Positions 1 through 64,000 of a stretch of 64,000 nt of DNA are shown one piece after another. The position numbers were made by a program, and so were the translations under genes. Source of the DNA: Bradyrhizobium sp. YR681 (GTDB lineage Bacteria > Pseudomonadota > Alphaproteobacteria > Rhizobiales > Xanthobacteraceae); contig NZ_AKIY01000192.1 of assembly GCF_000282615.1 (NCBI RefSeq), positions 1 to 64,000 on the forward strand, in the 5' to 3' direction. The notes beneath the pieces were generated by a model that made no database searches, had not been told where the DNA came from, and was given only the letters and a program-made list of their open reading frames with translations. Each line of letters begins with the position of its first letter. Position 1 is the stretch's first letter.

Positions 1-52
1 ATCCAGTACGCCGCGGCCTCTCGAAGAATCTCAGGCGTCTCTGGAATACTGG

Positions 53-75
53 GTCGCCCGGTCAAGCCGGGCGAC
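53..75. repeat. Palindromic intergenic element, REP-like
   Basis: A perfect hairpin with 9-bp arms (GTCGCCCGG and its complement) around a 5-base TCAAG loop lies 21 bases before the livF start. Short GC-rich palindromes with a TCAAG-type loop are a common intergenic repeat in Bradyrhizobium genomes (recollection, not searched). It could act as a transcript-end or mRNA-stabilising hairpin between an upstream liv gene and livF. Confidence 0.6.
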
Positions 76-96
76 GACAGCGGAGAGTTACGAAGC

Positions 97-936
97 ATGA
101 CCCAGACCGCAGAAGTTGCTCGAACAGCTCCCACCGTTGTCGCGCCGCCGCCCCTGCTCACCGTGCGCAACATCGAGGTCGTCTATGACGACGTCATCCT
201 CGTGCTGCGCGGCCTGAGCCTCGACGTGCCCAAGGGCGCGATCGTGGCGCTGCTGGGGGCCAACGGCGCCGGCAAGTCGACGACGCTGAAGGCAATCTCG
301 GGGCTGCTCAAGACCGAGGACGGCGAGGTCACGCGCGGCGAAATCCTGTTCGAAGGCGAGCGGATTAACGGCATCGACCCCGACAAGATCGTCCGCCGCG
401 GCATCTTCCAGGTGATGGAGGGCCGCCGCATCGTCGCAGACATGACGTCGCTGGAGAACCTCAAGCTCGGCGCCTTCACCCGCAGGGACCGCGAGGTCGA
501 TGCCGATCTCGACATGGTCTTCAACTATTTTCCGCGCCTGAAGGAGCGCACCGGCCTGGCCGGCTACCTCTCCGGCGGCGAGCAGCAGATGCTCGCGATC
601 GGCCGCGCGCTGATGGCGCGCCCGAAGATGATCCTGATGGACGAACCGTCGATGGGCCTGTCGCCATTGCTGGTGAAAGAGGTGTTTTCCATCATCCAGA
701 AGATCAACCGCGACCTCGGCGTCACCATCCTCTTGGTGGAGCAGAACGCGCGCGCCGCACTGTCGGTGGCAAGCCACGGCTACATCATGGAGCAGGGCAA
801 GGTCGTGCTCGACGGCACCGCGGACGAGCTGCGCGACAACGAGGACGTTAAGGAGTTCTACCTCGGCGGCGCCGGCGACCAGCGCAAGAGCTTCAAGAAC
901 CTCAAGAGCTTCAAGCGGCGCAAGCGCTGGCTCTAA
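97..936 (+). CDS. livF: Branched-chain amino acid-type ABC transporter ATP-binding protein LivF
   Basis: This is the cytoplasmic ATPase of a liv-type (HAAT) importer for branched-chain amino acids or related carboxylates. Walker A GANGAGKST lies at residues 54-62, followed by the signature LSGGEQQ, Walker B MILMDEP and the H-region LLVEQNA. At 279 residues it is longer than a usual LivF of about 235-250. The excess is an N-terminal extension of about 20 residues and a basic C-terminal tail (KSFKNLKSFKRRKR). The start has a GGAGAG ribosome site. Other liv genes presumably lie upstream, outside the window. The nearby PaaK-like ligase hints at an aromatic acid or other organic acid substrate. 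Family is sure; substrate is unknown. Confidence 0.93.
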   Translation: MTQTAEVARTAPTVVAPPPLLTVRNIEVVYDDVILVLRGLSLDVPKGAIVALLGANGAGKSTTLKAISGLLKTEDGEVTRGEILFEGERINGIDPDKIVRRGIFQVMEGRRIVADMTSLENLKLGAFTRRDREVDADLDMVFNYFPRLKERTGLAGYLSGGEQQMLAIGRALMARPKMILMDEPSMGLSPLLVKEVFSIIQKINRDLGVTILLVEQNARAALSVASHGYIMEQGKVVLDGTADELRDNEDVKEFYLGGAGDQRKSFKNLKSFKRRKRWL

Positions 937-2081
937 CCCAACACCTGCTCCGCTTCGGTGACTGCGCAGAGAACATGATAGAACGACGACGCAGGAATGG
1001 TGTCGACCAGCGATTTGCCGTCGCGATCGAACTGGTCGTACCAGCCGCCCTTCACGGGATGGCTGAGATAATGCCGTTCGAGCCGCACCAGCGCTGCGCG
1101 CGCCTCATCTGCCGCGCCGACCTCGCCGGATTCGGCTTGCGCGATCCACGCCTTCGCGATCTCCGTCTGCGGCCACAGCCGGCGCGTGCCGCGACGGATG
1201 TTTCCGATGTCATCGCCTTCGTCGATCAGGCAGCCCGTCGCCTCGTCGCGATAGCGCAGCGCGGTCGCGAGCAGTTCGGCGCGCCGCTGTCCCGTCGGAC
1301 ATCCCGTGATGCGCTCAAATCCCTTCAGCAGCCAGACCCATTCCGCCTGGTGGCCGGGCTCGACGCTGACCGGCTCGATCCTCGACCAGTCCTCCTCGAA
1401 ATATTCGCCGAGCGCGCGCTTCTGCTTGTCGTAGAGATTGGCGAGAAACAGCGCGAAGAACTCGCCGGCGCGGTTCTGGAACGACAGATCGTGGGTCGCA
1501 TCGAAACACGCGATCATCGCCTCGAACAGATGCATGTGCGGATTCTGCCGGCGCGGCAGCGACACCGGCAGGCCTTCATGCACACCGCCATGCGGCGAGC
1601 GCAGATGGCCGTCGAGGAAGCCGAGCAGCGCGTCGATCTCGGCGCGGACCTGCGCGTCCTTGTCGAGCGCGTACACGGTCGCCAGCGCAAACAGGATGAA
1701 GGCGTGGTCATAGGCATCGCGCCTCGCGTCCAGCACCGCGCCGTCAGGCGTCAGCCGGTGCACATAGCCGGGCTTGCCGTCCGGCGACTTCGCCTTTGCC
1801 AGGAAGTGCTCCAGCCCCTTCAGCGCGATGCCGCGCCCTTCCGGATACCAGCCCATCTGCGCCGCCTTGGCGTAGCACCAGATCTGGCGGGCCTGCACGA
1901 ACACGCGCCGCGGCGCGGCCGTATCTGCCGTGCCGTCGGGATGCAGCCGGTCGATGAAGCCGCCCGCGTCATGGTCCCAGCCGACGGTCGACCACAGCGG
2001 CAGCGCCTGCTCGATCATGCGGCGCTTCAGGCGCGCGACCACGTCGCCCGCCCCCTCAGCCTCCTTGACCCCTTCGTCCAT
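933..2081 (-). CDS. AGE-family N-acylglucosamine 2-epimerase / mannose isomerase-like protein
   Basis: A 382-residue cytosolic (alpha/alpha)6-barrel protein of the AGE family, whose members interconvert GlcNAc and ManNAc or mannose and fructose. Family marks are GGFIDRL near the N-terminus, EPGHQAEWVWLL in the middle and ASSFYHVLCAV at the C-terminus, carrying the active-site histidines. The open frame extends upstream to 2429, but that stretch is arginine-rich shadow opposite the next gene. The ATG at 2081 has a GGAG site about 5 bases upstream and gives the normal family length. Its stop overlaps the livF stop. It could feed hexose or ManNAc into the glycan locus, but sequence alone does not fix the substrate. 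Confidence 0.85.
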   Translation of the reverse strand: MDEGVKEAEGAGDVVARLKRRMIEQALPLWSTVGWDHDAGGFIDRLHPDGTADTAAPRRVFVQARQIWCYAKAAQMGWYPEGRGIALKGLEHFLAKAKSPDGKPGYVHRLTPDGAVLDARRDAYDHAFILFALATVYALDKDAQVRAEIDALLGFLDGHLRSPHGGVHEGLPVSLPRRQNPHMHLFEAMIACFDATHDLSFQNRAGEFFALFLANLYDKQKRALGEYFEEDWSRIEPVSVEPGHQAEWVWLLKGFERITGCPTGQRRAELLATALRYRDEATGCLIDEGDDIGNIRRGTRRLWPQTEIAKAWIAQAESGEVGAADEARAALVRLERHYLSHPVKGGWYDQFDRDGKSLVDTIPASSFYHVLCAVTEAEQVLG

Positions 2082-2170
2082 CACTCCGCGCTCTCCAGGC
2101 CGCCGCAATTGCCGTCTGATACCCATGCAAGCGGCGGCGTGCAACGGATGCCAACCCGGAAAGATCAGCC

Positions 2171-3394
2171 ATGACCGCCCATTACGACGCCCTCGAGACG
2201 CGCGAGGCAGACGCGCGCGAGGCCGATCTGTTCTCCCGCCTGCCCGACGTGCTACGGAGCGCGATGAACGCGCCGGCCTATGCCGAGCGGCTGACGGGGC
2301 TCGATCCTGCCTCGGTGACCTCCCGGGCCGCGCTGGCGGGCCTGCCGGTGCTGCGCAAATCAGAACTGCCCGCCCTGCACAAGGCCTCAGCGCCCTTCGG
2401 CGGCTTCGTGGCAGCGGCCCCAGGCTCATTCGCCCGCCTGTTCACCTCCCCGGGGCCAATCTTCGAGCCGGAGGGCCGGCAGGGCGATCCGTGGCGTGGC
2501 GCGCGGGCGCTGTTCGCGGCCGGGTTCCGGCCCGACGACATCGTGCTCAACACCTTCAGCTACCACCTCACCCCCGGCGGATTCATCTTCGATGCCTCGG
2601 CACGCGCGCTCGGCTGCGCCGTGATCCCGGCCGGCCCCGGCAATGCCGAACAGCAATTCGAGTTGATCGAGGCCTATCGTCCCGTCGGCTACAGCGGCAC
2701 GCCGGATTTCCTGAAGATCCTGCTCGACACCGCCGCGAGCGCCGGCCGCGACGTCTCCTCGATCAAGCGCGCGCTGGTCTCGGGCGCCGCCTTCCCGCCC
2801 TCGCTCCAGGCCGACATCAAGGCCCGCGGCATCGATGCCTACCAGGCTTTCGGCACCGCCGATCTCGGCCTCATCGCCTTCGAGACCGAGGCACGCGAGG
2901 GCATGGTCGTGAACGAGGATCTGATCATGGAGATCGTCAGGCCCGGCACCGGCGATCCCGTGCCGCCCGGCGACGTCGGCGAGATCGTCGTCACCTCGCT
3001 CGACCCGCATCATCCCTGGATCCGCCTCGCGCTCGGCGACCTCACCGCAGCGCTGCCGGGCTCGAGCAAATGCGGCCGTACCAACATGCGCATCAAGGGC
3101 TGGATGGGCCGCGCCGACCAGACCACCAAGGTCAAGGGCATGTTCGTCCGCCCCGAGCAGATCGCCGAGATCGGCCGGCGCCATCCCGCGCTCGGCCGCC
3201 TGCGCCTCGTCGTCTCACGTCAGGGCGAAACTGACGCGATGACGCTGAGGGCGGAAACAGCGTCGACGAGCGATGCCCTGCGCGAGGAGATCACTGGCAC
3301 CTTGCGGGCGGTGACGAAGCTCGGGGGCAGCGTCGAGTTGGTCGGCTCGGGCGCCCTTCCGAATGACGGCAAGGTGATCGCGGACGAACGCTAG
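2171..3394 (+). CDS. PaaK-like adenylate-forming enzyme (phenylacetate-CoA ligase family)
   Basis: A 407-residue member of the ANL superfamily, closest in layout to phenylacetate-CoA ligases, which activate an aromatic or other carboxylic acid with ATP and CoA. Recognisable parts are SGTPDFLK, the acyl-adenylate region YQAFGTADLGLIAFE around residues 225-240, and the hinge/C-terminal lid with GRADQTTKVKGMFVRPEQI near residue 315. PaaK proteins usually run about 430 residues, so this one is slightly short. It is divergent from the epimerase gene and close to a liv-type transporter gene, a pairing typical of organic acid uptake and activation. The substrate is not predictable. Its stop overlaps the stop of the convergent membrane protein gene. 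Confidence 0.85.
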   Translation: MTAHYDALETREADAREADLFSRLPDVLRSAMNAPAYAERLTGLDPASVTSRAALAGLPVLRKSELPALHKASAPFGGFVAAAPGSFARLFTSPGPIFEPEGRQGDPWRGARALFAAGFRPDDIVLNTFSYHLTPGGFIFDASARALGCAVIPAGPGNAEQQFELIEAYRPVGYSGTPDFLKILLDTAASAGRDVSSIKRALVSGAAFPPSLQADIKARGIDAYQAFGTADLGLIAFETEAREGMVVNEDLIMEIVRPGTGDPVPPGDVGEIVVTSLDPHHPWIRLALGDLTAALPGSSKCGRTNMRIKGWMGRADQTTKVKGMFVRPEQIAEIGRRHPALGRLRLVVSRQGETDAMTLRAETASTSDALREEITGTLRAVTKLGGSVELVGSGALPNDGKVIADER

Positions 3395-4689
3395 CGAAGC
3401 TTCAGCGCATCCTCGCGCGCAACCGTCCAGACCTCGATCGGAATGCGCGGGTTTGGCGGCGTGACGTTCGGACGATAGATCTCCTCGATTGCTCTGGCCG
3501 ACGCGATGTCCATGGCGCGCATGGCAAGACCAGCCTGGGCGGACCAGGCGAGCCAGATGCAGAACAGCACAACCGTCGGCCCCCGGGCAAGCCGTTCGGA
3601 TATCTCGTTTGCGGTCATGGCCAGCAGGAAGCCATAGGCAAGACCCGGAAGCGCCAGATGTCTGTCGCGCGCATAAGCGTAGGACAGAACGGCCCCTCCG
3701 ACCGTCACAGCGACGAGCACGAGGAAGACCACCCCGTGCCTGCGGTAGGCTGCGGCTGCGCCAACAAGGATGACCACGGTTGACGCGGCCTCGATGATGA
3801 CTTCGCGGTTGATGCCGCCAACGATCTGCCCCCATGCCGTCGCCCTGACCAGAATGGCAGAAAGCTGGGCAACGACGTTGTACGCATAGAGCTGGTAGAT
3901 CGCACGCCCGGGAAACATCTCGTGCTTCTCTGCGGCGGTTATGAATCCAAAGAAATAGCCGACGTCCTCGTCGGCAGAGGACAGCCCCATCGCAGCGCCG
4001 AGCACAAACGCGCGTATCGCGAAGTATGAGGCGACGACGGACGCAAAGGCCAGAGCGGATGCCACGGGAGCCGTTCGAACGAAATAGATGAGAAAAACGG
4101 CGAGCACCATTCCGTTTTCCTTCGACAGCAGGGCAATCGCGAAGACCGCCGTGCAGATCGCCAGCTTCCGGCCTTCCGGCAGATCCGACGTGATCACGAC
4201 GAGACCGGCAGCAAAGCAGATCAGGATGATCACGTGCGGCAACTCGCTGAGCCACGCCAGCGAGCCGGAAATGAATGGCGAGCCGATCAGGAAGACCGCG
4301 AGCAGGAAGATCATGTCCTGACGGAGCCTGAGTTGCCGTATCAGCTGCAACGAGAGCCCAAGCAGCAAAACGATGGCCGCGAACTGCACGTAACGGTACG
4401 GACGGGGATCCCAGCCGAAGGCCGCGTAGAGCGTCTTGAGAACGGCCTCCGCCACCGGTCGATAGAAGCTGCTTGTCACCGACCATGCCGGCGAGAGCAG
4501 CAGGCTCGAGAAGGAGTCGCGGCCAAGCTTGTTCAGCCAGATCAGATCGTCGACCGTCTCGAACGGCTGGCGGAGCATCACGACGAAAAAGGCCGCCAGG
4601 AGCAGCGCGCTCCCGGCACCCATCAGGAGCCGAAGCCAACCAGCCTGCGTCAGGCTCTTGCGGCTTGCCAATTCATAGCTGAGTGCCAT
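3391..4689 (-). CDS. Polytopic membrane protein, GT-C glycosyltransferase-like
   Basis: A 432-residue protein with about ten hydrophobic segments, the first at residues 22-40. An acidic pair (VDDLIWL) follows the first segment in an external loop, and LLSKENGM lies near residue 190. This layout resembles GT-C glycosyltransferases that use polyprenyl-phosphate sugars, where acidic residues in the first loop are catalytic. That family link is inference; I do not recognise a named family. It is the last gene of a minus-strand run starting at 11354, 27 bases after a methyltransferase gene. It may glycosylate a lipid-linked glycan at the outer face of the inner membrane. Confidence 0.6.
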   Translation of the reverse strand: MALSYELASRKSLTQAGWLRLLMGAGSALLLAAFFVVMLRQPFETVDDLIWLNKLGRDSFSSLLLSPAWSVTSSFYRPVAEAVLKTLYAAFGWDPRPYRYVQFAAIVLLLGLSLQLIRQLRLRQDMIFLLAVFLIGSPFISGSLAWLSELPHVIILICFAAGLVVITSDLPEGRKLAICTAVFAIALLSKENGMVLAVFLIYFVRTAPVASALAFASVVASYFAIRAFVLGAAMGLSSADEDVGYFFGFITAAEKHEMFPGRAIYQLYAYNVVAQLSAILVRATAWGQIVGGINREVIIEAASTVVILVGAAAAYRRHGVVFLVLVAVTVGGAVLSYAYARDRHLALPGLAYGFLLAMTANEISERLARGPTVVLFCIWLAWSAQAGLAMRAMDIASARAIEEIYRPNVTPPNPRIPIEVWTVAREDALKLR

Positions 4690-4716
4690 TGCGCCCCCCG
4701 GATGCGCGTAGCGCGG

Positions 4717-5511
4717 CTATTTCGTTCCGATCGCCGCCCACGACATCTGATTGACCCATTCCAGCCGCACGTTCTTCAGCCCGGCCTCTTCCATCAGGCT
4801 CTGCACCGTCTCGCGACGCCAGTAATGCGCGATGCGCGGCAGCATCTGGTCGAACACGATCGAGCGGATGTGCCGAAACGAGAACGTCCGCAACAGGTCG
4901 AAATAGGCAAGACGTCCGACGCCGAGGCGCAGCAGCAGCCAGAGCACGGCGGTCGGGTAGAGCGAGAGGTGATGCACGAGGCCGATCGGCAGGCGCGAGA
5001 ACAGCGCCTTGCGCAGCGGATCGGCGAAGCGGACGATCCACTCGTTGTTCTCGTAGCCGTAGACCCAGATCACGACGCGTCCGCCGGGCTTCGCCGCCTT
5101 CACCATTTGCTTGAGCGCTAGGTCGGGGCTCTCGAGATGATGAATGACGCCGATCGAGAATGCGATGTCGAAGCGGTCCTCGAATCCGATGTCGAACGCA
5201 CTTCTCTTCAGCACGGTCGCATTGGGATAGGGCGCAAGATTGTGGCGCGCGACCGCGAGCGAGCCGTCATCGATGTCGATCGCGGTGGCTTCGCGCGCGC
5301 CGTATTTCAGCGGCCACAGCGAGTTGCGCCCGGTGCCGCAGCCAACATCGAGCGTGCTTGCCCCCTGCCAGTCGTCCGGCCCGAGGAACGGCGTCCACTT
5401 GCGGAACTGCGTCTCGTAGTCGGCGCGGATCTCGTTGTAGTGGCTCCATTCGTAGCCGAAGCGCTCGGACGAGCCGGTCGGCTTGCTCACGCCGGTGCTG
5501 TTCTCGCTCAT
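4717..5511 (-). CDS. Class I SAM-dependent methyltransferase
   Basis: A 264-residue Rossmann-fold methyltransferase. The SAM-binding motif I is TLDVGCGTGRNSLWP around residues 53-67, motif II contains TAIDID, and a motif-IV-like segment FDIAFSIGVIHHLESPD sits near residue 112, followed by KPGGRVVIWVYG. The C-terminal part carries hydrophobic stretches typical of methyltransferases that act on sugars or lipid-linked glycans. Its start overlaps the upstream methyltransferase stop by one base (TGATG), so the two are translationally coupled. A role in O- or C-methylation of a glycan residue is inferred from context. Confidence 0.85.
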   Translation of the reverse strand: MSENSTGVSKPTGSSERFGYEWSHYNEIRADYETQFRKWTPFLGPDDWQGASTLDVGCGTGRNSLWPLKYGAREATAIDIDDGSLAVARHNLAPYPNATVLKRSAFDIGFEDRFDIAFSIGVIHHLESPDLALKQMVKAAKPGGRVVIWVYGYENNEWIVRFADPLRKALFSRLPIGLVHHLSLYPTAVLWLLLRLGVGRLAYFDLLRTFSFRHIRSIVFDQMLPRIAHYWRRETVQSLMEEAGLKNVRLEWVNQMSWAAIGTK

Positions 5512-6272
5512 CAGAATCTTCCGGTTGGAGCGACGTGGGCCTTCAGCCGCGCCAGACCATCCCGGATCGCGGGCGGCAACGCCCGGACCACCCGCTTGCG
5601 CAGACGGAACCAGGGCGGCGACACATCGGCAATGGCAACACCGTCAGGCACGCGCGTGGCGCGGATCGCCGGATCAAGCGCGGCCTGATGCTCGCGGCGG
5701 ACATAGAGCACGATGTTGTAGCGATACCAGAACGAGATGCGGGGATCGCTCACCACCTGCGGCCGGACGAAATCATAGGCGTCTAACCCGTGCCGCGCCA
5801 GACGCTGCCGCCAGAAATCGAGCGGCTGTTCGTTGACGTGATATTCGCCGCCCTGCCCCGGCACCGCAGCGGAGAACAGCAGATATTTGTCCGCATGCCT
5901 CACCAGGTTCTGCACGAACTGGTCGGCGAACCGCGCCTCGATATGTTCGGCGACCTCTAGCGACTGCACCAGGTCGAAGCTGCGGGACAGATCGAGCGGC
6001 CGCGACAGATCGGCCGGCGTGAACAATTCGCGCGGAATCTCGAGATCGGCCTGATTGACGTAGTCGCCGTCCACGCCCCTGATGTCGGTGACGCCCGCGG
6101 CGCGCCAGACGCTGAGCCAGCCGCCGCCGGCGCAGCCGATGTCCGCCACGCTCGCAACCGGCAGGGCGCGCAGCAGCAGCGGAATAATTTCAGAGGCGGC
6201 GTAATGCGACGACACGGACGCATAGTCCATGAACTTCTCGTCGTACTGGCGCTGGGTAGCCTTCTCCGTCAT
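5511..6272 (-). CDS. Class I SAM-dependent methyltransferase
   Basis: A 253-residue methyltransferase-fold protein. The glycine-rich motif is VADIGCAGGGWLSVW around residues 39-53 and the acidic strand end is RGVDGDYV. FDLVQSLEVAEHIE matches the post-I region of sugar methyltransferases that accompany glycosyltransferases. The open frame continues upstream to 6974 but that part overlaps the next gene out of frame. The ATG at 6272 shares an ATGA with the upstream stop, which decides the start. Middle gene of three consecutive methyltransferases, suggesting a multiply methylated glycan. The acceptor is unknown. Confidence 0.85.
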   Translation of the reverse strand: MTEKATQRQYDEKFMDYASVSSHYAASEIIPLLLRALPVASVADIGCAGGGWLSVWRAAGVTDIRGVDGDYVNQADLEIPRELFTPADLSRPLDLSRSFDLVQSLEVAEHIEARFADQFVQNLVRHADKYLLFSAAVPGQGGEYHVNEQPLDFWRQRLARHGLDAYDFVRPQVVSDPRISFWYRYNIVLYVRREHQAALDPAIRATRVPDGVAIADVSPPWFRLRKRVVRALPPAIRDGLARLKAHVAPTGRF

Positions 6273-6871
6273 GCGCCGACCACCTTCAGATAGGCCACGT
6301 CGTGCATCGGCCCGTTCAACACCCGCGTCCGCGCCACGCCGGCCGCGCGCGACACGGTGGCGACGAGATCCTCGAGCTTGCGCGGAAACCGGCCGCGATC
6401 CATGCGGAAGAACATGTCCTTGGCGCGGTCGCGCGGATTGACCGGCAGGATCGCATCGATGATGTGGAACGCGCCGCCTGGCCTGACCACGCGCAGCGCC
6501 TCCAGCGCCATCGCCTGGAGCTGCTCGCCATCGAGATGGTGAGTGGTCGCGACCGAGATGACCTGGTCGAACGAAGCGTCGGGGAAGGACAGTTTCGTCG
6601 CGTCCATCGCGATGAACTCGCCGCCGGAGCGAATTCGCTTTGCGGACGCGACGTAGTCCGGATTGATGTCGATGCCGACATAATGTCCGGGAATGAGTTT
6701 TCGCGTCGCGCCGGTGCCACAGCCGAGATCGAGCACCTTCGTCTCGGCACCGAGCGGCACTTCCTCCACGAGCAATTGCGTATACCGGCGCACGGTCGGC
6801 TGGCCGATGAACTGGTTGAGGTCGTAGACGGCGGGCAACTCCAGAACCCGCTCCAGCGCTTTCCGCAACAT
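6269..6871 (-). CDS. Class I SAM-dependent methyltransferase (Methyltransf_11 type)
   Basis: A compact 200-residue methyltransferase. VLDLGCGTGATRKL near residue 47 binds SAM and YVGIDINPDYV holds the acidic ribose-binding residue. FDQVISVATTHHLDGEQ and RPGGAFHIID complete the core fold. It lacks any extra domain. It lies 6 bases after the asparagine-synthase-like gene and overlaps the next methyltransferase by ATGA, so it belongs to the minus-strand operon that descends from 9746 or above. Probable sugar methyltransferase; substrate unknown. Confidence 0.85.
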   Translation of the reverse strand: MLRKALERVLELPAVYDLNQFIGQPTVRRYTQLLVEEVPLGAETKVLDLGCGTGATRKLIPGHYVGIDINPDYVASAKRIRSGGEFIAMDATKLSFPDASFDQVISVATTHHLDGEQLQAMALEALRVVRPGGAFHIIDAILPVNPRDRAKDMFFRMDRGRFPRKLEDLVATVSRAAGVARTRVLNGPMHDVAYLKVVGA

Positions 6872-6877
6872 CCGGTC

Positions 6878-8743
6878 CTATCCCGTGGCTACAGGGCGGC
6901 GAAAGGCCTGAAGGCCGAGCCAGACCCATAGGGCGATGGCATGGTTCGAACGCCTGTTGCGGTGTTGTTGCCACAAATCGGCGACCTCGGCGAGGTCAAT
7001 GCCGGCGATTTTCTCCAGCGGAATGCGCTGCGGAATTTCCCGCAGCCAGGCCGCGAGCGGGATGCCGAAGCCCTTCTTGGGCCGGGACACCAGATCGGCA
7101 GGCACCTTCCGTGCCAGCACCTTCTTCAACAGGTATTTTCCGACGCCGTTGCGATATTTGAACGCGGTCGGCAGCCGCGCGCTGAAATCGACGAGGTCGT
7201 TGTCGAGGAAGATCGCGCGGGTCTCGAGCGAATTCATCATCGCGGCCCGGTCGACCTTGGTCAGAATGCCGTCCTGGAGATAGAACCGGGTGTAGAACTC
7301 CAATGTCTTCTCGACGAGACCGAGGCCGGGAGATGCGTTCCACAGCGCTAGCGCCTCCTCATAGAGCTCCTCGGTGTGAACCTCTTCGCCGAACAGCCGT
7401 GCGATCTCGGGCGGCGCGAGCGGACCGAGCCAGGTCGGGTTCCACAATTCGGGCCCGTAGGACAGTCCGGTCAGTGTCCGCTTGAGCTTGAAGTCCAGGC
7501 TCATGTTCCGCGTCGACACCGGCAGCCGCCCGGCCACGCCGCGGATGATGTTGTGCAGCACGCTAGGAACGCTGCTGTTGTAGATCGACGCCGGACGCAG
7601 CGCGTGGAAAGGGTCGTACCCCGCAAACAGCTCGTCGGCGCCGTCGCCGGAGAGCGCCACGGTCACCTTTCGCCGCGCGAATTCGCACAGCAGGTAAGTC
7701 GGCAGCAGCGACGAATCGCCGAGCGGCTCGCCGATCTTATCCAGCAGGGCCGGAATGATGTCGCGCGCCTGTGTCAGATCGAGCTTCTGCTCGTGGTGCA
7801 CGGATTCGAAGATTTGTGCCACACGGCTCGCATGTGCGGACTCGTCGAATGAACGCTCGTTGAAGCCGATCGTGAATGTCTCGAGCCGGCAGCGACCGAC
7901 GATCTCGGTCGCTGCAGCCAGCACCGCACTGGAATCGATGCCGCCGCTCAGAAAGACACCGAGCGGCACGTCGCTGATCAGGCGACGACGCACCGCCTGC
8001 GTCACGAGATGGTCGAGCTCGTCGACGAGGTCGTCTTCCTTGCGCGACGACATCGCCTCGTCGGGCGCGAGCGAAAATTGCCAGTATCGCTGCGTGGTGA
8101 TGTTGCCCGAGCGCAGGTCGAAGCACAGCCAGGAGCCGCCGGGCAATTTCGTCGCGTGGCGATAAGGCGTCCGCGGCGCCGGAAAGAAACCGTAGGCGAA
8201 CAGCTTTTGCAGGGAGCGGACGTCGAGCGCGGCGTCGAAGCCGGGATGACTTGCCAGCGAGCGCAGCTCGCTCGAGAACGCGAAGAAGTCCGGCCCCTTC
8301 GCGTAGAACAGCGGCTTCTCGCCGAACCGGTCGCGCGCCAGGAACAGCTGCGCCTTTTCACTGTCCCAGATCGCGAAGGCGAACATGCCGTTGAGCCGCC
8401 GGGGCAAATCGTGCCCCCATTCCTCGTAGCCGTGCACGAGGACCTCGGTGTCGGAATGATCGGAGGCAAAGCGATGGCCGCAGCGGATCAGCTCGGCGCG
8501 AAGCTCGACATGATTGTAGATCTCGCCGTTGAAGATGACCGCAACCGTCGTGGTCTCGTTCCACATCGGCTGCGCGCCGCCGCCAATGTCGAGAATGGCG
8601 AGCCGCCGATGCCCGAGGAAGACACGATGGTTCTCGTCGGTGTGGTAGCCGAACCCGTCCGGTCCGCGATGCGCAAGCGCATCCGTCATCGCCCGGATAT
8701 CGCCGACGTCTCCCGCACCGTGAAATCCGGCTATGCCGCACAT
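6878..8743 (-). CDS. asnB: AsnB-type glutamine-hydrolysing amidotransferase (asparagine synthase family)
   Basis: A full-length 621-residue class II glutamine amidotransferase. The start MCGIAGF exposes the catalytic Cys2, and the N-terminal glutaminase runs to about residue 210. The synthetase domain carries the ATP-pyrophosphatase loop FLSGGIDSSAVL near residue 255 and SGDGADELFAGYDPF near residue 365. In glycan loci such proteins often amidate a uronic acid or another carboxyl group rather than make asparagine, as proposed for WbpS in Pseudomonas O-antigen loci. The genes around it are methyltransferases and a GT2, which favours sugar-carboxylate amidation, but true asparagine synthesis cannot be excluded. 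Only 4 bases separate it from the upstream GT2 gene. Confidence 0.88.
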   Translation of the reverse strand: MCGIAGFHGAGDVGDIRAMTDALAHRGPDGFGYHTDENHRVFLGHRRLAILDIGGGAQPMWNETTTVAVIFNGEIYNHVELRAELIRCGHRFASDHSDTEVLVHGYEEWGHDLPRRLNGMFAFAIWDSEKAQLFLARDRFGEKPLFYAKGPDFFAFSSELRSLASHPGFDAALDVRSLQKLFAYGFFPAPRTPYRHATKLPGGSWLCFDLRSGNITTQRYWQFSLAPDEAMSSRKEDDLVDELDHLVTQAVRRRLISDVPLGVFLSGGIDSSAVLAAATEIVGRCRLETFTIGFNERSFDESAHASRVAQIFESVHHEQKLDLTQARDIIPALLDKIGEPLGDSSLLPTYLLCEFARRKVTVALSGDGADELFAGYDPFHALRPASIYNSSVPSVLHNIIRGVAGRLPVSTRNMSLDFKLKRTLTGLSYGPELWNPTWLGPLAPPEIARLFGEEVHTEELYEEALALWNASPGLGLVEKTLEFYTRFYLQDGILTKVDRAAMMNSLETRAIFLDNDLVDFSARLPTAFKYRNGVGKYLLKKVLARKVPADLVSRPKKGFGIPLAAWLREIPQRIPLEKIAGIDLAEVADLWQQHRNRRSNHAIALWVWLGLQAFRRPVATG

Positions 8744-8747
8744 CTCG

Positions 8748-9746
8748 TCAAATATCCCGTTGACCGGTGCTCGTGGCCGCCTCGCCCTGGAAATTGATCA
8801 GCTCACGCACGAGATAGGCGCGGGCTCCCTGCGATTCGTAATAGGTCCGCACCAGCATCTCGGCGACGAGGCCGAGCAGGATGCTGATGATGCCGACCAG
8901 GAACAGCAGCGCCGCCAGCAGCGGCAGCGGCGTCTGGATCAGCGAGATATGGGCGACGAAGCGCAGCAGAATCGCGAGCGCGATGGTCGCGAAGGACGCG
9001 ATGATCGAGATCAGCCCGAAGCCGCCGAACAGATAGATCGGCTTGGCGAAATAGCGCCGCAGGAACATTACCACGAGAAGATCGAGCACGACCTTGAAGA
9101 TGCGCTCCAGGCCGTAGTTCGACGCGCCGAACTGGCGCGCGTGATGGGCGACGGGAAGCTCGGTGATGCGTGCGCCCTGCCATTCCGCATAGATCGGAAT
9201 GAAGCGGTGCATCTCGCCGTAGAGACGGACCCCGCTCACCATGCTGCGGCGGTAGACCTTCAGCGTGCAGCCGTAATCATGCAGCTTCACGCCGGAGACC
9301 CGCGAGATGAAGCGGTTGGCGACCCGGCTGATCCAGTTGCGCTTGAGTTCGGAATCCTTGCGCTCCTTGCGCCAGCCGGAGACGACGTCGAAGCCCTCGT
9401 CGAGCTTTGCCAACAGACGCGGAATGTCGGCGGGATCGTTCTGGAGGTCGGCGTCGATCATCACCACGATGTCGTTCGAGGCATGGTCGATGCCCGCCAT
9501 CAGCGCGGCGGTCTGGCCGTAATTCCTGCGGAAGTCGACGACCTTGATCTCGGGATGCGCCTGCGACAGCGAACGCAGCAGCGCCAGCGAACCATCATGG
9601 CTGCCGTCATTGACCAGCACGATCTCGAAGCGGTTGGGCAATCCCCGCAGAACAGCCATCAGCTTCTCCACCAGGATGGGGAGCGACTGTTCTTCGTTGT
9701 AGACGGGCACGATGACGGAAAGGCCCGGCGGAATTTGATCAGTCAT
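8748..9746 (-). CDS. GT2 glycosyltransferase of the dolichol/undecaprenyl-phosphate sugar type
   Basis: A 332-residue membrane-anchored GT-A enzyme. The catalytic domain begins LSVIVPVYNEEQSLP and has the metal site VVMIDADLQNDP near residue 100. Two C-terminal membrane helices occur around residues 240-262 and 272-298, the arrangement of ArnC, GtrB and DPM1-like enzymes that load a sugar onto undecaprenyl phosphate. The ATG at 9746 starts right before the conserved domain; an upstream GTG at 9791 adds a non-conserved leader and was not chosen. It likely supplies the polyprenyl-phosphate sugar used by one of the neighbouring GT-C-like proteins. Confidence 0.85.
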   Translation of the reverse strand: MTDQIPPGLSVIVPVYNEEQSLPILVEKLMAVLRGLPNRFEIVLVNDGSHDGSLALLRSLSQAHPEIKVVDFRRNYGQTAALMAGIDHASNDIVVMIDADLQNDPADIPRLLAKLDEGFDVVSGWRKERKDSELKRNWISRVANRFISRVSGVKLHDYGCTLKVYRRSMVSGVRLYGEMHRFIPIYAEWQGARITELPVAHHARQFGASNYGLERIFKVVLDLLVVMFLRRYFAKPIYLFGGFGLISIIASFATIALAILLRFVAHISLIQTPLPLLAALLFLVGIISILLGLVAEMLVRTYYESQGARAYLVRELINFQGEAATSTGQRDI

Positions 9747-9833
9747 GGCCTGGCGCGCCCATGCGATTTCCGACGCCACGGCAAGCCGCACACAAGCGGT
9801 TCAGCGGCAGGCACGAAGCCGGCGGCCGCGACC

Positions 9834-11354
9834 TCAATTCCTGGAGAAATACGCGTCAAAGCCTTTGCCTCCAAGATACGCGTCCCTGAGCATCAGATAG
9901 TACCACGGAGTTTCCGTAACGGAGAACGAGGCTTCGCTCTGCACGTAATGCTGCTGGCGCACTTGCACGTCGTAGGCCCGGGCCTCGGCGACGAGGGCGG
10001 TCTCCGGGATCCATGGCCGCAGCCACAAGATGCCCGCAAGAACCAGCATGAGGCATGACACCCCCACCATGGCGTCGCGGGTCGCGGTCACGCGCTTCTT
10101 GAGCACCCAGGGCCATGCCGCATAGATCAGACCGGTGAACACCGGCAGCTGGAACAGACCGACGTAGCGCGGATAGAGTTCCGACCAGAGATAGCCGACG
10201 CGATAGACCTGGTCGTGCCGCGAAAGGACATAGCAGAGGACCACGACGGCAACCCATCCGAGCAGGATCACGACCGTATCCGAAACCGTAAGCGACAGGT
10301 GCTCGAACCAGCGGACCCGCAGGCGGTCGACCATCGACCACACCGACACCGCCGCTTGCCGAACACGTGGGATTGCGAAGGCCAGGGCGGCGATCCCTAT
10401 CAGCGCGGCGACGATGATGGCGGCCGTCACCCAGGAATATCCCATGATCGAGAACATGCGCTCACGCAACGCCGTCAAGGCCACGGTGGCAAGGATCGGA
10501 ACGAAATAGGCCGGACGAAGCAGCACCTTCGGCTGACGGACGAGGTCGCACGCAATCATGACGCCGAGCAGGATCGGCGCCTCGCTCTGGTGAACGAAGC
10601 TGACGGCAATGGGCGCCCAATAGGCCAGCCCGCCGCGCCCCGACCACCTCAGCGCAAACGCGGCGAAGGTGATCATGGCGCAGAGACAGCGGGGAAAGAT
10701 GGAGAACGGCGAGAACGCACCGGTCGGGTTGATCCACGTGTGGAGACCGAGCCAGAACGTCCGGTGCAGGCTGACGATCGGCGCGGGCGGCACCGGCGTC
10801 TGCTGGTACAGCGACCAGGATATGTTCGGCGTCGGCACGACCCAGTAGAACAGCGCGGCCAGCGCGACGGCGCCGAAGAGCGGCAGGACCAAAGGGACTC
10901 TGGCTGTCGAGAACACGATCACGAAGCATACGAAGGCGAGAAGCGCGCCTGACAGCATGACGCCCCATCGCATGGCATGAAACAGAAACTCGGGGAAATC
11001 CCTTGCGGGATCGGTCAGGCCGAGCGAGCTTTGCACCTTTCCCGCAACATACATCGAGAGCGACGTGAACAGGTAGTTGTTGCAATAGGCGGAGCGCATC
11101 TTCGCGCGATAGACATAGTGTTCGTGGGTTGACGCCGCGACGAGATAATCGGTCAGCCTATCCTGCGGATCGTGCGACGCCTGCCCTGCATATTCGACGC
11201 CGCAGAGATACACATAAAGGATATCCTTATCGAACCGGAGGCCGGCATCGCTGACCCGCCCGAAAATCCCGGTCCAGACCACCAGGGACAACAACAATGC
11301 GATCAGGGAAGCGAGTGTGAATCGCCGCGTCGAAGCCACTGCATCTTCCGTCAT
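9834..11354 (-). CDS. Polytopic membrane protein of unknown family
   Basis: A 506-residue protein with about ten membrane segments, the first at residues 13-32, and a soluble C-terminal tail of about 60 residues. No named family is recognised. The long loop after the first helix, with paired Tyr and Cys residues (YVYLCGVEY and YCNNYLF), and its place beside a polyprenyl-phosphate GT2 suggest a GT-C-like or polymerase-like role. It resembles three other large unassigned membrane proteins in the window (3391, 17189 and 43009) in general architecture only. It is the first gene of the minus-strand run and faces the acyltransferase gene across a 478-base gap. Confidence 0.6.
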   Translation of the reverse strand: MTEDAVASTRRFTLASLIALLLSLVVWTGIFGRVSDAGLRFDKDILYVYLCGVEYAGQASHDPQDRLTDYLVAASTHEHYVYRAKMRSAYCNNYLFTSLSMYVAGKVQSSLGLTDPARDFPEFLFHAMRWGVMLSGALLAFVCFVIVFSTARVPLVLPLFGAVALAALFYWVVPTPNISWSLYQQTPVPPAPIVSLHRTFWLGLHTWINPTGAFSPFSIFPRCLCAMITFAAFALRWSGRGGLAYWAPIAVSFVHQSEAPILLGVMIACDLVRQPKVLLRPAYFVPILATVALTALRERMFSIMGYSWVTAAIIVAALIGIAALAFAIPRVRQAAVSVWSMVDRLRVRWFEHLSLTVSDTVVILLGWVAVVVLCYVLSRHDQVYRVGYLWSELYPRYVGLFQLPVFTGLIYAAWPWVLKKRVTATRDAMVGVSCLMLVLAGILWLRPWIPETALVAEARAYDVQVRQQHYVQSEASFSVTETPWYYLMLRDAYLGGKGFDAYFSRN

Positions 11355-11832
11355 TGTCCGCGCCGATAGCCCTCTCGCCCAAGTTGCGGCCGGACATTAT
11401 CGACGCTCCCCTGGACATTCAACAGACATTCTCTGACACAAAACCCGCCCAGGAACCTGCCCCGAACACGCGTCGGTCGATGCGGCGCATCGTCACGCGG
11501 ATCGCGATTGATCACGGCACCGGGCGACCTCGTCCGGCCAGATGCGGGGGCGCGCTGGACGCGATTCGTGAGGAGGTCTGGTCCTCCTCTTCTCCTCATC
11601 TGTCGCACCACGGAAGACCCGACGCAGTACCCGAGATCGTCGGCACCCAAGCGCAGATGTGCCAGAGGCCAGGCACGATCGTGACGTCGGCTCATCGCAC
11701 CGCCACGGCCATCGATGCCGAGCGCACCCTGCCCCGTGGTCCTCTGCCCGTGGTCCTCGGTGCGCAAACGCGCTAGCTTGTTCCCGGCAGGTCGCGATGC
11801 TATGCCCCGCGCAACCCGATGGGCAGATCAGA
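11355..11832. other. Divergent intergenic region with two small repeats
   Basis: This 478-base gap between two divergent genes has no convincing gene; the frames open here are arginine/proline-rich with no family pattern. It contains a hairpin with 7-bp arms (GAGGAGG at 11570-11576 and CCTCCTC at 11583-11589, 6-base loop). It also has a direct repeat of CCCGTGGTCCTC at about 11734-11745 and 11748-11759. Promoters for both flanking genes must lie here, but I cannot assign -35/-10 boxes with confidence. Confidence 0.5.
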
Positions 11833-13839
11833 ATGGAACTCACGACAAGGCTCGGCTATCGCGCCGAAATCGACGGTCTGCGTGCGATCGCGGTTCTCTC
11901 CGTCCTGGCCTTCCATTACGGCGCGCCACTCCCAGGTGGTTTTACCGGCGTCGACGTCTTCTTCGTCATCAGCGGTTTTCTGATCACGCAGATCCTGGCT
12001 GCAGAAATCACCGCCGGCACTTTCTCCGTAATCGGCTTCTACGACCGGCGGATGCGGCGCATCCTGCCGGCGCTCCTGACCATGCTGGCGCTGGTGCTGC
12101 TCGCCGGCCGCTTCCTGCTGATGCCGGGCGATTACGCGACGCTGGCAACGAGCACCGCCGGCGCGGCGTTTGGTGTGTCCAACTTCTACTTCCTCAACCA
12201 CACCGGCTACTTCGACCGCGCCGCGGATTTCCAGCCTCTGCTGCACACCTGGTCGCTTGCCGTGGAGGAGCAATTCTACGTGGTGTGGCCCCTGTTGCTG
12301 CTGGGCCTGACCAGGATTGGCTCGAGATTTGCGCTCGCCACAATACTTGCCGTCGTCGTCGCGATCGGCTGTGCCGCCAGCATCGCCTATTTCAGCGTCG
12401 AGCCGAAAACCGCATTCTACATGGCACTTCCGAGGGCCTGGGAGCTTGGGCTCGGCGCGCTCCTGGCGTTTCTGCCTGCGCTTCCGCGCCGGATTGGTGA
12501 GCTGGCCACCGTGGCCGGCCTCGTGCTCGTCGCGACCGGTTTCCATGTCATCTCGCCGGAGCATTTTCCCGGCGCGCCCGCGCTGCTGCCCTGTCTCGGC
12601 GCCGCCCTGGTGATCTGGCCCTGCGCGCGGCCGACGCTGTCGGGGCGCCTGCTGGGGCTGCTCGCACCGATTGGCCTGATCTCGTACAGCCTGTATCTCT
12701 GGCACTGGCCGATTTGGGTGCTGTTCCGCGCCTATATCGGCAACCGTATGCCGGATCACACCCAGGCAATTGTCATCGCGGCCGCTTCGATCGTCATATC
12801 GACGGCCTCTTACCGCTACGTCGAGCAGCCCTTCCGCAAGCGACGCTGGAGCGCGCCCCGGACCGTCGCGACCGGCTTCGCGGGCATCATGACGCTGTTC
12901 TGTGCGGCCATGTATGTCGAGAGCACGGACGGATTACCGCAGCGGATTCCGTCCGCCGGCCTTGCCATGCGCAGCCTCGCGGTGATGTGGGACTGGCCCT
13001 GCAAGGAAGTGGCAATCGACGCCATCCCCGGCGGCTATTGCGTGTTCGGCGCGCCCTGGAAGACGGCGAAGCACAAGACACTGATCTGGGGCGACAGTCA
13101 CGCACAGCATTTTGCGCCCGTCGTCGACGCCATCAACACCGACAGCGAGCGGTCATTCCTGGTCTATGCCGGCTGCTCGGCGGCGCTCGGCAACGGCCAC
13201 GACATCTTCCCCGTCGGCGCCCCGCAATATCCGGATTACTGCCGGCGTCTTCATGCCAATGCAATGAAGCTGCTCCGGGACGACGCTGCGATCGATCAGG
13301 TGATCCTTACCTCCAACTGGATCGAGTTGCCGGCCCGGATCGACGGCAAGGACGACCCCGCGGCCGGCGTAGAGGCGATGCGCGGCGCACTGACAAAGAT
13401 CGTCAACGAAGCGGCGGTGCCGGAGCGACGCTTCGTCCTGGTCGGCACCGTGCCCGAGCTTCCTCTCAGCGTCGTCGAATGCGCTCATCAGATCCACTCG
13501 ACGCTGTTGCGGGCGCCCTGCTCGGCGACGATCCAGCCAGCCGACGAGCGGCTCATCCGACAGAAGACGGACGCCATCGACGCCATGTTTGTCGAGATCG
13601 CCGGCAAGGTCCCGAGCGTCTCGGCCGTAATTCCGGCGGAGCGACTGTGCCGCAACGACACCTGCGACATCACCATGGACGGAGAGTTTCTGTGGCGGGA
13701 CAAGGGCCACATCCGCCGCAATCTGAGCCTGCAAACGCGCCGCGACTTTGCCGAGAGAATCGGATTGACCGCAGCGCTGGCCGACGGCCGCCGTGATGCA
13801 GCCGCCCAGCCCGGAGCCGCCGGCACCCAGACCAGGTGA
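11833..13839 (+). CDS. OafA/YrhL-type O-acyltransferase with C-terminal SGNH domain
   Basis: A 668-residue two-domain protein of the inner membrane. The N-terminal acyltransferase-3 domain, about ten helices over residues 1-360, has RAIAVLSVLAFHYG, GVDVFFVISGFLIT and RRMRRILPALL, the usual OafA signature. The C-terminal periplasmic SGNH hydrolase-fold domain has the Ser block IWGDSHAQHF near residue 420 and the Asp-His pair in WRDKGHIRRN near residue 625. Such fusions transfer acetyl or other acyl groups onto O-antigen or other surface sugars. The conserved domain starts directly after the ATG at 11833; an upstream in-frame ATG near 11800 is possible. It is a single gene, convergent with the next pair. 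Confidence 0.9.
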   Translation: MELTTRLGYRAEIDGLRAIAVLSVLAFHYGAPLPGGFTGVDVFFVISGFLITQILAAEITAGTFSVIGFYDRRMRRILPALLTMLALVLLAGRFLLMPGDYATLATSTAGAAFGVSNFYFLNHTGYFDRAADFQPLLHTWSLAVEEQFYVVWPLLLLGLTRIGSRFALATILAVVVAIGCAASIAYFSVEPKTAFYMALPRAWELGLGALLAFLPALPRRIGELATVAGLVLVATGFHVISPEHFPGAPALLPCLGAALVIWPCARPTLSGRLLGLLAPIGLISYSLYLWHWPIWVLFRAYIGNRMPDHTQAIVIAAASIVISTASYRYVEQPFRKRRWSAPRTVATGFAGIMTLFCAAMYVESTDGLPQRIPSAGLAMRSLAVMWDWPCKEVAIDAIPGGYCVFGAPWKTAKHKTLIWGDSHAQHFAPVVDAINTDSERSFLVYAGCSAALGNGHDIFPVGAPQYPDYCRRLHANAMKLLRDDAAIDQVILTSNWIELPARIDGKDDPAAGVEAMRGALTKIVNEAAVPERRFVLVGTVPELPLSVVECAHQIHSTLLRAPCSATIQPADERLIRQKTDAIDAMFVEIAGKVPSVSAVIPAERLCRNDTCDITMDGEFLWRDKGHIRRNLSLQTRRDFAERIGLTAALADGRRDAAAQPGAAGTQTR

Positions 13840-13844
13840 CGTCG

Positions 13845-14642
13845 CTATGAGTGCGCAGCTGTGACGAGGCCCGACGAGAACCGCCTGAACGCGATCGGCT
13901 TGCGGTGATTGACCACGCGGTCCCATTCGCAGGCGAGCGTGAACGGCCCTTCCCCCCTGGCATCGAAGTCGATCCGCGCTGCACCATGCGCATTGAGCTT
14001 GACGGCGTGCGCGAAGGAGTTCGACGGTCCGGTCAGCATCAGGTTCGCGTTGGCGGTGACCTGGCTGGAGTTCATGATGAAATAGCTGATGCCGGTCAGA
14101 TTCCGGTCGCCTTCGACCAGCGCCGAGCTGCGCACGAATTTGGATTTGAGCGGCGGAAACTGGTCCATGTATTTGTGCGAATGCGTAATCTGCGGCGCAC
14201 CGCGTTCGCTGCGCGGCATGAAGATCGTCATGAATTGCGGCGAGGTCATCCCGAGAAATTCGATTCCCGAGGGCGAGCTGTAATGGCACGAGACCGAAAA
14301 CATGCCGTGCTCGTCCGGCTCGCGGCCGAGCAACTCGGAGATCGGCTTCTGAAGCGTCTCGAAATGCTTCACCCGGTGCTTGCGAAATGCAACGAGACCG
14401 CCATTCCGGTCGAACGCCTTGATGCCGTAGATGATGTCGATGTTGGTGTCGGGCGCCAGAAAGCTCAGATGATGCGGAATGCTGATGACGGTGTCGAAAT
14501 CGCCATCATGCCGGTAGAGCTGCACCATGTTCTGACGGATCGGCGATCCGAATACACCCGGATGCTTCTTCTTCAGCTTCATGTGCGCCGCATCGACCAT
14601 GCGCCCGGCGCGCGCCAGAGCCCTCGGAATCAAGCTGGTCAT
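13845..14642 (-). CDS. Unrecognised protein, downstream partner of the gene at 14639
   Basis: A 265-residue soluble protein without signal peptide or membrane segment; I do not recognise a family. It is rich in Phe, His and Asn, with a predicted beta-rich pattern, and includes short conserved-looking blocks such as VISIPHHLSFLAP, MFSVSCHYSSPSG and FIMNSSQVTANANLML. The ATG overlaps the upstream stop (ATGA), so it is translated together with the similarly sized unknown protein at 14639-15397. The pair follows a carbamoyltransferase gene on the same strand. A part in glycan modification or in recognising glycan is possible but not shown. Confidence 0.65.
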   Translation of the reverse strand: MTSLIPRALARAGRMVDAAHMKLKKKHPGVFGSPIRQNMVQLYRHDGDFDTVISIPHHLSFLAPDTNIDIIYGIKAFDRNGGLVAFRKHRVKHFETLQKPISELLGREPDEHGMFSVSCHYSSPSGIEFLGMTSPQFMTIFMPRSERGAPQITHSHKYMDQFPPLKSKFVRSSALVEGDRNLTGISYFIMNSSQVTANANLMLTGPSNSFAHAVKLNAHGAARIDFDARGEGPFTLACEWDRVVNHRKPIAFRRFSSGLVTAAHS

Positions 14643-15397
14643 ATCTTCAGATCTCCAAAGGCGGCCTTCTGATAGTGCGACCTCAGAACGGGGTTGAACG
14701 GCGCCTCGGTGAAATAGATCGGCGGCAGCGAATGCTCGATACCGAGAGCACCACTGGAGAGATTGCGAAACACGGTAAAGACCGCAAACTGGCTCGCACC
14801 GCCGCGAATGCGCAGCGACAATCCCTGCTCCGGCACCACGCCGTTCCGACGCGCAAGCTCGCCGATCGGAAGCAGGTAGGTCGTATTAAGACTGGCCTCG
14901 ATCTCGGTCACGGCCATCACCTCCGCGGCGAGATTTCTGATCTCGACCTGAAGCTTGTTCGGCCGCACCGGCACGTCACTCTCGCAGGCGAGATTGACGA
15001 GGACGACATAGGTTTCGCAATTCGGCATCAGAACGTTGTAGTGGGCCTGATGCAGGATCGGCGAAAACTTGAAACCGGGATCGCGGAGCGGCACCATTCC
15101 TGTCAGAACGGCAATCTGCTGATCGTCGCTGCGAAAGGCGATTTCGCCTTCTAAATCGGAAAGCCCCTCGCCGATCAGTTCGACCGTATTGATCTCGTCG
15201 GCAGTGGCGACAAGTTCCGGCGCCCATTGCGACCGCCACATCCTCACGGCGCGATCCGGCTTGGACTCCGCAACCGCGGCGAGCTTGCCACCCTGGAAGG
15301 TCCTGATCCTGATCAGGTCGAGCGGAACGTTTATCACGAAGCCCGCTTCTTGTCCGAGCGCGGCAAGTGACGGGATCAGCAGTCTTCGTTGCGCCAC
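14639..15397 (-). CDS. Unrecognised protein, upstream partner of the gene at 13845
   Basis: A 252-residue soluble protein of no family I know, with alternating hydrophobic beta-like strands such as YVVLVNLAC and SQFAVFTVFRN. The frame is open to 15460 through a TTG, but a GTG at 15397 has an AGGGA site 7 bases upstream and begins just before the well-behaved sequence (AQRRLLIPSLAALG), so I prefer it. Its length and strand pattern resemble the next gene, which it overlaps by ATGA; whether they are distant paralogues needs profile comparison. It lies 114 bases after the carbamoyltransferase gene and is probably co-transcribed with it. Confidence 0.65.
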   Translation of the reverse strand: MAQRRLLIPSLAALGQEAGFVINVPLDLIRIRTFQGGKLAAVAESKPDRAVRMWRSQWAPELVATADEINTVELIGEGLSDLEGEIAFRSDDQQIAVLTGMVPLRDPGFKFSPILHQAHYNVLMPNCETYVVLVNLACESDVPVRPNKLQVEIRNLAAEVMAVTEIEASLNTTYLLPIGELARRNGVVPEQGLSLRIRGGASQFAVFTVFRNLSSGALGIEHSLPPIYFTEAPFNPVLRSHYQKAAFGDLKI

Positions 15398-15511
15398 GCG
15401 GAGGTCCCTAAGTTGATCAAGAAACAGCAGAAAACTAGCCCGCAACCATTCCGCGTACAACCCCCAATTCGTCGCCTCACTGGGGACTGCGGATGGCGCC
15501 GGCGAAGGCTC

Positions 15512-17149
15512 CTAGCTCGATTTCGAGAGCCGATAGTTGCCCAGATACAACACGTCCAGACCCGAGCAGAAATAGGTGTGCAGCGCTTCCAGCGGCGCGT
15601 TGACGGTCGGCTGCTCGTTGATGTTGAGGCTGGTATTGATCAGGACCGGCAACGAGGTCGCTTTCGCGAACTCGCCGATCAGGCGGCTGTAGAGCGGGTT
15701 GCTGTCCGCATGGACGCTCTGGATGCGCGCGGTGTTGTCGACATGGACCACCGCCGGCATGGTCTCGGCGACCTTCTGGTTGACCGGGAACGTCACCACC
15801 ATGAAGGGCGCGTCGAACGTCTCCTCGAAATATTCGGCCTGGCGCTCATACAGCACCGACGGGCAGAACGGACGGAACTCCTCGCGATATTTGATCGTGA
15901 GGTTGATGCGGTCCTTCATGCCGGCGTGGCGCGGATCGGCCAGGATGGAACGGTTGCCGAGCGCGCGCGGGCCGTACTCCATCCGGCCCTGGAACCAGCC
16001 CACGGTCTTCTGGTCCGTCAAATCGCCGACGCAGCGCGACACGGGATCGTCGAGCAGCTCGAACTTCGCGCCGATCTTGTCCAGCGTCTCCCGGATCGTG
16101 TCGTTGGAATATTCCGGCCCCCAATAGGCGTGGGTCAGCGGCCCGATCGTGTGGCCGGCCTCGGCGCATTTCATCATCGCAGCGCCCAGTGCGACGCCCG
16201 CATCGTGCGGCACCGGCGGAACGTAGAGGCGCTTCACGGACGGCTCGGCCGCGATCTCCATGTTCATCTTGCAGTTCAGCCCGACGCCGCCGGCGATACA
16301 GACGTCGCCGCAGCCGGTCTCGGCAATCGCGGAACGGATCACCTCGGTGGCGACGATCTCGAGCTGCTTCTGGCCGCTCGCGGCGATATTGGTCAGCCGC
16401 TGGTCGAGCGGCGCGCCACGCAGGCGCCGCGGACCAAGAATCTCCTCCATCTTCTCGGTGAAGATGCGCTCCTGCCGCGTCGAGAAGTCGCTGGTGAAAA
16501 TCTCGGCGTCGCGCCGGCGCTTGTCGAGCTCGGGATCGAGCTCGTAGTCGATGCCGTTCGGACGCAGCAGCTTTGCGAACTTGTCGAGATAGTCGGGGCT
16601 GCCATAGGACGACAGGCCCATGACCTTGTACTCGTCATTGGTCATCTGATAGCCGAGATACTGCGTCAGCATCCCGTAATAGAGACCGAGACTGTTGTGG
16701 CGGGCGAACCGCGTCAGCACGCGAAAATCGTTTCCGCGCGCATGGGCAACGAGGCCGGAGCTGGAATCGCCCGAGAAATCGAAGCAGGCGACCGTCGCCT
16801 CGGAAAAGCCGGAGCCGTAGAACGAGCTCGCGGCGTGGCAGAGGTGATGGTCGTAAAGCTCGATCTTCGGGCTGTGTCCGAACTGATACCTGAAGTACTC
16901 GGTGAGACGCTGGGTGTAGTTGGTATAGGTCTTCAGCGGCGAGCAGATCCAGTCGACGTCGCGCATGGTGATGCCGGCCTGCTTCAGGCAGAAGCCGATT
17001 GCCCCGCGCGGCAGCTCGCCACGCGCATGCTTGGCGAGCGTGAAGCGTTCCTCCTCGGCGGCCGCGATCAACTCGCCGTCACGCAGCAGCACCGCCGCGC
17101 CATCATGGTGGCCGTGCTTGATGCCCGAGCTGATACCGATCACATACAT
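15512..17149 (-). CDS. Carbamoyltransferase of the NodU/CmcH/NolO family
   Basis: A 545-residue enzyme that transfers a carbamoyl group from carbamoyl phosphate, via a carbamoyl-adenylate, to a hydroxyl. The N-terminal Kae1-like domain starts MYVIGISSG and has HHDGAAVLL, the EEER element and DHHLCHAASSFYGSGF near residues 100-115. GGVGLNCKMN near residue 293 is also conserved. The C-terminal YrdC-like domain has ALGNRSILADPR. In rhizobia NodU and NolO carbamoylate Nod factors, but no nod genes or nod box are seen here. In this setting it more likely decorates the polysaccharide. An AGAGG site precedes the ATG. It may be co-transcribed with the membrane protein gene upstream (39-base gap). Confidence 0.9.
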   Translation of the reverse strand: MYVIGISSGIKHGHHDGAAVLLRDGELIAAAEEERFTLAKHARGELPRGAIGFCLKQAGITMRDVDWICSPLKTYTNYTQRLTEYFRYQFGHSPKIELYDHHLCHAASSFYGSGFSEATVACFDFSGDSSSGLVAHARGNDFRVLTRFARHNSLGLYYGMLTQYLGYQMTNDEYKVMGLSSYGSPDYLDKFAKLLRPNGIDYELDPELDKRRRDAEIFTSDFSTRQERIFTEKMEEILGPRRLRGAPLDQRLTNIAASGQKQLEIVATEVIRSAIAETGCGDVCIAGGVGLNCKMNMEIAAEPSVKRLYVPPVPHDAGVALGAAMMKCAEAGHTIGPLTHAYWGPEYSNDTIRETLDKIGAKFELLDDPVSRCVGDLTDQKTVGWFQGRMEYGPRALGNRSILADPRHAGMKDRINLTIKYREEFRPFCPSVLYERQAEYFEETFDAPFMVVTFPVNQKVAETMPAVVHVDNTARIQSVHADSNPLYSRLIGEFAKATSLPVLINTSLNINEQPTVNAPLEALHTYFCSGLDVLYLGNYRLSKSS

Positions 17150-17188
17150 GCGTTCATACCTCTGGGACGCGTTCTATAGGAACCGCCC

Positions 17189-19423
17189 TCACTTGTGAAA
17201 TGGCGCAGCGTTTGCGCTGCAATCGATCCTGCGCGCCTCGGTCGGCGTCGCGAGGACGAACACCGTGCGCAATCCCCATCGGGTTGCGTGGGTACAGAGC
17301 TCCTCGTCCGTGCTGGGCTGGGATACGGAGTCGGCCCCGTAGGCGAGAAAACCGTAATTGGGTTCGTTGCGGCACGCGGGTTCCTGGGGACTGAGCCCCC
17401 TGATCATCGGCGCGCCGAGCACCGCGGGAATGAACAGCGAGGCAGTGCGGCAATCCTGCAGATACGACCAGAACAGCTTGTTCTCCGGCGGCACGAACAC
17501 CGCGCTGCGCGGGGTTTCGGCAAGTCCCGCGTCCAGCAGCGTCTTGACCGATTGAGCGCGCGGCACGCGCGCCACGTCGGCCGCGAGCGCACCGCGCGTG
17601 CTGCCGGCCGGAACCAGAAGCGCGACGAGGCGGCGCCACGTCGCTCCTCCCACATCGGTGGCATTGCCGAGATAGCCACTGGCGCGCTGCGCGATCTCCG
17701 CCAATGCCTCGCCGACGACGACGGGACTCCTGATCTTCTGCGGCGTGTCGATCGTCACGAGCACGAGGGCGGCAACGAGGAGCTCCGGCCGGAACAGGTT
17801 GGGCACCTTGCGCTCGAGCCAGGGGCCGGCATAGGCGACAAGAAAGACGACCACGGCGAACGTCCCCACATGGATGAAGTAGTAGGCCGACGCGCCCGGT
17901 ATGACCAGCAGCAGACTGGGAACGCAGGCCGCGATCGCCATGATTCCAAAGGCCTCGGCACAGCGCCGATCGGACCGCGCCCCCGCGATCCACACCGCGA
18001 GGGCGGCGCAGAGCAGCACGACATTTGCCACGAGAGATGGCCAGGCCGCCTCGGGATACTCCCAGAGGAAGTTGAGCGGATCGATCATTGCCAGGCTTCC
18101 ACCCATCATCCTGAAGATGATCCAGGCGCCCAAAGCGGCCAGAACGACGGATGCCGTCCCCAGCATCAGCAACGCCTTCGGACTGAGTGCAAATTGCCGA
18201 AGCAGCATGTATCCGGCTGCAGGCAGAAAGACCACGCCGACGGATACCTTCGACATCTCCATCAGGAGCCCGATCACGGCAACGCACGCGGCCTGAATGC
18301 AGAGCCGGCGGCGCCTCGCGGTTCTCGAGATTTCCCCGAGCAGCGGCAGACCCAGCAGGAAGATGATCGCGGCAAGGAAATAGGATTCCGAAATCAAGTA
18401 GGACGATATGTTCCACATCTCCGTGCAGAACAGCAGGAAGAGCGGAGCGAGCACGAGCAGTTCGCTGGAGCGGAGCCGCGTCTCGCGCGGGCGGAGCAGA
18501 TGGGTGGCGAGGAACAGGCTGAAGAACAACATGGGGACCGCAGCAACCTGCGCTCCGATGAAATAAGCCTGGTAGGTGCCGCTGCCGAACCACTGCCCGA
18601 GACAACCAAGCCAGATATGCGAGAGGAAGTGATAGGTGACCGGCACGAACCCATCCATGCCCATGCTGACCGCGCCGTGCTTGACGATCATGTTGGCGAT
18701 CGCGGCATGGAACAGCGTGTCCAGGTTCTGGACGCCGACGGCGGCCTGCTCGGGCGAGAGCACCGTGGCGAGGCCACGTGCATTGATCACCAGGAAATAA
18801 CCGAGACTTGCAAGCACGCCGAGACCGACCGCCGGCAGCCTGGAGCGCCAAGGCGAGGCGCGTGCGCCGAGGACGGTCTGCCGGATGCCTGCAAACGCAA
18901 GAGCGAGCAGAATCGGATCGATGAGCAGGTCGGCGGCCCACCCGAGCGGCACGACCAGGCATGGCAGAAACAGCGTGGCCAGCGCGGCCATGGGGACCAC
19001 GGCATAGGACCGGCCATGCCGCTCCACCAAGGATAGCGTCAGGATCACCGCGGAAACCATCGCGGCCAGCAGCAGGAAGGCCTTGGCGAAGGCGAGCCAG
19101 TGCGGGCCGCCCAAAGGTCCGCGCACGACCGTACAGGTCACGGCCGACACCGCCGACATCGTCAGGGCGAAGATCGTGACGAACTGGACCGGGCCCACGC
19201 CGGAATCCGCCCGCGGGGCCTGACGTGCCGCCGCGAAGGGAAACCGGGGCTTGAGGAGATTTTCTGCTGCCTGCACGCGCGCCCGTCCCAAGGGTGAGCC
19301 AATTGAGGGTTCCGCAACCCGGCGCTCCGGGACGAGTTGGTCCCGCGTCGCTCCATGACGGTCCCGCGGCGGCCTGCCGCTAGCACACAAGGCCGCCCTC
19401 CGCCACTGCCGGAAACCTTGCAT
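17189..19423 (-). CDS. Large polytopic membrane protein, unknown family
   Basis: A 744-residue protein from the ATG at 19423, with about twelve membrane helices beginning near residue 80 and a C-terminal soluble part rich in Cys. I do not recognise the family. The architecture, many helices plus a periplasmic tail, is that of GT-C glycosyltransferases or polymerases. The start is uncertain. The frame is open to 19567, the 50 residues after 19423 look non-conserved, and a GTG at 19276 (VQAAENLL) would remove them and still leave the first helix intact. It is divergent from the CMP-sugar synthetase gene and upstream of the carbamoyltransferase gene. Confidence 0.6.
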   Translation of the reverse strand: MQGFRQWRRAALCASGRPPRDRHGATRDQLVPERRVAEPSIGSPLGRARVQAAENLLKPRFPFAAARQAPRADSGVGPVQFVTIFALTMSAVSAVTCTVVRGPLGGPHWLAFAKAFLLLAAMVSAVILTLSLVERHGRSYAVVPMAALATLFLPCLVVPLGWAADLLIDPILLALAFAGIRQTVLGARASPWRSRLPAVGLGVLASLGYFLVINARGLATVLSPEQAAVGVQNLDTLFHAAIANMIVKHGAVSMGMDGFVPVTYHFLSHIWLGCLGQWFGSGTYQAYFIGAQVAAVPMLFFSLFLATHLLRPRETRLRSSELLVLAPLFLLFCTEMWNISSYLISESYFLAAIIFLLGLPLLGEISRTARRRRLCIQAACVAVIGLLMEMSKVSVGVVFLPAAGYMLLRQFALSPKALLMLGTASVVLAALGAWIIFRMMGGSLAMIDPLNFLWEYPEAAWPSLVANVVLLCAALAVWIAGARSDRRCAEAFGIMAIAACVPSLLLVIPGASAYYFIHVGTFAVVVFLVAYAGPWLERKVPNLFRPELLVAALVLVTIDTPQKIRSPVVVGEALAEIAQRASGYLGNATDVGGATWRRLVALLVPAGSTRGALAADVARVPRAQSVKTLLDAGLAETPRSAVFVPPENKLFWSYLQDCRTASLFIPAVLGAPMIRGLSPQEPACRNEPNYGFLAYGADSVSQPSTDEELCTHATRWGLRTVFVLATPTEARRIDCSANAAPFHK

Positions 19424-19615
19424 GATGCTGCCCTGTGCCGTATCTAGCAACTCCCGGACGGGGTCGGTCGAGCAGCTCGTCACGGGGGATAAGGGCTGGA
19501 AATACCTCCGGTTTTTCGGCCCGCCAACGGGGCAGACGCGGCATCGGCAGACAGCCCGTGTGAGCATTCGCCGAGATCACCAATCTGCTCTCCCCGGCGA
19601 TCCAGCCTGGCATGG

Positions 19616-20320
19616 ATGAACGTTGATTCAATGAACGCGTCGCCCGGCAAGCAGAGCATTGCGGCACTGGTTCCCTTGCGCGGGGGCTCAAAGTCCATTC
19701 CGGGCAAGAACATCAAGCCGTTTTGCGGTGCGCCGCTGTGCGCCTGGACGCTGAGAGCCCTGCTCGGCTGCGACTTTATCTCGCGGGTGTTCGTGTCGAC
19801 CGACAGCGAGGAGATCGCGGCGGTGGTGAGATCCGTCGATGCCCGGATCATCGTCCATCCCCGTCCCGCGCATCTGGCGACGGACAGCGCGACCACAGAG
19901 GAGGCGATCTACGACCTGATCGCCTCCCGCGACATCTCGGAAAAATATCTGGTGACCGCGCAGGTCACGAGCCCGCAGACGACCAGCCGCGACGTTACGG
20001 AGGCCATCTCCCGGCTGCTCGCCAGCGGCGCCGATTCGCTTCTCACCTGCGTCCGGACCCGGCGGTTCTTCTGGAATGACGACGGCACGCCGATCAACTA
20101 CGATCCGGCGAGGCGCCCGCTGCGCCAGCAATGGAACGGCACGCTGATGGAGAACGGCGCATTCTACATTTCGACCGTGGATCGTCTGCGCGCCGGCAGC
20201 GCGCGCCTGCACGGCAAGATCGCCGTCCACGAAATGGATGAGAGCGCGAGCATCGAGCTCGACGAGCTCTCCGATTGGGAGACGCTCGAAGCCGCGTTCC
20301 GCAGGAACATCGCAAGATGA
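19616..20320 (+). CDS. CMP-sugar synthetase, acylneuraminate cytidylyltransferase family
   Basis: A 234-residue enzyme that activates a nonulosonic or similar acid with CTP to a CMP-sugar. The P-loop-like signature PLRGGSKSIPGKNIKPF lies at residues 20-36, and FVSTDSEEIAAV and the late acidic block SIELDELSDWE fit the family. It is one of two such enzymes in the window; the other (24867) matches PseF better. Its last four bases overlap the start of the CBS-NeuB fusion gene, so the two should act in one pathway, synthase then activator. The sugar could be legionaminic, neuraminic or a related acid. Start at the first ATG; an in-frame ATG at 19631 is possible. Confidence 0.85.
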   Translation: MNVDSMNASPGKQSIAALVPLRGGSKSIPGKNIKPFCGAPLCAWTLRALLGCDFISRVFVSTDSEEIAAVVRSVDARIIVHPRPAHLATDSATTEEAIYDLIASRDISEKYLVTAQVTSPQTTSRDVTEAISRLLASGADSLLTCVRTRRFFWNDDGTPINYDPARRPLRQQWNGTLMENGAFYISTVDRLRAGSARLHGKIAVHEMDESASIELDELSDWETLEAAFRRNIAR

Positions 20321-22569
20321 TCATCGACAGAGACCTTCAGAGCTATCTGGTCCACGAGGACGCCTCGATCCAGGAGGCGGCGAGCAAGGTCGCGGCGAAC
20401 CGGCGCGAGATCGTGTTCTGCGTCGACGGCAGCGGCCGGCTGCTCGGCAGCCTCTCGAACGGCGACATCATCCGCTGGATCGGCGCAGGCGCCGCCTCCG
20501 GCGTGCAGGCCGCGGTCGGCGACCTCTGCAACCGCCGCGTCCGCAGCGCGGTTGCCGGCGACCGTGAGACTGCCAATCGGCTCTTGCGCGATGTCCTCTA
20601 CGTGCCTCTGGTCGACGCCGAGCGCCACGTCGTCGGCGTCGCCCGCCAGCGTCATCCCGGCGAAGGCATCCGGATCGGCGGCCGCACCATTGCGGAGGAG
20701 AACCCGACCTTCCTGATCGCGGAGATCGGCAACAACCACAATGGCAGCCTGGAGGCCGCCTTCGCCCTGATCAAGGCGGCGGCGGAAGCCGGCGCGGATG
20801 CCGCGAAATTCCAGATGCGCGACATGGCCGGCCTCTACGGCAAGCGCACCAAGGGCCAGAGCGAGGATCTCGGCACCGAATATGTGCTCGACCTGCTCGA
20901 CCGCTTCCAGCTCAGCGACGAGGAGCTGTATCGCTGCTTCGACTATTCGGCTTCGCTCGGCATGGAGCCGCTCTGCACCGCCTTCGACGTCAACAGTGCG
21001 GACAAATGCCGCGCCTATGGATTGAAGGCGATCAAGACCGCGTCCGCCGACCTCACCAATCACGAGCTGCTGCGCCACATCGTCGACCAGCGGATCCCGA
21101 TCATCTGCTCGACCGGCATGTCGACCGAGGACGAGATCCGCGAGACCGTGAAGCTGCTCCAGACGTCGGGCGCGGAGTACGTCATGCTCCACTGCAACTC
21201 GACCTATCCGGCGCCGTTCCGCGACATCAACCTGAAATACATGCTGCGCCTCCAGGAGCTGTGCGAGAGCGTGGTCGGCTATTCCGGGCACGAGCGCGAC
21301 GTCTTCGTGTCGGTCGCAGCAGTCGCGATGGGCGGGCGCCTGATCGAGAAGCATTTCACGCTGGCGCGCGACCAGGAAGGCAACGACCACAAGGTCAGCC
21401 TGCTGCCGCATGAATTCAAGCGCATGGTCGAAGGCGTGCGCCAGGTCGAGGATTCGCTCGGCACCGCGCTGCCGCGCATTCTCAGCCAGGGTGAGAAGGC
21501 CAACCGCATCAGCCTCGGCAAATCGATCTTCGCGGTCGAGAACATCGAGGCCGGCGCGACGATCACGCGCGAGATGATCGAGATCCGCAGCCCGGGCCAG
21601 GGCCTGTCACCGAACCGCATCGACGAGGTGATCGGACTGAAGTCGCCGCGCGCGATCCCGGCGCAGACGCCGCTCTATCCATCCGATATCTCGGAACTCG
21701 GCGAGCTCTCCGCCGGCGGGCAGATCAACTTCAGGCGGCCCTGGGGCGTTCCGGTGCGCCATCGCGACGCCGACAAGCTGATCGCGGCGATCAGCCCCGA
21801 TTTCGTCGAGTTTCACCTGAGCTATCGCGACCTCGGCATCAACGATTCCGACTTTCTTGCCGACAGCTATGAGTGCGGCCTGATCGTGCACGCGCCGGAG
21901 CTGTTCGAGGGCGACCACGTGCTCGACCTGACGATACCGGACGATGAGTATCGCACACGATCGATCGCGGAGATGAAGCGCGTCATCGCCAAGACCAAGG
22001 CGCTGGCGCAGCGCTTCCGCAACGACGGCCCGGTCGGCATCATCTGCAATGTCGGCGGCTTCTCGTCCACGCGCTTCCTGACCGCCGAGGAACGAGGGGT
22101 TCGCGAGGCGCATTTGCGTGCCAGCGTCCGCGAGCTCGCCGATCCCGCGGTCGAGCTTTGGCCGCAGACCATGCCGCCCTATCCCTGGCATTTCGGCGGC
22201 CAACGCTATCACAATCTGTTCGTCTCCAGCGACGACATCGCGCGCAGCTGCCGCGAGCTCGGGCTGCGCATCTGCTTCGACACCTCGCATTCCCAGCTCG
22301 CATGCACCGAGAACCGCTGGTCGTTCGACGAGTTCATGGAAGAGATCGGCACTTTCGTCGCCCATGTCCACATGGCCGACGCCCGCGGCGTCGACGGCGA
22401 GGGCCTCCAGATCGGCGAAGGCGAGATCGATTTCGGCAACGTGTTCCGGGTGCTGAACCGGCAGGCGCCGCAGGCCTCGTTCATCCCGGAAATCTGGCAG
22501 GGACACGAGAACGACGGCGAAGGGTTTCGCGTCGCGCTGCAGCGCCTGTCGAGCTTCGAGGACCGGTGA
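20317..22569 (+). CDS. Four-part fusion: CBS pair, NeuB synthase, SAF domain, xylose-isomerase-like TIM barrel
   Basis: A 750-residue cytosolic protein. Residues 1-110 form a CBS pair (LSNGDIIRWI, VPLVDAERHVVGVAR). Residues 120-370 are a NeuB-type synthase condensing phosphoenolpyruvate with an N-acyl hexosamine, with FLIAEIGNNHNG, AKFQMRDM, CSTGMST, LHCNSTYP and GYSGHERD. Residues 395-460 are the SAF/antifreeze-like domain (KSIFAVENIEAGATIT). Residues 475-750 are an AP-endonuclease-2/xylose-isomerase-like barrel with the metal-site candidates CFDTSHSQL, HVHMADARG and FIPEIWQGHEND. NeuB alone is about 350 residues. The start ATG overlaps the upstream stop (ATGA). The added barrel may make or isomerise the acceptor sugar, and the CBS pair may sense nucleotides; both are inference. 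No frameshift is needed, so it is a real fusion. Confidence 0.88.
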   Translation: MIIDRDLQSYLVHEDASIQEAASKVAANRREIVFCVDGSGRLLGSLSNGDIIRWIGAGAASGVQAAVGDLCNRRVRSAVAGDRETANRLLRDVLYVPLVDAERHVVGVARQRHPGEGIRIGGRTIAEENPTFLIAEIGNNHNGSLEAAFALIKAAAEAGADAAKFQMRDMAGLYGKRTKGQSEDLGTEYVLDLLDRFQLSDEELYRCFDYSASLGMEPLCTAFDVNSADKCRAYGLKAIKTASADLTNHELLRHIVDQRIPIICSTGMSTEDEIRETVKLLQTSGAEYVMLHCNSTYPAPFRDINLKYMLRLQELCESVVGYSGHERDVFVSVAAVAMGGRLIEKHFTLARDQEGNDHKVSLLPHEFKRMVEGVRQVEDSLGTALPRILSQGEKANRISLGKSIFAVENIEAGATITREMIEIRSPGQGLSPNRIDEVIGLKSPRAIPAQTPLYPSDISELGELSAGGQINFRRPWGVPVRHRDADKLIAAISPDFVEFHLSYRDLGINDSDFLADSYECGLIVHAPELFEGDHVLDLTIPDDEYRTRSIAEMKRVIAKTKALAQRFRNDGPVGIICNVGGFSSTRFLTAEERGVREAHLRASVRELADPAVELWPQTMPPYPWHFGGQRYHNLFVSSDDIARSCRELGLRICFDTSHSQLACTENRWSFDEFMEEIGTFVAHVHMADARGVDGEGLQIGEGEIDFGNVFRVLNRQAPQASFIPEIWQGHENDGEGFRVALQRLSSFEDR

Positions 22570-22632
22570 ATCCGATGCCGCGCCCGCCCCTTCGCTGGTT
22601 GTCGGCAGACTTGACCATGGACTACCGGGGGT

Positions 22633-22648
22633 GCCTGTGTTAACAGGC
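22633..22648. promoter_or_regulatory. Inverted repeat upstream of pseB
   Basis: GCCTGT and ACAGGC form 6-bp arms around GTTA in the 121-base gap between the NeuB fusion gene and pseB. The repeat ends 42 bases before the pseB ATG. A TTGACC at about 22610 could be a -35 box, but no good -10 follows at standard spacing. It may be an operator or a weak hairpin at the transcript boundary. Confidence 0.35.
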
Positions 22649-22684
22649 CGCCGTTCCCCGACATCACACCGCAAGCTGCCGTAA

Positions 22685-24866
<2,182 letters not shown>

Positions 24867-24870
<4 letters not shown>

Positions 24871-25556
24871 AGATCGCCGTCATCCCCGCCCGCGGCGGCA
24901 GCAAGCGCATCCCGCGCAAGAACATCCGCCCGTTCTGCGGCAAGCCCATCATCGCCTATTCGATCGAGGCGGCGCAGGCGAGCGGCCTGTTCGACGAAAT
25001 CATCGTCTCCACTGATGACGCTGAGATCGCCGAGGTGGCGCGCCAGTTCGGCGCGACCGCGCCCTTTGTGCGGCCGAAGGAGATCTCCGACGACCACACC
25101 GGGACTTCAGCGGTCGTCAAGCACGCCGTCACCTGGTTCATCGAACGCGGTGACGCCGTCACCCATGTCTGCTGCATCTACGCGACCGCACCGCTGATCC
25201 AGGCCCGCTTCCTGCGCGAGGCTTATGACGCCCTCACCGGCTCCGACGCCGCCTTCGCATTCTCGGTGACCAGCTACGCATTTCCGATCCAGCGCGCCCT
25301 GCGCATGACCTCCGCCGGACGCGTCGATCCGTTTCACCCCGAGCACCGCCTCACGCGGTCGCAGGACCTGGAGCCGGCCTATCACGACGCCGGCCAGTTC
25401 TACTGGGGCACGGCGGCCGCCTTCCTCGAGGACGTGCCGATCTTCTCCGAGCGCTCCATCGGGCTCGTGCTGCCGCGGCATCTCGTGCAGGACATCGACA
25501 CCGTCGAGGACTGGGAGCAGGCGGAATACATGTTCCGCGCGATCAACCGGGGCTAG
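24867..25556 (+). CDS. pseF: Pseudaminic acid cytidylyltransferase, PseF
   Basis: A 229-residue CMP-sugar synthetase that activates pseudaminic acid with CTP, the last cytosolic step. The GTG start at 24867 overlaps the pseC stop (GTGA) and directly precedes the conserved N-terminus KIAVIPARGGSKRIPRKNI. IIVSTDDAEIAEVA and the C-terminal QDIDTVEDWEQAEYMF are typical of PseF. The longer open frame upstream of the GTG is shadow within pseC. Its TAG stop shares a CTAG with the stop of the convergent gene at 25553, leaving no space for a terminator. Confidence 0.93.
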
Positions 25557-26683
25557 CTCTCGGCTGCGAGCAGCGGACGGAGGAATGCGGCGAGGTCGCC
25601 TTCCCGGAACAGATGTCCGGGTATCCCCGCGGCCGCGGCCGCCTCGATATCGCGCATGTTGTCGCCGACGAGCAGGCTGCCCTCGATCCGCACCGGCCAG
25701 GACTTGATGCAATCCAGGATCATGCCGGGAGCTGGCTTGCGCCGGTCGCTCACGCGGCGATACGCCTCGACCGTTCCCTCCTCGTGATACGGACAATACT
25801 GGAAGTCGTCGACATGGGCGCCGATCGCGGCCAGATCGCTGCTCATCCAGTCGTGCAGCCGGTGAATGTCCTCAATGCCATAATAGCCGCGCGCGACGCC
25901 CGACTGATTGGTCACGACGAAAGCATAATAGCCGAAATCGTTGCAGAGCCTGATCGCCTCGCGCGCACCGGGCATCCATTCGAAATCCTCGATCTTGTAG
26001 AGATAGTCCTTGTCGACGTTGAGGACCCCGTCGCGGTCGAAGAACACCGCCGGTCGCCGCAGCCTGTCGGGCAGCTCGATCCGGGCGTGGGTGAGGCCGG
26101 TGGGATCGCTGACATCGACGAAGAAGCCGCCACCGCTGATGGCCTCGAGCTGCCCGTCCGCGATCAGGCGCGGCACGACGTGGCTTTCGAGCGAACTTGA
26201 ACTCTCTCCGACATAGTCGAGGATCCTGCGATCCAGGCAGTAGATGCTGCTCTCGTCAGGAGGCAGACTCGCGCCCGGCTTCAGCGCCACCCGGGCGATG
26301 GCCGCGGAGGCATGTGCATGGCTGGCGAGATCGAGCAGGTTGACGGGGAACAGAGAGCAGCCATTCAGCAGGTAGAAGCGCGCCTGCAATCGCTCCGCGG
26401 CATATGTCAACGCGCCGGCGCTGCCGCAGTCGGAGGACGCCGCCACGACCGAGAGGCTTGCGCCTCGCCACCGCCTGCCATGATAGCGCTCGGCGACGTC
26501 TTCCACGTCCCGCCCTGTGAGCAGGAGGATCTCTTCTATCGTCGGATAGCGTGACAGTTCGTCGAGCAGATAGTCGAGAAACGGCCGGCCGGCGACGTCC
26601 TGTAGCGGTGCCGGAATCGGCTGCACCAAAGCGCCGGGTCGCGCATCCGCATTGCCGATCAGGACGACGGCCTGCTTTGCCAT
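25553..26683 (-). CDS. Nucleotidyltransferase-like domain fused to a GmhB-type HAD phosphatase
   Basis: A 376-residue fusion. The N-terminal half, residues 1-215, has the fold pattern of sugar-1-phosphate nucleotidyltransferases (GRPFLDYLLDELSRY, IEEILLLTG). Its first loop reads LIGNADARPG instead of the Gly-rich GGxGTRL signature, so activity is doubtful. The C-terminal half is a HAD-IIIA phosphatase with FFDRDGVLNVD near residue 225, VVTNQSGVARG, RKPAPGM and LLVGDNMRDIEA. GmhB enzymes have a zinc loop with C-x-H then C-x-C; here CPYH is present but the second Cys pair is missing. A GDP- or ADP-heptose type role is possible. It lies 8 bases downstream of the Wzy-Wzz fusion gene. Confidence 0.82.
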   Translation of the reverse strand: MAKQAVVLIGNADARPGALVQPIPAPLQDVAGRPFLDYLLDELSRYPTIEEILLLTGRDVEDVAERYHGRRWRGASLSVVAASSDCGSAGALTYAAERLQARFYLLNGCSLFPVNLLDLASHAHASAAIARVALKPGASLPPDESSIYCLDRRILDYVGESSSSLESHVVPRLIADGQLEAISGGGFFVDVSDPTGLTHARIELPDRLRRPAVFFDRDGVLNVDKDYLYKIEDFEWMPGAREAIRLCNDFGYYAFVVTNQSGVARGYYGIEDIHRLHDWMSSDLAAIGAHVDDFQYCPYHEEGTVEAYRRVSDRRKPAPGMILDCIKSWPVRIEGSLLVGDNMRDIEAAAAAGIPGHLFREGDLAAFLRPLLAAES

Positions 26684-26691
26684 GGCCCCGC

Positions 26692-28956
26692 CTAGCGCGT
26701 GCGGGCCAGGCTCGGCCTGCTCAGCATGGTGTAGAGCAGCAGCGCCAGCAACACAATTGCTCCGGCGAAGAAGGCGTGGCGAACCGGACGCGGCGAAACC
26801 TGCCTGATCGTGACATCGTCGCTGAGCGCCGCTGGAAAGCTCTTGGACGGCCCAAGCCGCGTCGCAAGCGCACGCCGGTCGTTGGTTGCGGCCGCCAGCT
26901 TCTCTTCGTTGCGCGCCTGGAGATCGAGCAGCCATACTCGCCGCAGCGCCAGCGATGCGGGGTCGGCCGACGCCGAAGGCGAGATCGAATCCGCCGACGC
27001 CAGCGACTCGCGCACCTTCATCAGGCTGGCGATATTGGCCTCGACCATTGCCATCTGGATATTGAACTCCGCAAGAAGGGGAGTTCGAATCTTCTCCTGG
27101 TCCGCGTTCAGCACACGCACGGCCGCCTGCAAGGCGGCGTTCGCGGCCTGCTCGCTGGCGCCGTAGACGGAGAGCGACAGAAGATCGAACGTCTGCGGCC
27201 GCACGCTCAGGCTGTCCAGAACCTGTCCCTTGTCGTCGCCCGATGACGGGGGCATAGCGTCCTCGACGCGACGTTTGAAAGCGGCTGAACCCATGTGGAT
27301 CGCCGTCGACTGCGCCTGCATGACGTCCGCGCCATCGAGCCGGCCGAGCCGCATCGTGGCTTCCGCGACGTAGAGGGGGGCACGCGCGCGATCCGCCAGG
27401 AACACGACGAGCATCGCAACCAGCGTTCCCACAATGAGCAGCGGCAGCCGCGAGCGGACCGTCTGGTTGAAATTGGCAAGCATCCCGCCAACATAGGCGA
27501 CGCTCGATATGGAAGCCGACGTGTCGTTCATGGTGTGGCTCCTCGCGACTTCGGCCGCGACATCAGTTGAGTTCGGCGACAATGCCACTGCCATCCGGCT
27601 TGCCCGCCACCTGTCCTCCATGACGTAGACAAGAACCGCCATCGCCAGTTTCACCATGAAGGTGACCTGGATGAAGGAGTTCACCATCCCCGAGACGACA
27701 CAGATCGAAACCGCATACAATATCGGCGTCAGAAAAAAGCAAGTGACATAACGCTCCTGGATCATGCAGCGCGTCAGCAAGAACATGAATTCGGAAAACA
27801 ATATGGCCGAACCCGCAACGAGGAAAAATCCTTCCACGGGACCACCAACTTCGAACAGCACTTCAGGCCATCCCCCGGTGTAGGTCTGCCCCTGCGTAAG
27901 CAGGGTGTATGTCCGGTCGAGCGGAAGCGACTGCTCCATCAGGAATTGCATGGTGGAATTGGACGACGGATTGAACGGTGCGACGAACAATTTGAACATG
28001 GCGAGGGCACCGTTCCAGTCGCCGTGAACGAAGACCCGCTCATAGGTGGCCCACCACATCTCCCCCTGCTGCACCAGGATGCGCTGGGTGAGCTTGAATC
28101 GCAGCTGGTCGATCTCCGATCCGCGAACGACGGTGTAGGAGTGAATCAACGCGACGACGATCAGGGCGACAAGTCCGGCTGCCGCAAGGGCGAAGTAACG
28201 CAGGATCCGCGGGAACCTGCGTTGATCGGCGCCTTCCCGAAGCAGCAAGGCGCCGACCGGAATGATGAAGAACGACGAATAGGCATAGAACGACGAGAAG
28301 CGGTGTCCCACCACGAACAGGTAGATCAGCACAGCGCCGAACAGCGCCGCAAAGCGCAGGTCAAATCCGCGGCCGCGCATCGCCGGCATAGTCATGAACA
28401 GGCCGAGCTGGAACGCCAGCATCGCGCCCCATTCGATCAGCCGCTGATGCAGCGGGCCACCATATTGCCTCGTATAGTCGAACCGCTCGATGCCGGCGAA
28501 CAACGGTATCGGCCCACGCAGCCTCAGTTCGATCCAGAGCCCGAGCACATAGGCCAGCACGGTCCAAAAGGCGATATTGGACAGATCGAAGCGGCCTGGT
28601 GGCAGCATCGCGGCCAGCCCGCCGCGCGTGCCGGAAGCGAGCGCCCGCAGCCGCTGCGGACGGAACGACACCAGGAGCGCCGCGATCACGAGAGCCTGGG
28701 ACGCAACGAACGGCAGCGCAGCCAGACCTGGGCCGACATACCGCTCCAACTGCTCGGAGAAGACCGGCCCGAAAGCGTCGATGTAAAAGACCGAGATCAG
28801 CCGCCAGACGAAGGCGAAGAGGACCAGGAAAGCGATCATCACGAGCCCGGGCCGGCTCACTGCGATCCATGCCATGACCGCCAGGATGAATCCGATCGCG
28901 ACGATGTCCAGCAGCGCCGGAAGCAAGGTCTCGAACGACCACCACGAAACGGACAT
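26692..28956 (-). CDS. Fused O-antigen polymerase-like (Wzy) and chain-length regulator-like (Wzz) protein
   Basis: A 754-residue inner-membrane protein. Residues 1-455 hold about twelve helices and long loops of an O-antigen-ligase/polymerase-like protein. Residues 476-754 look like a Wzz/PCP-1 protein: one helix at about 504-522 (LLIVGTLVAMLVVFLAD), a periplasmic helical part and a last helix at about 730-748. The two parts are in one open frame. At the junction, codon 476 is an ATG at 27531 with an AGGAG site 7 bases upstream, so a separate Wzz-like product could also be made. Polymerase and chain-length control normally come from separate genes. The family assignment rests on topology and context, as these families diverge fast. 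Confidence 0.72.
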   Translation of the reverse strand: MSVSWWSFETLLPALLDIVAIGFILAVMAWIAVSRPGLVMIAFLVLFAFVWRLISVFYIDAFGPVFSEQLERYVGPGLAALPFVASQALVIAALLVSFRPQRLRALASGTRGGLAAMLPPGRFDLSNIAFWTVLAYVLGLWIELRLRGPIPLFAGIERFDYTRQYGGPLHQRLIEWGAMLAFQLGLFMTMPAMRGRGFDLRFAALFGAVLIYLFVVGHRFSSFYAYSSFFIIPVGALLLREGADQRRFPRILRYFALAAAGLVALIVVALIHSYTVVRGSEIDQLRFKLTQRILVQQGEMWWATYERVFVHGDWNGALAMFKLFVAPFNPSSNSTMQFLMEQSLPLDRTYTLLTQGQTYTGGWPEVLFEVGGPVEGFFLVAGSAILFSEFMFLLTRCMIQERYVTCFFLTPILYAVSICVVSGMVNSFIQVTFMVKLAMAVLVYVMEDRWRASRMAVALSPNSTDVAAEVARSHTMNDTSASISSVAYVGGMLANFNQTVRSRLPLLIVGTLVAMLVVFLADRARAPLYVAEATMRLGRLDGADVMQAQSTAIHMGSAAFKRRVEDAMPPSSGDDKGQVLDSLSVRPQTFDLLSLSVYGASEQAANAALQAAVRVLNADQEKIRTPLLAEFNIQMAMVEANIASLMKVRESLASADSISPSASADPASLALRRVWLLDLQARNEEKLAAATNDRRALATRLGPSKSFPAALSDDVTIRQVSPRPVRHAFFAGAIVLLALLLYTMLSRPSLARTR

Positions 28957-29038
28957 TTCTTCCCCTATGGACGAACAGAGGCGGCCCGGTCCCTCCGGGC
29001 CGAACCGACAGTCAGACGCTCACCCGGGATGCGCGCAC

Positions 29039-29923
29039 TCAAATGCCCATGACGAGCTTCTGGAGCCCGGTCGTATCAGGCGTCGCGAAGAAGGGACGCC
29101 GCGCTTGCTTCGGTGCCATCCGCGGGAAGCAGAAGAAGGTCGCGGTGTACAGCAGGCGACCATGTCCCGGACCCATCCGGCTTCCCATATGCAAGCACTT
29201 GGTCGTGTCGACCATGAACGCCGCCAGCCGCGGCGCCTTCATCACCTTGATGTCGCTGCGCGGCACCTTGCTGAACACCTGCTCGTCGGGGAAGTGGCTC
29301 GACAGCAGCGGATAGCCGAACTTGTCGGTCGCCTGCCGCGGCAGGAAGGTGAAGGGACCGTCGCCGTCCTCTTCGACGTCGGTCAGGTAGCTGAAGAACT
29401 TGATGACCCGGACGTCGTCATGGTCGCGATGCCAGAGCTGCGACGATGCGAGTTCCTCGCCGGTGTAGCGCGAATAGGACAACAGGACATAGTCGAGCCA
29501 GGGGATTTCCCCGAGCGCCGCGGACACGACGTTGATGACCGGCGCCTGGAGCGCATACTGCACGAAGACGTTGTCGGCGCTGAGCTGGCCGTCCTGCATC
29601 TCCGCGTCGAGCAGCCGCACCCAGAACTTCTTCCAGGTCGAGTTCTGCCCTGCTTCCGCGGCTTCGATGTTCTGAAGCCGCACCTGACCGGCTGCGGCGA
29701 TCTGCTGCTGGATATTGGGATCGATCAAATCTGTGACGATCGCGTAGCCGTCCCGATTGAGGTCCTCGGCCCTGGCACGCTCGGCTGCGGTCACGTTGAG
29801 CAACTGCGCCTGGCGGCGCCGCTCGCGCTTCTCGTTCAGATGCCAGGTGTTGACGCCGGCCTTCACGGCCCACCGGAGCGGCGACCGATTCACGTGCCAA
29901 AGTGCTCTGGACATCAATCCCAT
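29039..29923 (-). CDS. PhyH-like Fe(II)/2-oxoglutarate-dependent oxygenase
   Basis: A 294-residue cytosolic protein with the pattern of phytanoyl-CoA dioxygenase relatives. A likely metal triad is His and Asp in LWHRDHDDVRVIKFF near residue 185 and a distal His in KCLHMGSRMGPGH near residue 255. SDIKVMKAP and TKCLHMGSR are consistent with the double-stranded beta-helix core. Members hydroxylate varied small molecules, including antibiotics and sugars. The frame opens at a TTG (29974), but the ATG at 29923 after a GGGTGGGG stretch is preferred. It lies 82 bases upstream of the Wzy-Wzz gene and could hydroxylate a sugar or lipid of the same glycan. Confidence 0.72.
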   Translation of the reverse strand: MGLMSRALWHVNRSPLRWAVKAGVNTWHLNEKRERRRQAQLLNVTAAERARAEDLNRDGYAIVTDLIDPNIQQQIAAAGQVRLQNIEAAEAGQNSTWKKFWVRLLDAEMQDGQLSADNVFVQYALQAPVINVVSAALGEIPWLDYVLLSYSRYTGEELASSQLWHRDHDDVRVIKFFSYLTDVEEDGDGPFTFLPRQATDKFGYPLLSSHFPDEQVFSKVPRSDIKVMKAPRLAAFMVDTTKCLHMGSRMGPGHGRLLYTATFFCFPRMAPKQARRPFFATPDTTGLQKLVMGI

Positions 29924-30070
29924 GTTGCCCCACCCAATCGTGCCGGTGATAAGTTTCGCATCCCTCGCAGCCAAGGGGCGATCGCGCGGCTCGGATTAGC
30001 AAATCCCCCTATAGCGAGCAACCGCAGAGTGTGTGCCGGGAACTGGACGACGGCAGGCGGTAGAATGCGT

Positions 30071-31579
30071 CTAACGATGGGTCATCGTGCGGGCGACCTT
30101 GCCGAACATCTCGCGATCCCTGCGGGTCAGAATCAGCATGACGCTCAGCGCCCACGCGGCAACGCACCCCGTCGCACCGGCGACGATCAGCGCGAGCAGC
30201 GTCTGCGGCGTCACATAGGTCTTGTAGGCAATCACCATCGCCGCGAGGATCGCAGCCACCAGCGCCTGCCTGGCGGCATGTTGCCAGAACAGCCTCCGCG
30301 GCAGACTCATGAACCTCAGCATGCGATGCATCAGGACCGGCGTGAGCACGATATAGGACACTACCCAGCCGAGGATGAAGGCGCGATCCTGGAACCAGCG
30401 GATCGCGATCGCGGTGACGACATATTGCACCAGCACTTGCGAATACAGGAAGCGGTTGCTGAAGCGCATGAAGTCCTCTCGCACCATCAGCGTGGTCTGG
30501 CCTGCGCTGACCATGACGTTGGCGGCGGGCACGACCAGCGCGAGCGCCAGCCATGGCCATTGCCCGGCACTCTCGGGCCCAACCCACACCTTCAGGATCT
30601 CTTCCGAGTACAGCGCCATCAGCACCACGATCGGAATCACCATCGCGGCCGGCAGCACGAAGCTGTTGCGGCCGAGCAGCTGCAAACGCCGAACGTCGGT
30701 CTTCTCGTCGATATGCGCCGAGACCGGCAGGATCGCGGAGAACAGCGGGCTCAGCACCGCTTTCATGAAACGCGGCAGCCGCATCAGGAGATCGTAGGCG
30801 CCGACCTGGGCGGGGCCGTAAAGCGCGCCGATCGCGAGCGGAATGATGGTCTGCTGCAACACGCCGCCGATGCGGGCATTGAACATCAGCCAGCCCCGAT
30901 ACACGAGGTCATGGCGCGTCTCCGGGCTCCATGAGCTGAAGCGGAGCCTGGTGCGGCGTGCCGCAAGCGCAACGATGAGCGCGAGCACGAGATATTTGAC
31001 GACCACGGTGGCGAGATAGGCGTAGGCGATCCATTCGAAGGAGCGATTGCTCCAGACCGCAAGATAGATCGCTGCGACATAGAGCAGGTTGCCTCCAACC
31101 TCGGTCATGCGCAGCCAGCCATATTCCTCGAACCCCTTCAGCGCGCCCTCCATCACCAGGCCGACGAAGGCGAGCGGCGTGATCAGCGCAGTGACCTTCA
31201 GGATCGAGACGAAGGCCGACACGTCCTCCGGCGCGACCTTGAAGATCCCGGTCAGCGCGGGCGCCGCGAACCACAGCACGACGCTCGACACCAGACCGGT
31301 GACGACAGCCACCATGGTCAGGAACGAGACTCTCTCGCTCGCCGACGCCCAATCGCCGAGCCGGCCGCGGGCGACCATCTGGGTCGTGGTCTCGGATACG
31401 CCGAAATCGATCAGGGACAGAAAGCCGCTCGGCAGGAAGGCGCGCGCCAGCGCAATCAGCCCGAGCACCGAAAGACCATAGAATTTTGCGATCAGGCCAA
31501 CGGAAAACAGCCCGAGCACGCCGGCAAGGCCGAAGGCCACGGCGGAGATCGCGGTGTTGTGCAGGAATCTGCGAAGCAC
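30071..31579 (-). CDS. Oligosaccharide flippase, Wzx/MATE-like family
   Basis: A 502-residue protein with 12-14 predicted helices that would move undecaprenyl-linked repeat units across the inner membrane. It begins with a GTG at 31579 (LRRFLHNTAISAVAFGLAG). GLSVLGLIALARAF, FGVSETTTQMVARG and the mid-protein PRFMKAVLSPLFSAILP match the Polysacc_synt/MurJ-type family. It is one of two flippases in the window; the other is at 59834. It may be transcribed with the PhyH-like and Wzy-Wzz genes. The 5' end has been partly duplicated upstream (see the repeat at 31541). Confidence 0.85.
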   Translation of the reverse strand: MLRRFLHNTAISAVAFGLAGVLGLFSVGLIAKFYGLSVLGLIALARAFLPSGFLSLIDFGVSETTTQMVARGRLGDWASASERVSFLTMVAVVTGLVSSVVLWFAAPALTGIFKVAPEDVSAFVSILKVTALITPLAFVGLVMEGALKGFEEYGWLRMTEVGGNLLYVAAIYLAVWSNRSFEWIAYAYLATVVVKYLVLALIVALAARRTRLRFSSWSPETRHDLVYRGWLMFNARIGGVLQQTIIPLAIGALYGPAQVGAYDLLMRLPRFMKAVLSPLFSAILPVSAHIDEKTDVRRLQLLGRNSFVLPAAMVIPIVVLMALYSEEILKVWVGPESAGQWPWLALALVVPAANVMVSAGQTTLMVREDFMRFSNRFLYSQVLVQYVVTAIAIRWFQDRAFILGWVVSYIVLTPVLMHRMLRFMSLPRRLFWQHAARQALVAAILAAMVIAYKTYVTPQTLLALIVAGATGCVAAWALSVMLILTRRDREMFGKVARTMTHR

Positions 31580-31715
31580 GGATCAGTCCGCCTCGGTCAG
31601 CAGTAGGCTCGCGCCGCCGACGGCAAGACAGCCCGAGGCATCGGCCACGCGGTCGGGAACGGCGGACATGACGTGGTTATGCAGGGATTTCCAAGGCACG
31701 GATCAGTTCGCCTCG
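31541..31715. repeat. Imperfect direct repeat, 120 bases apart, over the wzx 5' end
   Basis: Bases 31541-31595 match 31661-31715 at about 43 of 55 positions with no gaps and an offset of exactly 120 bases. The first copy spans the wzx start codon and its first 12 codons; the second is a decayed copy upstream. The spacing and partial similarity beyond it point to an old tandem duplication of about 120 bases. A 28-codon minus-strand frame (31583-31669) between the copies ends 3 bases before the wzx GTG and may be the tail of a lost upstream gene. Confidence 0.65.
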
Positions 31716-31998
31716 CCAGCAAGTTATTCGCAACGGGTAGCTAGCATAGCCCGATGGCATTCGCCTCTTAACATCATTGCCGGAGATAGGCAGGCGATGA
31801 TCGCGCTTTCTCCAATTCGTATCATTGTGAGGCCGTTATCGAATTTCGGTTCCTCGGCCGATCTCGCAAGCTCAATCTAGGTATCTAAATACCGTATATG
31901 GAGAGGCTCAATGACGGGTTGGCTCCTGGGGCCTAAGCCAAAACGGTCGCCCGCGGCTCTTGTCGACAGAATACAGGGGTATGTGCGAAAGGGTCCGC
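31580..31998. other. Divergent intergenic region with AT-rich promoter-like part
   Basis: A 419-base gap between wzx (minus) and the SDR gene (plus). The wzx-proximal half holds the duplicated segment. The SDR-proximal half is more AT-rich than the rest of the locus, with an inverted repeat GGTAT/ATACC around CTAA at 31880-31893, directly followed by GTATAT. This is a plausible operator/promoter site for the SDR operon. No protein-coding gene is convincing here. Confidence 0.45.
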
Positions 31999-32694
31999 AT
32001 GGAGCAACAGCGCGCGATCATCATCACCGGAGCCTCACGCGGGCTCGGCTTTGAGCTGCTCGATCTCCTCGTTGAGGCCGGTGCAAGACCGATCGCGTTA
32101 GGCCGGCGCCTCGATCCGCGCCACGCTGCTGCCGTAGCCAACAGCGCCTGCACCTTCCTAGCTGCCGATTTTTCCGTGTTGGAGAGCCTCGAGCAGATCG
32201 ACCTCGCCGGCGCGTTGCCTCGGGCCGCCGATGAGGTAGTCCTGATCAGCAATGCCGGCGTGGTCGAGCCCATCGGCACGCTCGGCACCATCGATGGCGC
32301 GTCGCTTGCCGCGGCGTTCGCGATCAATGCACTGGCCCCGGCGATTCTCGCACGCAAGCTCCTCGCGGCGGCCGGCGCGCAAAAGACACGGATGCGCATT
32401 CTCAACATCAGCACCGGCGCGGCGCGCCGCCCGCTGCCGGGACTTGCCGCCTATTGCGCCAGCAAGGCCGCAGCCGCGATGATCCTCGATTGCCTGGGCA
32501 CGGAGCGACCCGACATCGCCATCGAGCATATCGATCCGGGCGTCCTTGACACCGACATGCAAACGACGCTGCGCAGCGCCGACGATCAGGCTTTGCCGGT
32601 CCGGCAAATGTTTGCGAGCTTCGAGAGCGAGGCAAAACTTCGACATCCTCGCGACGTTGCCCGCGAGATCCTCACGCGAGCCGGCCTGCTATGA
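31999..32694 (+). CDS. Short-chain dehydrogenase/reductase
   Basis: A 231-residue classical SDR. The NAD(P) site is IITGASRGLGFEL at residues 7-19, NAGVV is near residue 83, and the catalytic Ser and YCASK motif (residues 150-157) are all present. The overall pattern resembles sepiapterin/benzil reductase-like SDRs with NADP preference. The frame opens at a TTG (31960), but the ATG at 31999 has an AAAGGG site 7-8 bases upstream and starts just before the Rossmann fold. ATGA coupling to the phosphoesterase gene puts it first in a three-gene operon. The substrate is unknown. Confidence 0.88.
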   Translation: MEQQRAIIITGASRGLGFELLDLLVEAGARPIALGRRLDPRHAAAVANSACTFLAADFSVLESLEQIDLAGALPRAADEVVLISNAGVVEPIGTLGTIDGASLAAAFAINALAPAILARKLLAAAGAQKTRMRILNISTGAARRPLPGLAAYCASKAAAAMILDCLGTERPDIAIEHIDPGVLDTDMQTTLRSADDQALPVRQMFASFESEAKLRHPRDVAREILTRAGLL

Positions 32695-33413
32695 AGATCG
32701 CCGTGCTCGCGGACATCCATGGCAATGCCGGGGCTCTGCGCGCCGCCCTCGTCGAGGCGCGCAAGAGAGGCGTCGAGCAACTGGTCGTGCTCGGCGATCT
32801 CATCGGCTACTACTATGCCGCCCGCGACGTGCTTGAACAATTGAGGGAGTGGCCCTTCGTCGCGATCCGGGGCAACCATGAGCGGATGCTCGCCGACGCT
32901 CTCAAGAATGATGACGCCATGCAGACCTATCGCGAACGGTATGGCAGCGCGCTGGACGTGGCCGCGACGACGCTTGAACCGCAGGACATCGATTGGCTGA
33001 TCGGCCTGCCCGACCGGACAAGCATCCAGCTCGGCGGAATGGCGCTGGAACTGTGCCATGGCTCGCCGCGCGATCCCGATGAGTATGTCTATCCCGATGC
33101 GAAGGCGGCCACGCTGGCAGCTTGCCGGGTGGCCGGGACGGATCTCGTGCTGATGGGCCACACGCACTATCCCATGCTTGCCGCCGGCGAGCGCCCTCTG
33201 CTGCTCAATCCAGGCTCGGTGGGTCAGGCGCGTGACCGCGGCGGATTTGCGTGCTGGTGCCGTATCGACACCGACACGCGTGTCGTGGTGCTGGAGCGAA
33301 CCCCCTATGATACACGCGCCCTCGTCAAAGAAGCGCGGCGACGCGACGGGCACCTGCCCTATCTCGCGGACGTGCTCGAACGGGGCAACCCCATGGCCGC
33401 CCAAACAGCCTGA
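32691..33413 (+). CDS. Calcineurin-like metallophosphoesterase (YfcE/MJ0936 type)
   Basis: A 240-residue cytosolic phosphoesterase with all five metal-binding blocks: LADIHGN (residues 6-12), LGDLIG, RGNHER, CHGSP and GHTHYP. NPGSVGQARDRGG near the C-terminus is typical of the YfcE/MJ0936 subgroup, which hydrolyses phosphodiesters or small phosphate esters. Translation is coupled to the SDR gene by ATGA. An ATP-grasp gene starts 9 bases downstream. In this trio it could remove a phosphate from a sugar or nucleotide intermediate, but the substrate is not evident. Confidence 0.88.
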   Translation: MKIAVLADIHGNAGALRAALVEARKRGVEQLVVLGDLIGYYYAARDVLEQLREWPFVAIRGNHERMLADALKNDDAMQTYRERYGSALDVAATTLEPQDIDWLIGLPDRTSIQLGGMALELCHGSPRDPDEYVYPDAKAATLAACRVAGTDLVLMGHTHYPMLAAGERPLLLNPGSVGQARDRGGFACWCRIDTDTRVVVLERTPYDTRALVKEARRRDGHLPYLADVLERGNPMAAQTA

Positions 33414-33422
33414 GACTGCATA

Positions 33423-34367
33423 ATGATCTACGAGACGATGCTGATAACGGGATGCGGTGGCGATATCGCGCTGGCGCTGGCCCGCATTGCGCGAGAAGCC
33501 GGCGCAGCCCGCCGCCTGATCGGCTGTGACATCCATGCCGATCACCCGGGGTCCGTCTTCTTTGACGTGTGCGAACTGGCCCCCCGCGCCAACGACGGCG
33601 CATACCTCGAAGCGCTCGAACGGATCGTTAGGGCGCACGGCGTCGACGTAATCGTCCCGATGTCGGAAGCGGAAATCACCGTGCTGCTTGACGCGGGGCA
33701 CCTGGACACGTTCGCGGGTGTGCCTGTCATCACCGCAAACCGGCTCGCCGTCGAAACCGGTCTCGACAAATATGCCACCTACAGCCGGCTTGCGGCGCAC
33801 AAGCTCGGGGTGCCCTGGACCCGCATCGTCGGAGAGGCACCGCCGCTGGACTTGCCATGCATCCTCAAGCGCCGGCGCGGCCAGGGTGGCAAGGATCTGC
33901 GGCTGGTCACCACGGACGAGGAAGTCAAATTCGCGACGCTGATGCGCGCCGACGATCTGTGGCAGCAATTGTTGCTACCCGAAGATCAGGAGTACACGTG
34001 CGGCCTGTACCGCGCCCGTACCGGTGAAACACGCATGATCTCCCTTCGCCGGCGCCTGCAGGACTCGGCCACCAGCGCAGCCGTGGTTGTCGACGACGCC
34101 CCCTTCAGCGCGCTGCTGCATGGAATAGCCGACGCGCTTGACCTCAACGGCTCGATCAACGTGCAGCTGCGGCTAACCGCCGACGGCCCGAAGGTGTTCG
34201 AGATCAATCCGCGTTTTTCGAGCACGGTGCGGTTCCGGCACACGCTGGGCTTTCATGACTTCATCTGGTCGTTGCAGGAGACGCGAGGGCTGCCCATCGG
34301 CCCCTATCGCGCGCCCTCTCCTGGCATACGGATGTATCGCTACGCCGATGAAGTCGTCATCGGCTGA
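33423..34367 (+). CDS. ATP-grasp domain protein
   Basis: A 314-residue ligase-fold protein with an N-terminal preATP-grasp Rossmann-like part (LITGCGGDIALALA, VDVIVPMSEAEITVLL) and an ATP-grasp core. CILKRRRGQGGKDL near residue 145 and the metal-binding end FEINPRFSSTVRFRH near residue 262 are visible. The layout resembles carbamoyl-phosphate-synthase-like or PylC-like proteins found singly in surface-glycan loci. These enzymes join a carboxylate to an amine or other nucleophile through an acyl phosphate. The last gene of the SDR/phosphoesterase/ATP-grasp trio. It may attach an amino acid or other carboxylate to a sugar. The acceptor is unknown. Confidence 0.82.
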   Translation: MIYETMLITGCGGDIALALARIAREAGAARRLIGCDIHADHPGSVFFDVCELAPRANDGAYLEALERIVRAHGVDVIVPMSEAEITVLLDAGHLDTFAGVPVITANRLAVETGLDKYATYSRLAAHKLGVPWTRIVGEAPPLDLPCILKRRRGQGGKDLRLVTTDEEVKFATLMRADDLWQQLLLPEDQEYTCGLYRARTGETRMISLRRRLQDSATSAAVVVDDAPFSALLHGIADALDLNGSINVQLRLTADGPKVFEINPRFSSTVRFRHTLGFHDFIWSLQETRGLPIGPYRAPSPGIRMYRYADEVVIG

Positions 34368-34411
34368 CATTCACGACCCGCGGAACCACCCCACGGATCG
34401 CGACCGCCGCT

Positions 34412-35284
34412 TCATCGTCGCACCACGATGCAGATATCTCTGCCCAGTCCCGCCATGAAGATCGACCTGAACAAGCCGATCCTGGCATCAAGGTCAATGC
34501 CACGCGCATAACGGAAGAACTTTCGCCGCAACGAATGCGCCGAAGAGCCGAGCTTCTTATCCTTGTAGTAGTTGAAGGCATCTTCCATCAAAAGATGGTC
34601 GATGGGGTAGTCGCCGAAGCAGTCAAGGACGGAAAAGCCGTTGCGCCTGCCGAGCTCGGGGAGCGTTTTCGTCGTGAAGTAATGCAGGTGCACGGGCGGT
34701 ATGAAGATGGACAGCTCTTCCTTGCTGGCGTCGCCGAATACGGCCGAATGGAGCTCCGAGAAATCGTTCGGAACCTCGATAATCGCGAGCCCACCGGGTG
34801 CCAGGTACGACGCGATGCGCGCCATGATGGCATCGGGATCGATGACGTGCTCGATGACGTTCTTGCAGTAGACCAGATCGAACGCGACGCCTTCGAAATG
34901 ACGCGTGGATCCGATGTCGCCGGCCAGGAAGCGACCGGGATGGCTGTCGATCAGATCGCGGTTCTGCCGCTCGATGCCGACCAGCGAGTGATCCACGCCG
35001 AAGACGTTGAAGCCGCGGTTCTGTGCCGCCTTCAGGAAGAACCCCTCCCCGCATCCGAGATCAATCGCATGTCCCTTGGCCACGCCATGTAGCGCTGCGA
35101 AATCGAGCGCGACGTTCGCCCGATCCTCGAAATAGTCAAGCTCCACCCGATCGTACGACTTGCTGTATTGCCCGGTCGGGTCCTGGTAATAGGACTCGCG
35201 ATAGTGCTTCTCGATCTCCTCGACCGTCGGCATCGGCTCGGCCGAGTGACCATACACGGAAGGGACGCATCGATATTTCTGCAT
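34412..35284 (-). CDS. Class I SAM-dependent methyltransferase (Methyltransf_23 type)
   Basis: A 290-residue methyltransferase. AIDLGCGEGFFLKAA near residue 73 is motif I, VFGVDHS is motif II, and YCKNVIEHVIDPDAIM and APGGLAIIEVPND are post-motifs common to the family. The N-terminus (YRESYYQDPTG) and C-terminus (GLGRDICIVVRR) fit the Ubi-like glycan-locus group that methylates sugars. It is the last gene of the minus-strand pse operon, 19 bases after the surface-carbohydrate gene. It may O-methylate pseudaminic acid or a neighbouring residue; this is inferred from position only. Confidence 0.85.
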   Translation of the reverse strand: MQKYRCVPSVYGHSAEPMPTVEEIEKHYRESYYQDPTGQYSKSYDRVELDYFEDRANVALDFAALHGVAKGHAIDLGCGEGFFLKAAQNRGFNVFGVDHSLVGIERQNRDLIDSHPGRFLAGDIGSTRHFEGVAFDLVYCKNVIEHVIDPDAIMARIASYLAPGGLAIIEVPNDFSELHSAVFGDASKEELSIFIPPVHLHYFTTKTLPELGRRNGFSVLDCFGDYPIDHLLMEDAFNYYKDKKLGSSAHSLRRKFFRYARGIDLDARIGLFRSIFMAGLGRDICIVVRR

Positions 35285-35303
35285 TTTCTATCCGTGAGTG
35301 AGA

Positions 35304-36749
35304 TCAAGTGACATGAGGTTGTGAAGCCGCAACATGCTGCTCTCGGGGTCGGCTCGCTTCCGTCAATTGCAGGCTGGCGCCGCTCACTGCCCTGGCCATC
35401 CGGCGCGTATCGCCGACAACCTTGCGGACTGAAAACCGCCGGCCATCCACCGACGCAGCATCTATCCTGCCGAGCGCGGCACCAACCATGTCCGCCGCGA
35501 AGGTCTTGGCAAAGCGGCGCCCCTCAATCTCCGCCGAACCAAATCGGCGACGCAGGGCCGAGCCCGCCCTGTAGCCAAGCGCCGTCCGGGCCATGGCAAC
35601 CGCACGGCCGCGGAGCGAGGGCCGCGGCAAAGTGCCGCAACGCACCTTGCCATGCGCCGCCGCGATGGTCTCGAGGATGACATCGGCGACGCGGATCGAG
35701 CTCTTGCCGTCGATGGCCGTGAAAAGATCGCTGAGGATCTGGCGGCGGAATTGCGCGGTTTCCTCGGCGACCGAGGGCAAATGCGTCCCCACGCCCTGCT
35801 CTACCAGCGCGATTAGATCGGCTTCCGATGCGACCGGCCGGCTGACTTGTGCCGCGGCCTGAACACGCAAGGCCGGCGTATTGAACCACTCCATGCTCAG
35901 GGGCTCGACATTCAGCATCGTGGCTTCAATGGCCGTCGAGCAGTTCTGGTGAATCAGCAGCCGCGCCCCATTGATCCATTCGATCGACGTGCCTTCCTGT
36001 CGCACCTCGAAATTCGGATAGGCGGCCAATGCGTCGTAGGACTTGATGTTTTCGAACGGATGCGGACGCAGCACGAAATGCACGTCGGGGAAATGCTGGG
36101 CCAGCTTCATCGACATCTGGAGCGTCGATTGATAGGCGTGCCTCGCTTCGACAATCACCTGATTTGCATAGTCTCTGGCAAAGCCGGCGTTGACGATGGT
36201 CTCGATCTCGTCGTCCGGGCCCCTCGAAAACCGCGGATTGACGCTCGGGAAATTCGTGTTGAGGAGCACATAGCCCGCGCGAACCGACGGCTTGGGCAGA
36301 GCCGCGCGCCACGGCCCCGCGCAAAAATCGTAGCGCGGACAGCCGGTCGCATGCAGGATATGCGCAGGCACCGTCCCGTGCTTGAGGAAGGCAGCGCGTT
36401 GCGCCTGGCCCCAGACACAATAGAGGTCGAGCAGATCGGGAGAGCCCGCGTTCTTGACCAGCCTGGCGAATTCGTCGGCATTGTTGCCGCCGATGCCTTC
36501 GGTATCCAGCACGCCGACCAGGATGCCTGCCCGCTTGTAGCGCTTGATCAGGTCGGCATTGTTCGGTCGCGTATAATTCACCAGCACGAGATCGGGCTGC
36601 AGCGCCAGAACGTCGAATCCCTGTTCGTACATGGGAACGAGGGTGACCTTCACGCCGCGCGTCGCGAGTTCCCGCCCGAGCAGGACGAGACCCTCGAGGT
36701 CGCGCAGCGGATTGTCGACGATCAGACAGACATGCGGCTGGTCAGGCAC
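35304..36749 (-). CDS. Surface carbohydrate biosynthesis protein (GT-B-like)
   Basis: A 481-residue protein resembling the 'surface carbohydrate biosynthesis protein' family found with nonulosonic acid genes. VCLIVDNPLRDLEG at the N-terminus, VLRPHPFENIKSY near residue 235 and LLIHQNCSTAIEA near residue 270 follow the pattern of GT-B-like capsule glycosyltransferases. It is a good candidate for transferring the pseudaminic-type residue from its CMP donor. The start is decided by the ribosome site: GAGGA lies 6 bases before the GTG at 36749. An ATG at 36755 sits directly against it, too close. The start lies inside the pseI 3' end. Confidence 0.75.
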   Translation of the reverse strand: MPDQPHVCLIVDNPLRDLEGLVLLGRELATRGVKVTLVPMYEQGFDVLALQPDLVLVNYTRPNNADLIKRYKRAGILVGVLDTEGIGGNNADEFARLVKNAGSPDLLDLYCVWGQAQRAAFLKHGTVPAHILHATGCPRYDFCAGPWRAALPKPSVRAGYVLLNTNFPSVNPRFSRGPDDEIETIVNAGFARDYANQVIVEARHAYQSTLQMSMKLAQHFPDVHFVLRPHPFENIKSYDALAAYPNFEVRQEGTSIEWINGARLLIHQNCSTAIEATMLNVEPLSMEWFNTPALRVQAAAQVSRPVASEADLIALVEQGVGTHLPSVAEETAQFRRQILSDLFTAIDGKSSIRVADVILETIAAAHGKVRCGTLPRPSLRGRAVAMARTALGYRAGSALRRRFGSAEIEGRRFAKTFAADMVGAALGRIDAASVDGRRFSVRKVVGDTRRMARAVSGASLQLTEASRPREQHVAASQPHVT

Positions 36750-37854
36750 GGGCATTCCTCGACGCGGCCGGTCGTGGCTCCGCAACCGCGTCGCTGGCTT
36801 GTGTCAGAAGGTCCCAGCTCATTGGCGTACCGCGGCGAACAGCCCGGCCGACGCGCTTGCCGATCAGGGTGTCGAAATATTTCGGCGGCAGCCCGAGGCC
36901 GGGCCGGATGATGCGCAGGTTCTTCTCGCTCAGCACGTCGCCGGCGGCGAGATCCTCCGTCACATAGAGCGAACGGCGGAAGGTCAGCGACTTGCGCTCC
37001 TTCTCGGTCAGCTCGTACTGCACCCTGCCAAGCGCCTGCCAGGCCCGCTCCGTCTCGACCACGAGCGCGGCCATCTCGTCCGGCTCCATCGAGAACGTCG
37101 AGTCCACGCCGCCATCGGCGCGGGCAAGCGTGAAGTGCTTCTCGATCACGCTTGCACCGAGCGCGACACTCGCGACCGAAGCGCCGATGCCGAAGGTGTG
37201 GTCCGACAGCCCCACCTGGCAACCGAACAGCGCCCGCATGTGGGGTATCGTCAAGAGATTGGTGTCCGACGGCGAGGACGGATAGGTGCTGGTGCATTTG
37301 AGCAGCACGAGCTGCTCGCAGCCGCCCCCCCTCGCCGCGCGAACCGCCTCGTCGATCTCGGCCGCGCTCGCCATGCCGGTCGAGATGATCATCGGCTTGC
37401 CGGTCGCGGCGACCTTGCGAATGAGCGGCAGGTCGGTGTTCTCGAACGAGGCGACCTTATAAGCGGGAACGTTCAGGCTCTCGAGGAAGTCGACGGCGGT
37501 GGCGTCAAACGGCGTCGAGAACGCAATCATGCCGTGCGAACGCGCCCGTTCGAAGATCGGGGCATGCCACTCCCAGGGCGTATAGGCCTCCTGGTAAAGA
37601 TTGTGCAACGCGCGCCCGGTCCACAGACTGTTCGGATCGTCGATCACGAACTCGTCGCTCGCAAGATTGAGCGTCATGGTGTCGGCGGTGTAGGTCTGGA
37701 GTTTGAGCGCATGTGCGCCCGCCTTTGCCGCCGCATCGACGATCGCGAGCGCCCTGTCCAGCGACTGGTTGTGGTTTCCGGACATCTCCGCGATGATGAA
37801 CGGCTGGTGAGCCTGTCCAATCGCCCGGCCCGCGATCTTGATCGTGTCACTCAT
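36742..37854 (-). CDS. pseI: Pseudaminic acid synthase, PseI
   Basis: A 370-residue NeuB-family enzyme condensing phosphoenolpyruvate with 2,4-diacylamino-2,4,6-trideoxy-L-altrose to give pseudaminic acid. FIIAEMSGNHNQSLD at residues 19-33, LKLQTYTADTMTL, STPFDATAVDFLE, IISTGMAS, CTSTYPS and GLSDHTFGIGAS follow PseI. A C-terminal SAF domain starts near residue 290 (FRRSLYVTEDLAAGDVLS). Compared with the NeuB part of the fusion protein at 20317, the substrate-binding blocks differ (SGNHNQ versus IGNNHNG), which supports two different nonulosonic acids. The C-terminal tail is slightly longer than usual. Confidence 0.93.
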   Translation of the reverse strand: MSDTIKIAGRAIGQAHQPFIIAEMSGNHNQSLDRALAIVDAAAKAGAHALKLQTYTADTMTLNLASDEFVIDDPNSLWTGRALHNLYQEAYTPWEWHAPIFERARSHGMIAFSTPFDATAVDFLESLNVPAYKVASFENTDLPLIRKVAATGKPMIISTGMASAAEIDEAVRAARGGGCEQLVLLKCTSTYPSSPSDTNLLTIPHMRALFGCQVGLSDHTFGIGASVASVALGASVIEKHFTLARADGGVDSTFSMEPDEMAALVVETERAWQALGRVQYELTEKERKSLTFRRSLYVTEDLAAGDVLSEKNLRIIRPGLGLPPKYFDTLIGKRVGRAVRRGTPMSWDLLTQASDAVAEPRPAASRNARA

Positions 37855-37944
37855 CGATTGCTCCTCGTCGTCCGCCGACCGGAAGGCCGTCCACTCGCCA
37901 GCTCAAACCGCCGAAGGCAAGCTCTTGCCGCCGGGCCGGCGGGG

Positions 37945-38613
37945 TCACCGGACTATGCTTCGCAGTGTAACAAATGCCTCCGCCGACGGAAGGCCGACGC
38001 CCGCCCCCCGCACGACGGCGAGCGCCCGCAGCGCCTCATAAGACCTCGCATGAGGGAAATCACGCATTTCCTGCGCATAGGCCTGCAGCGCCTCGAATTT
38101 GCGCTCAATCGTGGCGTTGATGCCGACGAAATGGTCGGGGCGAAACGCCTCGCCGATTGCGGAACTGGCCCATTCCGTCGAGGACGCCACCTCGAACGCG
38201 TAGATCGCCCGATAGGTGCTGGCCGGCATCGGACGTAGCGCCGTCATGACGGCTTGGTGAACGATTCGGTGGTCGAGATTGAGGTCGCCGCCGTGGTGCG
38301 TGTAGATCACCGTCGGCTGGATCCGGGCGATGATTGGCTCGATCGCCTGCACGATCTCCAGAAAGCCGACGGTCTCGAGTTTCTGGTCCGGAAACTCGAA
38401 GAAGGTTGGCACGCTGGCGCCGAGGATCGCGCAAGCCTTGCGGGCCGAACCGCGACGGGCATCGAGGTCAGCCGTCGTCCGCGAAAACACGCCATCGGCC
38501 ATGAACACCACGTCGACGCCGTCGCCGGCAGCGGCATGACGCGCCATCGTGCCGCCGCAGCCGAGAGCCTCGTCGTCGGGATGTGCGGCGACAACCAGAA
38601 CACGCTCGGTCAC
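37945..38613 (-). CDS. PIG-L family N-deacetylase
   Basis: A 222-residue zinc enzyme of the LmbE/PIG-L family that removes N-acetyl groups from GlcNAc-type sugars. AHPDDEALGCGGT at residues 10-22 holds the metal-binding His-x-x-Asp-Asp, and THHGGDLNLDH near residue 110 supplies the third His. Its start overlaps the formyltransferase stop (ATGA). Beside a formyltransferase and pseI, it could free an amine that is then formylated or otherwise acylated, changing the N-acyl groups of the nonulosonic acid. That order of steps is inference. Confidence 0.88.
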   Translation of the reverse strand: MTERVLVVAAHPDDEALGCGGTMARHAAAGDGVDVVFMADGVFSRTTADLDARRGSARKACAILGASVPTFFEFPDQKLETVGFLEIVQAIEPIIARIQPTVIYTHHGGDLNLDHRIVHQAVMTALRPMPASTYRAIYAFEVASSTEWASSAIGEAFRPDHFVGINATIERKFEALQAYAQEMRDFPHARSYEALRALAVVRGAGVGLPSAEAFVTLRSIVR

Positions 38614-39320
38614 GGCTGAATCTTTCTGAAAATGGCTGTGGCGCGCACCTCGCCATCATGCAGCTCGGCGTCAGCGAATTCGATCCTGATGTCTCCGAGT
38701 TCGACGAACGCCTTCGGATATTCGGGCGCGTCGAGCATGCGGATGTGATCGTAGATCTTCTTCAGATCGAACTCGCCTTCGAGCCGCGATTGCTCGGGCT
38801 TGCGGCGCTTGAACGTCACGGCCTCTCCGACCTGCGGCATCGGCGTCGGCCAGTTCGCAATCATCTCGCCGATCATCGACGAAGCGAGCTTCGATGCCCG
38901 CAGAAATATCTCGTGAGCCGGTCCCGAGAGCGAAAGATCGCGCTGCAGATAGATGTCACCATGGTCGAATCCCGCCACCATCCTGAAGGCTGTCAGCTTG
39001 GTCGCTTCAAATCCGCGCTCGATCAAATTCTGGACCGGGCTGCCGCCCTTTCCGAACGGAAGAGGCGCCGCGTGAAACGCCACGCATTCGTAGGCCGTCG
39101 TGATCTCTTCAGGGACCATCCAATTCCAGTGCGGGAAGAAAATCGCTCTCGGATTGATCCGCCGAAGATAATCGGGCGTGAGCTGATCCTTCCCGGTAAC
39201 GAGGTGCCAGTTTCCCGGAAACTGCCGTATCGTGTTCTCGAATTCGGCGATATTCCAGGGCCGGACGGTCGCTACGCAATAGGTCGGCAATGCTTCGGTC
39301 GACAGGGCTTCGGTTGGCAA
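38610..39320 (-). CDS. Formyltransferase of the pseudaminic-acid-locus type
   Basis: A 236-residue enzyme with the 10-formyl-tetrahydrofolate formyltransferase fold. FHAAPLPFGKGGSPVQNLI near residues 80-98 corresponds to the HGSLLP.YRG..P block of Fmt and ArnA, and GFDHGDIYLQ supplies the late Asp. The usual Asn two positions before the His is replaced by Ala, which I recall as normal for homologues in pse clusters. It probably N-formylates the 4-amino group made by PseC, taking the place of PseH. No ATG or GTG exists near the N-terminus; TTG at 39320 or at 39290 are the candidates, the latter giving a start close to the conserved VATVRPWNI. Confidence 0.82.
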   Translation of the reverse strand: MPTEALSTEALPTYCVATVRPWNIAEFENTIRQFPGNWHLVTGKDQLTPDYLRRINPRAIFFPHWNWMVPEEITTAYECVAFHAAPLPFGKGGSPVQNLIERGFEATKLTAFRMVAGFDHGDIYLQRDLSLSGPAHEIFLRASKLASSMIGEMIANWPTPMPQVGEAVTFKRRKPEQSRLEGEFDLKKIYDHIRMLDAPEYPKAFVELGDIRIEFADAELHDGEVRATAIFRKIQP

Positions 39321-39459
39321 GGCATCACCGCTGCAATTTTCCAGGATCTCGGCGCGGAGCCGGGCTCTCTGGGCGTCGGGCTCGCGACGCCACGCTTACG
39401 ATATTCCGCTGCGAAAGTATAGGACGGACGGCCCCCCATCGATCCTGAATGTCCCCTTC

Positions 39460-40566
39460 TCAGAGCGCCGGCAGAGCGTCCATCGCGGCACATACGCGCT
39501 CACGGCCTTCGCCGTCGACGAGCTCGCCCGCAACGTCGCCGAGCTTCCGCATGAGGCTCGCGTCCGCCCCAAGGCTTGCGATCCCCGCGGCAATGTCCTG
39601 CACCGTCACGGCGGCGGCGGAACCCAGGTGAATGAGGGCACCGAGCCGCGCGAGCATTGTCAGCGACGGCACCTGGTTGGCCGCGATGTCGACGGCGACC
39701 ACGGGCAAGCTCAGGCAGCACCGTTCCAGGCTCATCACGCCACCCGCCCCGATCGAAAGATCGGCCTGTCTCATCAATTCGGCAACATTGTTTGCGCCGC
39801 GATGCAGCGCGACGTTCGGCATCTGCCGGCAGAGCGCCTCGACCGACGCCGCGTTTGGATTGGTCGTGCCGATGACGACATCCACGGCAAGCTGCGGCAT
39901 CGCAAGGCTCGCAATCGCCGTCAATGCTTTCGCGGTTTCGTTGGTCGGATCGGAACCGCCAAGGCAGACCAGGATGCGGCCGATCTTGCCGCTGCGCGGC
40001 CCAAGGAGCGCGCGCTGCGTCGCGAATTCCGGTCGCAGCAGCGCATAGCTTGGCCCAAGTAATTGCACGCAGGTCGCCGGGACGCGATCATGATAACGCG
40101 TCTCCATGTGTGCCACGAGATTCTGGTCGAGCAGCATCTCGCAATCATGGTCGCGATCGGCGAGGTCATCGATGACGAGGATACGCAGGCCCTCGCGCCG
40201 GCAGGCGCGCTCCCATCTGATGTCGAGCCCGTAGTGATCGACAATCAGCCATTCAGCCGCACCGATCGCGATCAGCGCGCTGCACGTCTGTTCGGCATCA
40301 TGTTGCCGTGTTGTCGGCAGCCAATGCGCATGCGCAAGGGCATCATCGCCGGTCTCCGGAGACGGCAGGGCCGGGTCGGCCAGAAGCCGCACCGCGTGCC
40401 CCGCGCCTTCCACCATATCTACAAGCCGCGCCGCATGGCTGCGCATCAGGAAGCACGATCTGATCCCGCGGCCCGCGAGTGCGTCGGCGAGCGTCAGGCA
40501 CCGCGTGAGGTGACCAAGCCCCATCTCGACCGAAGCGTCGACGCGAAAGACGACCTGCCTGTTCAT
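39460..40566 (-). CDS. pseG: UDP-2,4-diacylamino-2,4,6-trideoxy-beta-L-altropyranose hydrolase, PseG
   Basis: A 368-residue GT-B-fold hydrolase that removes UDP to free the 6-deoxy-altrose used by PseI. The N-terminus VVFRVDASVEMGLGHLTRC at residues 4-22 carries the catalytic His in the GxGHLxRC motif. IVDHYGLDIRWE, LVCLGGSDPTNET and SIGAGGVMSLERC are typical of PseG. The frame is open upstream, but the ATG at 40566 directly precedes the conserved start. The upstream AGAGGA is 17 bases away, so initiation may be weak. First gene of the minus-strand pse operon, divergent from a capsule-type gene. Confidence 0.92.
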   Translation of the reverse strand: MNRQVVFRVDASVEMGLGHLTRCLTLADALAGRGIRSCFLMRSHAARLVDMVEGAGHAVRLLADPALPSPETGDDALAHAHWLPTTRQHDAEQTCSALIAIGAAEWLIVDHYGLDIRWERACRREGLRILVIDDLADRDHDCEMLLDQNLVAHMETRYHDRVPATCVQLLGPSYALLRPEFATQRALLGPRSGKIGRILVCLGGSDPTNETAKALTAIASLAMPQLAVDVVIGTTNPNAASVEALCRQMPNVALHRGANNVAELMRQADLSIGAGGVMSLERCCLSLPVVAVDIAANQVPSLTMLARLGALIHLGSAAAVTVQDIAAGIASLGADASLMRKLGDVAGELVDGEGRERVCAAMDALPAL

Positions 40567-40743
40567 CGATTTGAGCCAGTATTCCTCTGTTTTGCGCCCG
40601 GCGGGCCTGGCGCATTTCGCCATGCTTGAGCCGACAGGGCCGTCTCCTACCACAATTCGCTGGTGGAACCGGGCTCAATCCACCCTTGAGCTATCATGCA
40701 GGCTTCTATATGCGGAAACCGCAACCGAGCAACCCTGCCCCAC
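40567..40743. promoter_or_regulatory. Divergent promoter region between pseG and a capsule-type gene
   Basis: A 177-base gap drives two divergent operons. On the plus strand TTGAGC (40686-40691) and TATATG (40707-40712) resemble sigma-70 boxes but with a short 15-base spacer, so the call is weak. I see no clear boxes for the pseG direction. Confidence 0.3.
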
Positions 40744-42144
40744 ATGTCGCCCGAAAAAACCCTTCTGATCACGACGCTGGCCGAATACCAGACCCGATTC
40801 TGGATTCCGGTGGCGCAGCGGCTGCGCGCGGCGGGATATGCGGTCGAACTGCTCGCCTTCGACGATCGCAGCGCCGAGATGTCGGCGGCCGCAGGGGTCC
40901 CGGTCACGAACATGTACCGCGAGGGTCTCAAGACCGGTGCGTCGCCCGACGACCGGTCGGCCTTTGACACGCGCATCGCAGCTTACGGGCTCGACGGCTC
41001 CAATTTCCTGTTCAGCCACGAGCGCTTCACCTTCGGCATCCGCGACACCGCCGCGCTGCGCCGCCGCTTCATGATCTACACCAATGCCATGGAGGCGCTG
41101 CTCGATCGGCTGGAGAGCCAGGGCAGGCGCGCCGAGCTGGTGCAGGAGCTCGGCGGCTTCCTCTCGGTGATCACGAGCTTCTACGCCGCCAGGCGGCGCG
41201 GCATCCGCAATTGGTTCATCGAGCCGTCGTTCTTCCGCGGACGGATGTATTTCACGCCCGACAGTTTTGGCGCGCCCGAGATGATGGCAAAGCCCGCCGA
41301 TGACGTCTCGGCCGACGTAAAGTCCTATCTCGATGCGACGCTGAACCAGCGCGCGATCGTGATCCCGAAGAAGGACGCGCATCATTATTCCGCGGCCTTC
41401 AAGAAGGTGGTGAACTTGCGCAACGCGCACCGCCTCGCCGAAAAGCTGTGGGACCAGTTCGCGCTCGGCAAGCACCAGGAGTTCGGGCACAATCTGCGGC
41501 ACGCGCGGGTGCACGCGATCATGGCCGTCAACGCGGCGCGGCTGCGCAAGCTCTATCGCCCGATCCCCGAGACGCCCTTCGTCTACTATCCCTTCCACGT
41601 GCCCGCCGACATGGCGCTGACGCTGCGCGCGCCCGATTATCTCGATCAGGTTGCGACCGTCGACTTCCTGCTGCGGACGATCCCGGATTCGCACACCCTC
41701 GTCGTCAAGGAACACCCCGCCCAGATCGGCGCGATCTCGGCGGACCGCCTGTTCGAGCTGGCGCGCCGCTTCGACAATTTGGTCTTGCTGCCGCCGCAGA
41801 CCAACAATTACGCCGTGCTCAGCCGGGCCGATGCCGTCATCTCCGTCAACAGCAAATCGGGCGCCGAGGCCCTGCTGCTCGGCAAGCCGGTCGTGGTGAT
41901 GGGCGATGCGTTCTATCGCACCTGCCCACTGGTCTATTCGGCCGACCGTATTGCCGACGTGCCGAGGCGCCTGCGCGAGGCGCTGCACGCAGGGCCGTTC
42001 GATCCCGCCAGGGGCGCGCCCTATTTCGAAGCTGCTTGGCGGCGCTCGTTTCCCGGCGAGCTCTATATCAGCGATCCCAGGCTGCTCGACACGTTCACGG
42101 CCTCCTTGCAGGCCGCGCTCGCCGAGCCCACAGCCGCTCACTGA
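40744..42144 (+). CDS. Capsular polysaccharide glycosyltransferase-like protein (KpsC/KpsS-like)
   Basis: A 466-residue GT-B-like protein. The N-terminus TLLITTLAEYQTRFWIP starts the first Rossmann fold. VVKEHPAQIGAIS near residue 322 and VISVNSKSGAEALLLGKP near residue 365 match the capsule-synthesis family that includes the KpsC/KpsS Kdo-transferases. The role would be transfer of an acidic sugar or capsule export linkage. The true start is likely the ATG at 40744, right before the fold; an upstream ATG at 40696 adds a Cys/Arg-rich leader. A GT2 gene follows 12 bases later. Confidence 0.75.
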   Translation: MSPEKTLLITTLAEYQTRFWIPVAQRLRAAGYAVELLAFDDRSAEMSAAAGVPVTNMYREGLKTGASPDDRSAFDTRIAAYGLDGSNFLFSHERFTFGIRDTAALRRRFMIYTNAMEALLDRLESQGRRAELVQELGGFLSVITSFYAARRRGIRNWFIEPSFFRGRMYFTPDSFGAPEMMAKPADDVSADVKSYLDATLNQRAIVIPKKDAHHYSAAFKKVVNLRNAHRLAEKLWDQFALGKHQEFGHNLRHARVHAIMAVNAARLRKLYRPIPETPFVYYPFHVPADMALTLRAPDYLDQVATVDFLLRTIPDSHTLVVKEHPAQIGAISADRLFELARRFDNLVLLPPQTNNYAVLSRADAVISVNSKSGAEALLLGKPVVVMGDAFYRTCPLVYSADRIADVPRRLREALHAGPFDPARGAPYFEAAWRRSFPGELYISDPRLLDTFTASLQAALAEPTAAH

Positions 42145-42156
42145 ACGGATCACGCG

Positions 42157-42906
42157 ATGCCTCTCGTCTCCATCATCATGCCGTCCTGGAACGTCGAGCG
42201 CTTCATCGAGGAGACCATCCATTCGGTGCAGGTCCAGACGTTCGGCGACTGGGAGCTCCTCATCGCCGACGACTGCTCGACGGACCGCACGCCCGCGATC
42301 ATCGCAGAGATCGGCGCGCGCGATCCCCGCGTCAAGCTGATCCGGATGGCTGAGAACGGCGGCCCCGCGCTGGCGCGCCAGGCCTCGATCGACCAGGCGC
42401 AGGGCCGCTATCTCGCCTTCCTCGACAGCGACGATCTGTGGCTGCCGACCAAGCTCGAACGCCAGCTCGCCTTTGCCCGCGAGAAGCGCGCCGCGCTGAG
42501 CTACACCGCATTCCGCCGCATCGACGAGGCCAACACCATGTCGGGCCGACTGATCGAGGTGCCGGCGCAGCTCAGCTACAATCAGCTGCTGAAGAACACG
42601 TCGATCGCGACACTGACGGCGCTGGTCGACCGCGAGATTTCGGGCCCCGTCGCGATGACCAACGAGGGCTATGATGATTTCTGCCTGTGGCTCTCCATCC
42701 TCAAGCGCGGCCACGTCGCCCACGGCCTCAATGAGGATCTGGCGCGCTACCGTGTCAGGGGCTCGTCCGTCTCCAGCCGCCCGATGCGCTCCGCCAAATG
42801 GGTCTGGAACATCTACCGCAACGTCGAGCATCTGCCGTTGCTCAAATCGGCCTGGTGCTTCGGCCATTGGGCCGCGCGCGCGTGGCTGAAGCGGCGGCAA
42901 TTCTAG
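42157..42906 (+). CDS. GT2 family glycosyltransferase
   Basis: A 249-residue soluble GT-A enzyme with the classical pattern PLVSIIMPSWNVERFI, LLIADDCSTDRT near residue 35 and the metal-binding LAFLDSDDLW near residue 90. The C-terminal half (NEGYDDFCLWLSILKRG) holds the ED/DD-type catalytic region of SpsA-like enzymes. No membrane helix is present, so it acts at the cytosolic face on a lipid-linked acceptor. It follows the capsule-type gene in the same operon. Donor and acceptor are not predictable. Confidence 0.88.
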   Translation: MPLVSIIMPSWNVERFIEETIHSVQVQTFGDWELLIADDCSTDRTPAIIAEIGARDPRVKLIRMAENGGPALARQASIDQAQGRYLAFLDSDDLWLPTKLERQLAFAREKRAALSYTAFRRIDEANTMSGRLIEVPAQLSYNQLLKNTSIATLTALVDREISGPVAMTNEGYDDFCLWLSILKRGHVAHGLNEDLARYRVRGSSVSSRPMRSAKWVWNIYRNVEHLPLLKSAWCFGHWAARAWLKRRQF

Positions 42907-43008
42907 CGACGCACGCCGCTCCGGCGCGGCGGCCATCTGGAGAGCGGAAATCAACATTGCGACCCGGATCGCTTGTCACTACTCTGGCCGCGTCCAAGGG
43001 GGCTTTAC

Positions 43009-44487
43009 GTGTACAATGAAGATGTCGTGCCATTGGCGGCACGCCCCCTCGCCCAGCGCAGAGCCGGCCTTGCCTGGGCTCTGTGCAGTCTGCTTCCCGC
43101 AATTTTCCTGCTCGGCCTGTTTGCGTTGACATGGCTCAGCGCGCCCGAGCATGACGACTTCTGCTTTGCGGATCTGTACGCGCGTCACGGCTTCGTCCAG
43201 ACTATTTCGATCGTCTACCATTCGCTGTCGGGACGCGTCGTGCCCCTGTTCCTGAGCCAGCTTCCGCCGGCGATCTCGGCAGCCATGAATGTCAGCCTGC
43301 TGTCGGCCTATTCGCTGACGCTGGCCGCGAGCGCCGGCCTATTCCTGCTCGGGTCGGCTGTCGCGATCGTCCGTGCATGGCCTCGCGCCGGCGCGCCGCA
43401 ATTGATCTTCCTCGCCCTGGCGTTTGCGAGCACCGTGGTCAGCGCCGCGCCGAGCCTGCGCGAGCTGCTCTATTGGCTGGCGGGCCTGACCTGCTACGTC
43501 CCCCCTGCCCTCATCACCATCCTGATCCTTGGCGAGTGCATCCGGGCGCTCGACACCGATACGGAATTTTCACGGCCGCTCACCATCGGCATGGCGCTGG
43601 GTGGGCTCGTTGCCGCGATGTGCAACGAGTTCACCAGCTTCTGGCTGCTGCTGATCCTCGCCGCATCCGTGCTCGCGCGTCATTTGTTCGGTCAGCCGCG
43701 CCAGATCGCGCAGCACAGCCTGATCGCCGCCGCCATCGCCATCGGCTTCGTCGTCGTGGTATCGGCCAGCGGCAACAGCACGCGCATGGAGCAATTGCCG
43801 AATGCCGGGCATTTCCTGCCATCGGTGCTCAATGGCTTCCGCGATTCGCTGATCGGGCTCGGTCGATTTTTCCGCGAACCGGCCATCGTCGTCTCGCTGA
43901 TCGCCGCGGGCGCCGTCACCCTGGTCGAGCCCGAGCCGGCGAGGTCGCCACCCGCGAGCGGCAAGATGCTCGCGCTTGGCATCATCGCCGTCTGCCTCGC
44001 CTGCTGCTACTTCGAATATTTTGCACATCAATATGCCACCGGATTCCGGCTCGTCGAGAGAGCGCAGAACGAGGCGCTGATCCTGCTGCTGTTCGGACTG
44101 ATGCTGAGTGTCAGGCTGTTGGTTCGCGCTTACCGCACGCCGTTGCGCCAGCGACTCTCGGCAAGCCTCTATCGCGGCTTGTTCGGTCCGGTCGCGCTGC
44201 CGACAGGCCTTGGACTGCTCATGATCGCCGCGCTCGGCCTCAGTTCGACCGCCTCGCTGCTGCGCAAGCAGTGGCAGGACCTCCACCCCTACTGGCAGGA
44301 AAGCGTCGCACGGCACATCCTCCTGACGACGAGCCCGGAGCCGGTGGTCGCCGTGCCCAGGCACAAATGGACACCGTCCCTGCTGATGACCTCCGACGTG
44401 ACGGCCAATGCCGACAGATTGCCGAACGACTGCATTGCCAGATACTATCGCAAATCCGCCATCCACGCCGCCGACGCGTCACGCTGA
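43009..44487 (+). CDS. Polytopic membrane protein, DUF6056-like
   Basis: A 492-residue protein with about eleven helices. After the first helix comes HDDFCFADLYARHG and a later SLSGRV, the pattern I associate with DUF6056/GT-C-like proteins, in which an external DD pair may be catalytic. The frame opens at a TTG (42973), but the GTG at 43009 has a strong AAGGGGG site 6 bases upstream and decides the start. The next gene encodes a polyprenyl-phosphate-type GT2, which would make the lipid-linked sugar that such a protein uses. Gtr-like glucosylation is a reasonable inference. Confidence 0.65.
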   Translation: MYNEDVVPLAARPLAQRRAGLAWALCSLLPAIFLLGLFALTWLSAPEHDDFCFADLYARHGFVQTISIVYHSLSGRVVPLFLSQLPPAISAAMNVSLLSAYSLTLAASAGLFLLGSAVAIVRAWPRAGAPQLIFLALAFASTVVSAAPSLRELLYWLAGLTCYVPPALITILILGECIRALDTDTEFSRPLTIGMALGGLVAAMCNEFTSFWLLLILAASVLARHLFGQPRQIAQHSLIAAAIAIGFVVVVSASGNSTRMEQLPNAGHFLPSVLNGFRDSLIGLGRFFREPAIVVSLIAAGAVTLVEPEPARSPPASGKMLALGIIAVCLACCYFEYFAHQYATGFRLVERAQNEALILLLFGLMLSVRLLVRAYRTPLRQRLSASLYRGLFGPVALPTGLGLLMIAALGLSSTASLLRKQWQDLHPYWQESVARHILLTTSPEPVVAVPRHKWTPSLLMTSDVTANADRLPNDCIARYYRKSAIHAADASR

Positions 44488-44508
44488 CCACTTCCCCTTT
44501 CCAGAGAC

Positions 44509-45471
44509 ATGAACGTGAAAACAATCAGCGTCATTACGCCCTGCTACAACGAAGAGCTCAACGTCAGGGATTGCTATCAAGCGATCCGGGAGATCTTCGA
44601 CAGCGAGCTCGAGGGCTATCGGCGCGAGCACATCTTCTGCGACAATGCCTCCGACGACCGCACCATGGAGATCCTGCGCGAGATCGCAGCCCAGGATCCC
44701 GCGGTGAAGATCATCGTCAACGCGCGCAATTTCGGGCCGCTGCGCAACACCTACAACGGAGTGATGGCGAGCAGCGGCGACGCCGTCCTGCTGTTCATGC
44801 CGGCCGACCTTCAGGACCCGCCCGAACTGCTTCCGCAGTTCGTCAAGCTCTGGGAGGCCGGCAACGAGATCGTCTACGGCATCCGCGCAGTCCGGGAAGA
44901 AAGTCGTCTGATGCGCGGGCTCCGCAACGCCTACTACCGCGTGCTGACCAGATTCTCCGAACTCAAGGTGCCGCCCGGCGTCGGTGACTTCCAGCTCGTC
45001 GACAGGCGCGTCGTCGAGGCCATGCGCCACGTCCGCGACGCCTATCCGTTCATGCGCATGATGACGTTCGAGTGCGGCGGCCGCATGGTCGGCGTGCCCT
45101 ACACCTGGCGCGAACGCAAAAAGGGATTCTCGAAGAACCGCGCCGGCGCGCTGATCGACCAGGGGCTCAACGGGCTGGTGTCCTTTACCACGGCGCCGGT
45201 CCGGTTCGGCCTGCTCGCCGGCTTTCTGATCTCGGCGCTCAGCATCGGCTATGCCATCGTCAATTTCGTGATCGGCCTCGTCCTGTACCGGCAACTGGCC
45301 GAGCCCGGCATCATCACGCTGATCGTCGCCATGTTCTTCTTCGGCGGCGTGCAATTGTTCTTCATGGGCATGATCGGGGAATACGTGCTCGCGATCTACG
45401 GGCAGGTGCGCGAGAAGCCCGTCGTGTTCGAGCGCGAGCGGGTCAATTTCGACCTGCCGCCCTCGTCCTAG
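44509..45471 (+). CDS. GT2 glycosyltransferase, polyprenyl-phosphate sugar type (GtrB/ArnC-like)
   Basis: A 320-residue enzyme with catalytic core ISVITPCYNEELNVRDCY, CDNASDDRTME and FMPADLQDPPELLPQF near residue 98. Two C-terminal helices at about 228-258 and 264-292 anchor it, as in GtrB and ArnC. It would transfer a sugar from a nucleotide donor to undecaprenyl phosphate at the cytosolic face. With the membrane protein just upstream (22-base gap) it forms a likely pair for glycan side-chain addition. Its TAG stop overlaps the stop of the convergent transketolase gene in a shared CTAG. Confidence 0.87.
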   Translation: MNVKTISVITPCYNEELNVRDCYQAIREIFDSELEGYRREHIFCDNASDDRTMEILREIAAQDPAVKIIVNARNFGPLRNTYNGVMASSGDAVLLFMPADLQDPPELLPQFVKLWEAGNEIVYGIRAVREESRLMRGLRNAYYRVLTRFSELKVPPGVGDFQLVDRRVVEAMRHVRDAYPFMRMMTFECGGRMVGVPYTWRERKKGFSKNRAGALIDQGLNGLVSFTTAPVRFGLLAGFLISALSIGYAIVNFVIGLVLYRQLAEPGIITLIVAMFFFGGVQLFFMGMIGEYVLAIYGQVREKPVVFERERVNFDLPPSS

Positions 45472-46391
45472 CGCTTCACCAGCGCCTGCTCGATCCGCGC
45501 GACGATCGTCGGCACTGACAGGCCGGCGGCGTCGAGCAGTGCCTCGCGCGAACCCGCACTCGACGTCTTGCCGCCCTGCTCGGGAATGCCGAGGCCCGTG
45601 ACCGGCGCCCGCTTCGCGTCGCCGGCGAACACGCCGGCCACCAGACTGAACAGCCCACCGCGCAAAATATGCTCTTCGAGCGTCACGACAAGCGATGCAT
45701 CGCGCACCGCATCGCGGATCGTGGCCTCGTCGAGCGGCTTCAGGCAGGAGATGCTGACGACGCCGACGTCCCTGCCGCGCCCCGCAAGCTCACCGGCCGC
45801 ATCCAGCGCGCGCGAGGCGATCGGCCCGGAGGAGAGGATCACGACATCCCGTCCCTCGCGCAGGACCCGCGGCTTGCGAATGTCGGTCACGACAGAGCCG
45901 AGATTGGGCTCACCCTGCCGGCTGAGCCGCAGATAGGACGGTCTGCCGCTTCCTGCGATCAGACGCGTTGCGGCGCGCACCTCCATGGGATCGCAGGGCA
46001 CGAACACCTCGATGCCCGGCAGCATCGACATGATGCCTGCGTCCTCCAGCGCATGATGCGTGTAGCCCTGGCTGCCATAGGCATAGCCGGCGCCGACCGC
46101 CACGACCTTGACGTCGGCGCCGTGGTAGCAGACGTCGTTGCGGAGCTGCTCGAGGCAGCGCAGCGTCGGGAAATTGCCGATCGAGTAGATGAAGACCGTC
46201 TTGCCCGACAGCGCAATGCCGGCGGCGATGCCCGCCATGTTCTGCTCGGCGACGCCGACATTGAGATAGCGCTCGGGAAATTTCGCGGCAAAAGGCTCCA
46301 GCACGGAATAGCCGAGATCGCCGCAGAGCAGCCAGATGTCGGGGTTCTCGCTCGCCGCCTGCGACAGGCTCTCGATGAACGTCGTCCTCAT
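45468..46391 (-). CDS. Transketolase-like protein, C-terminal subunit
   Basis: A 307-residue protein equal to the pyrimidine-binding and C-terminal domains of transketolase. YLNVGVAEQNMAGIAAGIAL near residue 45 includes the catalytic Glu that activates thiamine diphosphate. GIEVFVPCDPMEVRAATRL and SCLKPLDEATI follow. It needs the N-terminal subunit encoded just upstream, whose stop shares ATGA with this start. Placed among CDP- and UDP-sugar genes rather than pentose-phosphate genes, it may transfer a two-carbon unit to a nucleotide ketosugar to build a branched sugar (inference). Confidence 0.88.
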   Translation of the reverse strand: MRTTFIESLSQAASENPDIWLLCGDLGYSVLEPFAAKFPERYLNVGVAEQNMAGIAAGIALSGKTVFIYSIGNFPTLRCLEQLRNDVCYHGADVKVVAVGAGYAYGSQGYTHHALEDAGIMSMLPGIEVFVPCDPMEVRAATRLIAGSGRPSYLRLSRQGEPNLGSVVTDIRKPRVLREGRDVVILSSGPIASRALDAAGELAGRGRDVGVVSISCLKPLDEATIRDAVRDASLVVTLEEHILRGGLFSLVAGVFAGDAKRAPVTGLGIPEQGGKTSSAGSREALLDAAGLSVPTIVARIEQALVKR

Positions 46392-47206
46392 GCGCCGACC
46401 TCGGCCAGCGCCTGCGCGAGCAGCTCATCCGAGGGTGAGCGGTAATGCCATTCGAGCTTGTTCTCCATGAAGCTCACGCCCTTGCCCTTCACGGTGTGGG
46501 CGATCACCACGGTCGGCCGGCCCGATGTTTCAGGCACGGCGCCCAGCACGCGTTCCAGCGCAGCGACATCGTGGCCGTCGATTTCCTCGACATGCCAGCC
46601 GAACGCCTTCCACTTCTCGGCGAAGGGATCGAGGTTCAGCACCTCGGCCACCGATCCAAAGCTCTGGATCTTGTTGAAGTCGACGATGACGCAGAGATTG
46701 CCAAGCTTGTGGTGGGGCGCAAACAGGATGCCTTCCCAGTTCGAGCCCTCGTCACATTCGCCGTCGCTGAGCAGGCAGAATACACGGCTCCCGGCACCTG
46801 CCGAGCGCGCGGCGAGCGCCATGCCGATCGCAATTGGAAGTCCATGGCCGAGCGAGCCGGTCGAGACCTCGACGCCGGGAACGGCGTGGCTGACGTGACC
46901 GGTGAAGATCGATCCGTCGCGGCAATAGCTGTCGAGGTCGGCCGGCGAAAAGAAGCCGCATTCGGCCAGCGTGGCGTACATGATCGCGGTGGCGTGGCCC
47001 TTGCTGAGCACGAAGCGGTCGCGGCCCGGGCTTTGCGGATCGGCCGGATCGACGCGCAGGATCCGCGTGTACAGCACCGCCAGAATGTCCGCCATCGAGA
47101 GGCAGCCGCCGATATGCGAGGCCTTGGCGGCATGCACCATCCGCAGCGCGTGCGCGCGAATGCGCCGCGCAAACTCTTTCGGCTCAGGAAGATTTGGTCG
47201 CGTCAT
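46388..47206 (-). CDS. Transketolase-like protein, N-terminal subunit
   Basis: A 272-residue thiamine diphosphate-binding subunit. SKGHATAIMYATLAE near residue 68 and STGSLGHGLPIAIGMAL near residue 115 are transketolase marks. The ThDP/Mg motif is LLSDGECDEGSNWEG at about residues 145-160, ending in Asn further on (DFNKIQS). It pairs with the C-terminal subunit gene by ATGA coupling. Its 5' end overlaps the upstream epimerase gene by 23 bases, placing all three in one operon. Split transketolases are common in secondary metabolism and glycan loci. Confidence 0.88.
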   Translation of the reverse strand: MTRPNLPEPKEFARRIRAHALRMVHAAKASHIGGCLSMADILAVLYTRILRVDPADPQSPGRDRFVLSKGHATAIMYATLAECGFFSPADLDSYCRDGSIFTGHVSHAVPGVEVSTGSLGHGLPIAIGMALAARSAGAGSRVFCLLSDGECDEGSNWEGILFAPHHKLGNLCVIVDFNKIQSFGSVAEVLNLDPFAEKWKAFGWHVEEIDGHDVAALERVLGAVPETSGRPTVVIAHTVKGKGVSFMENKLEWHYRSPSDELLAQALAEVGA

Positions 47207-48101
47207 GCCAGTCTACCGTTTCGCGCAGTCCTTCGTCCAACGACACTTCGGGCTTCCAGCCCAACGCGAGCATGCGCGAAACGTCCGCGGCCAGGATCAT
47301 AACCTGATCGGGCCGGTACGCCAACTCGCCGAAGCCGAGGCTCGCGGCGGGATCGACGAGATCGCGCAGTCGCGTCACCGTCTCGCGCAGCGGCGGCGCC
47401 TCCGGGCTGCCGACGTTGAAGATGCCGCGCGCGGAATCATGCGTGATCGCCAGCCGGAAGGCGCTGGCGGCATCGCGGGCGTGCAAAAATCCCCAGCGCT
47501 GCTCGCAGGCGGTCAGTGCCATGTGTTGGCCCGAGCGCAGGTTCCGGATCATGCTCGGGATCAGCCAGTAATCCGCATCCCTGGGGCCATAGGTCGAGAA
47601 GATCCGCAGCCAGGCCGCGCGCAGCCCCCGCTCCTCGCAAAGGCGCATCGCCATCGATCCGGCCGCGAGCTTGGCCATGCCGTAAAGCGTGGTCGGCCGC
47701 GGGATATCGTCCTCGTGGATGGCGCGATCATACGGGCCGTATTCGGCCTGCGATCCGGCGCCGACGAAGATTTTGGCGCCGGCCGCGGCGGCGAGCTCGG
47801 CCAGCCCGACCGTGTCGGGCACGTTCGCCGCCTGAACCGGGCTGTTGCGGTCGGCACCCGCGACGCCGCGCCAGGCCATGTGGACGACCGCCTCCGGGGC
47901 GAAGGCCGCCAGCGGCCCGCGCAGTCCGTCCAGATCTTCCAGACAGCCGGGAATCACGTGCAGCCGGTCATTAACCTCGTCCAGGCGCCAGGACGCGCTT
48001 TCCGGCCGCAACAGGACAGCCGCCTCGTGCCCCCGTGCCACGAGGTCCGCAACGAGATAGGAGCCCAGAAAACCGCTCGCGCCGGTGACAAAAACACGCA
48101 T
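47184..48101 (-). CDS. NAD-dependent epimerase/dehydratase (extended SDR)
   Basis: A 305-residue nucleotide-sugar enzyme. FVTGASGFLGSYL at residues 4-16 binds NAD(P), GSQAEYGPYD near residue 117 and the catalytic TLYGMAKLA near residue 138 give the Tyr-Lys pair. RIFSTYGPRD and WGFLHARDAASAF complete the epimerase pattern. It could be a 4-ketoreductase or epimerase. First in the operon with the split transketolase, it may reduce the keto product of that step. Divergent from the sulfotransferase gene. Confidence 0.85.
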   Translation of the reverse strand: MRVFVTGASGFLGSYLVADLVARGHEAAVLLRPESASWRLDEVNDRLHVIPGCLEDLDGLRGPLAAFAPEAVVHMAWRGVAGADRNSPVQAANVPDTVGLAELAAAAGAKIFVGAGSQAEYGPYDRAIHEDDIPRPTTLYGMAKLAAGSMAMRLCEERGLRAAWLRIFSTYGPRDADYWLIPSMIRNLRSGQHMALTACEQRWGFLHARDAASAFRLAITHDSARGIFNVGSPEAPPLRETVTRLRDLVDPAASLGFGELAYRPDQVMILAADVSRMLALGWKPEVSLDEGLRETVDWHDATKSS

Positions 48102-48166
48102 GGCGTCCCGCGTAGATCAGCCACCCCGGCCCGTCAACGTCCGGCGGTGCAACCTGCACTGCCTTC

Positions 48167-48182
48167 CGGCCCGGCCGGGCCG
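48167..48182. repeat. Perfect 16-base GC palindrome in a divergent promoter region
   Basis: CGGCCCGGCCGGGCCG is a perfect palindrome in the 158-base gap between the divergent epimerase and sulfotransferase genes. It may be an operator or a cruciform/hairpin element; GC-rich chance occurrence is also possible. No clear promoter boxes are seen beside it. Confidence 0.45.
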
Positions 48183-48259
48183 ATCCGAACTTGATTATCC
48201 GGCCCATGCAGCTAAACGGGGGGCCAGGATCGAGCTTCGACGACACGAGGGATAGACGC

Positions 48260-49213
48260 ATGAGCGACTTCAGGCTGGCCATGGTTTCCGCGGGCTTCGA
48301 GCACGGCGGCAACGTTACCCATCGTCACTTCGACGGCCATCCCGACCTGCTCGTCTACCCCTTCGAGTCGCAGCTCGGAAACCGCAACTTCAACGACTTC
48401 CTCGCCTCGGTCGAGCGCGTGCAGTACCGCTATCCCGAATTTCCGGAAGGGCTGACGGCGACCGAGCTCTACGAGCAGATGATCGACGAGGAGCTGAAGA
48501 CGTTCCTGCGCAAGCGCAACGGCTCCAAGTTCCGCGACGCCGACTGCGTGCTGGACGAGAAGAAGCGCGTCGCCGAATTCGTCCGGCTGTGCGGCGAGGC
48601 GCCGATCCCGCGCCGCAAGGTCATCGAGGCCTTCTTCCGTTCGACCTTCACGGCCTGGGAGAACTATTACACCAAGCCGCGCGCGGGCATGGTGCATGTC
48701 GGCTACTCGCCCGCCATCGGCATCGATGCCGACCGCATGGTGCGCGACTTCCCCAACGTCCGCATCCTGCACATCGTGCGCAATCCGTTCTCGGCCTACC
48801 GCGACACCAAGCGCCGCCCGTTCCCGCAGCCGCTGACGAAGTACCTGATCACCTGGAACATCTACCATTCGACGGTCGAGATGTTCGCCAAGATGTATCC
48901 CGAGAACGTGCGCATCTTCCGCTACGAGGACCTCGTCGAGGACAAGCGCAAGTTCATGACCGAGGCCGCCGGCTTCATCGGCGTGCCTTTCGCGGACAGC
49001 ATGCTCTATCCGAGCTGGAACGGCGTCGAGATCAAGGATTCCATCGCGCCCTGGGGCACCGTGCTCAAGAGCACCAAGGACTACAACAAGGCCGTCATCG
49101 AGGAGCTCTCGGACGACGAGCGCAAGCAGATCGCGCAGGGCACCGCGGCGCTGGCCCGCCATTTCGGCTACGACCAGATCGACTATCTGGGCCCGCTCTA
49201 TCGTGCTGGGTAA
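48260..49213 (+). CDS. Sulfotransferase-like protein with altered PAPS loop
   Basis: A 317-residue protein with the general pattern of sulfotransferases. FPNVRILHIVRNPFSAYRD near residue 165 matches the 3'-phosphate-binding Arg/Ser region, and IFRYEDLVEDKRKFM follows as usual. At the N-terminus, where a 5'-phosphosulfate loop such as RSGTTW is expected, the sequence reads SAGFEHGGNVTHRHF. The family is likely but normal PAPS binding is not assured. An ATG at 48260 follows a GAGGGA site. It overlaps the kinase gene downstream by 11 bases, suggesting a joint modification, for example sulfation and phosphorylation of a glycan residue. Confidence 0.75.
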   Translation: MSDFRLAMVSAGFEHGGNVTHRHFDGHPDLLVYPFESQLGNRNFNDFLASVERVQYRYPEFPEGLTATELYEQMIDEELKTFLRKRNGSKFRDADCVLDEKKRVAEFVRLCGEAPIPRRKVIEAFFRSTFTAWENYYTKPRAGMVHVGYSPAIGIDADRMVRDFPNVRILHIVRNPFSAYRDTKRRPFPQPLTKYLITWNIYHSTVEMFAKMYPENVRIFRYEDLVEDKRKFMTEAAGFIGVPFADSMLYPSWNGVEIKDSIAPWGTVLKSTKDYNKAVIEELSDDERKQIAQGTAALARHFGYDQIDYLGPLYRAG

Positions 49214-50090
49214 GATCGCGTTCTTCGAAACCGACGACCGCCCCGACATCGGCGCCGACCGCGCGCGCATCCTGCCCGCGCTGCTGCGCCATCTGCAATC
49301 ATCCGACCGCAACGCCGTCGTGACGCCAGCGCTCGGCGGCACGCTCGGCATCTGCTTCGATGCGCAGATCGCAGGCAAGAAGCGGTTCCTGAAGACGCAT
49401 CTTGCGGACGCGACCGCCCATGCCGGCTTCGCGGGAGAAGTCGATATCCTCTTCCATCTCTACGGCAAGGCGATCGTGCTCGACCGTTTCGAGCTCGCCC
49501 TTGCGGACGGAACGAAGCGGTTGTGCCTGCTGATGCCCGCGCTCGCCCCGCTGCCCGGCCCGATGCAGCCTGCGGACGCCGACGCGATGGCACGCGGATG
49601 CAGCGAACCGCTCAAGGATTGGCCGCCGCATAATCTCCCCACGTTCGACCGCTATCTGGCTGCCGCCGCGCGTGCCCTCGGGACTCTGTCGGACCGCAGC
49701 CTGCTGGAGCCGGCAGGCGCGGCCGAAGTGCACCGGCTGATCGCGCTGCTCGGGGAGCGTTCTCCAGAGTTGCCGCAAGCGCTCTGCCACGGCGATTTCG
49801 GACCGAAGAACATCATGCTTGACGGCACCGAACCGCGCGTCATCGATTGGGAAGACGCGTTCCTCGGCATCGCCGGCTACGATTATCTCTACTGGCTGAC
49901 ATTCATGGAGAACCGGCCGTTCCTGCAAACCGCAGCGTTCGGCCGAACCGCTCTTCCGCCCGAGATCGAGCGCGCCATCCTCGCGCTCGTCGTGCTGCTC
50001 AAATCCTACCTCGCGGTCTGCTCGGGCGCGTATCTCAAGCACGCGGTGTCCCCGCAGGCTCGCATCACGGAAATTCTCGAGCTGCGCTGA
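49203..50090 (+). CDS. APH-family small-molecule kinase
   Basis: A 295-residue protein with the aminoglycoside/choline-kinase fold. The Brenner motif is LCHGDFGPKNIML near residue 197, and the metal-binding DxE is VIDWEDAFLGIAGYD near residue 217. The N-terminal nucleotide lobe is reduced but includes KKRFLKTH as the likely ATP lysine. The GTG start lies inside the sulfotransferase 3' end, so the two are coupled. In a glycan locus such kinases may phosphorylate a sugar or a choline/ethanolamine-like group. An antibiotic-resistance role is unlikely given the context. Confidence 0.8.
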   Translation: MLGKIAFFETDDRPDIGADRARILPALLRHLQSSDRNAVVTPALGGTLGICFDAQIAGKKRFLKTHLADATAHAGFAGEVDILFHLYGKAIVLDRFELALADGTKRLCLLMPALAPLPGPMQPADADAMARGCSEPLKDWPPHNLPTFDRYLAAAARALGTLSDRSLLEPAGAAEVHRLIALLGERSPELPQALCHGDFGPKNIMLDGTEPRVIDWEDAFLGIAGYDYLYWLTFMENRPFLQTAAFGRTALPPEIERAILALVVLLKSYLAVCSGAYLKHAVSPQARITEILELR

Positions 50091-51170
50091 TCACGCCGCC
50101 GGCGCGGTGCCGACGACCTGGTCGAGCTGATCGAGCGAGAACGCGCGCAGGTCCTTCCCCTCGCGCAGCGCCCTGTACCAGTCGACGGTGAGGCGCAGGC
50201 CCTGCGCCAGATCGAGCCGCGGCGTCCAGCCGAGCTCGCTGCGCGCCTTGGCGCAGTCGAGCCTGAGATAGGCGGCCTCGTGCGGATGCGGGCCAGCATC
50301 GGCGGTCCAGCGCGCGCCGTCTCCCCACAGCGCGATCAGCTGTTCGACCACGGCCCCGACCGGCACCTCGCTTGCGGCATCCGGCCCGAAATTCCAGCCG
50401 CCGATGAAGCGCTCCTCACCCGCCAGCCGCTCGACCAGCTTGAGATAGCCGAGCACCGGATCGAGCGCGTGCTGCCAGGGCCGCACCGAATTGGGATTGC
50501 GGATGCGCAAGGGCTCGCCCCCCAGGAACGCCTGCATCGCATCGGGCACCAGGCGGTCGCGCGCCCAGTCGCCGCCGCCGAACACGTTTCCCGCACGCGC
50601 CGTCGCAACGCGCGCCGCGCCGGGTCCGTTGAAGAAGCTGTGGCGATAGGAGTGCGTGACGAGCTCGGCACAGGCCTTGCTGTTGCTGTAGGGATCGTCG
50701 CCGCCGAGGCGATCGCCCTCGCGAAACGCGCTGCCCGCGCCATTGTTCTCGTAGCATTTGTCGCTGGTGACATTCAGGATCACCTGCACTGAACGCAGCT
50801 GCCGCGCGGCCTCCAGCACATGCACGGTGCCCATCACATTGGTCGCAAAGGTCTCGACCGGCTCCTCGTAGGAGGGCCGCACCAGCGCCTGCGCAGCCAT
50901 GTGGATGACGATGTCGGGTGCGGCCTCCGCCATCGCGGCGCGTAAAGTGGAGAGATCGCGGATGTCGGCGATGCGGTGCTTGATGTCGTCGGCGATCCGC
51001 GCCGTCACGAACAGCGAGGATTGATGCGTCGGTGCCAGCGCATAGCCGTAGACGTCGGCCCCGAGGCGGCGCAGCAGCAGCGAGGCCCAGGCGCCCTTGA
51101 AGCCGGTATGGCCGGTGAGAAAGACCTTCTTGCCGCGCCAGAATGCGGGATCCGTCACCAGACCCTCCAT
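50091..51170 (-). CDS. rfbG: CDP-glucose 4,6-dehydratase, RfbG
   Basis: A 359-residue extended SDR converting CDP-glucose to CDP-4-keto-6-deoxy-D-glucose. VFLTGHTGFKGAWASLLL at about residues 15-32 is the typical RfbG NAD site. NVTSDKCYENN and the catalytic DDPYSNSKACAELV lie near residues 125-150. The ATG at 51170 gives normal length; a GTG at 51191 is also possible. It follows rfbF with a 16-base overlap. No CDP-6-deoxy-3,4-glucoseen genes (rfbH) are present, so the 4-keto sugar is used directly or by the nearby transketolase-like pair. Confidence 0.93.
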   Translation of the reverse strand: MEGLVTDPAFWRGKKVFLTGHTGFKGAWASLLLRRLGADVYGYALAPTHQSSLFVTARIADDIKHRIADIRDLSTLRAAMAEAAPDIVIHMAAQALVRPSYEEPVETFATNVMGTVHVLEAARQLRSVQVILNVTSDKCYENNGAGSAFREGDRLGGDDPYSNSKACAELVTHSYRHSFFNGPGAARVATARAGNVFGGGDWARDRLVPDAMQAFLGGEPLRIRNPNSVRPWQHALDPVLGYLKLVERLAGEERFIGGWNFGPDAASEVPVGAVVEQLIALWGDGARWTADAGPHPHEAAYLRLDCAKARSELGWTPRLDLAQGLRLTVDWYRALREGKDLRAFSLDQLDQVVGTAPAA

Positions 51171-51925
51171 TTGGCGCGGTTGCCCGCCCACTCGCCCTCG
51201 AGAAAATTGCGGTCCCGCAGCGAATCCATCGGATGCCAGAAGCCGGGATGCACATAGGCGCGCAGATCGTCGCCGCGCACCAGCTGCTCCATCGGCTCGC
51301 GCTCCCAGATCGTCTTGTCGCCTTCGATCAGCTCGCCGACCGATGGCGACAGCAGGAAGAAGCCACCATTGATCCAGCCGCCGTCGTCGTTCGGCTTCTC
51401 CTCGAAATTGACCACCCGGTCGCCCTCGATCGCGACCGCGCCGAACCGTTTGGCCGGCCGCACCACCGAGACGGTGGCCCTGCGCCCATGCGCCTTGTGG
51501 AAGGCGATCTCGGCGGCGAGATCGATGTCGGCGACGCCGTCGCCATAGGTCAGCGCGAAGAAGGGTTCGTCGGCGACGTAGGGCAGCACCCGCTTCAGCC
51601 GGCCACCGGTCTGGGTCTCCTCGCCGGTGTCGACCAGCGTGACCCGCCAGGGTTCGGCGGTCTCGCGATGCACTTCCATCCGGTTCTCGGCGATGTGAAA
51701 AGTCACGTCGGACATGTGCAGGAAGTAGTTCGCGAAATACTCCTTGATCATGAAGCCCTTGTAGCCAAGGCAGATCACGAAATCATGGAAACCGTAATGG
51801 CTGTAGATCTTCATGATGTGCCAGAGGATCGGCCGGCCGCCGATCTCGACCATCGGCTTGGGCCGCGTGCTGGTCTCCTCGGCAATTCGGGTGCCCAGGC
51901 CTCCTGCAAGGATTACGACTTTCAT
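51155..51925 (-). CDS. rfbF: Glucose-1-phosphate cytidylyltransferase, RfbF
   Basis: A 256-residue nucleotidyltransferase making CDP-glucose from CTP and glucose-1-phosphate. VVILAGGLGTRIAEET at residues 3-18 is the activation loop, RPKPMVEIGGRPI follows, and YGDGVADIDL near residue 130 binds metal. VNFEEKPNDDGGWINGGFFL is typical of RfbF/DdhA. With rfbG it commits glucose to CDP-linked deoxy sugars. It is divergent from the UDP-glucuronate decarboxylase gene across a 210-base gap. Confidence 0.95.
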   Translation of the reverse strand: MKVVILAGGLGTRIAEETSTRPKPMVEIGGRPILWHIMKIYSHYGFHDFVICLGYKGFMIKEYFANYFLHMSDVTFHIAENRMEVHRETAEPWRVTLVDTGEETQTGGRLKRVLPYVADEPFFALTYGDGVADIDLAAEIAFHKAHGRRATVSVVRPAKRFGAVAIEGDRVVNFEEKPNDDGGWINGGFFLLSPSVGELIEGDKTIWEREPMEQLVRGDDLRAYVHPGFWHPMDSLRDRNFLEGEWAGNRAKWRVW

Positions 51926-52033
51926 TCACCTGGCTCCAACGGGACAACCCAGCCTCTGCATACCCGACGGCTTCTATACGAACCGGAAACGGCCGGAAAA
52001 TCCCTCCGACGCAACCCTGGGAATTATTCAGCG

Positions 52034-52045
52034 GTAATATATTAC
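52034..52045. promoter_or_regulatory. AT-rich perfect palindrome between divergent sugar genes
   Basis: GTAATATATTAC is a perfect 12-base palindrome lying in the most AT-rich part of the 210-base gap between rfbF (minus) and the decarboxylase gene (plus). It sits about 90 bases from the plus-strand start and about 110 from rfbF. Its position and composition fit an operator or overlapping -10 element; no regulator is identified. Confidence 0.45.
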
Positions 52046-52135
52046 TTAACGCAAGCCTATTGGCGTTTCCACCCGTAGCCGATACCACTCTGCCGGCCGC
52101 CCCGGACGCCGCCCCGAGACCAGCTGGAACCGATA

Positions 52136-53098
52136 ATGCCGTTTGAAAGCTACAAGAACAGCCGCATCCTCGTCACCGGGGGCGCCGGCTTCATCGGATC
52201 GCACATCTGCGAGCGGCTGCTCGATGCCGGCGCCGAAGTGGTCTCGGCAGACAATTATTTCACCGGCAGCCGGCGCAACATCGCCCACCTGATCTCAAAT
52301 CCGCTGTTCGAGGCGGTCAGGCACGACGTCACCTTCCCGCTCTACATCGAGGTCGACGCGATCTTCAACCTGGCCTGCCCGGCCTCGCCGATCCACTACC
52401 AGCGCGACCCCGTGCAGACCACCAAGACCTCCGTGCACGGCGCCATCAACATGCTCGGCCTTGCTAAACGGCTCAAGGCGCGGATCTTCCAGGCCTCGAC
52501 CAGCGAGGTCTATGGCGATCCGCTGATCCACCCGCAGACCGAGGATTACTGGGGCAACGTCAACCCGATCGGCATCCGCTCCTGCTACGACGAAGGCAAG
52601 CGCTGCGCCGAGACGCTGTTCTTCGACTATTGGCGCCAGCACGGCCTGCCGATCAAGGTCGCGCGCATCTTCAACACCTATGGCCCGCGCATGCAGCCCA
52701 ATGACGGCCGCGTGGTGTCCTCCTTCATCGTCCAGGCGCTCCAGGGCGAGCCGATCACCGTGTTCGGCGACGGCGGACAGACCCGCTCGTTCTGCTATGT
52801 CGACGATCTCGTCGAGGCCATCCTGCGCCTGATGGTGACGAACGAGGACGTCACCGGCCCGATCAACATCGGCAACAATTCCGAATTCACCATTCGCGAG
52901 CTCGCCGAAAAGGTCATCGAGCTCACCGGCTCGCGCTCCAAGCTGGTGTTCAAGCCGCTGCCGCAGGACGACCCGCGCCAGCGCCAGCCCGATCTCACCA
53001 AGGCCAAGGCTGTCCTGAACTGGCAGCCGAAGGTCGCGCTCGAGGACGGCCTGAAGGAAACGATCGCCTATTTCAAGCACTCGCTCGAAATCGCCTGA
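52136..53098 (+). CDS. UDP-glucuronate decarboxylase (UDP-xylose synthase)
   Basis: A 320-residue extended SDR of the UXS type that oxidises and decarboxylates UDP-glucuronate to UDP-xylose. [19 protein letters not shown] at residues 11-29 binds [19 protein letters not shown] near residue 83 and the catalytic [13 protein letters not shown] near residue 156 are diagnostic for [22 protein letters not shown] also fits. The ATG at 52136 is chosen as it leads directly into the fold. Product UDP-xylose or a 4-keto intermediate feeds the second glycan. The membrane protein gene follows 42 bases later. Confidence 0.93.
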
Positions 53099-53140
53099 TC
53101 CCGCTCGCAACTCACCGCGTCCGCAAGCGAGCTGTCCGCC

Positions 53141-54460
53141 ATGAGCGCACCGTCCGGCATCATCAGCGACCTGCGAGCCCGGCTGGACTCCAAAGCCCTG
53201 GATTCGAAGGCTGCGCTGGCGGTCCTGCTGCTGCTGCACAGCGCCGTCACCTGCCTGTCGCTGATCAAGGTCGCGACGTTCCAGTCCTATATCCATTTCA
53301 GCGGCGAGCGCGTCTGGATCGCGGCCGCCATTGCGATCGGCTTCTCCGTCGTCTCGCTGCTGTTCGCGATCGCCCGCTTCAGCTTCGGCTATTTTGCCGG
53401 CTTCTATTGCTACACGATGATCCTGGGCTTCCTGTGGATCGACGTCTTCTCCGAATACAGCTATCCGCGGCTGCTCGCAGGGCTCTCCGCCGCGTTGTCG
53501 CTGCTGCTGTTCCTGCTGCCGGTGCTGTTCGTCCGGGCGCCGATCCGGCAGCTCGTCGTGCTGTCGAATGCCCGTTTCGAGCACCTGCTCACGCTGATCA
53601 TGGTGGTCTCGGTTGCCACCATTGCAATGGCCTCGACCTACAATTTCCGGCTGGTCGCGATCGCCAACATCTACGACTACCGCGACGCGCTCGAATTTCC
53701 GGGCGCAGTGCGATATCTCACCGGCTGGGTTTCCAGCACGCTGCTGCCGTTCGCCTTCGCCTGCTACTGGCTGCTCGGCCACCGCTGGCGCGCCGTGCTG
53801 GTGCTGGTCCTGCTCCTGCTCTTCTACCCGATCATGCTGACGAAATTCGCGTTCTTCACGCCGGCCTGGCTGATCGCACTGGCCGTGCTGTCGCGTCTGC
53901 TGGAGGCACGGGCCTCGGTCATCGCATCGATCTTCGTGCCGATGCTCATCGGCCTCGTCGTGATCGTCCTCACCGGGGCCACCCTCACCAGCATCCCCGG
54001 CAAATATTTCGACCTCGTCAACATCAGGATGATGGCGACGGCATCGAGCGCGCTCGACATCTACAATCATTTCTTCGCGAACCATCCGCTGACCTGGTTC
54101 TGCCAGATCTCCGTGCTCAGGCCGCTGGTGCAGTGCCCCTATCACGAGCCGCTGGCGGTCGTGATGCAGAACACCTATGGATTCGGCAATCTGAACGCGT
54201 CGCTGTTCGCGACCGAAGGGGTCGCCTCCGTCGGACTTTATCTCGCGCCGCTGACCGCGCTCGCATCGGGCCTCGTGCTGGCGCTCGGCAACCGCGCCTC
54301 GGCGGGGCTGCCGCCCCGCTTCGTGCTGATGTCATCAGGCGTGCTGCCGCATGTCCTGCTCAACGTGCCGCTCTCGGTCGCCATGCTCACCCATGGCACC
54401 GCCATCCTGTTCCTGCTGTGGTACGTGACGCCCCGCAGCCTGTTCGAACCGAAACCGTGA
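53141..54460 (+). CDS. Polytopic membrane protein, candidate O-antigen polymerase (Wzy-like)
   Basis: A 439-residue protein with about ten to twelve helices. Its long loop near residues 300-350 has IYNHFFANHPLTWFC and ends in NLNASLFATEGVASVGLY, a pattern I associate with O-antigen polymerase-like proteins. No firm family is recognised. It lies between the UDP-xylose synthase and a glycosyltransferase gene, 4 bases before the latter. As the second flippase (59834) would need a polymerase, this is the best candidate. Confidence 0.65.
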   Translation: MSAPSGIISDLRARLDSKALDSKAALAVLLLLHSAVTCLSLIKVATFQSYIHFSGERVWIAAAIAIGFSVVSLLFAIARFSFGYFAGFYCYTMILGFLWIDVFSEYSYPRLLAGLSAALSLLLFLLPVLFVRAPIRQLVVLSNARFEHLLTLIMVVSVATIAMASTYNFRLVAIANIYDYRDALEFPGAVRYLTGWVSSTLLPFAFACYWLLGHRWRAVLVLVLLLLFYPIMLTKFAFFTPAWLIALAVLSRLLEARASVIASIFVPMLIGLVVIVLTGATLTSIPGKYFDLVNIRMMATASSALDIYNHFFANHPLTWFCQISVLRPLVQCPYHEPLAVVMQNTYGFGNLNASLFATEGVASVGLYLAPLTALASGLVLALGNRASAGLPPRFVLMSSGVLPHVLLNVPLSVAMLTHGTAILFLLWYVTPRSLFEPKP

Positions 54461-54464
54461 CGCC

Positions 54465-55643
54465 GTGCGCATCCTGATCCTCAACGCCGACTATCCGCGA
54501 TTCCTGTCCTGGCTCTACCGCCGCCATCCCCGCCTCGAGAACCAGCCCTACGCGGCGCAGATGGCGGCGCGGAACGCCAGCCTGTTCGGCGTTGCCGATT
54601 TCTACTCGCGCAATTTCGTCCGGCTGGGCCACGTCGCCGCCGACATCCACGTCAACAATGCCTGGATGCGGGCCGCCTGGGCGCGCGAGCATGGCCTTTC
54701 TGTCGCCGAACCGGCACCGCCGGGCGCACCTGCCGCGCGCGATGCCATTCCCGGCTGGCTGCAACGCGCGGTCGCGCCGTTCAAGCCAATGCTGCGGCCG
54801 CTCGCGCGCAAGGTCGGGCTCAGCCCGCGGCTCGATGAGGAGGCCGAAAAGATCCTGCTGGCGCAGATCGAGGATTTCAAACCCGATCTCGTCCTCAACC
54901 AGGATCTGTTTCATGTCGACACCCGCCTTGCGCGCCGGATCAAGCAGATCGGCAAGCCGATCCTGATCGGCCAGGTCGGCATCTCGCCCTCGCGCGGCGA
55001 GGACTGGTCGGTCTACGATCTCATGATCTCGCAGATGGGCGCGGTGGTGGATTTCTTCCGCGCGCATGGCGCGCGCGCCGAAGTGGTCCATCTCGCCTTC
55101 GAGCCCGACATCCTCGACGTGCTTCCTCCGTCGCCGTCGCACGGCTTCGACGTCACCTTCGTCGGCGCGGTCTCGGCGGATCACCAGCTCCGCGTCGCGC
55201 AGCTCGAGGCGGTGGCGCGGCGCTACGACCTCAAACTGTTCGGCAGCGGCCTGCACACGCTTCCCGCCTCCTCGCCGCTGCACCGCTGTTACCAGGGCGA
55301 GGTCTGGGGCGTGGAGATGTACCAGGCGTTGCGCGCCTCGCGCGTCACGCTCAATTCGCACATCGACATGGCCGGCCGCGAGGCCGGCAATGCGCGCCTG
55401 TTCGAAGCGACCGGCGTCGGCGCCTTCCTGCTCACCGACTTCAAGGACAATCTGCACACGCTGTTCGATCCCGACCGCGAGGTCGTGGCGTGGCGCAATG
55501 TCGAGGATTGCCTGGCGCTGATCGACCGTTATCTCGGCGACGACGCGGCGCGCCAGTCCATCGCGAAGGCGGGACAGGCCAGGACTTTTGCCGCTCACAC
55601 CTTCCGCCGGCGCGTCGAGGAAATCCTCGCTCACGTCGGCTAA
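54465..55643 (+). CDS. CgeB-like glycosyltransferase (GT-B fold)
   Basis: A 392-residue soluble protein starting at a GTG right before MRILILNADYP. The N-terminal domain is of CgeB type (FYSRNFVRLGHVAADIHVNN). The C-terminal domain has FDVTFVGAVSADHQLRV near residue 225, and the donor-site region is SRVTLNSHIDMAGREAGNARLFEATGVG near residue 290, the typical end of the CgeB/Glyco_trans_1_2 family. It likely transfers a nucleotide sugar onto a growing repeat unit. Spacing to the polymerase-like gene is 4 bases, so it is in the same operon. Confidence 0.8.
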   Translation: MRILILNADYPRFLSWLYRRHPRLENQPYAAQMAARNASLFGVADFYSRNFVRLGHVAADIHVNNAWMRAAWAREHGLSVAEPAPPGAPAARDAIPGWLQRAVAPFKPMLRPLARKVGLSPRLDEEAEKILLAQIEDFKPDLVLNQDLFHVDTRLARRIKQIGKPILIGQVGISPSRGEDWSVYDLMISQMGAVVDFFRAHGARAEVVHLAFEPDILDVLPPSPSHGFDVTFVGAVSADHQLRVAQLEAVARRYDLKLFGSGLHTLPASSPLHRCYQGEVWGVEMYQALRASRVTLNSHIDMAGREAGNARLFEATGVGAFLLTDFKDNLHTLFDPDREVVAWRNVEDCLALIDRYLGDDAARQSIAKAGQARTFAAHTFRRRVEEILAHVG

Positions 55644-55769
55644 ATCCCTGATCGCTGCGCCCTCATCGTCATATCCGCTCCGCCCTTGACGGTCCCGGCC
55701 AAAATGGCCAAAGTGCACAGCGGGACAGCTATCTCACTCTAATTGCAGTGCTTTTTGTCGAGGCTTACG

Positions 55770-56216
55770 ATGGAACACGTCGAACATGTTCGATTCGGCG
55801 ACCAGCTTTATGCGATCATCGTGCGCGCCTCGTTTCGCGAGCCGGGTATCCATTTCTTTTCGACGCCGGAACTGTCGCAGCAGCTCGCCTATATGAGCCA
55901 TCCCAAGGGCAAGAGCATCGAGCCGCATCGTCACAACAAGGTGACGCGCGAGGTGCACTACACCCAGGAAGTCCTGCTGATCCAGAAGGGCAGGCTCCAG
56001 GTCGACTTCTACACCGTCGAGGAAAAATATCTCGAAAGCCGCGTGCTCGGCGCGGGCGACATCATCCTGCTCTGCAGCGGCGCCCACGGCTTCCACGTGC
56101 TCGAGCCGCTCGAGATGTTCGAGGTCAAGCAAGGTCCCTATTCCGGCGAGGCCGACAAGACCCGGTTTGCCGAAGTCGCTCCGTCCGAAATCCGGATCAA
56201 GGGTCCGAACCCGTGA
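55770..56216 (+). CDS. Cupin-fold protein, possible sugar ketoisomerase or epimerase
   Basis: A 148-residue single-domain cupin. The two cupin blocks are EPHRHNKVTREVHYTQEVL near residues 50-68 (His-rich) and GAGDIILLCSGAHGFHVLE near residue 100. It starts at an ATG preceded by GAGG 7 bases upstream. The following gene encodes a sugar aminotransferase, and cupins in that position are often 3,4-ketoisomerases (FdtA/QdtA) or epimerases. Sequence similarity to those is not clear enough to choose. GTGA coupling joins it to the aminotransferase gene. Confidence 0.75.
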   Translation: MEHVEHVRFGDQLYAIIVRASFREPGIHFFSTPELSQQLAYMSHPKGKSIEPHRHNKVTREVHYTQEVLLIQKGRLQVDFYTVEEKYLESRVLGAGDIILLCSGAHGFHVLEPLEMFEVKQGPYSGEADKTRFAEVAPSEIRIKGPNP

Positions 56217-57334
56217 GCGCGCCGTTCATTCCCGTCAACACGCCGCTGCTCGACGGCAACGAGGCCGACTATCTCGCCGAATGCATCCGCACCGGATGGA
56301 TCTCCTCGGAGGGCCCGTTCATCAGGCGCTTCGAGCAGGCGATGGCCGAGACTGCGGGACGTCGCCACGGCATCGCCGTGACCAACGGATCGGTCGCGCT
56401 CGACATCGCCGTTCATTCGCTCGGGCTCGAGCAAGGCGCGGAGGTCATCATCCCGACCTTCACGATCATCAGCTGCGCCGCCGCGATCGTGCGCGCCGGC
56501 CTCGTCCCCGTCGGGGTGGACTGCGACGCCGCGACCTGGAACATGACGGCCGAGGGCGTCGAAGCCGCGATCACGCCGCGCACCCGTGCGATCATGCTCG
56601 TGCACATCTACGGCCTGCCGGTGGATCTCGATCCGATCATGGCGCTCGCGCGCAAGCATGATCTGAAGGTGATCGAGGACGCCGCCGAGATGCACGGCCA
56701 GACCTATCGCGGCAAGCCCTGCGGCGGCTTCGGCGACGTCTCGACCTTCAGCTTCTATCCCAACAAGCACGTCACGACCGGTGAAGGCGGCATGATCCTC
56801 GCCGACGACGACGCGCTCGCCGACCGCCTGCAAGGCTACCGCAATCTCTGCTTCCAGCCGCAGCAGCGCTTCGTCCACGAGGAGCTCGGCTGGAATGCGC
56901 GCATGACCAACCTCCAGGCGGCGCTCGGTGTCGCCCAGGTCGAGCGCCTGCCGCGCACGGTCGAGCTCAAGCGCCGGATCGGCCGGCTCTATGACGAGCA
57001 TCTCGCGGGCCTCAACAGCATCCGCCGCCCGGTCGCCCGAACCGCCTATGCCGACAACATCTACTGGGTCTACGGCATCGTGCTCGGCGACGACGTGCCG
57101 TTCGACGCCAAGGAAGCGATGCGCCGCCTCGGCGAAAAGGGCATCGGCACGCGGCCGTTCTTCTGGTGCATGCACGAGCAGCCGGTGCTGCGCCGGATGG
57201 GCCTGATGCAGGGCGAATCCCATCCGAACGCGGAGTACATCGCGCGTCGCGGGTTTTACCTGCCGAGCGGACTTGCCTTGACCGATGACGAGATCGCTCG
57301 CTCCGCGCAGGCGCTCAAGGAGATCCTGGCGTGA
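56213..57334 (+). CDS. DegT/DnrJ/EryC1 sugar aminotransferase, perosamine-synthase-like
   Basis: A 373-residue PLP enzyme. PVNTPLLDGNEADYLAECI at the N-terminus is like perosamine synthases. VIEDAAEMHG near residue 150 holds the PLP Asp, and the Schiff-base lysine is in FSFYPNKHVTTGEGG near residue 185. It starts at a GTG overlapping the cupin stop. It would aminate a 4-keto (or 3-keto) nucleotide sugar. No gmd gene is in the window, so the ketosugar could be GDP-, CDP- or UDP-linked. CDP-4-keto-6-deoxyglucose from RfbG is one candidate. Confidence 0.88.
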   Translation: MSAPFIPVNTPLLDGNEADYLAECIRTGWISSEGPFIRRFEQAMAETAGRRHGIAVTNGSVALDIAVHSLGLEQGAEVIIPTFTIISCAAAIVRAGLVPVGVDCDAATWNMTAEGVEAAITPRTRAIMLVHIYGLPVDLDPIMALARKHDLKVIEDAAEMHGQTYRGKPCGGFGDVSTFSFYPNKHVTTGEGGMILADDDALADRLQGYRNLCFQPQQRFVHEELGWNARMTNLQAALGVAQVERLPRTVELKRRIGRLYDEHLAGLNSIRRPVARTAYADNIYWVYGIVLGDDVPFDAKEAMRRLGEKGIGTRPFFWCMHEQPVLRRMGLMQGESHPNAEYIARRGFYLPSGLALTDDEIARSAQALKEILA

Positions 57335-58098
57335 CGGTGTTCGCCGACTACGCGCCCTGGTACGATCTGCTCTACCGGGACAAGGACTACGCGGCGGAGA
57401 CGGCGTTCGTCGAAGCGCGCCTGCGCGATCATGGCGCGTCCTCAGGCAAGCTGCTCGATCTCGGCTGCGGCACCGGCCTGCACGCGCTCGCTTTCGCGCA
57501 GCGGGGCTGGAACGTTGCCGGCATCGACCTCAGCCACGAGATGATCGCGAGCGCCAAGGCGCGCGCCGAACAGGCCGGGCTGTCGATTCCATTCCGGCAG
57601 GGCAATGCCTGCGAGGCAGGCCCCGAGCGCGATTTCGATGCGGTGGTGTCGCTGTTCCACGTCGCAAGCTACCAGACCAGCCGCGATGCGCTGGCGGCGA
57701 TGTTCCGCACCGCTTACGCCGCGCTGAAGCCCGGCGGCACGTTCTTCTTCGATTATTGGTATGGCGGCGCCGTGCTGGCGCAGGGCGTCGAGACCCGGGT
57801 CAAGGTGATCGAGCAGGCGCCGCTGCGCCTCACCCGCATCGCGCAATCCGACCATGACGAGCAGGCCGCGACCGTCACCGTGAACTACACGCTGTTCTGC
57901 GAGGACTTGAAGAGCGCCACGATCCGGCGCGTCGATGAAGCGCACCACATGCGCTACTGGTTTCCGTTCGAGATCGATGCGGCGCTTGCGGCAAGCGGCT
58001 TCCAGCCTGCAGTTCATGCCGCATGGCTGACACAGGACGCGCCGAATTCGAACAGCTGGGCGGCCTATGCGGTCGCCAGAAAGAGCGGCACGCCGTGA
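57331..58098 (+). CDS. Class I SAM-dependent methyltransferase
   Basis: A 255-residue methyltransferase with GTG start overlapping the aminotransferase stop. YDLLYRDKDYAAE at the N-terminus, LLDLGCGTGLHALAF near residue 42 and FDAVVSLFHVASYQTSRD near residue 103 are typical of the sugar-N/O-methyltransferase group that includes DesVI/TylM1-like enzymes. FFFDYWYGGAVLAQG also fits that group. Given the aminotransferase just before it, N-methylation of the new amino sugar is a sensible guess. It is coupled to the GT4 gene by GTGA. Confidence 0.87.
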   Translation: MTVFADYAPWYDLLYRDKDYAAETAFVEARLRDHGASSGKLLDLGCGTGLHALAFAQRGWNVAGIDLSHEMIASAKARAEQAGLSIPFRQGNACEAGPERDFDAVVSLFHVASYQTSRDALAAMFRTAYAALKPGGTFFFDYWYGGAVLAQGVETRVKVIEQAPLRLTRIAQSDHDEQAATVTVNYTLFCEDLKSATIRRVDEAHHMRYWFPFEIDAALAASGFQPAVHAAWLTQDAPNSNSWAAYAVARKSGTP

Positions 58099-59303
58099 GA
58101 CCGCTGCGGCTCGCCGTGATGCTGGAGCAGGCGCTCGAGGTCGGCGGCGGCTTTCAGCAGCCGCTCAACGACATGCTCTGGCTGCGCGACTGGGCGGCCA
58201 AGTCCGGCAACGAGATCGTGGTCTACTCGCCCTATCCGAAGACGCTGCAGATCCTGAAGGAGTTCGGCGTCGAAGCCCGCCTGCGCAAGTTCGGCGTGCT
58301 CGACTATCTCTTCCTGTTCCTGAAATATTGCGGGCCGTTCGACCTCGTCCAGATCGCGCTCAAGCTGAAATCGCCGTTCGAGCGTGCGCTGATCCGCGAC
58401 GGCATCGACGTCGTGCATTTCACCTCGACCTCGAAGCGGCATCTGCTGCTCTGGGAGCTGCCCTTCATCATCACGATCTTCGACGGCTGCCATCGCGACG
58501 CGCCGGAATTCCCTGAAGTCCGCACCTTCGGCGAATTCGAGCGCCGCGAGATCCTGTTCGGCCTCGCCAGCACCAAGGCGGCGGTGGTGATCGTCAATGC
58601 GCCCGAGCTGACCGACGATCTCTGTCGGCGCTACGCCATGGAGCGGGATCGCGCGGTCTGCATCCCGTTCTCGCCTTCGGCCTATGTCAGCCAGTCCGCG
58701 CCCGCCGCCGCTGACGACGCGGCGGTGCTGGCAAAATACCGCATCGAGCCCGGCTATCTCTTCTACCCGGCGCAATTCTGGCCGCACAAGAACCACATGA
58801 CGCTGCTCGCAGCGCTCGCGAGCCTGCGCGAGCGGGGCATCACCGAACGGCTGGTGCTGTGCGGCTCGGACCGCGGCGGCCGCGACAAGATCAACGCGGC
58901 GATCCGCACCCTCGGCCTGTCGGATCAGATCTCCATCATCGGCTTCGTCGAATCCGCCGAGCTCGGCGCGCTCTATCGCGGCGCCGCCGCGCTGGTGATG
59001 CCGAGCTATTTCGGCCCGACCAACCTGCCGCCGCTGGAAGCCTGGGCCGTCGGCACGCCCGTGATCTATCCCGAGGCCTTCAAGGCCCAGGCCGGCGACG
59101 CCGCGATCCTGTTCGACTACGACGATCCGCGCTCGCTCGCGGATGCTATCATCGCCCTCCGCACCGACGGCACGCGCGAGCGGCTGCGCGCGGCCGGTCA
59201 GCTGCGGCTCGCGCAATTTGCCGAGGAGACCAAGGCCGGCCACCTGCAATTCGCCCGGCAGCTGGAACGGCTGAAGCATCGGCTGGCGCTGACGCCGCGC
59301 TAG
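58095..59303 (+). CDS. GT4 family glycosyltransferase
   Basis: A 402-residue GT-B enzyme. The GTG at 58095 overlaps the methyltransferase stop and leads into LRLAVMLEQALEVGGGF. The donor-binding half has YLFYPAQFWPHKNHMTLL near residue 220, LVLCGSDRGGRDKI, and the GT4 block LVMPSYFGPTNLPPLEAWAVGTPVIYP near residue 300, with the usual E-x7-E region changed to PPLEAW. It probably transfers the modified amino sugar made by the preceding three genes. It ends the cupin/aminotransferase/methyltransferase/GT run. Confidence 0.88.
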   Translation: MRPLRLAVMLEQALEVGGGFQQPLNDMLWLRDWAAKSGNEIVVYSPYPKTLQILKEFGVEARLRKFGVLDYLFLFLKYCGPFDLVQIALKLKSPFERALIRDGIDVVHFTSTSKRHLLLWELPFIITIFDGCHRDAPEFPEVRTFGEFERREILFGLASTKAAVVIVNAPELTDDLCRRYAMERDRAVCIPFSPSAYVSQSAPAAADDAAVLAKYRIEPGYLFYPAQFWPHKNHMTLLAALASLRERGITERLVLCGSDRGGRDKINAAIRTLGLSDQISIIGFVESAELGALYRGAAALVMPSYFGPTNLPPLEAWAVGTPVIYPEAFKAQAGDAAILFDYDDPRSLADAIIALRTDGTRERLRAAGQLRLAQFAEETKAGHLQFARQLERLKHRLALTPR

Positions 59304-59504
59304 GATACTTATCAAGGCGAATGTCGGCTCGGATGGTCAAGCAGGCGTTTTACGATGAGTCGGAGCGTCTCCGCTCGTGAGCCTGAGCAGACTTTGAGCG
59401 ATTCCACCCTATCGACCAAACGACAGATCTTGACCACCGGGTTGTCGTATCGCAAGGACGGTTGGCCGCGCTTCCTGTTGAGGCATCGAAGAGAAAACTT
59501 CCCC
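59304..59504. other. Lower-GC gap before a small membrane protein gene
   Basis: About 200 bases with visibly lower GC than the flanking glycan genes and no recognised family. The downstream frame stays open through it from an ATG at 59355, so part may be coding. No terminator hairpin with a T run is seen. Confidence 0.35.
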
Positions 59505-59753
59505 ATGCCCAAGAACGCTCTCTTCGTTATATTGACGCTAGCTTTGAGCGCGACAATTGTTCAGGGCATTCTTTGGATGAGAGGCATCAGACCATCACCT
59601 CGAAACGGTCTGTGGGAGCGGATGACTTGGGAGGTCTTTCCCAGGGATGATCAGCAAAGGCAATTCGTGCAGCAACGACTGCTGATGGCGATCGTGACGC
59701 TTCCGATAGTAGCTTTCGTGGTCCACACACTTCTCGAAAGGCTGGCCACATAG
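59505..59753 (+). CDS. Small membrane protein, unknown
   Basis: An 82-residue protein with two predicted helices at about residues 5-24 (LFVILTLALSATIVQGIL) and 60-76 (LMAIVTLPIVAFVVHTL), separated by a basic and acidic loop. I do not recognise it. It sits alone between a GT4 gene and a flippase gene in a lower-GC stretch. The frame can start at 59355 (132 residues), but the added 50 residues look like non-coding sequence. It may be a recently gained or lineage-specific gene, or not expressed. Confidence 0.4.
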   Translation: MPKNALFVILTLALSATIVQGILWMRGIRPSPRNGLWERMTWEVFPRDDQQRQFVQQRLLMAIVTLPIVAFVVHTLLERLAT

Positions 59754-59833
59754 CTGCCGTGAAGCGTCTGCTTTTGGCCCATATCGCCGGACATCAAATG
59801 CGCTGACGGCAACGCAGTTTATTAGTACACGTC

Positions 59834-61408
59834 CTAAGCCGGAATCAACGCCCGCAGGCGCTCGCGCAGCGCGCCATTCAGCAGCGGGCTTGCGAGCACG
59901 CCGACCGCGGCCAGCCAGATCGCGCATTCCGCGATGAAATGCACGAGCCCGCTCCCCGACACCAACGTGGTGATCGCGAGCCCGATCAACCAGCCCGACG
60001 CTACGATGCCTGCGCCCACGATCAGCAAAAACGCGACGTGCCTTCCCGGATGATGCAGGGTCTGCCGCATCACCATCAGGGCGAGCAGGCCGAACTGGAC
60101 CAGCATGTCGCTCGCGACCACGGCGAGCGCGGCGCCGAGCGGGCCGAGCTGCGGGATCAGGACGAAGGACAGCACGAGGAATACGACGAGCTGAAGTCCC
60201 TTGGTGCGGATCAGCAGGTCGCCACGATTGCTGTGGTTGGCAAAACCAAGCGCCAGCAGCGACGGTGCGACCGCCGCCGAGCCGAGCAGCAGCGTCACCG
60301 TGAGCGGCACGTCATAGGGAATGCTGCCATGGGTCCACAGCGCGAAGAAGTCCGGCCAGAACGGCAGCAGGCCTCCGACGATCACGCAGGCGAGGCCGGT
60401 GACGAACACCGAACCATGGGCATAGAGCCGGCGCAGCCGCTCCTTGTCGCCGATCGCGTGGTCGTGGCCGAGCTCGGCGGCGAGCGGCAGCGTGACCTGG
60501 AGGCAGAGCCCGCGCACCAGGCTCGCGATCACGCGCGTCAGCCCCCATTGGGCCACCGCAACGCGGTTGGTGACCAGCGCCGAGACGAGCAGCACCGGAA
60601 CGTTGATCAGCGCGAGCTCGGTGAAATTGGCGACCGCGAAGGGCAGCGCGCGACCGAACTGGCCGATGCTCCAGCGCAGGGACGGCGCGCGCCGCCTGCC
60701 GGCACGGCGCAGGAACGGAAACAGTCGCGGCGCGTCGAAGGCGGCGAGAAAGATCGCGAACGCCAGCTGCATCGACACGAAGGCAATCGCAACCGAAAGC
60801 AGGCTGCCGACCATCGCGAGCGCCACAAGCTGCGCGATCTGTCCGAGCAGCAGCGCGCCGTTTTGCAGCCACACCGTCCGGCCGTACTGGCCACGGGCGC
60901 GATAGAGGCCGGAGGCGAGATTGGCGGGCACGGTCAGGAGCATGCCCAGCGTCATCACGAGCATCGCGGCGTCGAAGGTCGGCGCCGCGTGAAAACCGAG
61001 CACCGCCGATGGCGGCGCCAGGTAAATGGCCGCGCCCACCACAACGGCGAGCACCGCGACGACCGCGAGGTAAAGTCGCAGCATGGCCGCATAGAAATTT
61101 GCCGTGCGACCGTCACAATCGGTGCAGGCCTTGAAGGCGAGAAAGCGGTTGATCGCGCGCAGCTGCAATCCGGCATCCGCGACGACGACGAGGCTGCCGG
61201 CCGCGTAGATCGCGAGCCAGGCCGCGAGCAGGTCGCCGCTCCAGACATGCAGGAACGCAGGGATCAGCAATAGTTGCTGTGTCAGCCCCAGCACCATCTG
61301 GACGAGGTTCGCGGACCAGCCCTGCAACAGCCGGCGGGCACGACCGGCCCCGCCCGGTCCGCCCGAACCGTCGGCCTTGCCGGGCGCGTCAATCTGCGTG
61401 TCGGTCAA
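59834..61408 (-). CDS. Oligosaccharide flippase, Wzx-like (second copy)
   Basis: A 524-residue protein with about fourteen helices. SANLVQMVLGLTQQLLLIPAFL at the N-terminus, NLASGLYRARGQYGRTVWLQNG near residue 170 and VTLPLAAELGHDHAIGDKERLR near residue 310 match the polysaccharide flippase superfamily. The likely start is a TTG at 61408 with a GGAAGGA site 6 bases upstream; the frame is open to a weaker TTG at 61474. With the polymerase-like gene at 53141 it could form the second repeat-unit export system. Divergent from the wecE gene. Confidence 0.82.
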   Translation of the reverse strand: MTDTQIDAPGKADGSGGPGGAGRARRLLQGWSANLVQMVLGLTQQLLLIPAFLHVWSGDLLAAWLAIYAAGSLVVVADAGLQLRAINRFLAFKACTDCDGRTANFYAAMLRLYLAVVAVLAVVVGAAIYLAPPSAVLGFHAAPTFDAAMLVMTLGMLLTVPANLASGLYRARGQYGRTVWLQNGALLLGQIAQLVALAMVGSLLSVAIAFVSMQLAFAIFLAAFDAPRLFPFLRRAGRRRAPSLRWSIGQFGRALPFAVANFTELALINVPVLLVSALVTNRVAVAQWGLTRVIASLVRGLCLQVTLPLAAELGHDHAIGDKERLRRLYAHGSVFVTGLACVIVGGLLPFWPDFFALWTHGSIPYDVPLTVTLLLGSAAVAPSLLALGFANHSNRGDLLIRTKGLQLVVFLVLSFVLIPQLGPLGAALAVVASDMLVQFGLLALMVMRQTLHHPGRHVAFLLIVGAGIVASGWLIGLAITTLVSGSGLVHFIAECAIWLAAVGVLASPLLNGALRERLRALIPA

Positions 61409-61535
61409 GCCGCATCCTTCCCGGCAAGCCCCGGCGCGCGATCGCCGGTTGATTCCCGCAATGAAAGCCGCCAATTTGGCGCGATCGGATTGGGACGTTG
61501 AAGCCGCGTCTTAAGGCGGTTAGACAGCTTAGGCA

Positions 61536-62678
61536 ATGGCATCCGAATTCATCCCCTTCAACCGGCCTTACGTCACGGGCAAGGAGCAGGCCAATATCGA
61601 GCTGGCTCTGAAGAGCCATCATTTGTCGGGCGACGGCGCCTTCACCCGGCGCTGCCACGAATGGCTCGAACGGCGCACCGGCTCTGCGAGGGCCCTGCTG
61701 ACGCATTCCTGCACCTCCGCACTTGACCTCGCCGCGATCCTGCTCGACCTCAAGAGCGGTGACGAGGTCATCATGCCCTCCTTCACCTTCGTCTCGACCG
61801 CAAACGCCTTCGTGCTGCGTGGCGCGATCCCCGTTTTCGTCGACATCCGCGAGGACACGCTCAACCTCGACGAGCGCCGGATCGAGGCCGCCGTCACCTC
61901 GCGCACCCGCGCGATCGCGCCGGTGCATTATGCCGGCGTCGCCTGCGAGATGGATCCGATCCTCGCCATCGCCAAGCGTCACGGCTTGCGCATCGTCGAG
62001 GATGCGGCGCAGGGCATCATGGCGAGCTACAGGGGCACGCCGCTTGGCGCCATCGGCGATCTCGGCAGCTTCTCCTTCCACGAGACCAAGAACATCATGT
62101 CGGGCGAAGGCGGCGCGCTGCTGGTGAACGATCCCGCGCTCAGCCTGCGCGCCGAGATCGTGCGGGAGAAGGGCACCGATCGCGGCCGCTTCTTCCGCGG
62201 CGAGGTCGACAAATACACCTGGCAGGACGTCGGCTCGTCGCTGCTGCCGAGCGACCTCACCGCGGCCTTCCTGTGGGCGCAACTGGAGGACGCCGAGCAC
62301 ATCACAAGCGAGCGGCGCGCGATCTGGGACCGGTATCACGCCATGCTGGCGCCGCTCGAGCAGCGTGGCCTGCTGCGCCGCCCGGTCGTGCCCGACCATT
62401 GCGGGCATAACGGCCATCTCTATTACGTGCTGCTGCCGCGGGGGACGAATCGCGACACCGTGCTCGGCAAGCTGCGGGACGCGCAGATCGGCGCCGTATT
62501 CCATTACGTGCCGCTGCATTCCGCGCCGGCCGGAATGCGGTTCGCCCGCGCGCATGGCGATCTCAAGCACACCACGGATCTGTCCGAGCGGCTGGTCAGG
62601 CTGCCGTTCTGGGTGGGCTTGCAAGAGGCGCAGCAGGCGCGGGTCTGCGAGACGCTCGGCGCGATCCTCGGGCGCTGA
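61536..62678 (+). CDS. wecE: dTDP-4-amino-4,6-dideoxygalactose transaminase, WecE/RffA
   Basis: A 380-residue PLP aminotransferase making dTDP-4-amino-4,6-dideoxy-D-galactose from dTDP-4-keto-6-deoxyglucose. IPFNRPYVTGKEQANIELAL at the N-terminus, RIVEDAAQGIMASYRGTPLG near residue 155 and the PLP lysine in FSFHETKNIMSGEGG near residue 185 are characteristic of WecE, as is the C-terminal VFHYVPLHSAPAG. No rmlA or rmlB is in the window, so the dTDP-ketosugar must come from elsewhere. It is convergent with the GspN-like gene, with 3 bases between stops. Confidence 0.93.
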   Translation: MASEFIPFNRPYVTGKEQANIELALKSHHLSGDGAFTRRCHEWLERRTGSARALLTHSCTSALDLAAILLDLKSGDEVIMPSFTFVSTANAFVLRGAIPVFVDIREDTLNLDERRIEAAVTSRTRAIAPVHYAGVACEMDPILAIAKRHGLRIVEDAAQGIMASYRGTPLGAIGDLGSFSFHETKNIMSGEGGALLVNDPALSLRAEIVREKGTDRGRFFRGEVDKYTWQDVGSSLLPSDLTAAFLWAQLEDAEHITSERRAIWDRYHAMLAPLEQRGLLRRPVVPDHCGHNGHLYYVLLPRGTNRDTVLGKLRDAQIGAVFHYVPLHSAPAGMRFARAHGDLKHTTDLSERLVRLPFWVGLQEAQQARVCETLGAILGR

Positions 62679-62681
62679 ACT

Positions 62682-63374
62682 CTACAATCCGTCCGACTCG
62701 CCGTTCTTCGGCGTCGAACGCGGCATGAAGGGCGCGAACGACGTATCGGTCGTGGTCGGCATCGTCAGCTTGCCGCCGGACTCTGCGGGCGTGGTAGCAG
62801 CCGTTGGCGAAGCCGTGGTCGTTCCGTCCGGGCGCTGGAGCGCCAAAACCTCGCTGCGATCGCCCTGCTTGAGCGTCACCTCGCGCGGCTGAACCGCGGT
62901 CAGCGACCAGCCGCCGAGCGATTCGCCCTGGCGCAGGCGCACCACCTTCTGGTCGATGCGGTTGACGAGAATCGCGATCGCCTCGCCCTCGCCCACCACG
63001 GCGCCCACCAGCAGCAGCGGCGGCGGCGCATCGACCGGCCTCGGCGGCGGCGGCGCCGATACCTCTTCGACCGGAGACGCGGCAACCGCGCGCGGCGGCG
63101 GCCGGCGCGAGGCCGAGAAGATCGGTCGCTCCTGGGTCATGGTCAGCGCCGAGAGCGGCACCGCCCACAGCGGATTGCCGCGCGGAATCGGTTTGCTCGC
63201 GGCCTGCGCCGGCTGCGCGATCGGCCGCATCGCGCCGACATCGACGCTTTCGGCGGGGCCGGCAGCATCATCGGACAGGATATCCATGCGCGACGAGGTG
63301 GCCGCCGAGGCCGCGGCAACGCCCAGGACCGCGCACAGCGCGGCCAATCCCATCGCTCGCAACGAGGCGGACAT
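62682..63374 (-). CDS. GspN-like type II secretion-associated protein
   Basis: A 230-residue exported protein. A signal peptide of about 25 residues (SLRAMGLAALCAVLGVAAASA) precedes a Pro/Ala-rich region. The block NPLWAVPLSALTMTQERPIFSASRRPP near residue 65 is one I recall from bradyrhizobial proteins annotated as GspN. A PDZ/HR-like middle part follows (LLLVGAVVGEGEAIAILV), similar to GspC HR domains. The ATG at 63374 has an AAGGGA site 6 bases upstream. It has no obvious tie to the glycan genes and marks the right border. Confidence 0.7.
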   Translation of the reverse strand: MSASLRAMGLAALCAVLGVAAASAATSSRMDILSDDAAGPAESVDVGAMRPIAQPAQAASKPIPRGNPLWAVPLSALTMTQERPIFSASRRPPPRAVAASPVEEVSAPPPPRPVDAPPPLLLVGAVVGEGEAIAILVNRIDQKVVRLRQGESLGGWSLTAVQPREVTLKQGDRSEVLALQRPDGTTTASPTAATTPAESGGKLTMPTTTDTSFAPFMPRSTPKNGESDGL

Positions 63375-63705
63375 CGAATTCCCTTGCAGACTCGCCTGCG
63401 GCCGCACGCCGCAAGACATCGACAGCCAAACTAGGCCCGATGCGCCTGACCATCAACCCGCGTCGTACCAGCTCGATTCGGAGGGAATGGCGCCTCCCTC
63501 CTGCATATGTTGCGATGCATGAAAATGTTGCCCAACGGCCACGATCGCTGAAATTGCACGCGGAACAGGCTGGAACCCCGCGCAATTGGACCTCCATTCA
63601 TTGCGAGGCGCGGTGACGCCGTGAGATTGTGTGCGGGCGCAAGGCGTTGCCGCACGCCCGGGTTGCATGCTTGCGATGATTTCTTTTTCCGATTTGAGAA
63701 CAGCG
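63375..63705. other. Divergent intergenic region
   Basis: A 331-base gap between the GspN-like gene (minus) and the autotransporter gene (plus). It holds an inverted repeat with GTGCGG and CCGCAC arms 13 bases apart at about 63635-63659. A T-rich stretch (TTTCTTTTTCC) lies about 20 bases before the autotransporter ATG. Open frames inside it show no family pattern. Confidence 0.4.
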
Positions 63706-64000
63706 ATGACCGGACCGACAATGGCGCGCGTGAGGATCGGACACAGGCTGGGGTCCGTCGTCCGTCACGCGCTGGCGACCCTGCTTGCGACCACCGCGCT
63801 CGGCGTCGTCACGGCCCATGCCGTCGACGGCATCTGGACCGGCAGCACCTCCACCGAGTGGACGGATGGAACGAACTGGACGTCTAGTCCGGACGTACCT
63901 GACGGCACCGCGACCTTCACCAATACCGGTCCGACTACGGTCGACAGCAACGGTCTCGTCAACATCGGCGCCGTCGTGTTCACGGCCGCACCCAATGCGC
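63706..64000 (+). CDS. Autotransporter passenger, N-terminal part (truncated by the window end)
   Basis: The frame from the ATG at 63706 is open to the window end (98 codons). A long signal peptide (basic N-region RVRIGHRLGSVVRH, then a hydrophobic core LATLLATTALGVVTAHA) precedes DGIWTGSTSTEWTDGTNW and ATFTNTGPTTVD. Such Trp-, Thr-, Gly- and Asn-rich repeats begin the passenger of rhizobial autotransporters with beta-strand repeats (PATR type). The C-terminal beta-barrel should lie beyond the window. A second in-frame ATG is at 63721. It is likely displayed on or released from the cell surface. Confidence 0.75.
   Translation, partial: MTGPTMARVRIGHRLGSVVRHALATLLATTALGVVTAHAVDGIWTGSTSTEWTDGTNWTSSPDVPDGTATFTNTGPTTVDSNGLVNIGAVVFTAAPNA

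Follow-up and report, generated by a model that had tools for sequence, protein, structure and literature searches.

The DNA analysed here, called the window, is a 64,000-nt stretch of contig NZ_AKIY01000192.1 from Bradyrhizobium sp. YR681. It contains a single 754-codon open reading frame (26692-28956, minus strand) that runs through two halves without an intervening stop codon. The N half (27532..28956, minus strand) comprises codons 1-475, and the C half (26692..27531, minus strand) comprises codons 476-754 plus the stop. At the junction, codon 476 is an in-frame ATG (27529..27531, minus strand) that aligns with the start of a separate downstream gene in relatives. It is preceded at a spacing of 7 nt by the motif AGGAG (27539..27543, minus strand), and about here the window differs from relatives by one base in length. 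The frame, the ATG at 27531 and the AGGAG 7 bases upstream had been described in an earlier note on this DNA, and all three are present in the sequence.

Upstream of the fused frame lies a Wzx-type flippase gene (30071..31579, minus strand), recognized by its Polysacc_synt match (PF01943, E 5.2e-11) and by synteny. The intervening gene (29039..29974, minus strand) has no Pfam match and is oxygenase-like by eye only, and its synteny is kept in most loci. The downstream neighbor (25553..26683, minus strand) starts 8 nt past the fused stop codon and joins a HAD hydrolase part to a part that, by eye, is sugar-nucleotidyltransferase-like. Farther on, genes for a PseB-like dehydratase, a PseC-like aminotransferase and a CTP transferase occupy 22691..25556 (plus strand), as judged from scans of the ORFs at 22691 and 24570, inspection by eye of the ORF at 23689, and synteny. 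The Pse names, given by eye, are our assumption; these are probably nonulosonic-acid sugar genes belonging to the same cluster. Nine Bradyrhizobium loci (L041-L049) share the order Wzx, N, C, HAD gene, CTP transferase, PseC, PseB, and the synteny comparison showed the N gene with no detected C gene in L050 and L051. A flippase, a putative polymerase, a co-polymerase (PCP) and sugar-nucleotide genes are found together here, as in Wzx/Wzy glycan clusters. The cluster also holds two NeuB-type synthase genes, one at 36742-37854 (NeuB by Pfam) and one at 20275-22569, the latter a 764-aa frame in which CBS-like, NeuB-like and TIM-barrel-like parts appear by eye to be joined.

The N half is a probable Wzy-type polymerase

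Residues 330-435 of the N half match DUF6418 (PF19982; Pfam E 1.2e-12). A crude hydropathy scan of residues 1-455 gave about 10 hydrophobic segments, and the AlphaFold2 model is nearly all-helical (pLDDT 83, pTM 0.83). These agree with the 10-14 membrane helices that passages of a 2025 review give for Wzy polymerases (PMC12004945). A comparison with solved folds in the PDB and viral folds in BFVD yielded no credible match (lowest Foldseek E values 0.078 and 1.3, highest VIA Z 6.3), and searching solved structures by sequence with both the N and the C profile yielded nothing credible. The review also states that no Wzy structure had been defined (PMC12004945), and therefore the absence of a fold match to the N half is uninformative. 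The alignment with the TIGR04370 polymerase profile was not significant (hhalign probability about 0.4%, E 0.16 and 0.14), the comparison profile being a small one of 6 sequences, 3 of them above the family cut-off. PF14296 matched in one of 60 genomes, too few for building a profile. One occurrence of the RX10G motif of P. aeruginosa Wzy loops is conserved in the N half (R52 in 33/33, G63 in 32/33), with R52 in a predicted helix; three other occurrences are not conserved.

The earlier note had called the N half Wzy-like and proposed separate profile searches of the two halves. Its helices, context and synteny fit that description, but no polymerase fold or profile match was found: the searches identified DUF6418 and no Wzy profile in the N half, and PF02706 went unmatched in the C half. 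On the basis of its topology, its place between the Wzx flippase and the PCP, and the conserved synteny, we conclude that the N half is probably a Wzy-type polymerase. Multi-helix membrane proteins with no Pfam or credible NCBIfam match are also encoded elsewhere in the window (3391-4689, 9834-11354, 17189-19567, 53141-54460 and 59834-61474), and one of these might be a further polymerase or a ligase.

The C half has the fold of a Wzz-like co-polymerase

The AlphaFold2 model of the C half, built with 19 relatives, consists of a first transmembrane helix, an alpha/beta part, a long helical hairpin and a second transmembrane helix (pLDDT 81, pTM 0.58). The PCP architecture is of this kind: a periplasmic alpha/beta domain, carrying a long helical hairpin, between two transmembrane helices. 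The top Foldseek match was Wzc (E 5.1e-8), with WzzE and KpsE lower, and 37 of the 37 chains at E<=0.001 were Wzc, WzzE, WzzB or KpsE, with TM-scores to the query of at most 0.54. With VIA-align, Wzc, KpsE and WzzE each reached a Z score of about 11 across 167-256 residues, on a scale where unrelated long-helix proteins reach 9.1; for WzzE (8bhw), Z was 11.0 with an rmsd of 7.0 over 256 aligned residues. The predicted fold is that of a Wzz/Wzc/KpsE-type co-polymerase, which bears out the Wzz-like label given earlier, and suggests a putative role for the C half as a chain-length regulator. Although the fold is common to Wzc and KpsE, the 279-aa C half lacks the kinase domain of Wzc. Its setting differs too: the scanned genes included no ABC exporter, and the C half sits behind a polymerase-like protein.

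At the sequence level, the C half appears as a divergent branch of the PCPs. The Pfam Wzz profile PF02706 does not match it at E<=5, and gives sub-threshold matches in three of four relatives scanned (L024, 0.0041; L002, 0.026; L029, 0.3) and none in the fourth. The C gene of L029 also matches GNVR (E 0.00087). A TuaF match is weak (E 0.0064). In the YR681 genome, PF02706 matches four other places, in open frames of 703-834 aa, and the fused locus is not among them.

The two genes are separate in relatives

With the full fused protein as query, matches were found in 40 of 265 genus genomes, YR681 included. A second collection contributed 11 loci, ten of which, judged by length, are contigs already in the first set. 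The N gene was examined in 31 of the 39 matched genus genomes beside YR681 and in L049 from the second collection, for a total of 32 relatives; of the eight remaining matched genomes, six stand at 30-37% identity and two are fragmentary. Among N relatives with at least 54% identity, the C gene is adjacent in 19 of 22, and it is a separate gene in all 19. These split pairs (L002-L006, L022-L031, L033-L035 and L049) are 55-81% identical to the window in N and 30-66% identical in C. Thus, Bradyrhizobium DUF6418 and PCP pairs have the gene order of the window, a synteny common to nine long-flanked loci, but form two genes in 19/19 cases where the window has one frame. The claim that two adjacent and formerly separate genes had fused with the old start kept is supported by this comparison, and the survey of homologous loci for split and fused forms that the earlier note called for revealed no other fused form among the genomes scanned.

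The split genes overlap by 4 nt (ATGA) in nine relatives and by 8 nt in two, and are separated by a 3-25 nt gap in eight. The relative phase of the N and C genes takes all three values among relatives, indicating that length changes at the junction are common in nature. The C-gene start in each relative was chosen nearest to that of the window, so the 'conserved M1' of the C gene is partly built in. In L007 (G054), the N gene is followed by a gene that is nucleotidyltransferase-like by eye, and in L032/L051 (G286) by a short gene that is methyltransferase-like by eye; no PCP-like gene is adjacent in either case, so the pair is not obligatory. The L008/L050 locus ends at a contig edge. For ten N relatives that are more distant (28-33% identity), tblastn with a cut-off of 1e-5 detected no C gene.

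No second stop-free long frame beyond that of YR681 was found among the 265 genus, 385 class and 391 family genomes scanned, although not every candidate in a genome was scored and cases may have been missed. The PF19982 scan matched 2 of 385 class genomes and the A4 scan 17 of 391 family genomes, YR681 included in both. A profile of the C half matched 3 of 296 family and 5 of 199 order genomes, again with YR681 included, in a weak survey that scored few candidates; its low-scoring matches comprised one in a 290-aa frame and four in frames of 717-860 aa.

A one-base length difference probably joins the frames

The alignment shows one base fewer in the window than in L002 and L003 just 5' of the second start, and a one-base shortening at this place joins the N and C frames. 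Six extra bases farther upstream relative to L002 and L003 preserve the frame, and the window is two bases shorter than L004 at the junction. L056 was used in alignment A6 only. The joining is therefore best attributed to a length difference that shifted the frame, and not to a lost stop codon as had been proposed. Loss of the stop by substitution was rejected because the alignment points to a length change, and programmed frameshifting or recoding was rejected because no frame change is needed. In L022 (G104; 2887-2895), the N and C genes are in-frame, and only a TAG and a single codon stand between them ahead of the ATG. This locus is one substitution away from a fused state, and its long frame exists only if the TAG is read through.

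As a comparison set for the ribosome site at codon 476, we took the 379 further in-frame ATGs inside 51 window ORFs, omitting the first and last 90 nt of every ORF. In 5 of them the computed anti-SD duplex is no weaker than that of codon 476, and 2 carry AGGAG, GGAGG or AAGGA at a spacing of 4-10. Such a site is thus uncommon at internal codons and exceeds what chance would give. The computed anti-SD pairing at the window junction is -7.9 kcal/mol compared to a mean of -6.55 kcal/mol for the relatives, and is equaled or exceeded in 3 of 19. The three closest relatives have GAGAGG at the place of the window's GCGAGGAG, ten bases before the start, and AGGAG is absent there. Thus, the one-base change probably altered the ribosome site as well.

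Accelerated C-half change on the window branch

Both halves are under constraint, with dN/dS values between the window and L002 of 0.17 for N and 0.39 for C, and a C-half range of 0.29-0.45 across three window pairs. Branch rates were compared with L004 as outgroup. The window branch is faster in the C half (38 v 22 against L002, chi2 4.27; 45 v 22 against L003, chi2 7.90) and not in the N half (33 v 24 and 30 v 27, respectively). In a four-way count, window-only differences in the C half numbered 31, compared to 10 each for L002 and L003; the corresponding N-half counts were 19, 15 and 18. Residues 20-38, adjoining the junction, contain eight of the 31 window-only C-half changes (p 0.025 in a post hoc scan), but relatives likewise vary somewhat more here, with 2.37 v 2.01 distinct residues per column. 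The first 15 residues contain no window-only change. The window is placed differently in the C tree and the N tree, so recombination could contribute to the C-half pattern.

Discussion

We consider it likely that the locus carries a real, lineage-specific fusion of probable Wzy (DUF6418) and PCP/Wzz genes, in which read-through has replaced stop-start coupling. The ancestor would have had adjacent and mostly closely coupled Wzy-like and PCP/Wzz genes in a Wzx/Wzy-type surface-glycan cluster, and a change of one base in length, within the non-conserved tail of the Wzy-like gene, would have placed both genes in one frame. Sections of PMC10666635 describe short gene overlaps as coupling translation by termination-reinitiation and as enriched in subunits of one complex. 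The typical -4 nt ATGA overlap of such coupling (described in parts of PMC10666635 and PMC3711429) is present in 9/19 split relatives. Removal of the stop would make reinitiation impossible at the junction and leave read-through and independent initiation. Ribosomes that once terminated and restarted at the overlap would now read through to give a membrane-embedded Wzy-Wzz chain, and independent initiation at codon 476 may still yield some free Wzz. It is plausible that fused and free products are both made.

Arg-containing segments are typical of the cytoplasmic side. Arg residues flank the junction on both sides (449-454 and 501-503), and both flanks are presumably cytoplasmic. This topology should permit normal insertion of the Wzy-Wzz chain.

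The principal alternative to a real fusion is a sequencing or assembly error, such that the organism has two ATGA-overlapping genes and the draft misses one base. The draft comprises 351 contigs, the fusion is seen in this single genome, and a one-base change separates it from comparable relatives that are split in 19/19 cases. Observation in one genome leaves room for a single assembly error, or for a private, transient mutation. However, among 58 same-strand frame switches in 317,098 bases of the same assembly (the window plus 15 own-genome stretches; 5 of 20 stretches, under 4 kb, were omitted), none lacked a stop/start explanation. The detector flagged 40 of 67 simulated deletions, all placed 200 nt or more within a coding segment. 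This puts the 95% upper bound on indel error at about 1.8e-5 per coding base, which for a junction of 20 bases amounts to about 4e-4, or somewhat more once selection of this case for its oddness is allowed for. The junction contains no homopolymer and lies inside a 90-kb contig, and natural length changes are frequent at the N/C junction among relatives. Together, the low error bound and the natural junction variation favor a real fusion in this one genome; an assembly error is an unlikely source of the fused frame, and the least probable explanation considered here. The same detector left 4 of 64 frame switches unexplained in 400,000 bases of the single-contig relative G009 (L099, L110, L116 and L117), which are possible pseudogenes or recoding sites.

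A real fusion could also be nearly neutral or slightly harmful, which overlaps in part with our preferred explanation. The fused chain would be made but inert or degraded, function would depend on Wzz initiated at codon 476 or on no adjacent regulator, and the allele would be young and transient. The lack of a second fused case among the genomes scanned fits such an allele, as do the faster change of the Wzz half but not the N half on the window branch and the two relatives that manage without an adjacent PCP. The continuing constraint on the Wzz half, its unchanged first 15 residues and the absence of stops or frameshifts from either half speak against it, and we give it a low, though appreciable, probability. 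A lower one goes to the sub-case in which the fusion was selected, with one Wzy tethered to one ring subunit guaranteeing assembly or shifting the modal chain length. The C-half acceleration, densest next to the junction, and a junction ribosome site stronger than in most relatives would suit selection, but the variability of residues 20-38 in relatives and the possible recombination indicated by the trees offer other accounts of that pattern.

Returning to a real fusion with read-through, the consequences for complex assembly depend on subunit numbers. According to PMC10030265, the ECA system has a WzyE/WzzE complex in which a ring of about eight Wzz surrounds one Wzy. As in that system, the window encodes a polymerase-like protein and a PCP near a Wzx flippase, and the PCP fold matches WzzE. 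In contrast, WzyE and WzzE are separate proteins at a ratio of about 8 Wzz to 1 Wzy, whereas one frame gives 1:1 unless free Wzz is made. An obligate 1:1 fusion is thus a poor fit to the ratio given in that source and unlikely to be optimal. Because eight fused copies would bring eight polymerases per ring, three possibilities follow: most Wzz is free, the ring is built differently here, or the fused protein works poorly. The earlier suggestion that fusion is a direct way to fix the Wzy:Wzz ratio would sit badly with these reported numbers unless most Wzz is free. If the complex resembles WzyE/WzzE, a working ring would contain one fused chain and mostly free Wzz subunits. We offer only tentatively the more specific model, which is possible but doubtful, that the locus makes a Wzy-Wzz chain plus free Wzz from codon 476, with exactly one tethered Wzy per ring beside the free subunits and with composition and chain length set by the rate of internal initiation versus read-through, not by two genes.

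Our searches of openly licensed PMC text turned up no natural Wzy-Wzz fusion. Competing models for how Wzy and Wzz share a complex and set chain length are set out in parts of PMC5748678. A natural fusion with an internal start would be a ready-made construct for testing Wzy/Wzz tethering and stoichiometry, and the locus suggests a single-base change as a route from a coupled gene pair to a fusion.
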